The position numbers and the translations under genes were made by a program. The notes under the pieces are model-generated. The model was not told where the DNA came from. It ran no database searches and saw only the letters and a program-made list of their open reading frames with translations. Positions 1 through 64,000 of a stretch of DNA of 64,000 nucleotides are shown here, in pieces. How positions within the stretch are numbered: the first letter of the stretch is position 1; every line of letters begins with the position of its first letter. The DNA is from Branchiostoma lanceolatum (lineage: Eukaryota; Chordata; Leptocardii; Amphioxiformes; Branchiostomatidae): NCBI RefSeq assembly GCF_035083965.1, contig NC_089729.1, forward strand, positions 15,736,964 through 15,800,963, written 5' to 3'.

Positions 1-232
1 GTCCAAGCGAAGATGTCAACAGGCGAGACCGTGAATAGGTTGAAGCAGATCTGCACGCATGTGCCGCTCAGGAACAAGATGTCATCGTAATTATCAACCC
101 AGCCACTGTCCGTGCCGAACAGACTGAAGTAATGGCACATCGCGATCTCTGCTATCGCCATCACCAGCCTAGACGAAAACATACATTCATATTGTATACC
201 AATGAGTACAGCATGTACATGTATTCAATTAG

Positions 233-266
<34 letters not shown>

Positions 267-1333
267 CTGTCTTTGTGTATTTGCACGCGCGTGTAAGGGA
301 GCGAGCGAGTGAGTGAGTGAGAGTGAGAGTGAGTGAGTGAGTGAGTGAGTGAGTGAGGGTGAGTGAGTGAGTGAGTGAGTGAGTGAGTGAGAGTGAGTGG
401 GTGAGTGAGTGAGTGAGTGAGTGAGTGAGTGAGTGAGTGAGTGAGTGAGTGAGTGAGTGAGTGAGTGAGTGAGTGAGTGAGTGAGTGAGTGAGCGTGTGT
501 ACGTTAGTGTGTGTCACGGACTTGGGCAAAACCAGAAATGATATATAGATCTTACAATTATGAAATGGACCAAGGGCTACATTGAAAATCCCTGAAATAT
601 TTACTCACCAGTGGACGCCCACCACGACGAATATCCAGTAGGTGTACAGTGAAGAGAACGTGCTGAAGGCCACGATCCGGCAACACAGCTCCATGACTTT
701 CCAGAACGCAAACATAAATCCGTACAGCAGCTGCAGCCATTTCTTGTGACGGTGCAGGTAGTGCATCTCCCAATCCCACACAGTCTTTACCGCCGATGCT
801 AGAGATATCAATATTGACACGTACTTCAATGTCTGTATCTCCCGACGCTCGAGTTCGCCCGTCACTATGAGAACGTGAAGCTGAAGGCAGATTTGTGGGA
901 CGGACTCCAGGAGGGTGCCGATCAGGTGTACGAGGGGGAGGACGTGGTGAACCGTGCGCAACAACGGGTCCTGATACCTTTCGTCTCTATCCCTGTCTTC
1001 ACGGATTTCTGAAGGGTCGTAACGACAACAGCAGCCCCCCACTGAAACGACTTGGAGATACTCCAGAGCCACGCCGATCTGGAGGAAGTAGAGGATGAAG
1101 GTGCGAGGGTCCCGCCCCTCCAGGTACCACATGGTCATGTTCATGAAGAACTGCGGCACCAGCGCGAACCCCAGGGTCAGGCCGAACCAGTAGTAGTCGC
1201 CGCTGCGGTAGTACTCCGCCGCCAACATGATGTCCGTCACCACGTCCGCGATGTAGACCCCAAATCTAAAGACATTTGTCAGGATAAGCCAGAGGCCGTG
1301 CTTTAGCTTTGTTCCTGAACACTTTGTACACAT
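1..1333 (-). CDS. XK-related (XKR) family membrane protein, partial (3' part beyond window)
   Basis: Two exons are visible: 609-1333 (start ATG 1331-1333) and 1-168, with intron 169-608. The donor GTGAGT at 608 and an acceptor TAG before 168 join in phase 2 and rebuild an uninterrupted frame. The first 241 residues carry hydrophobic segments (around residues 20-40, 55-70, 80-100, 130-155 and 215-240) and the motif ESVPQICLQLHV, typical of the XK/XKR (CED-8-like) family. Family members are multipass plasma-membrane proteins, several of them caspase-activated phospholipid scramblases. Exon 2 continues with further hydrophobic sequence (CVQICFNLFTVSPVDIFAW) and is still open at the window edge, so the C-terminal half, where any caspase site would lie, cannot be seen. 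Which XKR subtype it is cannot be told from this part. Confidence 0.85.
233..492. repeat. CT-rich tract and GAGT tetranucleotide array
   Basis: A short CT-rich microsatellite (about 233-262) is followed by a long, nearly uninterrupted GAGT/GTGA array (about 299-492). The array lies in the XKR intron and is open in frame on the minus strand only because 4-bp units can read as THSL repeats. It is not coding. Confidence 0.9.
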
Positions 1334-2145
1334 GGTGGTAGGGAGATGTCTTCACACCAGCCTTGAATGAAAAGAACGAAAAAACAAGAAAGTTTTAAAG
1401 TGCACTTCGTTTACACATTCCCTTAGCTGCACAACTTGAAGATATAACCTCAACCTAACTGACATATATATCACAAATATGAAAATCCCCTAAATGACTA
1501 GGCATTATCATCGGCTAATCGCCTACTCCTTGTTTCTTTATTATTACATAAGTGCAGTGAAAGGTACCTCGAATCGAAGCTGTGTGTAGCGTTGGATTTA
1601 ACTCAGATGTTAACTTCTTATCAAAGTTTGGACTTACAAAGTTCGCATCTGAACAACACGGAGACAATACCAAGATACTTACCTTTCGATGAAGAACGCA
1701 AGGTAGCACGATTTTCGAATCCAGCAAACGTTACGAATGATAAGGCCCACCGAAGCAGAAGAATTCTGGTTACAATTGATACGACGAGGCGTTGACATTT
1801 GGCATTCCAAAGTTATCGATTTCGTGGCGTTTCTCTATTTGACTATTGTATGTACATTATTATATTTAGCCCGAGGGCAAATAAAAGACTTGTTATTGAA
1901 TGCAAACTTCAGGGCAAAGGGCTGTCAAGGTACGAAGGGCGCCATCCGCCTCTTGACCTAAACCACAGCAAACGTTTCGAAGTTGCAATTGAGTTTTACG
2001 ACCTCACAACTACAGTAATTTTGTTCGACCGTCTTGGTTACCAATCTTCGATGTATGGGATAACTCATACCATCACAGACAGCCCCTGAACTTCACAATG
2101 AAACTTTCCAGAAATGGTGGGGTACTCGAGATCGAGTAGCCTGGT

Positions 2146-2435
2146 TACGCTAACGGTCAAAATATTGAAAAAAGGGGCCCTACCAGGCAGTTCACTGGCT
2201 GTTTTTTTTTTTTTTTTTGCTTTCGGGCATTAACCCTTACTGGTTTCTTGGGGTACCCTGTGGCTATTTTTGGGCACGGCCGGGGCCCTGGAAGTTTCTA
2301 ACAAGGAGTTGAATGAACCCGGGTCTCGGTAACAAATAGCCGCCGTGAGCTAGTCGTAAGAATACCGATAGGTACCCTTCCCGTGTCCGGCAGTCCACCG
2401 GTACACATGTGACCGTAGCATAACCATATGAGCTT
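2146..2435. repeat. Dispersed repeat family A, copy 1
   Basis: From the GGGGCCCTACCAGGCAGTTC segment to the closing ATGTGACCGTAGCATAA, this copy shares block after block with 36130-36437: the GCTGTTTT tract, CCCTGTG..TATTTTTGG, GGGGCCCTGGAAGTTT, GCCGTGAG, and the closing ATGTGACCGTAGCAT. It has an internal T tract of about 18 bases. No open frame or clear terminal repeats were seen, so it is a short non-autonomous element. Confidence 0.75.
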
Positions 2436-4249
2436 GAGCCCACCTCCCAATTAGTTTCTAATTTACATAATTAGCATATGATTATGTAAATCATCACTTC
2501 AGCTACCTGCATACCAAATATCGTCGGACGATCCGTCAGCCCCTTCTTGAGTTATTCTCTTTGAAAGTCTGAAAGATTTGGCCCCTGCGGTTTCAACCAA
2601 AGTCGCCAGGGCGCACAATCCTACACAACTAACTCTTCTCCCAAGAGCTATCTACCGTTTAAAAAGCACGTCCATAGCATGTCCACAACATGCATATGAA
2701 ATATCAAAAGGCGGTATCCAAACCAATATACCAAGTACAAAGTACCAGACAATATTATACATTATGCATCTGTATTTTTCATGTGAATAACTTAAGTACA
2801 ATATTGATCAGATGTATTCCGACATTTGAGATCTATCGCTATACTTTCAACGTCCGCTGCGATAAAAGATGTGCCAGAAAATCTTGCGGTTCGAAGTTAG
2901 AAATCTAGCGATATTTGCGTTGTTTTAATTCCCTTTTTCGTATCTAGCTGAATGTGTACAAGATAATGGTACCCAAAACGTCACCCTTTGCCTGAAAGAC
3001 ATACAAACAGTCTCCAAACAACCCAACTGCATGCACATTATGTGTGCAAAACATACAGTAATATCTGTAAAATCACAACGTGTCGAAGTATAGGTCAGAG
3101 ATTAGTTGACATTCCTCCGCCGCTGGTGCCTGTTGGCCGCAGAATCGCACCAACGCAAACATAGGCTGTATCCCAAGCAACTCTGGTGTGCTTATGTTTA
3201 ACGCCACCTCCCTCTACGCAATGATGTTTGGAAATGTGTATCAGCATCGCTAAGGCCTATTAAAGAAATGTTGTGTTTCCAATTTCAGTACTGAAAAACT
3301 TATGGTCGATAGACAGGGATTCTTCTTTAAAAAAATTAGATTACAGCCGAAATTATTCAACAAATACATTCTAGCAATGTAAAACTGAAATGCATCATTG
3401 ATACTGTATTTTCATTCAACATCATATTGTAATTAATACAAATATGCATTGTACACGAACAAATATATACAATGTTTTCTACACATTCTCACCAGCTCTC
3501 GTCTGTTAACAGAGTTTAGGACACTGCAGAAAGTCTGTTTTTAATTCCATCACTTAGGTGTCAGATCGGAAATTCCCTTTCCTTAATGCTATGCCAGCGG
3601 CCGACCCCCCAAAAATGCTAGAGTCGGCAGGTTTTCGCTAAGGTCGTTCGGGCAAACGGAAACACTACATTTTTCTTAGGCCTAACGTTATATGTGAACC
3701 TGGCGTTAGAATCTCTCTCCTTTCTTTCTTGCACAGTGACACTCTCTCTCTGGTTCTCTCTCTCCCCTCCTCTCTCTGTACGCGCACTACTTTAAAACAG
3801 AATGGAATACAGGTTTAACAGTATATAAGTATAAGAACAGTTAGACGCTTTCTTGTGAATCTTAGACAATAAACTGATAATCCTACTAAAAACACTGTAA
3901 ACGTTATTGCATGTGTTCTACCTAAAATTAGATGCTATTTCGTTTCAGACGCATTTTGTCAAGTCGTTGCTTGACAGTCTCTCTGTAAACATTTTCCCAT
4001 GGTGTGTGCTTATTCTTACACACTCATCCTTATTATAATATTTCTTTAAGTATCTTTGGAAACGAAAGCCTCATTCAATATTTGCTTGGTCAACAAAATG
4101 TCTTAACGGCTTTCATCCCAAAGTATGTAAAGCTCCCAACTTGACATTGTACAAATGTCTAACAACGTTGCCAAAGGCTCCGGTAATCATTCCAAAGTCA
4201 TTGTGCGTAAAATTGGGTACGAGTTTCTAATGTTGGACTTTTCAATCTG

Positions 4250-4862
4250 TTTGCCTTCACGTCCATTGCAAAGTTATATAGTTTTAAGATTGTCTAATCT
4301 AATTAAACGCGTGGCTATGTCGACATCGTTATACATGTAGCAACGGTCGCATGTTTGTGTGTGTTCTGTGTGGTTTGGTCCCCTGCAAAGTTATACCTTA
4401 AATTTTCTGTAATCTAATCAATCGCATAGTTATGCCAAGGTCATTATACATGTATATGCAGTTACACACAACAGTTGCATGTTTGTGCGTGTTCTGTGTG
4501 GTTTGGTCCCCTGCAAAGTCTGACCATTGTCTAATCTAATTAAACGCGTGGTTAAGGTCATGTCGACGCCGTTATACATGTAGCAACGGTCACATATTTG
4601 TGCGTGTTCTTTGTGGTTTGGTCCCCTACAAAGTGTGACCATTGTCTAATCTAATTAAACGCGTGGTTATAAGGTCATGTCGACGCCGTTATACATGTAG
4701 CAACGGTCGCATGTTTGTGCATGTTTTGTTTGGTTTGGCCCCCTGCAAAGTTATACAGTCTTGGAAACATGGTATTTATAATTGAATGTGTGATTATGCC
4801 GACATCGCTGTACACAGTGTAGCAACGGTCGCATGTTTGCGTGTGTTTTGTGTGGTTTGTGC
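4250..4862. repeat. Minisatellite, ~118-bp unit, about five degenerate copies
   Basis: Successive units repeat the segments GTAGCAACGGTCGCATGTTTG, TGTGTGGTTTGGTCCCCTGC, CAAAGT and TCTAATCTAATTAAACGCGTGG followed by GTCATGTCGACGCCG, with a period near 118 bp. Units near 4520-4740 are the most alike; both ends decay gradually. No coding potential persists across units. Confidence 0.85.
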
Positions 4863-6355
4863 GACTGTTTGTAACGACCCACTAATTATGGTCTCATTTA
4901 TCTGCCACGCGTTCTAATTACGCGACACATGGTCAACTGTTTGTGGGCTGCTAGGGGTTTTATCAAACATTAAATATTAGAACATAACGTTTTTGTCTTA
5001 ACTACAAGATTGCCCAGCAGATTGTGAGAGTACTGTAATCCGTTGCCAAACTGTAAGGATCATGTTTGTGATAAAGTCAATGCTTTAGAATGATGACTTG
5101 TATCGTGATCTGGTAATCTCAAAAACTCTTTAATGGCCCCATTACGCAATTATTCCCTTTAAAGGCCTTGTCCACTGTGACAAAAGAATGGAAAGTTTCA
5201 TCCTGAGTTTTGGGGTGCATTCAATTTATAGATCATATCATATAGTAAGTATCATATCTACAACATATTGTAGTCGACCAACTAACGTTTAGTCAAACGT
5301 CTAATAGGACTAGTATACAAAATGTACCAAAGTTTCTCCTATGGCAGACGGAACAACGATGTACTTCTTTTTTCTGATCTGCGCTTAGAGAAAGATCCCC
5401 CTGTTGATATAATGGCATGGTCCGGAAACTCTTGAATTTAGGGAAGTGTTGCCACCATAAAGTCACAGTTGTTACAAGCCGTTGCTTCGGAGCAACGTTT
5501 CGAGTTCAAGAACAGAGAACACACAAAAAAACAGGTACGTGTTACTTTTATGTTTATTTGCTCATAATTATGAACATTCGTATCTTTCCAAATATTAGTA
5601 CAGAAAAAAGTTTACCACATGTTGTGAATTTGAAATACAGATTGACCATAAAAAATCATATTTCTGTAAGCAGAACTGCATTTGTTTGATGATACTATAT
5701 TTCTATATATATACTTTCATATACTGATTTTTCCCTTCCTGTTATGTATTCTGTATATCTTCCAGCGCATAATGACTCTGTACTATCCACTAGTTGTTGT
5801 TTTTTTCTCACTCGGCACGGTATGTACATGTAGTAGTATAGTTCTTTAAATGTACTTTTGTAAGAGTAAAGTTTGTAATGTCATCGGCCCAGTACCGTCA
5901 CTGGCTTTTAAACAGAAATGGCAATAGGAAGGGAGGTCGACGTCTCGGAACGATCCCAAAATGTTTGTGGATCGAAAGACAGCAAGATATATGACATTGT
6001 GATCTAGTGTCACAATCTTTATCAATATCATTATCGAAAATTAAATCATGAATCATAATTTTCAGGGCAGCTTACCAGTGCATGTACTTCTTACGGTACG
6101 CGCAAATATTCCGATGATTAGAGGGAAGTGCGCGGTTGGTTATCTAGATATGACGCTAAAATCACGAAGAACGGAAAGTCGAAATGAAAATTTCTGAGAA
6201 CATGTCATTGATCTTGAAATGTCAATCGTCAGTTTCAAAATATGCTCCCTTAGCTTTAAACCCCTGTAAGACAGCCCGAAAATCATTCAGACCAAGAGCT
6301 CTAAGTGACATTTTCGGCAATAATCAGCCGTTTTTCTCTCGACCATCGCACATTT

Positions 6356-6820
6356 TTAAAGAGATCTGCCGATGTTCGCAAGTCCCCCTAGCCCTGTTAA
6401 ATATGATAGGGTATCTTTGAGGCCAAAAATAGAATACGCGCGACCCTCCGTCGATTTTAGAATCGGGCGATCTTCTGGTGCTAACAAATACGGCCAAAGC
6501 TCGTCTCCTGGCTCGTCGGCGTGTGCTATGCTCACACGTACAACATCGTCGCCCCTAGCAAGGTCATAGCAACGCGACGTTGTTACTCTTTTCATTAAAT
6601 GAAAGAGGGAATTCGAACTGTATTGGTGTATCCATTGGCAACGAGTAAAACACATTCTCTCACCATTCAATTCTGACCGTTCCAACACACTGTGGTCTCC
6701 CATCATTACTACGTTACCCGCCGGTTGGCCGTATCCACGGAGCCCAAAACCAACAAATACTTCTGCTGCTTTTGAGGCCCATTGAAACGGTTCGACAATG
6801 ATAATCCCATTTATATCCAT
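6356..6820 (-). CDS. Hypothetical protein ORF, unassigned (possible single exon)
   Basis: This 154-codon ORF starts at ATG 6820 and could extend in frame upstream to about 6890, where a TATATAG acceptor-like site lies. The sequence has alternating hydrophobic strands (GIIIVEPF, EVFVGFG, DDVVRVSIAHAD) and a late YSIFGL, loosely like the beta-sandwich of TNF/C1q-type domains, but it lacks the diagnostic G-Y-x-V-Y pattern. It stands out only as the longest ORF in this 6-kb stretch. Codon phase with any neighbouring exon could not be established. It may be an exon of a minus-strand gene or a chance ORF. Confidence 0.25.
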   Translation of the reverse strand: MDINGIIIVEPFQWASKAAEVFVGFGLRGYGQPAGNVVMMGDHSVLERSELNGERMCFTRCQWIHQYSSNSLFHLMKRVTTSRCYDLARGDDVVRVSIAHADEPGDELWPYLLAPEDRPILKSTEGRAYSIFGLKDTLSYLTGLGGLANIGRSL

Positions 6821-7564
6821 TGTAAGCAGACCGTTGATAGTAGTGTGACGGGCGGTGTTTAAATGGTCCTGCCAGTATGGGGCAGATAAATCTATATAAG
6901 AGTATTACCGCAGCATAGTCGCCACAATACATTCAAAGGGCTAGCTCGTATATCATATGCAGGTACCGTTAGACTTATTTAGAGATTACCGCGTTGGCAA
7001 ACAATTTCGAGGAGCATTATATTCATTGAGCGATCAAATTTGATCCGCGTCAAAAGCTCTTCACATATGGTTTGGTTAATTTTTTTTTCTTTCAAATTCA
7101 CTTCATAGTTACAGTCGGATGTGTATGATTGTTATTTGTCAACTTGTGCATTGCAAAGCATATGTGAAACTGCGTGCTGAGAATATAAAACAAAGTTTGT
7201 GATGATGGTGTGTACCGGAGAATTAGTTTGAAAAGCTCGACTTTCGATCGAGTACAACTTAAAGATTCTTTGTCTTGTTTGGTTGAAAACACGTCCTTCC
7301 ATCAAAAGATTGTACGTTAGCACGTAAAATGATGTAATCATCAAGAGGTTGTGGCAAAATTGATTTTTCCTGCATTAACACGTACACAGTGAACAATACC
7401 CATTCGTCCTTTAAAATACTATTTCAAAAGCGCTTCGCTAGCTGAAGACGGGAGTTATCGCTGCGACATACACTTTTGAATACGATCCATAATAATTGAT
7501 TTCTACGATCATACATTGTGATATCCGTGTGATTACCACCCGTTTTTTGTGCCTTTTACAGAAA

Positions 7565-9290
7565 ATGAGGCACTTTGTGGTGTTGGCCGTTGTCAGTCTC
7601 CTTCTGCACGGCTATCTGGTTGAAGGCCAAGGTAGGAAATCTGAAATAGCGTCTCAATAATCTCTATGGAAAAATGATTTCAACGATTTTCGGTACTGAT
7701 ACTCGCTACTGAGAACAGGTCATTGTAACTGACTTTCAGATCCGATTCAATGATCATATGGCAATAACTGTTATTGTTTCACTGAAAACATGGTCAGATC
7801 ATACCGTTATGTTCTATACTCTGTGTGACATGATAGTGTTTAAGCTATAAGCCACGTTGCATTTGACTATGTAGTTTAATTCCCATTGCTCTTTTCGAGA
7901 TCGCTTATTTAGTCAAACAGAATGCTCGTTGATAATAGTACTCACTTTGGACCATCGTCTATCGACAACGATAGATCGATCCAAGCAAAGGTTAGGCTCC
8001 GGTTGGTTTTTGACGTGATTTTAGGCGTTTTGTCCGGCTTTCTGTTTTGTTGACATAAAGAAAACGGGACAAAATTGAAAGCCCGACAAAACGCTTAAAA
8101 TCGCCTCAAAAACTGTAAAACGCATTGGGCCTGAACTTACTGTCCTTCACTGTGTGATGAATTGTTTGTAACAGTCACTGTGATAATACCAGGCCCATTC
8201 ATTTCACACAGGAAACTCTACTGGCAGCGGTACTCTTCCTCCTGGTGCTACACCAGCGGGATCTGTATGTTACTTTGCGATGACTCTAACTACCGATAGT
8301 GTTCTTTATACACTGTATTCTATTTTGATACGCTTAATGAAATATAGGGGTAACACTTACCCTAATTAACTAATTAGCTAAGGATTATGCAAACGGAACA
8401 AATGAATGAACGATTCAGCTAGTTAAGCAATAAAGACAATGGGACGTAATATGGGTCCGCGGGAGATGCTTTCATTTTCATGTATTTTAATACTTAAAAG
8501 TTGCCAAAGATATGACAAACGTTAATCAACCTCTTTTTGTAGTTCTCACTGACATATGTCAACGAAAACTATTATTTGGCGTTTGTTTCTTTTCATTTAC
8601 CCTCCTATTACATGCAAATGACATGTTATCATCATAACCTATTGTGCCGGTTTTGTCCACTTACTTTATCCCATTAACTCGCTTACGTCATCTGGTTTTC
8701 TAATAAGCTCAAAATTGGCGGACGTGAACTCAGTGTCACATTACTGACGTCTAATTTATTTGTATGTACTTTCCATAGGCGGCAACCTGTCATGCCTGCA
8801 CTGCAAACGTAAGCAATTCTGCAGATCCATGCTTCAGTGCGCCGACTGGGTCTGGTTCCGCATGTCCCAATGGAGTCTGCATCGTAAGTGTTTTATCATC
8901 TTAGATCAGAATCATTTTTATCAAGTAGGCATACATTGAACCTCTTTGGTATCATCAAAATTACATTTCACATGTTATCAATTAATGGTTTACACATTTC
9001 GCTTCATCGTTATGCTTTCACTGATTTGCACACAGGTCGTGCTTCAGGATGATGCAAATGGCGATCCTGTGAGCTTCGAGCGGAGTTGCAATAATTTAGC
9101 CTGCACCACCGACAACGACAACAGTGTCTTCTCACAAGCCGCAGGAGGTGGGACAAGTTACGAAAAGTGCTGTGACGGTGCTGCTGACTGCAACACGTTC
9201 AGCGCCGACGACCTGAGGAACACTGCTGGGAAGCTGACTGCTGGACTGGCCGCCATCTTTTTCGGCGCCATTTTTCTGTTGGTGCTTTAA
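7565..9290 (+). CDS. Secreted GPI-type Ly6/three-finger-like protein
   Basis: Four exons: 7565-7631, 8212-8264, 8779-8883 and 9036-9290, all with GT..AG junctions and matching phases (1, 0, 0), giving 159 aa. Exon 1 encodes a signal peptide (MRHFVVLAVVSLLLHGYLVEG). Exons 3-4 carry a cysteine-rich domain opening with ATCHACTA and closing with CCDGAADCN, the CC..(D)xCN signature that ends Ly6/uPAR three-finger domains. The extreme C-terminus (LTAGLAAIFFGAIFLLVL) is a hydrophobic tail typical of GPI-anchor signals, so the protein is probably on the cell surface. Exon 2 is a short Gly/Ser/Thr/Pro linker. An AATAAA lies at 9840-9845. Most exons are too short to be recognised as isolated ORFs. The ligand is unknown. 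Confidence 0.8.
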
Positions 9291-11111
9291 AAAGCATCAC
9301 ACGTGTGATCTATGTGCTTTATCAGTGTTGTTGTTTTGATGTCAGAGAAAATTATTGAAATATTCCAGCGGTTGAATACTGAAATGGAGAAGAAAAAACG
9401 ATAAGAAAAAAATATGCAAAAAAAGAAGAAATGACACATTAACCTATTGCCAAAAAACTTCTGCTGTTTCATATGCCAGCAGTCTAAACAAATTTAATGT
9501 AAACAATAATATATATTTTGTTTGTGATGTCATTGACATTTACTTTGAAAGTACAAACGTTTTCCTTTCCTGTCAACAAGGAGTAACGCCTTACATGGTT
9601 AAGAGAAGGACGGATATGACACTATATGGCGGATAGTTCGGCCAATGACGTCACCCATGGAGGACGTGACAGTCCGGAGAAGTGGGTGTGACGGTTAGGA
9701 CTGTCAGGATAGGTGTACCGTCCGTGTCTCTGTCTGCCATTAAAGTTGATAAAATGGTGTAGATTGTCTTGTTGACTCATTTGTTTATGTCTCATAGCCT
9801 TTTTGTTTCTGGATGCATTGAGTGCATGCTGTACGGTATAATAAAGATGTGACGAATGAATGAATGGATGTTACATTTGTATTTATGCTACTGTTGCAAA
9901 AGTGATGAACAAATAAAGGACGTGACGAAAACAAACGTTCTTGTAGTTGACCTGAAGTTACACATGATATATTTTCCACAAAATCGTCCACATAGTGTAC
10001 ACACATGCGTGTACCATAGTTTATAGACGCGATGTCTAAGCCTTTATTGTTGGCAAATTTTGTTCATGTAGTGCCACATGACCTCTTGGTACTGCCACGA
10101 TATATGTCAATTTTCACTGCTGTACTGTAGGATAGTAGAGTCTGGAACGCTATACGTGTCACGACAGATAGACCTGGATGACATAGACATTAGACAATAT
10201 TTAGTGTATCAGGTTAGTCATGAACCTGGGTAATACGATTACGTTAAATAGGGCCATACCTACGAAATAAAAAATTATAAGGTAACGTTATATCATAACA
10301 GAAGAAAACATATATATTGATGATTAAAAAATATCGACAGTATGATGTTGCCTTTTATGTTAAGAAGTTGTGAATAGCGCAGCGAATTAAAGAGAAATAT
10401 TTTGTGAGGTTACCCTTGGCTTCTAATGGTTTCGCCCAACCCGGAAGTAAAGTAACCCACGAGCCGAAGTTTTCCGAGTGAGGCGCCAAAATTGGATGGC
10501 TGAAGCAGTTTGATTTATATAGACACAGATAAACCTTCCTGTACAGAGAAGAAAGCACAATTTATCCTTGAGGTATTTCAGTGTTGTTTTATCCGCTAAC
10601 TGCACACATTTGAACTTTGATGGTTTGCAAGCTCATGATGCCAGTCGGGTGGGGAGGGGGGCAAAATCTGCATGTGTATGTATTTGCATTATGTAACATA
10701 CATTTGTATTTATGCTACTGTTACAAAAGTGATGACAATGCATCGTAACCATGAACACACACTTAAAGCATTATGTAGCTATCTTATTTTTTCCTGATTG
10801 TAGAAAATACATTTATACGAAAATCATTTGGTAAAATTGCGTTTGATATACTAAAGGTATCGTTAATGTTTTGTCCATCAACCCTCAGCGGTTTGATATT
10901 TAGTAAATTAGTAGCTCATTGCGAATGTCATATCAACCATTATACAATTTTCAGTTGCCAGACACTTGCAAATTGTTGCCTATTAATATAATTTTATGAA
11001 TAGATATGATTTCTGTCATTGAACTCAATATGTACAGCACAAAAAAATACTTTGTATCTATTTCAGGTTATATGGTTCTATTGCCTCCTAAGAACTAAAC
11101 AAAGCTTCTAA
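9291..11111. other. 3' flank of Ly6-like gene and 5' flank of TELO2
   Basis: Contains the probable 3' untranslated region of the Ly6-like gene with AATAAA at 9840. A ~38-bp segment (ACATTTGTATTTATGCTACT followed by GTT/ACAAAAGTGATGA) occurs twice, at about 9872 and 10698. No further gene was seen. Confidence 0.6.
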
Positions 11112-14100
11112 ATGTCTGGAGACATCAAACTTCAAGTCAGACAGTTTGTCTGGGAGGTCCAGAACACTCTCTCCATATCTAAGGACCCCTCAGAAGTGTC
11201 ACAAGCCCTCCTAAGACTCTCAGCCCTTCTTCCTCATAACAAAACTTCCAAAAGCCAAGACTTTTCAGACTCAAAACTTTCTGAAGCAAAGAAAGAATTT
11301 TCCCAGCATCATTATGTGACTTTCCTTGAGTTTTTGATCAGTAAGCTGTCAGTTGATTGGTTGGGAGGGTTGGGAGAAGATAGAAGACGAGAATTGCTTG
11401 ACCGGTTCTTTCTGGATGGAGTTCACCAGGATGCTTTCATTGTGCTTGCCTCAGCTGTTCAGAAGACCAGGTATGAAATATGCAGAAAAAGGGTTTCTAA
11501 AAAAAAAAGGGTTTCTAAAAAAAAAAGTATGTGTTCTACTTCTAGCTCAGAGCTGTTTGGATTCTTATGGATGTCAAGAGCTAACTATAAGTGTAGTTAG
11601 TAAACCTACAGGACTAGAATAAGATATATAATGTAGATTGTGGGTTGATAGTTATGACATTCCTTTTTAAGTGTTCCATGGGAGAGACTGCGTTGAAAGG
11701 TGTGTATGAACAAGAACAGTCTTTTTACCCAATACTCTAGGACTACCATGGTTGAAAGATACTTGTTGGAAATGTCTCTTGCATTGCATATCTATGCCTG
11801 CTAAGTTGAAGTCTATTATAACTGCATGGTCAATGTAAAATCAACTCCACAACGGAAAATTCCCAAACACCACCAATGTCATTTATCATTCATCAAAATG
11901 CAACACTTTTAAGACAACTAGCACTGGTGCAACATAATGTTGAACTCATAAATTTACGTTATGTTATGGGACCTACCGTTTCTGATGCAAAGTGACTAAC
12001 TCTTTTTACTGAAAGTCTTACATGTTTAGGAAGTAATTATAGCTGGACTGGTGATTTTTCTTTTTCCTCAGTCCAAGCTACAAGCAAGACAAGTGTGTCT
12101 CCCTACTTGAGCAGTTTCTCACACAGAACAAGCTGACATTCATGTTCTGGGAGCAGTGCAATACCATAGCAACAGGTCACATGATCCAGACCAACCAATC
12201 AGAAACCAGGAGGCAGCCAAGGGTGCACAATGCATTGTGGGAAGAGCTGGTGACGATTTTGGCGACATTTCCGGACAGGATGGCCAACAAGCTACAGCAC
12301 CGAAATTGGTGCGTTATTGACTTTTTCCTTTACAAAATTAGGAAATACTTTTTTGTTCTATTTCATACATATCAATAGTGAAATATAACCTCCATCTAGT
12401 TGGCAAAGCAATTGCCTTAAAGTGCAACTTGTACATCCTTGTTCAATGTTTATTAAGACAGATTGTTAGTAATAGTTATTTTTCCAGCCCTGCCTTTTAT
12501 CCAGAGCAGTACTTCCAGTCTCTGGCTATGGGTATGTGGGAGGCTTTACAGAAGGTGCACGATGCCATCAAAGGTAAGGAAGATGATATATTAATCATCT
12601 CCCATTACATACAAAAAAGTAACCCTTGATTCACATACAAGCCACCATTTATACACTGAACACTTGTTAAGAAAATGTTTTTGCAAGAATATCAGGAGTC
12701 CAATTGTTCTTAGTGTTTTAGCATTTTTAGGTGACATTGAAAACAATGTTAAAAGAATTTGTAAAGATTTAACTTAGTAGAGTCAATTCCACATTACCGA
12801 GAGGGTGTTTGTTGCCTTTTGTTCTAACATTTACAAAACCTTTGTAACAATCTATGTGAGATAAGTAACTGTTAATAACAATTTCCAACATTTATTTGGT
12901 GATCTAAATATTTTCTGCTGTGTTCCAACAGGTTAAACAAATTTCCAACATTGAACACATTATATGTATTAGTTTCTAAACTGTTGCAACATAGATTGAT
13001 TATTTGTTTGAACATGTTCCAACATTCTACAAATATGATATAACTGGGTCAGTTGGCTGGGAACAGGGCAATTCACACATCCCTTCAAAGTATAGGGGAT
13101 TAGGCCTAGGTGCCATGCATAGACACCTAAAGACAAAAGAGTTGCCAGTGTCCAGACGTGAAATCTAAAGATATACAGAGGCAGACAATAGAGCCTAATT
13201 AGCACCTACTTTTATGGGGGTAATGACCCACATCTACCATTTTGAGAATGATGCAAAATGTTGGAACATGTTCCAACAGTAGAACAATCACACAGATGTT
13301 TGAAAACTGTTCTAATTAAAGAGATATTTGTGCAAATACTTTCATAATATTTCCAAAATATATAGATGAGTTCAAACATGTTCAAACTTTCATTTCTTAT
13401 TGTTTGAACGGTCTGGAATTATTTTGTCTGAAATAGTCTTTTCTCTAAAATTGTTCAAACTTATTAACAATATCATCTGAAAACCCTCTCGGTGACATGG
13501 AATTGACTCTACCATCTACATTTTTGTGTAATTTGTCAAATTCTGTATTGCCCTCAAACTATGTCACCCTAAACTGCAATGTTTTCCAAATGGTTATGTA
13601 CAAACATGTACCAAACACAATGCCTTTACCTCACTGTACAATTTTTCCACATGTTCAGCCTCCAATGACTGCTCCATGGCTTTTCTGCAGCTGTTGTTAG
13701 GAAAACTTTGTATCCAGGGGCATACAGGTTAGTTTTTCTGCAAAAGTTATCTTTTTTTTTCAATTATTCCTAGTCAGTAGGTTTGTTGGTTGGTTTGTGA
13801 ATCAACTTCTTCAACTGAATATCAATGATTTAGTGCTGATGCTTATTTTGTCCCTCTAGGTCCAGTTTTCAGAGTCCTGCTCCCAAGACTGACCAGACAG
13901 ACCCATCAGGACTTTGTGTGGCAGCGGGTCAGCTGTCTGCTCCTCACAGGTGTGCAGGACAGGTGTGTGGAGAGCCTGGTGTCCCACCTGGTCACACAGA
14001 TGCCATGGTGAGTTCTGTACTAACTGTGATAACTGGTCATCTTAGCTTTAGACAGGCCTGGCTATATGTTACACTGCTGAAAAAAGCAATGAAATGAAGT

Positions 14101-17100
14101 AGAAATAAAATTCCAAGTCCAAAATCAAGATCGCTACCTATGTATTACATTTTACATTTTTGATAAATGTCAATATCAGGAACATAAATGTTGCTACTCA
14201 AGGGCTTTTCCACAATTGTTCCAGGTATGGCGTCCTGTCCCGACTGTTGGGGGATGGGGTTCTCAGGAGTCAGAAGCTGAAGTACATCCTCACTCACAAG
14301 TGTCTCTTCATCAGGCACTATGAACAGGTGCTATATAATGTTCTTTGTACTTATATCAATCAACCAATATATAAGCACCCTCTTGCTGAACACACCAGCA
14401 TTGCAGGTTCATGCATACCCAAACTAATGCTTGTTTAGCAGAATCTGTGATAATGTAACTTGATGCTCTGGTGTCTGATGCCACACTTCAAGTCCAAGAT
14501 TCTGAACAAAACTTGTTATGTTACATCTTTTGTGACAGGATCTTGTGGTGCAGAATATTATGGGCTACCTGGCAGACACCCCAACCAGAAGACCTCTCCT
14601 TATTCAGGTATGAAAGAAGGACCGAGAACTCAGATTTTTTATAGATTATGTGAGTTAGGCATAGATCAATAAATATGGCTTCGTAGACTGTTTACAGTAA
14701 GTGATATAGATGCTATGATTCCAAACTACCCCTATCAAAATTACATACACACCATATTCCTGCCTCAGTAAGACATTCGTTTAGAATAACTGTTTCTGTT
14801 CATCTTGTTGTAAATGTTTATCAAAACCTTTAGCAAATTCTTTCTCCACAGACATTACTGAGACTGTTGGAAGTCTGGAGTGACTCCAGTGCCATCAAAC
14901 ACACCTCCTATGACCAGCATGCCTACCTGTCTAAAGCCATCCTGGCTGGCCTTGCACATCTAAACAGCAAAGAGAAACAGGAAAATAAGCAAGGTACATG
15001 TAAACGATATCTAAAACTGTCATATTTCACAGTAGTATGATAAGAGTTGTAATGAGATTTCAGCTTCTTAGTCAGTTTGAATAACCAACCAAAATGTTGG
15101 CCAACCAAGCAAGAGTTGACATATTTTCATCTTTGTATATCTCCATTTTCTCAGATATTGTGTTTTTTTCTTGCAGACTTGATCAGAAGACTACTGGAGG
15201 GAGTTCAACATCACATAGACAGTCCTGTCATTAAGGTATGAAGCACATATATCAGTAGTAGACAAATTTGGCTCATAAGATTGTATCAAATGAAGTTGGT
15301 ATTGAAAATGCTTTTCTAATTTCAGTTTTATATCCACATTTTCCTGTAGATCCGTCGTCTCGGCATGGTTGTGGCTGAAAGTGTGACAAAGACGGTGGAT
15401 CCTGATGGACAGAAACTCAAGTTTGAGGTATTATTTTTCAGCCTGATAAATATTATTGTTTCCAGTGACACTGTCTCTTGAAAGCTGTATGTACTATTTT
15501 TATTCCATGGTCCGACAATTGGCGAAGCACAATTTCATTTCCTTTAATTTTCAGTATGAGGAAGACGAGGAAACTGCAAGACTACTTTCTCTCCTCACAC
15601 CGCCCTCCGACCCCGGAGATGAACTTGAAGTAGAGATGGAAACAGAAGAAGTCTTGATGAAGAAAACCTCACTACCACAGAGGGAGGATACTACCAAAAT
15701 CTCTTCAGGTTGTCAGGAAGGGAAGATGACATCACCACAAAGCAAGGAGGGTTCTGAGTCTGAGTTAGACAGGTACATGTGTAACCAATCACATTTGCTG
15801 TAGCTCAAATGGTTCCTCTTGATTGGTTGACAGATATGATTGAATTCTGTCCCTTGATTGACTGACACTGACAGGTGCTTGTGCTTTCTTGCTCCAAACT
15901 CTACTTGAAAAACAGATGTCATTTCTTTGCAGTGATGATGACCTTGAACCATATGACATGCCAGAAGATGTCAAGAAGTCCAAGGTCAAGCAGCCTGTCT
16001 ATATCAGAGACTGTCTTGATGGTGAGGATCTTGTACTGTGCTTAGGTTCTACTATTGGTGAAAATTCCTGCTTTCTACACAGCTTAAGAAATGATACAAC
16101 TTGATGATGTAGAAAGCGATTTCTTTTTGGCAATACAAATCTGTGAATTGCTAATTTTTCTATGTGTTCTGTCATTTCTTTGATGCATAAACATGTACTA
16201 CTATGATAACATTGAATCCACGGATAGAACAAGAAATGTAGTGTGAAAATAGATGCTTCGCAGAAGAGATATCCCACATTTTATTGGGAATTGATTTTAT
16301 TAACTTTTTCTCATGACAGGTCTGATTGCCAATGAGGATGCAGACAGAATGGAGGCCTGTCTGGGAGTGTGTGAACAACTAGTGAGAAGACATCCAGACA
16401 ACTTAGATGAAGTAAGAACCGGCCAAAGTCAAGACTTATCAGTAATGCAGACTTATGGATATATAGTGGCAAGGACTACATTTGTCATGTAAACATGTTA
16501 GGTACATGGTGAATGTAGATATGATTTGTGAATTTTGATTCATTTGATTCTGCTGATTTTTTTATAGTACAAATTGTATCAAAGAGATTTATCTTGCCCA
16601 TATTGTGCTTTGTGTTCTAATTATTCAAAAATGTGTTCTTTTCACAGGTCTGTGTGGAACTGGTGAAAATTCTGCTGCATCTGCAGAACAATTTTGCCAT
16701 CCCAGAATTCACCAGACTCAGAAGAGGCAGCATGTTGGCCACAGCAGTCTTCTGTCCTCTGCAGGTAGGGTGTAGAATAAACTATACAATGCCAATTAAC
16801 AGCTTTATCAAATTATAGAATTTTTAAATGATGTAAACTGTAGCTTTCTTACATATTTTGCCTGACCCTTCCCTCATGATCTCAATGAAAAGTGGCCTGA
16901 AAAATAAAGAAGGGTTTTAAAAAAGATTCAGCGATAAGAATGCAAGTCAAAGCAAGGAATTTCTCTCAAAAAAATCAAGAAAGAACTGTCTATCTGGAAA
17001 GAATCACTTATGATTTCATGTTTTGTGTCATGTATATTGATGGTACTGTTATTTGTACTTTTGTCTTGCAGTATTTAGTAGTCTGTACTTAACTGTATTT

Positions 17101-20100
17101 TGATCTGCAATCTGAAAGAAAAAATGTATTTCAGATGGAGATGTGTGTATCTGTGTCTATCAGCCAACATTGTGTTGTTTCCTCTGTTTCAGGTTTCTCA
17201 GTATCTGACTTCTGAGTTCTATGCACCAAACTACACTATAATGCAGAGGCTGGACATGTTGGAGGTACATCATTTTTTCAATAAACAAAGAAGAGACTGC
17301 GAAGCAATAAATCATTCAATGAATGTCATTGTTTTTCCGTCATTTATTTCTTGCATTTCACAATTTTCGTTCATTCACATGAATCATGATCAGATAAGAA
17401 GGAAAATTAATTTCTGCTTGCTACACCCCCCTCAGGTTTTAGTTGGAGCAGCCCAGGAACTTTCCCAGCCAATCAAACAGAAGAAGGACACAAGACCAGA
17501 ACCTCTGGTACAACTCCTCCCTACCCCTGATGAGCAGACCAGGGAACCCCAACACTGGAGGGATGTAGTGCAGAGGAGGATAGAGAAGAAGACAAGGAGA
17601 TTTGCAAAGGTAGCTGTCTAATATTATCTTAACCTTCTCCCTGCGGCCTAACTCTGTAACCAATAGACAATGTGGTGCCAAACGGCTACTTCAGTGTGAT
17701 AAAGGTTAAGCTCCTCTCACACATATCTGACCATGGCCTCCCAACCTTCTCCAGACCATGGTTGGAAGTTAGTCACGAACAAGGTCATCTGTGGTTGGGA
17801 GTTGGTTGGCAAGGTTACCCACTAGTATTTTAGTTATTAGTGCCAGTCATTAGTGCCAGCCGACTGTAAATCTTTAAAAATCCAAAGTAAGGAAAGTCAT
17901 ATTCTTCTTGAAATTCAAATTCCATTAGAGGTGCAAACTAATGATCAATCTTTCAAATCTGTAGAAGTTTGTCTAGTAGAACCAGCTGGAGATTTCATGC
18001 ATTTTCTTTATTCTGTTGCAAAAAAATACCAGCTATGTATGGCTGTGAATACATGTATGACCAAAGAAATATGCATATTAGCTCTGAATTATTGTGCATG
18101 ACATAGCCTTAAGATGATCAACATTGTGTGTTTTAGGGAGCCAGCAAACCAGATCCAACCCCAGTACCCAACAAGTTTCACACTGTAGCTGGGCACTTCT
18201 TCTTCCCACTTCTCAAGAACTATGACAGGTAAGAAAATCCTGACTCTATTTCTTAGATGTATATTCCGCTCAATAACAGGGATTACATTATGATATGTAA
18301 TGTTAGTTAAAAGATGAAAGGTTACCTAAATCATTGACTTAAAAAAGTTTTTGAAAAGTGACATTCCTTATCCTTTCCTTAGTAACGTTAGATACTGGTA
18401 TATCATTTGCCATAACCAAGAGCGACAGCTGTCTTTTCTGCTAGTAGTATATGAAGCTCTTGTGATTTATTTATTTTTGTGGACTGACTTTGACAATCAT
18501 GTAAAGTTATTTTGTGACTGTTTTCACATGTACACCAGTCGTCAGAACACCCTGGACATGTTAGGAGAGGATTCGCTGGTACTGGGCAGGCTGGTGTACT
18601 CACTAGGGGCAATACTGTACGCTGCTGCAAATACTATGGTATAATCCACAATTCTTGATGTTTTGCATCTACTGATTAGTCTTTAAAGTTCCTGTTTTCC
18701 AGTTGTTTTTGTTTTTTTAAGTATTTGTATCTTAAGTACTAGGATATGCCACTCTATAGTTTAAGTTTAGAATTCCACTTTTCCCATAATGTTTTGACAA
18801 GTACTAAATATTTTCAATATAAAAGGATTTAAGTAAAATGTGTTAAACATATAATTGACAAGTATGATGTAACGTTACAGTTATAAAGAGTAGTGATAAT
18901 AACTTTTTGAAACTTTTATCCTGCAGTAATTCTTGTAGAATTTCTGCTGGAAAAATGTAAATTCCTGCATGACGCACCCATACGGCCCAATTTAACAATA
19001 CAGACAATACAGTAATGAATTTTTTTTTTTTCACAACAGGTTGCAAGACAAATGGCCAAGTCTCTACTAGAGTTTGTCTGGGTGCTACGTTTCCACACAG
19101 AACCGTACGTTCCTACCCTGGTTATGATTTTTCACTCTTTCAACTTTGGCTCTTGTAATAAGGAAACTATATCTGCATGCCAGTGTGGGTTGTTCCCGAC
19201 CTGTTGCCGTGGATATGCCACACCCTCTTAATTACTGTAATTCTTGATTTGTCAACGGTGACTTGATTTTAGCTACTTTAACAGTCACTAGTAAATTGCT
19301 AAAATTTCATTATGGCAAATACTTGATTAGTGATATTTTAGACAGCAATGTTTTTTCCTGCTGTTAAAATTAAATACAGTGAACTCCTTTTCCCCCAAAC
19401 ACTGAAATTACCAACCACATTGTCAAATGGCTTAACAGTAGTACACATAGACTTCATTTCATATTTGGAAGACTTCAGATCTGATTGTACAATGTACTAG
19501 TAAGAGTGGGAGAGAAATTTATGAAATGACTGCTTTACTGTCTGACTTATGATGTTGTTTTTTGTCCAGGTATGTGAGGCAATCTTTATTGTTTGCCGTT
19601 TCCATGGTGATCCTGAGTGTCCCTGCCCATGTCCTGACCTCTGACCTCCAGGAGGAGATTTTTGAAGGACAGCAATGGCTACAAGGTGAGATAGATGTTT
19701 AAGATGCTAAACATAAGTTACATTTTCTTTGAAATTCACCACCATATCAATCATTCTTCGCAAAGATGAAATATTCTTTTCATGCCCTCGCATACTGTTG
19801 TTCTCAAGAATACATATTCATCTGATTGTAAATCTAAATGTTCCATTTTTTTCTTATCAAGATGTGTTGGAGAAAGATACTGATGCAGAATGCCAGAAAC
19901 TTGCAGTGCAAACCCTGATGTTGCTGCAGAACACACTCCAACAGGTAGGGGGCAGTACTGTTATTCCAATTGATGCAAATGTATGTATCATTAGCCTCCC
20001 CTTTTGCACTACTCTTGGTGCATGTATAAGAAGTATGCCATATATTTTTATGGGAAAAATTTGTGGGGTCCAAAATACTATTAGGTTTCAGGGTACATGT

Positions 20101-20233
20101 ATGTTGCTCAACAGTAATTTGGTTTCCACTATGAGTATGAAGTTTTTAGATATTTTTGATGATCAGCAATGGCCTCTATGAAGTTTTTGAACATTTTTTC
20201 CAGGAGTTGAGTGGAGGAGATAAACAACAATAG
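11112..20233 (+). CDS. TELO2: TELO2, telomere length regulation protein TEL2 homologue (complete, 22 exons)
   Basis: Exons: 11112-11470, 12072-12308, 12488-12573, 13659-13727, 13860-14007, 14225-14327, 14539-14607, 14852-14993, 15177-15235, 15350-15427, 15555-15772, 15933-16021, 16320-16411, 16648-16764, 17193-17264, 17436-17609, 18137-18228, 18539-18638, 19040-19104, 19570-19685, 19862-19944 and 20204-20233. They sum to 2598 nt (865 aa), close to vertebrate TELO2. Landmarks shared with the family are KFEYEEDE across exons 10-11, YIRDCLD, FHTVAGHFFFPLL and LGEDSLVLGRL. With TTI1 and TTI2, TELO2 forms the TTT complex, a HEAT-repeat co-chaperone that matures PIKK kinases (ATM, ATR, mTOR, DNA-PK, SMG1). 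The acidic linker ends in DSDDDLEPYD (S523), matching the CK2 site through which TELO2 recruits PIH1D1/R2TP in other animals. Confidence 0.97.
12780..13509. mobile_element. TIR element in TELO2 intron 3, TA target duplication
   Basis: Terminal inverted repeats GAGTCAATTCCACATTACCG (left) and CGGTGACATGGAATTGACTC (right) differ at only a few positions and are flanked by TA on both sides (12778-12779 and 13510-13511). The 730-bp interior has no ORF but several GTTCCAACA-type motifs. This fits a non-autonomous element mobilised by a TA-targeting (Tc1/mariner-like) transposase. Confidence 0.75.
17715..17832. repeat. Dispersed repeat family B copy in TELO2 intron 16
   Basis: The segment with TGACCATGGCCTCCC, CAAGGTCATCTGTG and TTGGGAGTTGGT reappears in the same order at 25590-25740 in the P450 gene and partly at 25464-25500. 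It is short and non-coding. Confidence 0.65.
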
Positions 20234-21463
20234 TTACGAGAGCACAAGTGAAGAAGAGGACAAGAATAGATTGTTGAAACTTTGTTCCATCTCCCTTAGA
20301 ACAACAGGCTTGATATGTCCTGCTTGTCCAAATCTGAACACCTTGATAATGTCCTTGATACACATGTATGACAAAAACTGCAATTTTTCTAGAATGCAGA
20401 CTGAAGACTGCTGTAGAGGCTGTGAAATTCCCTAACATCATGCTTGATACACACCTAGAACCAGTTTTAATTAGTAAAGCCCTATCCCTCAAACTGTGTA
20501 TGCATATATGTAGCTTCTTGTACACGGTAAACATACAAAAATGAACAGGTGATTAAGTTTCTCAGGCTACAACTTTATTTCTTTTCCTAGAATTAGATGA
20601 CCAGAAGGTCAAAATCGGTACATCAATTCTTTAACATTTGACCTCCTCAGAAATAAGAGACTGCAAACCATGGATCAACTTGATATTTGACTTGAGTCTG
20701 GAACAATCGTGCTTGTCAATCACCAGGACTTTTGCATCACTAATTATCCATTAGACAGACCCTCGGAAATTAGCCTGACTAAATCGTGCTCCTAGCAGGC
20801 GTCCCGACAGTTACCCAGCCAGCGAGAGATTGTGTAAACACAGGCTACTCAGAAATCACTTACTTCTACTTAGTAATTGTAGACTATTCTAATTACAAGT
20901 TTCTTCTTAAAAGACAAAATTATTCGCTTTGTTTCTTACATAGAAAAATTATTAATTTTTTAGGATGAAATTAGTTTCTTATACACGTGTTTATAGGCCT
21001 TGAAAATCCTTTACTTATCATTCACTATTACATGGTTCATTATCATAACAATCTATGTCTTTCTATGTTAGATGGTGAAGAAGCTACTTCAAGATAAATA
21101 TGCAATGTCCTTGCTAAGATATTTCTTATGTTTATAAACAAGTATACTCGATTAACTTATAAGGTAGATGAATCTTTATAACATTTCACGATCCTCATTT
21201 TCCAACCCGGTAACCTCGCCCAGAGTGCATTACGTAAATTACATTCCTGTAATCTGATAAGAGAATTCTCAATTCTCAAAAGGTAAATGGATCTCACAAA
21301 ATAATATGGATTTCAATCTTTATCATTCCTACATTAAATCACTTGTACGTTAGTACAAGGCTTGACCCAAACCATATTCAAAATGAATTTCTAACATCTT
21401 TTTTTAATAATTTCCTTCACAAATACAAACATATATCCCTCAAAGCTTGGGTTTAATGATTCT
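20234..21463. other. Intergenic, TELO2 and P450 converge
   Basis: AT-rich sequence between the stop codons of two convergent genes, presumably holding both 3' untranslated regions. I see no gene, clear repeat or structured RNA. Confidence 0.6.
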
Positions 21464-24400
21464 TTAGTTTCGGGCCACGGCTATCATATCATAAGGTTTG
21501 GGAGAACGTACGCCTCCGGTCGTCCCGTCATGCGGCGATACAGAAGCGCCCTCTGGCAGCTTGAAGGTGAAGTGCTGCATGAGTGAAGTGAAGAACAGGA
21601 AGAACTCCATCCGAGCCAGCTGTTCACCCAAGCACACCCGCGGTCCTGGGGCGCGGGGAAAAAGAAACAGTACCGAATGATATAAAGCTACACGTTTGGA
21701 CGAACAAGTGTTCTCCCTATTACACTGTAGCAAATGTTTATAAAATTGATTTGTTGGAGATCAGGTAATGAATGTTTAACTTCTGTCGAATGGAATTATG
21801 CAATCAATCATTGAACTTACATTTAAAGATGAGTGTTCATTCGGAATTGCGTATGTGCGTCTATTGACTCTATTGGTATTAATTAATCCTTCTGTGTTGC
21901 GTTGGCAGAAGCTATAAAAAAGGCACCCATTTTGGTTACTAGTATAGAATGACAAAAGCAATGAATATGACAATAGTGCTGCGTACCAGTACTGTGTACC
22001 GGTACTGTACCGTAAAAATTGATTCGGCACAGGTCCTAAATACCGGATCATGAAGTACCGGTACTGTACCGATATAGATTTACACCAGGTATGTGCTTAT
22101 TTTGTGACTGATTTCCTGACCTCATGCAACACCAAATATGACCAAAGTGATACCTTGGAACAGCGTGACTGATATGCAACAGATCATTCAGCCATGCCGG
22201 GAGTTTTGATAGCAAGGCCAAGGGAGTTTGGCGGTAGGGAAACTAGTTATGTTCTTTGAACAAAGATACTGAAAACAAATGTTTTGTATGGAAGAAGTTC
22301 AGAAGAACACATTTTAATTTTTCAAATTGTTCAGGTACAGGTACAGGTCCGGACCTGTACCTAAACCTCTGTACCGGTACCTGTACCTGTACCCGATGTT
22401 ACGTTTAGGTACGCAGCACTACTTCACAACCAAGTTAGTTTTGCGTTAAGAGGACTGGTTGAACGAACCTGCAGAGAAAGGCATGACGTGCTCGTCCTTC
22501 TTGTACTGTCCCCTCTCGTCCAGGAAGCGGGTGGGGTCGAACTTGTACGGGTCCGGAAACAACTTCTCATCGTAATGTACGGACCAGAGGTTGGGAATGA
22601 CGATGGTCTGCCTCGAAATGTGGTATCTGAAACATTACAATGGGTTTCTTTGAAACAGTTGGACATGTCTTACAGCTGACAAAAGTGTCTATCTCTGTTT
22701 ATTTGTAGCTGATAATGTCAACCTTAATTACTTCTTGAATTGTCTAGTACATGTTTACAAAACAACACGCAAAAACACAGCAGCAGCTCCATTTAGACTT
22801 ACTCTTTTATCGAGTAAGGATGCAGATCTTGTATCACTTCCTCCGTATTTTTTGCGACGCTTTCAGGAAGCGCGCCAAACAGTTATATTATGTATTTAGT
22901 TGCCGGGAATTCCGTACATCCCAGCTATGCAGGTTGGTATTTGTGGAATGTTACTCGCACGTGCAGTAGTGGCCAGCCTGAGATTCCAATTGGGGTCAGA
23001 TAAGATCTACCGGGAGGATCACCCTCCCGCCCTCTCCTCCGCTGTAATTGGGCTCGATTGCCACACGGCCTGGCACCTTAGTTGCAACGTGTAAAAACAT
23101 AGCTTAATTAAAATGTTAAATCACCAATTACATATAGCCACTCAATCGTCGCCATGGCAATACGTTTTATTGCCTTTCTTGTTGTAGCATCTTCATCAAT
23201 GCTACAGCAGAACCAACTGTTGACAAGGATATACGACAACCTTAATGTCGTACGACATAGCTGCGACTGTCTCAATATGTTGTGGTAAACTAAACCTATC
23301 GTACAACAAGTTTGACCAAACCCTCACCCGTTGAGATTTGTGTCCTCGGTTGTGGTGTGGGGCACTATGAGTGTGACGATACAGGCGAATCGGAAGACCT
23401 CTGTCAGTACAGCCTGTGTGTAGGGCAGCTGGGCACGATGAGACATGGACGGGGATTGGTCAGGTCCCAGCACACCGTCAATCTCCGCCTGGACCTGTAC
23501 GGCAAAATGTGAGTTTTTCCGCATCTGGTGCACAGCAGTTTAGAGAATGTGTAGAGTAGGTTAGACTTCTATTGCAACATACTCAAACACCATATAAACC
23601 ATTGCTGTCATGAAGACCGTTCATAAGATAACACTGTCAACATAAAAATGTAGTGTAGTGTAGCGTCCATGCCCCCATCTGTAATGCCCGTGTCCCCCAC
23701 ATGTAGCGTCCATACCCCAGCTGTAGCGTCCGTACCCCCACCTGTAGCGTCCGTACCCCCACTTGTAGCGTCCGTACCCCACCTATGGCATCCGTACCCC
23801 CACCTGTTAAGCCTTCGCACCCCCACCTGTGGCGTACGTACCCCACCTGTAGCGTCCGTACCCCCGTTTGAGGTTTTTAACATGATACTATTAAATTGCT
23901 ATCCAATTGCTGAAAATCTGCTTCATCACATAAATTACAGTTCTAACATACATGAATAACTAGCTTAATGTCCCTGAAATTGTGAGTTTTTCATGAACTT
24001 GAAATTCTGATTTTATTCCACCATTGCAAATGCATATCTGTTGCATACGCCCAGACTTTATTAATGGTGTTTTCCAAAATCAGCCACAGATTAGTTTAGA
24101 GGCCTCTTTTTTTAATCTACCAAAATGCCGTTTAAACCATGGCTGTGATAAAGGCCGTTCCTAATACAAATACTTATTAAGTTTTCTCTGTACCTTTTGT
24201 TGGATATCAGGGTTCACCATCAGAAGAAGAATCACCCATCGAAGACCATTCGATGTACTTTCGGTGCCTCCTATGAACAAGTCAAACACGGTGTAAACCA
24301 GCTGCTCCTCGGTGAAGGTACTTGTGCTCTGGTCTTGGGTCTTCATTTCCACCAGAAAAGCGTCAATGAAATCACGGATGTCGTTCTTGTCAAAGGTCCG

Positions 24401-27241
24401 TTCGTGTTCCCTGATCTGAGCCTTGATGTAGTCAACAGGGAAGTCGATTGCCTTGATCAGCTGGGAGGGAGATACGTGTCATGAAAAAGGGCGTCAGTGA
24501 AGGTTAGACTAGCCTGGGTGCCATCCTATTTCTACCGGGCTCCTATGTAGGAGCCCCGGTAGAAATAGGATGGCACCAAGGCTAGGTTAGACATGCAGGT
24601 AATAAGATTCGTAAGAATGCAGTTGCTGGAGGAACTGGATAGATTTCAGAAATGGTAAGAATATATTTAGTTGACCGTTTCCAAAGTCTATGCAGTTGCT
24701 TGGGTGGTTGTTTTCTTGCTAATGGGAAGGGTAGGGGTTGGTTTTATCAAAAACCTCATTGGTTTTATGTAGTGTGTTACGATGTGGATCACACTAAAAC
24801 GCAAATAAGTCATTAATCTTACATAAGAAAGCAAGAATAGACATCATTGTTGTCTTTTCAACACCGATCTATTCTATTTTGATGGCCTTTTTATTAAAGA
24901 AGTAAGTTAATATTGAAATTTCTGTCCGTTTTATATGTGTTGGTCTGATGCCAATCATTGTTTGGGGTGCGAGGGACAAGATATAACAAAGCACAGCTAA
25001 TGTACCATTTTGCCAAAGCAAAGAAAACATATGACTTGTCTTACCGTGTCCGCGCTGTTCAGGACATGCCTAAGAAAAGGAAAGATGTTCTCAGGCATGT
25101 TGATGAAGTCGGTTCCAGAAATGGTGTTGAAGTCTTCCATGAGCCGTAAGAAATGAGGGCTGTCGTACTCTAAGCGGTGTGATAAGACCAGGGAGCAAAT
25201 GACATTAGTAGTCGCCTTCTGTGCCATCCTGGTTATGTTGAACGGTTTGCCGCCCATGTTGCGGATCTCTTCGCGCAAGGCTGCCGACTCCTCCAAGATC
25301 CTGGCCTCCAGACTTCGCTTCCCAAAGCCGAAACTCCTCAGAGTTATACCAAGGCAAACTTTCTCTGCTCCTTCCAATGGGGACCGGAGGGGATCATAGC
25401 TATACCTGTAGTTGGGAAATAGAAAACAGGGGAGGTTTCAAATAAGACCCGGTCACTAGCACAAAGCGATGTGACCATGGCCTCCCGACCCCTACCAACC
25501 TTTGCTCCTTCCAAAGTGGAGCAAAGGGGATCATAGCTTTAACTGTCATTTGGAAATAGAAAACAGGGAAGGTTTTGAATAAGCCCTGATCACACAAAGC
25601 GATGTGACCATGGCCTCCCGACCTCTACCGACCTTTCCTAGCTAGACCATGGTGTGGGCTGAACTACAATGTAGTCGTTAGCAAGCAAGGTCATCTGTGT
25701 TTGGGAGTTGGTCGGTGAGTTTTCCTACCAGTCTTTAAGCATAGTCTGGGTCAGCCGTATATGAATTTCTGTAGGAAGTACATGTAGTCGGCAGTGTCAT
25801 CTTCTGCTTGGATGCTTTCATAGGAACGAACTGTTGTGAGCATAGGATGGATTCCAGGCTACTCCTGACCCAGCGCCGACCTTGGTTGGGGAGTGGTCGG
25901 GAGCACAGTCGTTGGAAGGTTTTGAAATTCAATGTGTGACAGGAGGAGTTTATCTGTTCTTAGCTCTATTGTGACGTAGTTTTCTACGAAGGGAAATACG
26001 AATAAGTCGTACCTTTGTTATTTGTAATTTTGGTTACAACCGCTAGGTGGACAGGTCTGCTGGAGAATACCTCAGCCTGCTTCACCAAGGCTTGATAGAT
26101 GACATCATAACCTCCGAGCACCACGGCATCCTGCAGCCAAATAAAAGCATAGATTTTTCTTCGTGATAATGCCACAAATCTGCCATTGTAGATATGGTCC
26201 AACATAACTGGCTAATATCTAAATATTTCTAATACATTAGTCCTTAATGGAAGCCATACATATGAACTTGCTATCTGTCGCAAACGAAATCCCAATCTAG
26301 GTCAACAAGACAAAAACAACACGCGTTACACAATGTTGTTTCTTATCATTGCCACGCCCTCACAATTAGAATCAACATCTTTAACAAGGTAGGCAATAAA
26401 AACTATTTCCATGGCGGCGATTCAATTGACCTGGGCCTGGCAGTCTACAATTAGGACATGGACCACTATGGGTTATCTAGGTGGTGACTACGCATGCGTG
26501 GATCATTCCCGTAAATTCGTGGAGTTTCTGGGATATTTGTCAAATAGTCACATAATATACTGTTTGGCGCGTTCCTGAAACGCTGCCAAAAACTGTGTAT
26601 CCGTTTCAACTTCTGACTTACCAGCATTCCAATACGGAAGTAGGTGACAGGTCCGTATTCCTTCTGCCATTCCAGGAATTTCAGGTGGAGGTCGTCGGTC
26701 TACAAAAAGGCAAAAACATCACAGCAAAGTTTTCTTGTAGCATTTCGTTGAAAATCTATATTACTCTACATGTTACTAGCGCACATGGTATAATCATGCT
26801 AATAATATTGCTTGTTGCGGGTTTAAACCTTAGGGTAGGTTTCTTAATTGAAGGTAGGTTTGCATATGTATGTGCATTTGTAAGTCTAGGCACAGGGCCT
26901 ACTACTTTGCTGTGTTGGTGCATTTGTGTCCAAGCTTACACGTTTGTTATCCAATTTTCTAACTTAACGGTGCCGATGGATTACTCATTCCATATTTGTC
27001 TTCGTGGTTTTCATTTTCTAAAGCGCTGTACCAAAACGGCTTGGAAATGACATGTGTTCGGTACCTTAGCTATACTGGGCAGGCTGCCAATAACGGGCCA
27101 ACAAAGCGGCCCGGGTGGTAGATTCTTGGGCCGTCTGAAGTACAAGTACGCGAGGAGACTGGCAAACAGGAGAACCAAGCTGGCGCGGCTATCCAGCAGT
27201 TCCAACATATAGTGGACAGCCGACATCTTTCCTTTGTCCAT
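21464..27241 (-). CDS. Cytochrome P450, CYP2-like, with 2-bp frameshift in exon 4
   Basis: Exons (transcript order): 27065-27241, 26622-26699, 26013-26130, 25045-25405, 24194-24460, 23328-23494, 22469-22626 and 21464-21645. Phases match throughout except for one lesion; with it discounted the product is 501 aa, normal for microsomal P450s. Seen: an N-terminal membrane anchor then the proline-rich LPPGPLCWPVIG, I-helix FIGGTEST, K-helix ExxR (EVFR), FDPTRF, and the heme signature FSAGPRVCLG with the ligand Cys446 split across exons 7/8. The family binds heme in the ER membrane and performs monooxygenation with NADPH-P450 reductase; substrate unknown. In exon 4 the frame reads KFALV and then hits TAA. 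Removing the extra TA at about 25355-25358 restores TLRSFGFGKRSLE, as expected for CYP2 proteins. It is either a recent null allele/pseudogene or a sequence error. Confidence 0.88.
21976..22419. mobile_element. TIR element rich in GTACCGG/GGTACA motifs, TA target duplication
   Basis: Ends GTGCTGCGTACC and GGTACGCAGCAC are perfect inverted repeats flanked by TA (21974-21975, 22420-22421). The 444-bp interior carries palindromic GTACCGGTAC clusters near each end and no ORF. It lies in the intron between P450 exons 7 and 8. Confidence 0.75.
23655..23868. repeat. Minisatellite, ~21-bp unit (CCACCTGTAGCGTCCGTACCC)
   Basis: About ten imperfect copies of a 20-22 bp unit centred on GTAGCGTCCGTACCCC lie in the intron between P450 exons 5 and 6. 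The array is open in several frames, but only because of its repeat structure. Confidence 0.9.
24509..24592. repeat. Short perfect foldback in P450 intron 4
   Basis: CTAGCCTGGGTGCCATCCTA...ACCGGGCTCC pairs with GGAGCCCCGGTAGAAATAGG...AAGGCTAG around a 4-6 nt loop. The ~38-bp arms differ by only one or two bases. It is either a tiny MITE relic or a cruciform-prone palindrome. Confidence 0.8.
25364..25630. repeat. Tandem duplication covering the start of P450 exon 4
   Basis: Two ~135-bp units (25364-25498 and 25499-25630) share CTGCTCCTTCCAA, GGATCATAGCT, GGAAATAGAAAACAGG and GCGATGTGACCATGGCCTCC. The first unit contains the real exon 4 acceptor and its first ~45 coding bases. The second, lying upstream in transcript terms, keeps a decayed acceptor and an AMIPFAPLWKEQR-like stretch, then loses the frame. 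The units also include part of dispersed family B. Confidence 0.8.
25590..25740. repeat. Dispersed repeat family B, copy in P450 intron 3
   Basis: TGACCATGGCCTCCCGACC, AGACCATGG, AAGGTCATCTGTG and TTGGGAGTTGGTCGG occur in the same order as in TELO2 intron 16 (17715-17832). Confidence 0.6.
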
Positions 27242-29519
27242 CTTCACTTACGCTTGTCTACATACGGGTGCCTGAAATATAAATTTAACCAGTTATATAT
27301 TAATCTCCAAGCAGATCTCCACGGAGCCAAAATCGTATGAGCTAGCCAGAGAAGCTCCAGTCAGCCAGAGAAGTTGTCAGGCACCGTCGGGTTGCAATAA
27401 AAACTCATTCTGCCAGTTGGATACGGTCTTTGCAACCGTTGGGTCTGCTAGAAGAATAGTTATACATACCAGTCTGAGGATGTTCTACTTCTTGTAATTC
27501 TTGTGATATGGTGTTTTTGAGTTCGCGTTTTTTTCCAAAACACCGCGAACTTATCATCACCCTCCGCGAACGTATGTTTTGTCTTCTACTGTTACTACTT
27601 CGGTTTCAACCGCGAACTCAAAGACATCGATATCTCTTGATTTTCACGCTCAAGTGACGTGAATTTACTGCATATTACATCATGAGAGACATTGTGTCGT
27701 TACTATTGCTCAGGTCGCCCTTGGAGCATTCACAAGCCCAACGTTCACAATCTAACGGCACAAGGGCATGGTGTTTTTTTTCGTAGATAATCCGATCGTT
27801 TTCTTTACATCGTTAACGTTGCGTGTAGATAGGACGTTGACTTGAAGGATAATGAGACCAACTAACCTTCGACTCGCGGCTCTTCCTTGACTCAAACACG
27901 GCTGGTTGTGACTTACTTGCGGACTTGTTGATGCAACTGTTAAGACTTTCACTAGCCACTCGACAACATAATTCACTGCTTTTCAAACACATCAAGGACA
28001 AGGTCATTTATACGAGACTGTCCAAGAGGAATCGTAAGGGTGTAGACTAGCACGAGAGAAATATATCAGGATATTTTTTCTGGAGAGCAGTAGAAGAGAA
28101 TAGTTTTATATATACAGAAAAGTTGGTAGAAAAAGAAAACGAAGGAATACCAATTTATGTCAACGGTTGATCTAGATTTGTGAGAGAAAAATTATCAATA
28201 TCTGTGTGTACCTCCCATACTAAGTACCTCTCAATGGTTCGATCCAAAAGAGCTCTTTGATGTTTCACCCACGATGTGAAGCTTAAGGTCACACTTGGTC
28301 TAGAGTTGGAATTATTCATGAGCAGTTTTGTAGTTCCGGTGTTTGTAAGTACTTTGCCCTGGTCTATTGGCTGAGTACCAGCTGGCCAAGACTTTGGCAA
28401 AACGTAAGGACAGGAAACAAACATTCTAGCAGATAACCTACAGGCGGTTTGGCTTTGAAGTTTTAGCTTAGCATACAATATCACACGAAACGCTATTTTA
28501 TCTCAATAACCTCTCGCCTAACTCACTAGGCTGGGGTAGCGACTTAGGGCACGCAGACGTCACCAAAGTGAAGTATGTTTTCCAGATACAGTACTGGTGA
28601 ATATGCGAAACACGTAGCCTTCGTCTATTGCCCTGCAATATGAAGTCGCAAGGTGGCGTCATTGTCACGCTGCAGATCGATGTTTATCCAGGCACACGAG
28701 CGTCTCAAAGACATCGATATAAAAGCCTTTCACTTTTAGCAACATCTGACTTACTTTGATACACATTTCTGCTGTCCATATTCATATCCAAAAAGAATAT
28801 TTTTGTAGTCCATATTCATATCCAAAAAGAATACGAGCCTCTCTTAGGTGTTTTCCATGGGGGATTCCCCGCCGTCAACACTTCCGCATTCACATTTAAG
28901 TGATCGAAACTTGCTGCCTCGCCCCGACAAGGTGTACGCAGAGACCACAGCAGGAGACGTCTTGAAAAGCAGAATTTACACCAACAAGGTAAGCAAAGAT
29001 CGATAAGAAGTCTTTGTGACGACTTTGGGGGTACGACTGAACCCAAGGCAGTGTTTTGAAAGCGTTCCGGTGGGTAGGAGGGTCACCGGCGTTGGTGGGA
29101 GGCCTCTCGGTATAACCTGTACAACATTGAAATGTGTTAATCATTCAGCCAGCCGCCCAAACACACACACGCAAAAACTGGGCCAGATTCGCTAACACTT
29201 ACGTTATACTGATATGTTAAATTATTCTAGTCTGTAGGATATATAGGATTGTGTAGTGCTGCACAGCCATACAAATGTACTAGGAGGCGCTTCTCGGAAG
29301 TGCTCTGTGTGAAACAATGGTTGCGTCATGATTACTTTAGCCCACTTGTTTACTGAGTAAACCAATACTATAGGCCCACGTGAGTAGGTGTTAGGAAGAC
29401 AAAGGTCATGGTCGATTGGAGTGCTATGGTCTTAATCTTTTTGTTTGCTGTACCTTTCTCGCAATAGCCATCGCAGCCACCTGAATAGGACAGGAAATAC
29501 CCCTACTACGAGGACAAAC
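27242..29519. other. Shared 5' flank of divergent P450 and SIR2-kinase genes
   Basis: A 2.3-kb divergent intergenic region. It contains a foldback element (27504-27634), a further copy of that element's end (about 28702-28722), and a 26-bp tandem duplication with GTCCATATTCATATCC at 28774 and 28808. ORFs present here lack splice or domain support. Promoters for both genes must lie here, but I cannot point to a convincing core element. Confidence 0.5.
27504..27634. mobile_element. Small foldback element (GATAT..TTTGAGTTCGCG ends)
   Basis: Left end GATATGGTGTTTTTGAGTTC and right end GAACTCAAAGACATCGATATC are inverted repeats, with further CGCGAAC motifs inside. The right-end sequence CTCAAAGACATCGATAT recurs alone at about 28704, suggesting a multicopy family. 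Confidence 0.6.
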
Positions 29520-32500
29520 ATGGCGGACCCTAGACGGGACATGTACGACGCCCTCACACAACTCCGCCAGCACATCGGCAGCGAGCAACTCGTCCTGTTT
29601 GTCGGCGAACAACTGTCAGTACTCCCGCCGCCCGCTAGGGTGAATCACTGGTGGGAAATACAGGTGGTTATGTTTTACCAACATTTTATTTGATACCTCC
29701 GTGGAAAAGAATGTATCGTTTTCGGTCAGTTTGTCTTGATGTGTGTTCAAGTTTGTTCCCTGGATGAGTTGTAACAGAGACTGGCAGGATGTAATTTGGA
29801 ACCATGTTTTCTTTAGAATGGCATAAGTGGTCTCGCCCAGCTCGAGTCTGAGTTCATGGCCAACCTTCCTCAACGACCGGCCAAAGTACACAATGTACTG
29901 CGCACTCTGGGAACGTTCCCTCTCATCCTCACAACCAATCAGGACGAACTTCTGGAGAGGCTGCTCTGGGGACGAGGGAGTCTGGGCTCTGCTTTGGGAG
30001 AGAAAATCCGCCTTGACCAGGTGATATTTACCAGTTGGGATGAATGAATGAAGATAATGATAATGATGATGAATGCTCAGTATTATGTAAGTATTTCATA
30101 TGACTTAACAAGGTGAAAAACAAAAACTACAAGGTGGAAACTTTATTGTTCCAGGTAGGGCAGGTGATGGAGGACTGGCCTGCCCTCCACCGACACCTGA
30201 TTGTGAAGTTGTACGGCGACACCAGCTACACTGCCCGCTGCAGCGTACGTCTTTGTCCGTTCAGTTAGATCTTTCAATCTTTATCAATTTGAATCAACAT
30301 AGCAGAAATACATTATACTATACATGTACTCCTGAACTGCACTAATCTTACAAATCAGATATATGCAAGCACGAAAACAAAAACTGGACATCACAAAAAC
30401 ACTATACAGTGTATATTTAACGATCATTTTAGTATCCTTCCAATGGTACTACGTCTTTTATGGCAAATACCGGTTCGTAAATCCGGAGACCATGGATTGA
30501 TAAGGCCGTAAGATAAATCGATTTAGTGCTGAACGGCCGTGAACTAACTGTGTACTAGTCTGAGCCGTACGTGAAATCCACACCCTCCTGAAAGCAGAGC
30601 CCCTATCGCTCGATTCGTTAGCTCGCTCGCGTAGGGGCCCTGCTCTTTAGCCCCGGTAGACACGGTTCTGGCGACGTCGCCACCAAAACAGCTTCAGCCA
30701 ATCAGAGGGTTTGCTAAACCTCATCTAGAGCAAAAGCGCAAAGGACGCTGGGAAGCTATCAACCAATCAGGTTACGTCTCACATCGTTACTTTAGGTTCA
30801 AAACAAATTTACCACCAAATTGTGCCAAATAAGGATAGCTCATTAATTAGTCATGAGCAACTGTCAGTAACGTCGCCAGAACCGTGTCTACCGTGGCTAA
30901 AGAGCAGGGCCCCTACGCGAGCGAGCTAACGAATCGAGCGATAGGGGCTCTGCTTTCAGGAGGGTGGAAATCCACGGCTGTGGACGGACTGACACTAGTC
31001 TGAATTCATCACCAAACTTGATGAATCCCACGGCCGTGGAACTCACCTATCAACGGTCTCAAATGGCTCAGCAAGTTGAAAGATATGTACAAACCGTTAA
31101 GGTGCTCCAGTACGATAATTTTGGAGAAAATGTGTTGTTTGAAGGTGACACACTTTTACCATCTTTAACATAACTACAACAGGCAGAATCTCGGAAATTC
31201 CTTGAAGAAGGCATCTTGTGTGGTGAACCTTACCATGAGAACGCAGCTGTGGAGTTTCTTGACAAGGTGTTCAAGGAACGGTCGGTCCTCTTCCTGGGTT
31301 GCGATTTACAGCACAACATCTACAAGCGACTCCTGGCGAGATTCGTCACAAATGCTCCGGTATGAATCATCTTTGGTTTCAGTACCACATCAATTGAGAA
31401 GATTCGTTTCAGTGATAACGTTATACTTGGCACAACGCACACAAAGTGTACATGTTTTATGCAGTCTACCATATGGTAGTAGGAAATAATCATTTGGGCC
31501 CCATGTTTAGCTAGATAACAGTTTTAACATCAGTGATGTGACTGTCAGTATCAAATCAGTACTGTACAGTGTATATGATTTTAGTACTGCAGGTCTGCTA
31601 TTAAAAACAAGGGTTGTTGTTGAAGAGAGTGTTCGCAATCGGATGACCGAAAACGTATTGCGATTGATACATTTTTGTGGTATAAACAGAACCATCCAGC
31701 TAAGTAAACGTGTGTCCATGCTACTATCCAAAGGAACACGAAGTAACAGTGGTGCACATATACTAGTTGTATTAGGGTCTATTCACTGAGAACACGCCCC
31801 CCACCTTGTCAGGTTGACCACTACACGTTTGAGTCGTCTGAAAGCCGCAGTTTTTCCCGCCATGGCAGCCTGGTGACTCTCAAGGCGAACCTGGAACTCT
31901 GGGAGTTTGTGCAGTACCTCAGCACGGGGAGGATGGAGGAGAATATACACCCCGGGCAGGTGGGAAAAAATAGGGACAGTTAGAGAAAGCATTTTTTGGT
32001 AGATTCCTTTCACATTATTTTATCAATATCCTGTTAAATCATTATATCATTTATATCTGACTACGAACAAATTGTAGGAGCAGGATCTTACTCCTTCTCA
32101 ATACCTTTTATGAATTATGAATTATGTGCGGATGCCACATATTGTTTGCAACGAATTTGACCTTTGCTAAGCCATTATTAAGTCCTATCTTCTCACACAA
32201 GTGTATAAGAAGTCCTATCTTGTCACACATACGTATGAGAAGTCCTATCTTGCTACTCAGGTGTATGAGATGTCCTATTGTCACACAGGTGTAAGAGGAG
32301 TCCTATATATTGTCACACAGGTGTATGAGAAGTCCTATCTTGTCACACAGGTGTATGAGAAGTCCTATCTTGTCACACCGGTGTATGAGAAGTCCTATCT
32401 TGTCACACAAGTGTATGAGAAGTCCTTTCTTGTCACAAGAGTGTATGAGAAGTCCTATCTTGTCACACAGGTGTATCTTAAGTCCTATGTTGTCATACAG

Positions 32501-35500
32501 GTGCATGAGAAGTCCTATCTTGTCACACAGTTGTATCTAAAGACCTATCTTGTGACACAGGTGTATGAAAAGTCCTATCTCGGTACTCAGCGAGAAGAGT
32601 ACCTTCTCCAGCAGCTTGCCCTGGAGAAGCAGGCCTCGGAGATCGTCTTCCACACGTCCAGCATCACCAACGCCCTGGCTACGGACGACGCCTTGGAGTT
32701 CATCTCTAAACCGGCATTACAGGACATCTACAGCAGCGACCCCTTTGGTAAGGGATAGACCTACGTTCATCTACCCTGGGAAACCAGACACCGTATATCG
32801 GCGCGCCACCAAGCACCGCACGCGCGCCCAAGCTTCCCCCCCCCCCCGCTGCCCCCGAAGACCGACCCCGCCCCAGTCTCCGCTGTAAACCCAAGCTCCG
32901 CTAGCCGAATACGTGGAGCTTGGGTTTACAGCGGACAGTGGGGCGGGGTCGGTCTTCGGGGGCAGCGGGAGGGTGGGCCGAGAAAGCTTGGGCGCGCGTG
33001 CGGTGCTTGGTGGCGCGCCCATATACGGTGTCTGGTCTCCCAGGGTAACGGTCATCTAGCTCTATGATCATTCAAAGCAGGAAAACAAGATACTATTTGG
33101 AGATGATAATATCCAGTAACACTGTATTAGATACCCTGAGTTCTCCGTCTGCTACAAATGTTTTAATTTCATATCTTTCATTTTGAACCCATCAGGCGTA
33201 TTCACAGACGAGCACGTGACTAGGTCCCTGGACGCAATGAAAGCTAGACGGGACAACCTTATCAAGGTAAATTATCCTTTTCATGTAAATACATGAAATA
33301 TGCAGGATTCAGGAACATAGTTGATTCTATCAAATGTTAGATCGCATGTCTGGTTAAGATTTCAAAGCTATATGTATTGGGAACGCTGATAAGCTAGGAA
33401 TTACGATCAGTTGGAAACTAGAATGTTTATTAAGCTGATCGTCGTTTGATAGAAATTCAAGAACGACAAAAAATGCTGTGGTTGAAATTTCTTTACTGAT
33501 CTACTGTAACAATAGATTCACAGATTTGTCGAAAAGTAACCATTTGCCAACATCATTACAGAAAATCCACGAAGGAACCAAGGTTGTGACGCTGTTCTTC
33601 TACCACGGACTGAAGGCTGAGCTTGACCCGAACAAAGTCACGGACCCCAAGAAGCGGCAGATGGCCATCAAGAAGTACGTGGAGGTCATCAAACTGTGCC
33701 AGACCTTCGTCACCAGCAAGAGCTCGCTGGAGATCCGCATCGTGGACTGGACGGATCCAGAAGAGCGCAAAGAGATCGACAAGGAGAAGTTTGGGTTGGC
33801 CAGACTTAAAGGTACGTCAACGTCAAATATAGGCAAAGTTTAACAAGTCTTGTTCTAACAAATACAAGGAGTTACTGACTCCTGGCGTCACGTGAGATAG
33901 GTGAGTGGGTCAGTATTCCTTAAGAAGGCCAAAGTGTTCACAAGATCGGCGAGTTGGATAGTTGAAATTTTGGTCAAGACATGTAACCTACAAATAGGAT
34001 TCCCCTAAGGACATATATTCGTTTTGCTAAAACATTAAGAACGCTGTAGAAAGAATCGTGCGAAGACACAGTGATTGTCAAAGAGTCTCCACCTACAATT
34101 TTGTTTATGTGTAGGAGGCGAAGACGAAGCTATTTTTCACGGCCATCCGGCGACAGCTGGCAAGAAGGCTTTCGCCGTGCAGCTGATCGCCATCAACGGA
34201 GAGGAGACTGCGCGGAAGAGGAAGATTTACGAGAAGTCTCGCGAGAGGTCGTGGAGTCCCGAGGATTCCGTGAGACGGCTGCTGCAGGAGGTGCTCAGGG
34301 CTAATGGGGAGCTGGTGGACAAGCACGGGGAACACATGTCAGCTATCAAGGTATGGGTGTTAACTGTTAAAAATTATTATTACAGATATTGTTATCACCT
34401 ATCGGATTGTTGGTTTGTTTGTCTTGTTGTGTGTAAACGTTTTTCCCGCTGGCCCGGGTCCAAGGTGGCAGGCGGATATGAGGCGGAAAATGGTGTAACT
34501 GGAGACCTGCAGGATGGAAGGCTGATTTTGCCCGGGTCCAAAGTTGGTGCCGTAAGCTTGGTCCGGCTCAATTGTCTCACAAGAAGGCAGGAAATTCACA
34601 AAATTATCGAGAAATTCACAATAATGAACAATACGAGATATTCGCAAAAAGGTATGCGATAACCGATATTTCTTTTTCTCGTTTGCCGTTTGGAGCAATG
34701 TAAAGTGTGTATACATGTGAATCATGATGTTTCTTTTGAGATAAAAATGTTGAAGTTTTTCGTGCCTATGTTATTTCCTTCATCAGAAAGGGGACCTGGA
34801 GATGTTACAGAACATGAGTGAGATACACCTACTGACCAACAAGAAGCTGGACCAAGGAAGCAACTTCATCAAGGTGTGCCTTGTAAAATTTCACCTCCGT
34901 CACTAATTGTAATACGATAGTGTTTGTGTTTGTACATATAGTATGATGATTATTGTATCAAGTAAACATTATTTTATTACAGATCGGCAGCGGCAGTTTT
35001 AGCACGGTGCACAAGGCCACACGGCAGGGGCGAACGGTAGCGGTCAAGATTCTCAATGAAGTCCAAAGCACAAGAGAGCTGAAGGCCTTCCAAGATGAAT
35101 TCAAGCTTCTAAGGTACGTTGGAAGTTATGACCTAAACATTCTGTAACGTTTTCGCGGCAGGCAGATGTATGGCAGTATGTCACCCTAAAGGGGCGAAAT
35201 GTACCACCAAAGATGGCATACCTATATTGCAGTATAGGCTAATAAGTAGGGAGCACCACCTGGAGCCTCGTTTTTGTGCATGACCCAAAGCTGACCGCGG
35301 GAAATTCAAAATGGCAAGAGGTCTATTGTCGTGATTCAAATACACTACGCTCTCTGTTATTATTACCTTTTCTAGGAATGTGAAATTTACACCAAGACTC
35401 GGCAGCAACTTTGACCACTTCTTGACGTTGTTTAACATTCTATATCTCCGTTGTACCCAAATAGAGATATGAAGCACCCCAACGTCGTCCAAGTTGAAGA

Positions 35501-38500
35501 TTGCATCGTTCAGGACAACAGACTAGGTATCATCATGGAGTTCATGGCAGGAGGAAACCTTCGTGATCATCTCAGGAAGTCCGGAGCTCAGGAGAAGGAC
35601 TTCGTACTACGGTTCGCTGAACAGATCGGTCAGGCACTGGAGTACCTGCACCTAAAGGACGTCATGCACAGGGACGTCAAGCCGGAGAACGTCTTTGTAA
35701 GTCTTTCCAAAATGTGCCGAACGTATTCATGTGCTTTAACTAAGAGTGGCTCATAGTCTTTCTGCGATAGATGTACCTTTAAGACCTTAACAATAGGCAA
35801 ATGGTGGGACAATATCGTACAATGGTAATTGTGTCTTCTTCGTCCTGATTTAAGACACTATGATTAATAATGTGAATTGTTATTACAAAATGTACACGGA
35901 TGTTAGATTTCAGAGGACCACAGCATCTTCAAACTGGGCGACTTCGGTCTCGCCAGAGTGACCGAGGGCACACGGCAAACCAAGACTCTCATTGGGTCCT
36001 ACCGCTACATGGCTCCGGAAGTGATGTCATCGCGCGGCCACTACTCCAAGAAAGCAGACGTTTACAGTTACGGTACGCCAAGATGGTTTGCTTCTTTGTT
36101 ATTCGTAACTAATGTTTAGGTCACAACTGGAAAAGGGGGCCCTGCCGGGCAGTTCACGGGCTGTTTTGTTTTGCACTTTCTGGCGTAACCCCTACTTGGC
36201 CCCGTGGCCGGTGGCACCCTGTGACTATCGGGCTATTTTTGGCCATACCGGGGCCCTGGAAGTTTTTAAAACGGAGTTTAAAAAATCAACGCGGGGACCG
36301 GTAAGAAATAGGCGCCGTGAGTTACTCGCGAGAACACCGAGAGGTATCCGGCAGCCCACAGGGACACATTTTTGCCATCGGGCCCGGCCGGGACTGCACT
36401 CCTACGGGCTCCGGTGCAAATGTGACCGTAGCATTAGTTGGTGAAGGGAAACCTTTGAAAATTGTATCAACAATTGGCACCAAGTAGTTGAAGTAGCCAT
36501 TAGGGAATCCTTTTTTCTAAAAGCGCTGCTTCATTTTGCAGCTTTATGCTTGATCGAGCTCATTGGTGGAGAGATGGTCTTCAGCAACATCGCCAAACAC
36601 AAGGATGCGATGGACGAGAAGCTACGTGGTGGACTACCAGACATTCCGGTAGTAGTTTGCTGCGTTCTAACATTAACTGAAGAATGTTGATAGCACTAAT
36701 TATACGAATGTGAAAGTAACCATATTCGTTAGGTCATCAAATCTAATTGCCAGTACTTTAAAAGTCAACTGAGACATATTTCCATAGCATGTAGTATTGC
36801 AAACTTAAGATGTTCTGTATGATGTTTCTTTATGTATTTACTGGAATTTTTTTAATGAAAATAATCGTTAGGTCGCCAGATCTACGCATATTAAACACCG
36901 TATAGACACCGCTTATTTCGCCTAAATCGAGTTCATCATATAACTCACTTTGCTATTGAAAATCGAAACTTCGTTTTTCTCTCACTCAAACCAAGTCTAA
37001 GTGGTCGACATTTGATCGATCAATTTCTTGCACAACTGAACACCACAATGTATCAATCAATCAAAGTTTATTGCACAACAAATGTAACGGGTACAATGTA
37101 TGGCAAGTTCGTAAGTAGTACAAATATATGATAGTCCAATTTTTCCCTCTAAGAAAAACTGCGATGAGTATGGACCGAGGATGAAGCCAACCATTGAACG
37201 ATGTCTGAAAGCAGAAGCGCAACGACCCACTATGGCTAAGGTAAAATTTACCAACAATGGCATTGTCAATCTGAGTTCTAATTTTGTCGTCTCAATATCG
37301 CATGTCCGCAAAGTAGATTCAGCGCTTAATAGTCAAATCCTTTTCCAACCAGGTGTTGCAGATGCTGTTTGGTGCCGCACCTGTGAAGACTGACACTGGA
37401 CACCTGGAGCTTCTTTGCCTAGGCACAGGAGATGCCGCAACTGGTAAGTCTTTGAAACTATCTGTCGAAAACTTCTTACGTGATATGTCTTCCATACATT
37501 GCTTAACAGACCACAGTAGAAAAGGTCACTCATAGTCTGCACATAAACCTTACGATGCTGTTTTTTTACTTAATTTTTTTTCTTCATTTTCTATGTTTCA
37601 GCCGCATTTGAGGGAAACCCTAGTTCTTCGGCGATGGTCATGTTCAACGGTTCTCCGGTTATTCTGATAAATGCCGGACTGGGAGTTCTCCGTTCATGCC
37701 AGGAGCTTGCAGGTGGGATTGTTTTATCAATATGTCTCTATTATCTGATAATCACATCATATCATATAGGAACTCATATCATACTTCATTCTAACACATT
37801 ATGAAAGACAACCCAGTTATCTTCAACTTATGTAAATTATGCCAATGAACAGATACTGCTAAAGCTCCCGTCACAAATAAGAAATTCAGCTCGGAGAGCT
37901 TCAAATGTGCATTTTCGGCCGAAGTACGGCCGACGTCCTGTCGATTACGCGGGCTTCGGGCGATTTTTAGAAATCAAGGTTGATCCAAATATTGGCCTTT
38001 TACCAGGTTAGTCGATTCTGACATCGTCCATGTCCAAGAGATGGTACCATCTCATGAGGATTTTTAGTTTTTAGTGTTCGACGGAAGTCGCCCGAGATTT
38101 TCATTGGAAAATACGGTCGCAACGCTCGGGCGATTTTGAACTTCGGCGAGCTCGGGCGATTTAGAAATTCGGCCGACGCTCGCACGAATTGTGACGCCGG
38201 CTTAACCGACTGAATGAATAGTACATGACAAATATGACACTGAAAACCTAATATCTTCTACAGGGCAGCTGCCAGATCTGGTCTTCGTATCCTCGCGCCA
38301 TTCTGACCACGCCGCTGAGCTGTCAACACTGGTGACTCGAAAGCTTCTTCGGCGAGGAAAACAACAAGGAAAGGATACTAACCTGACGATCATCTGCCAG
38401 GACAACGCCCAAACTGCCCTGCAGCGGCGATGCGAGGACGACTATATAGTCGATACGGTATACACACCTTCCTTTCACAAAGTCATCTTTATGATCATCG

Positions 38501-39841
38501 TTATCATTTGAACTATCATCAATGAACAGCCGACTGCATAATAACCTGTGAATGAGTAGTTTTCTTTATTTTCCAGGGAGAACGGGTCACGTGGATTTCC
38601 TGTGAACCAGACAAAATGTACAAGGTCAACACTTTAGCGGGAAGACTGGGGGTTCAAATGTTTCCAAGTTCATCCAAGACGACAGGTTAGTACCTTAACG
38701 TTCCAACTAACAGCGCATGCCACACATTCTTTATACAATACACCGAAAAGGACACATTATTAGTCAAATGTCGTATTTTTATGATAAAGATTGTACTACT
38801 GGTACATGGTGCTATGATTAGGACGCAGCAAAGGCAGTGTCTTATAGCTTACTACACTCATGATACTGGCACATAATTTCTAACTTCGTTGTAGCTTGTA
38901 GGGATCAACTTTAACATTTTATTTTATACTTGCCAAAGGTTTTGTACTTTGCAACAATGAACACCCCGTACTGCGCTACCTGGTGTACAAGGGAACAGAA
39001 CAAGGTGGTACTTATGACACGGACCGTGACGTGGTGACCGTAGTGGAGGCAGACAACGCATTGACTGACATTGGACAGGTGAGTTCAACTGAAATACCGA
39101 TGCAAGTATTTGTCTTCCATATGCGCTCCAACCAAATTCAAATTCCCTATTTTTCAGTCAGAATAATTAATGTACAATGTTTTTCAAAAAGCCTTTGTCA
39201 CTAAAAGCATTACCAATATTCCCGGGTCGGCCGCCCGTATAGATATCTAATAGTGACTCTCGAAGCAGCTTAGCTCACTGAAGAGCTTTTCTTTCGCTGG
39301 TCGTGACATAAAAAGACTGTATTTATAGGTTCATTGTGCGGGGAAATTCCCTTGACAGCCTTTTTTCGACAAGCACAATGAACGATGGTCCAGAGTCAGG
39401 GGCACTAACCACTGGACTACGCACGCTGCCCAATGAGTGACCACTGTTTCATCTGTCGTGTAGGTGACCATGGGCGATAAAGTGTACATGATAGGACCCT
39501 GTGCAAAGACAGAGAAGGTGGAAGAACAAGCACCAAACCTCCGCTTCCTCGAGCGTGGTGAAACCGTGTCGCTATCGGCCTCCACTGCTGATCGTGGCAG
39601 CGTCACTATCGGCAGTGATCTTGCACCAATCGCAGAGAACGACTCAAGCGACATTGAACAATATCCCAAGGTCGTTACGGTCGTTGGAGAGTGCCCAGCG
39701 GAGGGATATGGTCCAGAGGAAAGTGGCACTACCGGGAATCTGCTCACCACGACTGGGTCAGAAGAAAAGAGCTGCACGGACAACCACGAAGACCTAACTG
39801 ACGATGTGTACCCGAGTGTCCGAGACGCCGTATCATCCTAA
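29520..39841 (+). CDS. SIR2-like / protein kinase / metallo-beta-lactamase-like fusion protein (complete, 21 exons)
   Basis: Exons: 29520-29663, 29817-30020, 30155-30244, 31183-31359, 31813-31959, 32591-32747, 33196-33266, 33562-33811, 34115-34350, 34787-34873, 34983-35113, 35465-35696, 35907-36072, 36542-36648, 37154-37240, 37353-37443, 37602-37712, 38264-38457, 38577-38685, 38939-39078 and 39464-39841; 3309 nt, 1102 aa, all phases consistent. Residues 1-255 resemble SIR2-like (FAM118-type) domains: LVLFVG, ILTTNQD (87-91), KLYGD (134-138), VLFLGC (181-186). Residues 307-521 match nothing I know. Kinase 522-762: GSGSFSTV loop, VAVK (K543), alphaC E560, HRDVKPEN (633-640), DFG (D654), APE, so probably active Ser/Thr kinase. 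Residues about 780-980 resemble the RNase Z-type MBL fold: LGTGD, LINAGLG, SSRHSDH. The acidic tail has no membrane segment. Divergent from the P450. Function unknown. Confidence 0.88.
30581..30966. mobile_element. hAT-like MITE in SIR2-kinase intron 3
   Basis: Nearly perfect ~100-bp terminal inverted repeats start CACCCTCCTGAAAGCAGAGC and end in the reverse complement. An 8-bp direct repeat GAAATCCA flanks the element (30573-30580 and 30967-30974). The 8-bp target duplication and ends beginning with CA are characteristic of hAT-mobilised non-autonomous elements. The interior (~190 bp) has no ORF. Confidence 0.85.
32180..32590 (+). repeat. 30-bp minisatellite abutting exon 6 of the SIR2-kinase gene
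   Basis: About 13 copies of a 30-bp unit (GTGTATGAGAAGTCCTATCT followed by TGTCACACAG), open as YEKSYLVTQV repeats in the same frame as exon 6. The last unit (AAGTCCTATCTCGGTACTCAG) supplies the exon's 3' splice site. Every unit contains CAG followed by GTGTAT, resembling both an acceptor and a donor. I treat it as intronic because exons 5 and 6 join in phase without it. Confidence 0.85.
32774..33045. mobile_element. Long GC-rich foldback element in SIR2-kinase intron 6
   Basis: Two ~125-bp arms (CCCTGGGAAACCAGACACCG ... CTGTAAACCCAAGCTCC and its reverse complement) are almost perfect, around a ~15-nt loop near 32900-32914. TA flanks both ends (32772-32773, 33046-33047). There is no ORF of its own. 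The DNA could extrude as a cruciform, and the transcript would form a very stable hairpin. Confidence 0.85.
36130..36437. repeat. Dispersed repeat family A, copy 2 (SIR2-kinase intron 13)
   Basis: Collinear with 2146-2435 from GGGGCCCTGCCGGGCAGTTC to ATGTGACCGTAGCATTA. It contains an extra ~40-bp GC-rich block (TTTGCCATCGGGCCCGGCCG and following) missing from copy 1. Confidence 0.75.
37855..38205. repeat. Probable degenerate inverted-repeat element in SIR2-kinase intron 17
   Basis: Ends TAAAGCTCCCGTCACAAAT and ATTGTGACGCCGGCTTA are imperfect inverted repeats. The interior repeats GGGCGATTTT and CGGCCGAC motifs on both strands. It fits an old MITE, but the boundaries are uncertain. Confidence 0.4.
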
Positions 39842-40668
39842 GAAATGCTTCTAAAGACTGTGGTCTTTTCAGACGTATTTGGTATTATGATAGTGTAGAT
39901 ACGTGAGTACAAACGGATTTGAAGGATGTCTTCATTGTCTTTATAAATGACATGCTATCAAATGATAGAGCATGTACGCGTGGTTATCAAAATTCCTAGT
40001 ATTCTCTGCCATTCCTAATGGAAGCATGCCGTTGGTCATAATTATATCTTTAAGCATATTTCAGACGTTAACACGCTTGTGGTATGTACTTCATATTTGC
40101 ATATGATGTTACTATTGGTTTCTCTCCTAGGGCAAAAATTTTTAAGAGAGAAAACTGGTTTTGAATAACGTCGACGTCTGACCGTTTACAAGGACAATGA
40201 CAATGCACTTTATTGCATATTCATGCCTAACATGGGCTAAACGCAATAGCTAACATGAAGTAAATGAAAATAAAAATTATGCTATATTCCATATAAATCT
40301 ACTTGAGTCTCTTCTTTCTTCTTGAAACATTTGTACACCAATTCACATAGTTTTTCAATCATATCGTAGTTTCTAGAAGACATAAAACATGTGAATAACT
40401 CGTTATTTGTAAGATGCACATATTTCTTGTCTAGTTGTATGGAACCTACAGGGGGTCTGCGCATGTATGAGTATAGTGAGCATTCTAAAATAAAATGTAT
40501 TTCATCTTCTATACAATCTATCCATACAAAATCTATACAATCTATCTATACATTCTGTAGGCCAAAATACACCCTCCCCAACTTGTTGACCTAAAAATTG
40601 ATGTGAACTTGCAGTAGGATCGTTTCACTGTACCTGTAGCACATTCGATCATTTAACAAAAGCTACAT
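39842..40668. other. Intergenic between convergent SIR2-kinase and Grx-DEP-DUF547 genes
   Basis: Contains a 3' flank segment (about 39865-40170) that is duplicated at 54300-54590. Sequence near 40268 (AATAAA within AAAATAAAAA) could serve as a polyadenylation signal for the plus-strand gene. No gene was seen. Confidence 0.6.
39865..40170. repeat. Duplicated segment C, copy 1 (immediately 3' of the SIR2-kinase stop)
   Basis: Shares collinear blocks with 54300-54590: TATGATAGTGTAGAT, TAGCATGTAC..GTGGTTATC, TATTCTCTG(C/T)CATTCCTAAT, GTCGTTGGTCATAAT-type, AGACGTTAA and TGGTTTTGAATAA. Both copies run in the same direction. Confidence 0.75.
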
Positions 40669-52362
<11,694 letters not shown>

Positions 52363-54965
52363 TGCCACAACTTCTCAACACAACCTCCGAAGACAGGATG
52401 ACTTATGCTACAACGCTGTGACAGCAACAGGCTAGCATCTAATGTGTTTAAAGACCATTTTCTGTCTAAATGACGACTGATTTCTAGCAGCGCTCCAGCA
52501 TAAGTCATTAAAGTTGTTAGAGGACAAGGCTCTAATGGGTGGCGACGGCGACCACAGTGCTTGGCTCCTCAAATTTACCATAAACAAACATTTACATATT
52601 TCATTGAGGGCCTACTCCACTAAGCATTAGGTAAGGTGGGGAATGCCTCCATGTACCAAGCATCATTCGTTCACAATACAATTGACATAGTTTACATGAA
52701 CAAAAAATTTTAAGAAGGTACAGGCCATGATATTTACTGTGATAACATTTTCAAAAGTATATTGGTTTCTGTCGATGACATAAATTGTGTTTGAAAATGG
52801 AGTCGTCTGGAACGACATGTACAGAATCAATACCATAAGGCAGACGCTATTATCATCAGCAGTGTGTACCTTACAAAGCCTAACGGCCATGTCAATATTG
52901 ATAGGTTAGATTAGTCATCATAGCATGATCAGATGTTGTCCTTAGTAAGGGGCAACTCTTCGTTTCTTCATTGGTATACCCACCTTCACCATTGAAGGCA
53001 ACCAAAGCAATATTAGGGCCCAAAAAATGGAAATAGACAAAATGCTGAAATCTTTGTAGTAATGTCATTTACTAACAAAGTTTAGCCCATTTGCTTCATA
53101 CCCTGAGCATTTTAAATCCCCGCAAAATCGTGCCGTACGATGATCCCCTTAATTTCGCGAGCCTACAAAAGCTTGGGCCACGATGTTCAGTGAGTTCTCA
53201 CATCACAACAATGTCGCCTTTTTGCATCATGGACGTTGCGATAGTGTTGTTTGAACTAATCATCTATAGAAATGACTAAAGAAAATTGACCGCTGATAAT
53301 TTCTTCACTCTGCAAATGCCTACCAACATACCAAAAATCATAAAGATTCATCCACGACTTTTCGAGTCATGTTGTTCACACACAGCCATATCCCCGAAAA
53401 TATATCGCCGATAACTCAAGGTATTGTCGACTTTACCAAGAACTTATTTATTGCTATAAAAAGATTTCAGATGACCAATAAAATGATTCGGTGGTGACCA
53501 ACTTTGCAACAACAACGCAAGATGATACAAAAGAAAATGCCTAGCTTTTTTTGCAGAATGCAAGCAATAGAATATTTTCTTACACAACGTTATGCGGAAC
53601 CTTTCGGGCGTCTACCGGCATGTGAAAGATGAATGCGGGTAATCACCCTGGTCCTTCACGTGACGTCCTTCATCATTACTTAAGAAACCACGAAGGTCCC
53701 TCACCAGATTTTAGTATAAAGAAGGAAAGTTCAATTTGGCACTTAAAGAAGGACAGGGGGCAATTTGAAGACCTGGTAGAAGAGTAGCATAGAATGTGTA
53801 TTTAAGTATGGTGTGGCAGTACAAAGGCGCCCTCTACCGACAGGGCGGGCGGCTTCTACCTTTCCCACTAGCTCGATCAGTTAAAGCGCCATTTTCAAGT
53901 GCGCCGAACGTTGCCACGCCGATCTGAAGGTCGGCTCCAGTAGAAGAAGCTTAGAGCAACTATAAACACGGAAAGAAAAGAAGGCAGCCGACACAGCAAT
54001 TACCAAAACGAACTGACACGAACTATATACCAGATTTCAGTCCATTAAGTGTTTTGTATCATGTATGTGTAATGATATATGCTTATAGATTTATTAGAGC
54101 AAATAAACCTTTTACGGAATAAATGGCACCTTTTGGAGACTAATGGGGATCTATATGCGACTAATGGTTCCAAATAGGGGGCCAATATTGGAAACTATTT
54201 TGAAACTAGTTCGCGTCCATTCGCAACTTGCAACTGTCAAAAAAATCGCTACGTGACGGAAAAAAACTCTATTTAAGATAGTAGTCTTAAAAAATCCATT
54301 TGAAGACTTTTTTAGGCGTACTTGCACTTATGATAGTGTAGATTTTACAGGATTTAATAAAACATAACATGCTACCAGATGAATAGCATGTACATGTGGT
54401 TATCTAAATTCATAATATTCTCTGTCATTCCTAATTGAACATGTCGTTGGTCATAATTTGTATGCACATTCTAGACGTTAAAACACTTGTTTCTTGTACT
54501 TCTTATTTGCTAGTAATATTGTAATGGTACCATCGGTTTTTCACAAATGGTCACAAATGATTAAGAGACCAAATTGGTTTTGAATAAGACAGGTTGAATT
54601 CTATTTGCAAATCCATTTAAGGGAGCAGCATTTATTCATGATTCTGATACTTCTGTCATATTTCTGTTACTTGGAGTGGTGTAATAAGATGGCATCTTCG
54701 TCGAGCTCAGCTGCAGGTTTCCCACGCAAAAAAACATTGTTTTCACTAAGATCATTAACAAACATGATGTGAACTAAGTTAAACATAGAAAATGCTAAGC
54801 TATCAGTACATTCCTTAAAGGTAAGATCAGTGATATTCACTTTGAAAAATTCGAAACTATAAAGCATATACATCTAAGTAATTAACTGTACTGAATCGGT
54901 TTTCAGAAACACATTTTAGAATTATTTGCACATCGTTACAGTATGCTCCAATAGCACTTTAACTG
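52363..54965. other. Intergenic between the Grx-DEP-DUF547 and SMPDL3-like genes
   Basis: The 5' flank of the glutaredoxin-containing gene includes a small inverted repeat (ATGACTTATGCT at about 52399 against AGCATAAGTCAT at about 52497). Further on lies the duplicated segment C copy 2 (54300-54590). TTTATT at about 54630 could be the minus-strand polyadenylation signal of the SMPDL3-like gene. No other gene was seen. Confidence 0.55.
54300..54590. repeat. Duplicated segment C, copy 2
   Basis: Direct-orientation homologue of 39865-40170 (see that copy for shared blocks). No remnant of the SIR2-kinase coding sequence was recognised upstream of it. Confidence 0.75.
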
Positions 54966-57900
54966 TCAGGCAGCAAGGCCAAAAGCTGCCACGACAAAAG
55001 GAAAGAATATTTCGAAGCTGAGAAGCGTAGAAACATGAGCAGTTTTCGCACCACTTGTAGCTGCGTTGATACAGTCCTGATACTTGTCATAGTCGACTTC
55101 CTTGATGGCACACAGTTGGGCCACCTTACAGCTCTCATCACATGTAGACTGGTCGTGGCTGACCGAGTTGTAGAGATAGTACTTCTCGAAGTTGTCGGAT
55201 GACGTGTTGCTGAAGCTGTCAAGGAGGTCCTGAAGTGATGCCGGCGAAGCGTCGGGAAGATTGAAGGTTTCCCTGAGGCTGTACTCGCGTTCCCATAACG
55301 GGGAACCCTGCATGTTAGCTAGAGCCAGGTTGGAGTAGTACTGGCTTACATCCTTGTGAGAGAGGGATAAAACATGTTACTCAGTTGCAAAGTATTTCAA
55401 ATCTGATTAAAAAAATAGCACTTATGAGTAAAGAGTATGCTAGCGGAACACCACTACCAGTGGAACAGTCCCATGCTGCAGTGTTTACACAACTGTGTGG
55501 CCCAAGGGCCATAGAAAAGGAGATTGGCACCGCCCTATGCACTAAGTGATGTAGGTAGGATTTTAAATTTTAAAGTATTTCGCTGAAAACAAACCGTATG
55601 ATCATGACTATTTCACTCTAAAATTGTAAAAGCCTTCTACATTTGCATGATTAAATCGACATATCGACATGATTCCATGAAGACTTAACCTCCTAACATG
55701 ATGCAATAATGAACGCATCAGAAATTAGTTTTCAATGAAGCAATAAAATGAGTTGTCCAGTCATACTAACCGTCAGATCTCCTGTGTTCTTGTCGTAACT
55801 GACCAGTCTGATTCCGGGGTTGTTCGCTCCTACTCCGGCCAGCGTGGTTGACCACGGGGTCACGGCTGGGGCCAGCAACATAGAGTTTACGGCCTTATCT
55901 GGACAAACAAACAGAAACAAATGTTTACAACCGTTCATTTCTACAAAACACAATTTCCAATTTAAAGGTACTCTATTTAAGATTTTGGCACTATAATTTA
56001 GACTATTTTCACTAAAAAACAAAAGCTTCATGTGAATAACATGTAAGACCAATTTTTAGCATATTTGCATCATTACTTCGTATTTGTGGTGTTAATCTAT
56101 AGTTCAAAAACAATCTGCAAAAAGTCCGCTGAGTTTAGTTCTGAAGCCATCTCAAAATAGACTCTTCTTCTGTAAACAACAACATACTGTATACTTCTGG
56201 TAGGTCCCCCACGGTGGACTAATTCATCAGTTTTCTGGCTCGCAAGTTTTCTTCACACAATATAATCTGCATAGCATTAGGAAACACTACACGTAACACG
56301 ATATCAAAGGGTGTATTTTGAATGGGCCTAAACCATAGCAACAGGATGTACATCGAAGCTAGCTGTAAGGTTATCGTCCTCTCACCTTCATCGTCATAGA
56401 AAAGTTTGAAGCTGTCACAGTGTTGATGGGCAAAGAACTGGCCCTTGATGACGTCAGCATATCTGGCGATGATCTGCAGGTAGCGCCTGTTGTATTCTGG
56501 GTAGAACCAACTCTTGCCCTGGTATCGTTCGAAAAACCCTGGCGGCACGTGACCAATCAGGAACACCTACAGAACAAAAACTTTTTGTAAACATCTTTTT
56601 GGCCACGCCTAAGGGGTGGGGTAGGGTCTATAGTGTTTTATTTGTTTGAGATCGTAACTATCCGTATGTATGGTCACAGCTAGCAGAAGATTTAAGTATT
56701 TGCTTTTTTTTCTGCACAGGAAAGGGACCAGTTGGACAATCTGTTACAGTACTAGTTGTTTGTTTCTCACTTTTTTGTTCTACATCGTATGTGTCAAATT
56801 CAATATGAGTAGATAGGATGAAGGAAATAAATTAACCTTCTCATTGTCCGTTTGTGCCTGTTGTAAAACTCCTTCTAGCCAGGAAAACTGCCCCGCTGGG
56901 TCCGTATTGCCATCAGTAGGCGTAGTCACTTTGTCGTTAGTGTAGTAGTACACGGTGTTTAGCCCAACGAGCCTGAGACCGGGGCTAATCTGCATCGTGT
57001 AGTAAGCACCTGTAGGGGTGAGGACAAAACCATTTTATTGTTTTTAGAGGTCAAGTTGACTTCCATCCATATCTCACCATATGCTAGTAAACACATAACC
57101 TCATTGGCTGAGGCAACAAAAGAGTTTATATGTATATTTATGCATACCGTTAACGAAGGTGTTCATTACGTCAGATGACAGCCAGTTTGGCTGATTCCAC
57201 ATGTTCCAGGTGGCGTTGTAAACCGTGTTGGGTGTAGGGGGCATCTGGTGCTTCGGGTGGTAGTCATGGTTACCGAGTACGGGGTACACCTGGGAGAAAC
57301 GCCATCGGAAAGATGGTGTTAGTTTCACGACGCCATGTCGGTGTAACGACGTCATTTTGGCGGAACGGCGCCATGTTGGTGTAGCGGTGCCATGTTGATG
57401 GAACGCCACCATGTTGGTGGAACGGTGCCATGTTGGTATAACCTCAAGTCGAAGATCGCACAGATAATGATAAAATGAATGATTTATACTCTGAGATATA
57501 CAGCATGAGGCAAAAAGCATGCATGTTTAGGTAGAGGAAATCAGATATTTTGACCATTAAAAATCACATGAGCCAAAACGACTTCGCAGGTATCTTTAAT
57601 CCATCAACAAGGTAAACGCTAGATTACGTCATAGCAACGTGAAAGAAAGCATACCAAGCATTGTTGGACTGATAGTGAGAGATGGCTATGTAAGTAAACA
57701 GAGGGTAACCTAGGCAGTCCTACCTGTGTGTTTGGGAAGACTGATCGAAGAAGATCCGTCAGGTTTCCTATAATGGCCAGCACCACGTCTGTGTTCATCT
57801 TGTCGTTATAAATATGGGGAGTGTCGTCTCTACAAAATAACGAAAATATGATAAAATGCAGTGCAAATTCCGCAGAATAGTGAAAACGATAGACGAGTTT

Positions 57901-58930
57901 TAAGAAGCAGGCAAGAACAAAAGTTATGATGCATAGTTTCAATGAACGTACCCTGTCCAGATGATAAAGTCAGGGTTGGGTTCAATGACCTTCATGGCGT
58001 ACACAGAGTTGTTGATAAGTCGCCAGGGGGCGTCACAGAGATAGTCTCCCCAGTTTCCGGGATCGTTGGGTGTGGGCTGGCCAGCTGTCTGTGAGTCGCA
58101 GATTTTCCCGCTCTCCGCGCCGTTCAGGTAGGTGAAGTCATAGTGGAAGTCTGTCACGTGCCAAAAGACACCTGTGACGAGAGTTGGGACAAATGGGTTA
58201 TTTATAGACATTTCGACTGATCCAATTGCATGCTGGGAGACGCGAGGCAGTATGGGTAGCGAAGCCGAAAAAACAACATCATTACCATGACAACACGTAT
58301 GTAGTGCATGCGTATTGGGTCTATGTCGCATGCCTCCTCTTGTGCTAACGTTACCCATAGTGCCTCGTGTATCCCAGCATGCAACGTCTAATCTCATCCT
58401 AGAAATATTTCAAAATTGAATCTTGAAAATTATCGGTCATATTTTTACATACACTGTATCATGAGGCACTTTTGTCTGACACTTGGTATAATGCAAACCC
58501 AGTATATCATTAATGTTCTATCCCTACAAACACCCTACCTATGACCTCATTGAGTTCAAAGGGGGTTCCCCGTGCGTTCGTGTGCCGTATACACCACCTT
58601 TCTACTTTAACCCTCCCCAATACCCCTCATATCTGCAGTTACGTAGATAGAAGTCTTAACGATAAGTTAATGAGCATAGTAGGTATTTGGGTAATACTAT
58701 TTGATTGATAAAATTTGACCCACGGCCGCACTGCATATCAAACACTATATCTATAACATTCCGTCTTAACTCATACAGAGCCCCGTTTCAGTACTAGTGC
58801 AGTAAACAGCTATCCGTTTGGACAAGTTTCAAGACAGAAAGGATAAATAACGACTGTACAAACCGTCTGCGCTACAGCGTGTAGCTAGAGCACACAACAG
58901 AAGAGTTGTAAAGACCGCAAAACTCCCCAT
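54966..58930 (-). CDS. SMPDL3-like acid sphingomyelinase-like phosphodiesterase (complete, 8 exons)
   Basis: Exons (transcript order): 58864-58930, 57952-58171, 57724-57829, 57148-57289, 56837-57009, 56386-56566, 55771-55898 and 54966-55352; 1404 nt, 467 aa, phases consistent. Exon 1 is a signal peptide (MGSFAVFTTLLLCALATRCSA). Calcineurin-type metal ligands are D30-x-H32 (VTDFHYD), D97/98 (WTGDDTPH), GNHD (137-140), GHVPPG (241-246) and H283-x-H285. Conserved cysteines follow in the C-terminal part (CDESCKVAQLC). The end (LLSFEIFFPFVVAAFGLAA) is hydrophobic, like the GPI signal of SMPDL3B. SMPDL3 enzymes cleave phosphodiester or phosphoanhydride bonds (nucleotides, cyclic dinucleotides, lipids) outside the cell or in lysosomes. 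The last metal motif reads AHQH rather than the usual GHxH. Activity cannot be judged beyond motif presence. Confidence 0.92.
57327..57442. repeat. Minisatellite, ~18-bp unit (CGCCATGTTGGTGTAACG)
   Basis: About six imperfect copies centred on GCCATGTTGGTG lie in the intron between exons 3 and 4 of the SMPDL3-like gene. Confidence 0.8.
58226..58384. mobile_element. Small foldback MITE in SMPDL3-like intron 1
   Basis: TTGCATGCTGGGAGACGCGA ... ATGGGTAGCG pairs with CGTTACCCATAGTGCCTCGT ... CCCAGCATGCAA (about 36 bp, few mismatches). There is no ORF. Confidence 0.75.
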
Positions 58931-59729
58931 GGTCGGTACTCAGGAACCTCTCAGGCTTGAAGTGCAACACTGACTGCAAGCTGCTGTTTGATTGGTTGTT
59001 TGACCTCTTCACCCGAACAGGTGTGGTTACACGTCACTGCGAAAAACCGTAGCCCCTCCCAGGTTGATAATTTACATGGATCAGGGTACGTAGGGGTTTC
59101 TATGAGGAAGTATTTGCCACTGAACGAGCTCTTAATATCTGATCTTATCATTTTCGACGACAAACATCACACCTAGTATCCGGCCGGATGCGATGTCAAT
59201 CGAGCATTTAAACTAAAGGCTACGCCATTGTTATAAACTAATATGGTACACATCGAGGGACAAAAACGTTCTGAGCCCCTCGAACTTTTGCTGTCAAACA
59301 CATGACCGCTTGTGACGTAATCTTTGCAAGAGTTATAGGGCTTCTGAGAAACCACTATGTCGGATGCGAGTTATGTTTTCGGCCGGTATTACCGCCCTTC
59401 GGCGTAACACAGCAGCTACGCTGTCATGCGGAGCGGCAGCAGTTAGTTATATTTCACTGAAGTAAAGTGCTACACGTAACTTTTGCACATCTAGCTGTAA
59501 GCGTTGTTTAAAAGTATCAAATGAGGATGCCCTTACTTTCTGGTAACGAGTTTCACTCTACAACAGGTTTAGGGAAAACAGAATTTTTAATACCTCAAAC
59601 ACGGGTTGATAACACTGTTAATTAAAGGTATTACTATCTAACGTAAAAATGTTAGCTCAGATTCTATCTACAGCTAGCAACGTTCTGGAATTATGAACAA
59701 TCGTTTCAAGTAACGCAGCTTGAAACTTA
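58931..59729. other. Intergenic, 5' flank of the SMPDL3-like gene
   Basis: Upstream sequence of the minus-strand SMPDL3-like gene, ending where the Penelope-like element's repeat begins. No gene or clear regulatory motif was recognised. Confidence 0.5.
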
Positions 59730-60130
59730 TCATTGGTAGTTCTGGGAAAATGACAGCGGAGACTGGTATTCGACCGGTTTCGACTTTATTGTCTTTTTCA
59801 AGAATGACAGAGATCGGACCACTCCTCCTTTTATACCTTTTCTGTGCCTCCCTAGTGCAGGGCGCTCTAACTTGAGCTTAAGATATTGACCAATCAGCGT
59901 TAAGGGTCTCATATTGCCCTGGATATAGGCTAGGTTGCCCTGATCTGAAGGTCTAGTTCACTATGCACTAGCTAGGCTACATTGCTCTGGGTGCCCTCCA
60001 GGTCGTTTAGCCCTGACCTCAGTTGACCTATGATATGACTTTATCTATTGTTCTAGAACAATTGTACATGTCATGAGGGTCTTACTATACATTGGTGGAG
60101 GAGGCACATTACAATTATGACGTCATGGTG
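59730..60130 (-). repeat. Downstream pLTR of the Penelope-like element
   Basis: Block A (59730-59865), a 157-bp middle with ordinary base composition, then block B from 60023. The right boundary is uncertain because the other copy is cut off at the window end. Confidence 0.75.
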
Positions 60131-60419
60131 GACGTTTACAATGGTATGCGTGTTTACAAAGTCAAGGAGAGTGGTCCGTACAAGCAGAGTGAAGCTAAAT
60201 ACATGAACAGGAAGTCTGCCGCTAGGTGGCTTAAATACAGAGAATCAAGTACAAGATACAATCAAATTACAAACAAAGCATGAATGTAACAGACTACCGA
60301 ACTTTCTAAGTTAGTGCTCGGATCCATAGGATACTAGTAACCAGCAAATGCGAAGCGTAAATCAACTACAAGTCAAAGTGTTAGCGCCGGTTACGACGAG
60401 AACTATACTTCTTGTCCCC

Positions 60420-62633
60420 TCATACCCTGGTTATTTCCAGTGATTCCAGGTTGAGTCCTTCTGGGTGAAGTGTTCGGAGCTGATGTATCCAGTAGGATTC
60501 TCTGCTGAGTCGTCGTTGTCGTGTGAGGTCTTCGGTCCTGCCGTATGCCAGCTTCTCGAGTCCGACGACCTCCATGTCCGCGACGGTGTGGCTCGGTTGG
60601 TTGAAGTGGGCTGCGATGGGTGTATCCTTGTCCGTCTTGATGGAAGATCGGTGCCCGTTCATCCTGTTGGCCAATGTTTGTCCTGTTTCGCCGACGTATT
60701 GTATGCCGCATTTCTTGCACTGTATCATGTATATGATATTCCTGGTGCGGCATGTGATGTGGGCCCTGATGGTGTAGCGTCTCGAAGTGCGATGGCTTTG
60801 GAAATCCTTGCTCTTCCTGACGTATGTGCAGGTGAGGCACTTTCTTCCGCACGGGTATGATCCCGGAGGGATGTTTTTCGTGATGAAATTCTTGTTCTCC
60901 CTCGGGATCTGGGCCCTCACCAGTGTATCCCTCAGATTTTTGTTGCGGCGGTAGGCGATGAGTGGTGGATCTTGGAAGAGTTCTCGTGTTCTGGGTGATA
61001 GTTGTAGAATGTTCCAGTACTTTCTGAGAATGTTGTTGATGGGTGGTAGATGTGGGTTGTAGGTGGTGACTAGGACTGGTCTGTCTTGCGAGGCAACCTT
61101 TTTCTTTTTGGCTCCTAGGAGTTCCTCTCTTGGGCGGTCTTGGGCGCGTTGTGCAGCTTGATCCAGGAGGGCGTCTTCATAGCCTCGATTCTGGAAATGT
61201 TCTTTTAGCTGCTGTGCTCGTTCCCTGTATTTGGGTTCGTCTGAGCAGATTCTACGAACGCGTAAGAATTGTCCAAAAGGTATACCCCGTTTGCAGTGGG
61301 TGGGGTGGGAAGGGTTCCTTAGAAGATATTGGTGCTTATCTGTGGGTTTTGTGTAGAGATCCGTGGTGAAAGCTCCCTCCGAAACGCTGATGGTGACGTC
61401 CAGGAAGTTGATAGATGTAGTGGAGGTTTCTACCGTGAACTTGATGGTTGGATGTGCTGTGTTGAGGTCTTTTATGAATGACTTGAAGTCTTCTTCCGAG
61501 TGTGTCCAGATGGCGAAAACATCGTCTATGTACCTCCACCAGACTAGTGGTTTGAGGTTCCTCTTGTAGACGTGTTGTTCCTCGAATTTTCCCATGAAGA
61601 TGTTTGCGTATGAAGGCGCCACTCTCGTTCCCATAGCCGTTCCTTGGACTTGGATGTAGTGTCCTCCGTTGAACTCGAAGTTGTTGAGGTTCAGGATCCT
61701 GTCCAGTAGGTCGCAGATGGCTTCGGTGGGAACGTCTGAAGGGTTCTTTTGGAGCGCTTCGCGAGACGCTTGTATACCTTCTTCTGTTGGGATGTTAGTG
61801 TAGAGGGATGACACGTCCAGGGTGACCAGTTTGGCGGTTGGCGAAATCTTCCCGAGTTTGTTGAGTTTCTGTAAGAAGTCCGTAGTGTCCTTGATGTAAG
61901 ATGGTAGTCTTTGCACCAAAGGGCGGAGGTGGTGGTCAGCAAATTCAGAGATCCTTTCTGTTGCACAGTCATTGGCTGAGATGATTGGTCTGCCCGGGTT
62001 ACCTTCCTTGTGGATCTTAGGGAGAAGGTAGAAGACAGGCGTTCTTGGGTGTACGGGCGCAAGATAGTTGAACTCGTCTTCGCTGATAGTTCCTTCGTTA
62101 AGAAGTTTAAAGAGAGTTGTTCTTACCAGCGCGGCGTGTTCCTCCGTGGGGCAGGAGTCGATGTGCTTGTAGTGATCTTTGTTGGAGAGTTGACGTAGTG
62201 CTTCTTGGATGTAGTCTTCTCTTTTCATGATCACTACCGCGGAGCCCTTGTCTGCGGGTTTGATGATGATGTCAGTTCTTCGGCTGAGTTCCGCAAGGGC
62301 TTCGCGTTCTGCACTGCAGATGTTGGTCTTGAACAGTCTTGGTGAAGGTTCCTTGTGTTCTAGGATTTCCTTTTCGACTGCCATGATGAAGGTGTCTAGC
62401 GCCGGATCTCTGTGGGTGGGGGGAGTCCACTTGCTTTTGACCTTGAATTTTTGGGTCTCCATTTTGTCGTGGTCAGCAAATAGTTCCCGCAATCGAAGTC
62501 TTCTGAAGAAGGCGTGGAGGTCTGTGATGAGTTGTTGTCGGTTGAGATCAGTGGGTGAGGGGGAGAAGTTGAGTCCTTTAGAAAGTGCAAGTATGTCAGT
62601 GTCGGTGAGTGGTATGTCCGAGAGGTTTACCAC
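60420..62633 (-). CDS. Penelope-like ORF2: reverse transcriptase with GIY-YIG endonuclease
   Basis: A 737-codon open frame. The RT core is complete, with YLLPKIHKEG, GRPIIS, LDVSSLYTNIP, QGTAMGT and YIDD (368-371). A cysteine-rich linker (CGRKCLTC, about 596-602) precedes the GIY-YIG endonuclease (GIQYVGETGQ, 643-652, then RMNGHRSSI and AAHFN), the hallmark of endonuclease-positive Penelope-like elements. The frame overlaps the end of ORF1 by 7 bases, in the -1 frame relative to ORF1. The first codon of this frame past the overlap is GTG, and the first internal Met is residue 58, so translation probably depends on frameshifting, reinitiation at a non-AUG codon, or the internal Met. No disabling mutation was seen. 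Confidence 0.93.
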   Translation of the reverse strand: MVNLSDIPLTDTDILALSKGLNFSPSPTDLNRQQLITDLHAFFRRLRLRELFADHDKMETQKFKVKSKWTPPTHRDPALDTFIMAVEKEILEHKEPSPRLFKTNICSAEREALAELSRRTDIIIKPADKGSAVVIMKREDYIQEALRQLSNKDHYKHIDSCPTEEHAALVRTTLFKLLNEGTISEDEFNYLAPVHPRTPVFYLLPKIHKEGNPGRPIISANDCATERISEFADHHLRPLVQRLPSYIKDTTDFLQKLNKLGKISPTAKLVTLDVSSLYTNIPTEEGIQASREALQKNPSDVPTEAICDLLDRILNLNNFEFNGGHYIQVQGTAMGTRVAPSYANIFMGKFEEQHVYKRNLKPLVWWRYIDDVFAIWTHSEEDFKSFIKDLNTAHPTIKFTVETSTTSINFLDVTISVSEGAFTTDLYTKPTDKHQYLLRNPSHPTHCKRGIPFGQFLRVRRICSDEPKYRERAQQLKEHFQNRGYEDALLDQAAQRAQDRPREELLGAKKKKVASQDRPVLVTTYNPHLPPINNILRKYWNILQLSPRTRELFQDPPLIAYRRNKNLRDTLVRAQIPRENKNFITKNIPPGSYPCGRKCLTCTYVRKSKDFQSHRTSRRYTIRAHITCRTRNIIYMIQCKKCGIQYVGETGQTLANRMNGHRSSIKTDKDTPIAAHFNQPSHTVADMEVVGLEKLAYGRTEDLTRQRRLSRESYWIHQLRTLHPEGLNLESLEITRV

Positions 62634-63604
62634 TGTTTTCCTTGCTGCTTCGAGGAGTTTGCGGCGGCGTATCTTCCGTATCCTGTCTTTCCTCCTCTTG
62701 CGTTTTTCTTGGATGGCCTTTTGGCGATTAAATCGCCGAGGGCGAGCACGAGCCTTCTTATGGAGCCCCCTCGTGGGTTCCTCCTTGCGTTGGCCTGCTT
62801 GCGTACCTTTTCTGGTGCATTCTGGCGTTTGTCCTTCTTTGCCGATGGGGCGCTTTTGTTGCTTTCGTCGCCTTTGTCGGTGAGGCGCTGCCGTGGCTGC
62901 TCCTTGTTGTCGGACCCCTCCTGTGGAGGGGTACTTCCGTTTTTTGGACGCTTCTTGCTGGGGCCGTTGACGGCGATGTCACGATCTCGCTGGAACTTTT
63001 TCTCCTTGGTCTTGAGGAGGGCGGCTTCCTTTCTCTTCTTGAACGTTTCCACGTTCTTTTCAAGGGTTTCCCGTTCTTCTTGAGGAAGTTCCTCTGTCTT
63101 CCGATTGAGGCCCGCGATTGTGTTGTCCAGGACATCTTCTGCTGATCCGTAGAAGTCGATGATCAGACCCATCAGGGTGCGCGATGTTTCCTTGAGGGTC
63201 TCGTCCCAGCGGCGATCGAACTCTGGGTTCGTCTTACCCAACATGGGTTTCTTCTCGATCACCAGGCCTTTGGGGATCAGGTGCTCATCCAAGTACTTCT
63301 GTAGCGTCTCTCGGTGGAGTTGGTAACGGAGGCTCTTGTCGGTGGCCTTGATCAGGTCCTTTTGTAGAGCGGTGGTGTTCTTCGGGGGAAGGGGGTCTTG
63401 GCGTACAGCGTAGATAAGTACCTTCCGTGCTGGTTCCTGTTCTGGAACGGATGTCTCAGATCCGTTCCGTTGTCTTTTCTTCTCATTCTTCTTCTCTGCT
63501 TGTCTCTCTTCGTCACGTATTCTTGACGTCGAAGTCTCGTGGCTGGATCGCTTGGCTTCTGCCGTGGATACAGCATCCTCCCAAATTGTAAGGGTAGACA
63601 TCAT
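62627..63604 (-). CDS. Penelope-like ORF1: basic Lys/Arg-rich protein
   Basis: 325 codons from ATG 63602-63604. Highly charged, with long Lys/Glu/Arg runs (likely helical, about residues 30-50 and 170-215) and a basic C-terminal third (KKRPKN, KKDKRQN, RPSKKNARGG), consistent with nucleic-acid binding. No zinc knuckle or known domain was recognised. The start codon overlaps the last bases of the upstream pLTR (TCAT at 63601-63604), so the pLTR supplies the initiator ATG. Confidence 0.75.
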   Translation of the reverse strand: MMSTLTIWEDAVSTAEAKRSSHETSTSRIRDEERQAEKKNEKKRQRNGSETSVPEQEPARKVLIYAVRQDPLPPKNTTALQKDLIKATDKSLRYQLHRETLQKYLDEHLIPKGLVIEKKPMLGKTNPEFDRRWDETLKETSRTLMGLIIDFYGSAEDVLDNTIAGLNRKTEELPQEERETLEKNVETFKKRKEAALLKTKEKKFQRDRDIAVNGPSKKRPKNGSTPPQEGSDNKEQPRQRLTDKGDESNKSAPSAKKDKRQNAPEKVRKQANARRNPRGGSIRRLVLALGDLIAKRPSKKNARGGKTGYGRYAAANSSKQQGKQW

Positions 63605-64000
63605 TGGTAGTTCTGGGAAAATGACAGCGGAGACTGGTATTCGACCGGTTTCGACTTTATTGTCTTTTTCAAGAATGACAGAGATCGGACCACTCCTCCT
63701 TTTATACCTTTTCTGTGCCTCCCTAGTGCAGGGCGCATAGAATTAAAATAAAAAAGAAAAAAAAAAATAAAGAAATAGAGGAAAAAAATATAGATATATA
63801 AAAAAGATAATTAAAAATAAAAATAATAAAAAGAAATAAAAGAGAGAGAAGAAATATATAAAAAGGAGTAAGAAAAATATACATAGTGATGTTTGACCTA
63901 TGATATGACTTTTATCTATTGTTCTAGAACAATTGTACATGTCATGAGGGTCTTACTATACATTGGTGGAGGAGGCACATTACAATTATGACGTCATGGT
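63601..64000 (-). repeat. Upstream pLTR of the Penelope-like element, partial
   Basis: Block A (63601-63736) and block B (63893 to the edge) match the other pLTR, but the 156 bases between them are an A-rich low-complexity stretch (AAATAAAAAG-type) with no resemblance to the 157-bp middle of the other copy. Confidence 0.75.

What the first reader, a model, noticed from the sequence alone, without database searches (positions are those of the whole stretch)
29520..39841. A SIR2-like, protein kinase and metallo-beta-lactamase-like domain in one animal gene
All 21 exons join in phase into 1102 codons, so the fusion is not an artefact of merging neighbours: kinase motifs lie on exons 11-15, MBL-like motifs on exons 16-20, SIR2-like motifs on exons 1-5. 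SIR2-like (FAM118-type) domains in animals are related to bacterial anti-phage NADases, and the RNase Z-type MBL fold acts on nucleic acids. I know of no described protein with this order. A kinase whose output is gated by two flanking sensor-like domains would be a plausible innate-immune or stress-signalling module. That role is inference.
Basis: partly seen in the sequence, partly recalled or inferred. Interest (0 to 1): 0.85.

Follow-up and report, generated by a model that had tools for sequence, protein, structure and literature searches.

The report
Ancient four-domain animal sensor kinase
A lancelet gene joins a sirtuin-like, a phospholipase-D-like, a protein kinase and a metallo-beta-lactamase-like domain in one protein, and the same order is found in corals, a sponge, a hemichordate and a centipede, which points to an old animal signalling protein whose function nobody seems to have described.

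Summary
The fusion is real and conserved. The 21 exons join into one open frame. One correction: exon 6 starts at 32561, which gives 1112 codons; residues 246-1112 then equal an NCBI Branchiostoma lanceolatum protein letter for letter. A B. belcheri protein matches end to end at 83%. The same order occurs in a hemichordate, corals, a sponge and a centipede. The unassigned middle region is a fourth, phospholipase-D-like domain. SIR2_2 and a RAF-like kinase are firm; the MBL is borderline in the lancelet and clear in relatives. The sirtuin catalytic His position is F, L or Y in 21 of 21 rows, the pocket Asn is kept in 21 of 21, and the kinase triad in 25 of 26. No HKD motif occurs in 26 rows. 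MBL metal ligands are intact in 14 of 24 rows and degraded in lancelets. I read it as a kinase gated by two non-catalytic domains, with a phosphodiesterase-type tail that lancelets have largely inactivated. Architecture is near certain; mechanism and any immune role are inference. My paper searches found no description of this order.

The parts
29520..31959 (+). Exons 1-5 (29520-29663, 29817-30020, 30155-30244, 31183-31359, 31813-31959): SIR2_2 domain, residues 1-254; pocket Asn = N89, position of the catalytic His = Y136
   Evidence: exons; Pfam; active site
32561..34873 (+). Exons 6-10 (32561-32747, 33196-33266, 33562-33811, 34115-34350, 34787-34873): PLD-like domain without HKD motif and linker, residues 255-531
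   Evidence: exons, corrected exon 6; fold, on coral P0024; no HKD
34983..37240 (+). Exons 11-15 (34983-35113, 35465-35696, 35907-36072, 36542-36648, 37154-37240): RAF-like protein kinase, residues 532-772; K553, D645, D664 present
37353..39078 (+). Exons 16-20 (37353-37443, 37602-37712, 38264-38457, 38577-38685, 38939-39078): MBL domain, residues 773-987, with degraded metal ligands (S850, H852, D854, H855; later ligands S, Y, Q)
39464..39841 (+). Exon 21: end of the MBL region and a C-terminal tail, predicted disordered in B. belcheri (residues 1020-1104 of P0001)
32180..32580 (+). 30-nt minisatellite (13.4 copies) covering the end of intron 5 and the start of exon 6; copies carry further in-frame candidate 3' splice sites

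Best explanation
Shown: one protein with the order SIR2_2, PLD-like, RAF-like kinase, MBL, conserved across animal phyla. Inferred: it is a ligand-gated sensor kinase. The SIR2 domain keeps the pocket Asn but lacks the catalytic His, so it probably binds NAD+ or an ADP-ribose derivative without fast hydrolysis. The HKD-less PLD-like domain pairs or scaffolds the chains. Ligand binding brings two kinase domains together, as in RAF, and the kinase is the main output. In most lineages the MBL is an intact phosphodiesterase that cuts a small phosphodiester as second output or off-switch; in lancelets it has lost most metal ligands and is at most structural or regulatory.
For: Order and continuity. 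Kinase triad complete in 25 of 26 rows. Catalytic His position F/L/Y in 21 of 21 rows, Asn in 21 of 21, aligned with FAM118B N163/H206 and KomC H146. Mutating the FAM118B or FAM118A histidine or asparagine abolished activity (PMC12700824, passage). PDB titles include DSR2 H171A-tube-NAD+ complexes, consistent with NAD+ binding without the His. No HKD in 26 of 26 rows; FAM83 proteins are a precedent for a PLD-like domain without activity that engages kinases (PMC6008594, abstract). MBL ligands HxHxDH, H, D, H invariant in six diverse non-lancelet sequences and the lancelet MBL diverges faster than the other domains.
Confidence: 0.4

Rival explanations
1. Sensor-kinase-phosphodiesterase of RNase L or IRE1 logic: ligand binding dimerises the kinase, which switches on the MBL, and the MBL (cleaving RNA or a cyclic nucleotide) is the real output.
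For: Same order of sensor, kinase, C-terminal phosphodiester-cleaving domain (RNase L and IRE1 recalled); MBL ligands complete in 14 of 24 rows; RNase Z and cyclic-nucleotide phosphodiesterase models both match 6 of 6.
Against: The MBL is degraded in both lancelets and not recognisable in five coral proteins, while the kinase stays intact, so the MBL cannot be the only output everywhere.
Confidence: 0.22
2. The SIR2 domain is still an NAD-consuming effector using other residues, and the kinase and MBL regulate it.
For: SIR2_2 relatives are NADases (PMC12700824, sections 7 and 23); Asn kept in 21 of 21 rows.
Against: Catalytic His absent in 21 of 21 rows; His mutants of FAM118A/B are dead; KomC H146N is listed as a mutant entry.
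Confidence: 0.1
3. An ordinary RAF/MAP3K-type kinase in development or stress; the other domains are only scaffolds and there is no nucleotide ligand and no immune link.
For: Kinase closest to B-Raf among solved structures; two of three extra domains lack catalytic residues in every row checked.
Against: The SIR2 Asn is invariant and MBL ligands are invariant in the six sequences, more than a pure scaffold needs.
Confidence: 0.2
4. Artefact: neighbouring genes merged by exon picking.
For: The NCBI B. lanceolatum protein P0003 starts in exon 5 and lacks SIR2.
Against: Full-length B. belcheri, Ptychodera, coral and Strigamia proteins align through the junctions (7 of the 10 rows are complete over all four domains; 34-46% identity for non-lancelets); a 939-aa JGI protein on a 10-kb contig runs from SIR2 into the MBL.
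Confidence: 0.03

Closest known systems
FAM118A/B and bacterial SIR2_2 proteins (ThsA, DSR2, KomC, Avs5)
   Same: SIR2_2 Pfam match; profile match to FAM118B E 6e-7 and KomC E 1.3e-6; FAM118B, ThsA, Avs5 and DSR2 among the Foldseek matches of the coral model
   Different: Catalytic His missing; fused to PLD-like, kinase and MBL domains; no match to FAM118 with a single lancelet sequence
FAM83 (DUF1669) pseudo-PLD proteins
   Same: PLD-like fold without catalytic motif (Foldseek and VIA-align rows); in FAM83 this domain binds CK1 kinases (PMC6008594, abstract)
   Different: No DUF1669 Pfam match; here the kinase is in the same chain and is RAF-like
Phage and bacterial Apyc1, YhfI, RNase Z
   Same: MBL with HxHxDH, H, D, H in non-lancelet members; Apyc1 of phage Bsp38 (7t28) is the best solved structure and matches over almost the whole domain; His-Asp spacing 22 here against 24 in Apyc1
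   Different: Fused behind a kinase; below the NCBIfam cut-offs; ligands degraded in lancelets
RNase L and IRE1 (recalled)
   Same: Order of sensor, kinase, phosphodiester-cleaving domain
   Different: Other sensor and nuclease folds; homology not tested
SAMD9 family
   Same: Animal multidomain protein with a variant SIR2-like domain, linked to antiviral response (PMC5445408, abstract and passages)
   Different: AlbA, P-loop NTPase, TPR and OB-fold partners; no kinase or MBL in the published architecture

Membership tests
SIR2_2 (PF13289) | Profile score above Pfam's cut-off | tested here: met
   39.7 bits against 24.5 in the window protein; Strigamia P0017 is below it, 20.2 bits
Active SIR2_2 NADase | Catalytic His (FAM118B H206, KomC H146 position) | tested here: not met
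   F/L/Y in 21 of 21 rows
Active SIR2_2 NADase | Pocket Asn (FAM118B N163 position) | tested here: met
   N in 21 of 21 rows
FAM118 clade | At least 41% identity to human FAM118s (PMC12700824, section 8) | tested here: not met
   No FAM118B match at E<=10 with the lancelet sequence; 13% identity in the Foldseek row of coral P0024 with 9r0p_B
Catalytic PLD superfamily | HxKxxxxD motif | tested here: not met
   0 of 26 rows; P0005 and P0130 have an HNK without the Asp
PLD-like fold | Structural match | tested here: met
FAM83 | DUF1669 sequence family and CK1 binding | tested here: inconclusive
   No DUF1669 match in the Pfam scan at E<=10; FAM83 structures among the fold matches; CK1 binding not testable here
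Eukaryotic protein kinase, RAF-like | VAVK Lys, HRD Asp, DFG Asp | tested here: met
   25 of 26 rows, all three in the window; nearest solved kinase B-Raf
Zn-dependent MBL phosphodiesterase (Apyc1/YhfI/RNase Z class) | HxHxDH plus H, D, H ligands, in the lancelet protein | tested here: not met
   S-x-H-x-D-H and S, Y, Q in the window; B. belcheri P0001 still has H at the fourth site
Zn-dependent MBL phosphodiesterase (Apyc1/YhfI/RNase Z class) | Same ligands in the other members | tested here: met
   All invariant in six chosen non-lancelet sequences; HxHxDH in 14 of the 20 non-lancelet rows with letters there, the other six being corals (five without recognisable MBL, P0019 degraded)
tRNase Z proper | Long exosite arm between the fourth His and the Asp (recalled) | tested here: not met
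   Spacing 22 in 13 of 13 rows where both motifs were found; RNase Z profile match covers only the first 80 positions

The most novel reading that the evidence does not exclude
A kinase receptor as old as animals in which a non-hydrolysing sirtuin domain reads NAD+ or an ADP-ribose second messenger and drives a RAF-like kinase, with a cyclic-nucleotide-type phosphodiesterase built into the same chain as brake or second output. It would be a cytosolic signalling module assembled from folds of bacterial antiphage signalling, present from sponges to lancelets, with the enzyme tail switched off in lancelets.
Probability: 0.22. Interest if true: 0.93.

Novelty: new variant of a known kind. Interest (0 to 1): 0.72.

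Why it matters
The order has been kept from sponges to lancelets, so it is very likely useful, yet the copies seen are called uncharacterised or carry misleading names (60S ribosomal protein, Nek6, Fer-like). It puts folds known from bacterial defence and its evasion into one animal kinase. If the SIR2 part senses NAD+ or ADP-ribose species, animals would have a direct line from NAD metabolism to kinase signalling, testable with purified coral or hemichordate protein. The decay of the lancelet MBL beside an intact kinase is a natural experiment on which part is the output.

Tried and rejected
Merged neighbours: rejected, because the order is continuous in other phyla. FAM118 orthology: rejected. 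Prokaryotic or viral relatives of the SIR2-PLD pair: none confirmed in genome contigs (0 of 65 pattern matches) or viral contigs (0 of 118); both scans depend on two short peptide patterns, so absence is not proven. NCBIfam and PADLOC gave nothing specific for the SIR2 or middle parts (LmuA at E 0.018 is chance level); PADLOC and NCBIfam matches of the relatives to defence kinases such as MAD6 are kinase-domain matches only. A PDB sequence search with the lancelet MBL alone found no MBL. VIA-align on the full-length model was filled by kinases, so SIR2, PLD and MBL went untested there; FAM118B and ThsA are Foldseek rows but not in the 50 VIA rows shown. Protein one search returned 18 family rows followed by unrelated kinases (120 of 167 listed) and did not return four of its own query members (P0001, P0005, P0015, P0017), so recall is imperfect.

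Distribution: no vertebrate, tunicate, insect, mollusc or annelid member is among the family rows; each search scored only about 8000 candidates, so absence is not claimed. Literature: searches listed no paper on this architecture; the library is open-licence PMC without bioRxiv, and I did not read the SIRal paper itself (known from PMC12700824). PF23023, precomputed on the relatives, is recalled as an Apyc1-type MBL family; no call named it.

Full report
Gene model. Relatives show that exon 6 begins 30 nt earlier, at 32561 (VYEKSYLGTQ before REEYL), which keeps the frame and gives 1112 codons. Residues 246-1112 then equal the NCBI B. lanceolatum protein P0003 in all 867 letters, so the window is from that lancelet. 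P0003 begins at a Met in exon 5 and lacks the SIR2 part. B. belcheri P0001 (1104 aa) aligns to residues 1-1111 at 83% (made with a model one codon short).

Conservation. A protein search scored on residues 1-521 returned 19 proteins: all 19 carry a precomputed kinase family and 15 of 19 SIR2_2. They come from B. belcheri, B. lanceolatum, the hemichordate Ptychodera, Acropora, Montipora and Porites corals, the sponge Corticium, the centipede Strigamia, one JGI contig and one Logan protein. Strigamia's SIR2_2 score is below the Pfam cut-off (20.2 against 24.5) and its model is joined to replication protein A. Searches added Orbicella, Stylophora and Desmophyllum corals, the crinoid Antedon (SIR2, PLD and the start of the kinase), Saccoglossus (SIR2 and part of PLD) and Glandiceps (PLD, kinase, MBL); these last three models are truncated. 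In one search, 7 of 10 aligned proteins are complete over all four domains; P0003 lacks SIR2, P0016 the first 80 or so residues and P0015 the end of the MBL. A kinase tree of 12 family rows and 39 others puts the family on one side of a branch (99/97); the others are mostly bacterial and hold no RAF, so this shows unity and not nearest kin.

Active sites. A profile of six members aligns with FAM118B and KomC. The Asn of FAM118B N163 is kept in 21 of 21 rows; the His of H206 (KomC H146) is L in 11, F in 8 and Y in 2. The rows are not independent: two are B. belcheri and many are corals. The Trp65 position is W in 18 of 20 rows with a letter, one of them (P0024) doubtful; the exceptions P0002 and P0021 have chimeric N-terminal gene models, and this stretch aligns to FAM118B at only 2.2 bits. 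By eye the FAM118-specific Asp255 does not seem to be kept. No row of 26 has HxKxxxxD in the PLD-like region. Lys, HRD Asp and DFG Asp are complete in 25 of 26 rows.

MBL. All of HxHxDH, H, D, H are invariant in six chosen non-lancelet sequences. Over all rows with letters there, HxHxDH is present in 14 of 24; the four lancelet rows (two species; P0003 is the window's gene) read SxHxDH, five coral proteins have no recognisable MBL, and P0019 is degraded. In the window the later ligands are S, Y and Q; B. belcheri P0001 keeps the fourth His. A profile of the six hits Apyc1 of phage Bsp38 (7t28; entry named in PMC9117128, passage) best, E 1.6e-8 over positions 5-235 of 259, and RNase Z at E 2.1e-7 over the first 80. 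NCBIfam scores lean the other way for some members (RNase Z down to 1.6e-16, cyclic-nucleotide phosphodiesterase to 7.2e-11, all below cut-off). The His-Asp spacing is 22 in 13 of 13 rows and 24 in Apyc1, so the tRNase Z arm (recalled) is missing. The substrate is open.

Lancelet decay. Between the two lancelets the MBL is 70% identical, SIR2, PLD and kinase 87-92%; lancelet against hemichordate it is 30% against 46-50%, but hemichordate against coral 44% against 43-47%. The frame is intact in both lancelets, so the domain may still be selected for as a non-enzyme (inference).

Mechanism. The kinase is always kept, two N-terminal folds keep shape without their catalytic residues, and the MBL can be lost: this suggests a ligand-gated kinase with an optional enzyme tail. 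NAD+ or an ADP-ribose derivative is the natural ligand candidate. The immune link is by analogy with SIR2_2 proteins (PMC12700824: abstract and sections 7, 8, 21, 23 read) and is not shown.

Novelty. The sequences are in public databases without a function; my paper searches found no description. I rate it a new variant of a known kind, the multidomain sensor kinase, and give the bolder reading in the section on the most novel reading.

Noticed in passing
window 32180-32580: A 30-nt minisatellite (13.4 copies) has grown out of the exon 6 splice acceptor: copies read VYEKSYLVTQ in frame with the exon (open frame 32171-32758), and 6 of 7 AG|GTG(T/C)A sites found are in frame (32261, 32321, 32351, 32471, 32501, 32561). 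Only the last is used in the NCBI protein; others could give protein length variants.
   Followed up: partly
P0009, P0012, P0014, P0018, P0025 (corals or coral-like): Paralogues with the kinase, and SIR2 where complete, but no recognisable MBL; P0009 and P0012 carry another C-terminal family (PF27628).
   Followed up: partly
P0021 (Stylophora), P0017 (Strigamia), P0002 (B. belcheri): Gene models joined to a piece of a microbial-type PARG domain, to replication protein A, and named 60S acidic ribosomal protein P1, respectively; probably annotation fusions or misnaming.
   Followed up: no
window 60423-62978 (-): 852-aa open frame with reverse transcriptase and GIY-YIG domains, as in Penelope-like elements (recalled).
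   Followed up: partly
window 608-1351 (-), 25000-25437 (-), 17082-17618 (+): Exons of an XK-related protein (E 3.3e-37), a cytochrome P450 (E 1.1e-11) and a weak Telomere_reg-2 match (20.6 bits, cut-off 23.6).
   Followed up: partly
window about 30570-30980 (intron 3) and 32770-33055 (intron 6): Long inverted repeats visible in the sequence, like small non-autonomous transposons; read by eye, not tested.
   Followed up: no
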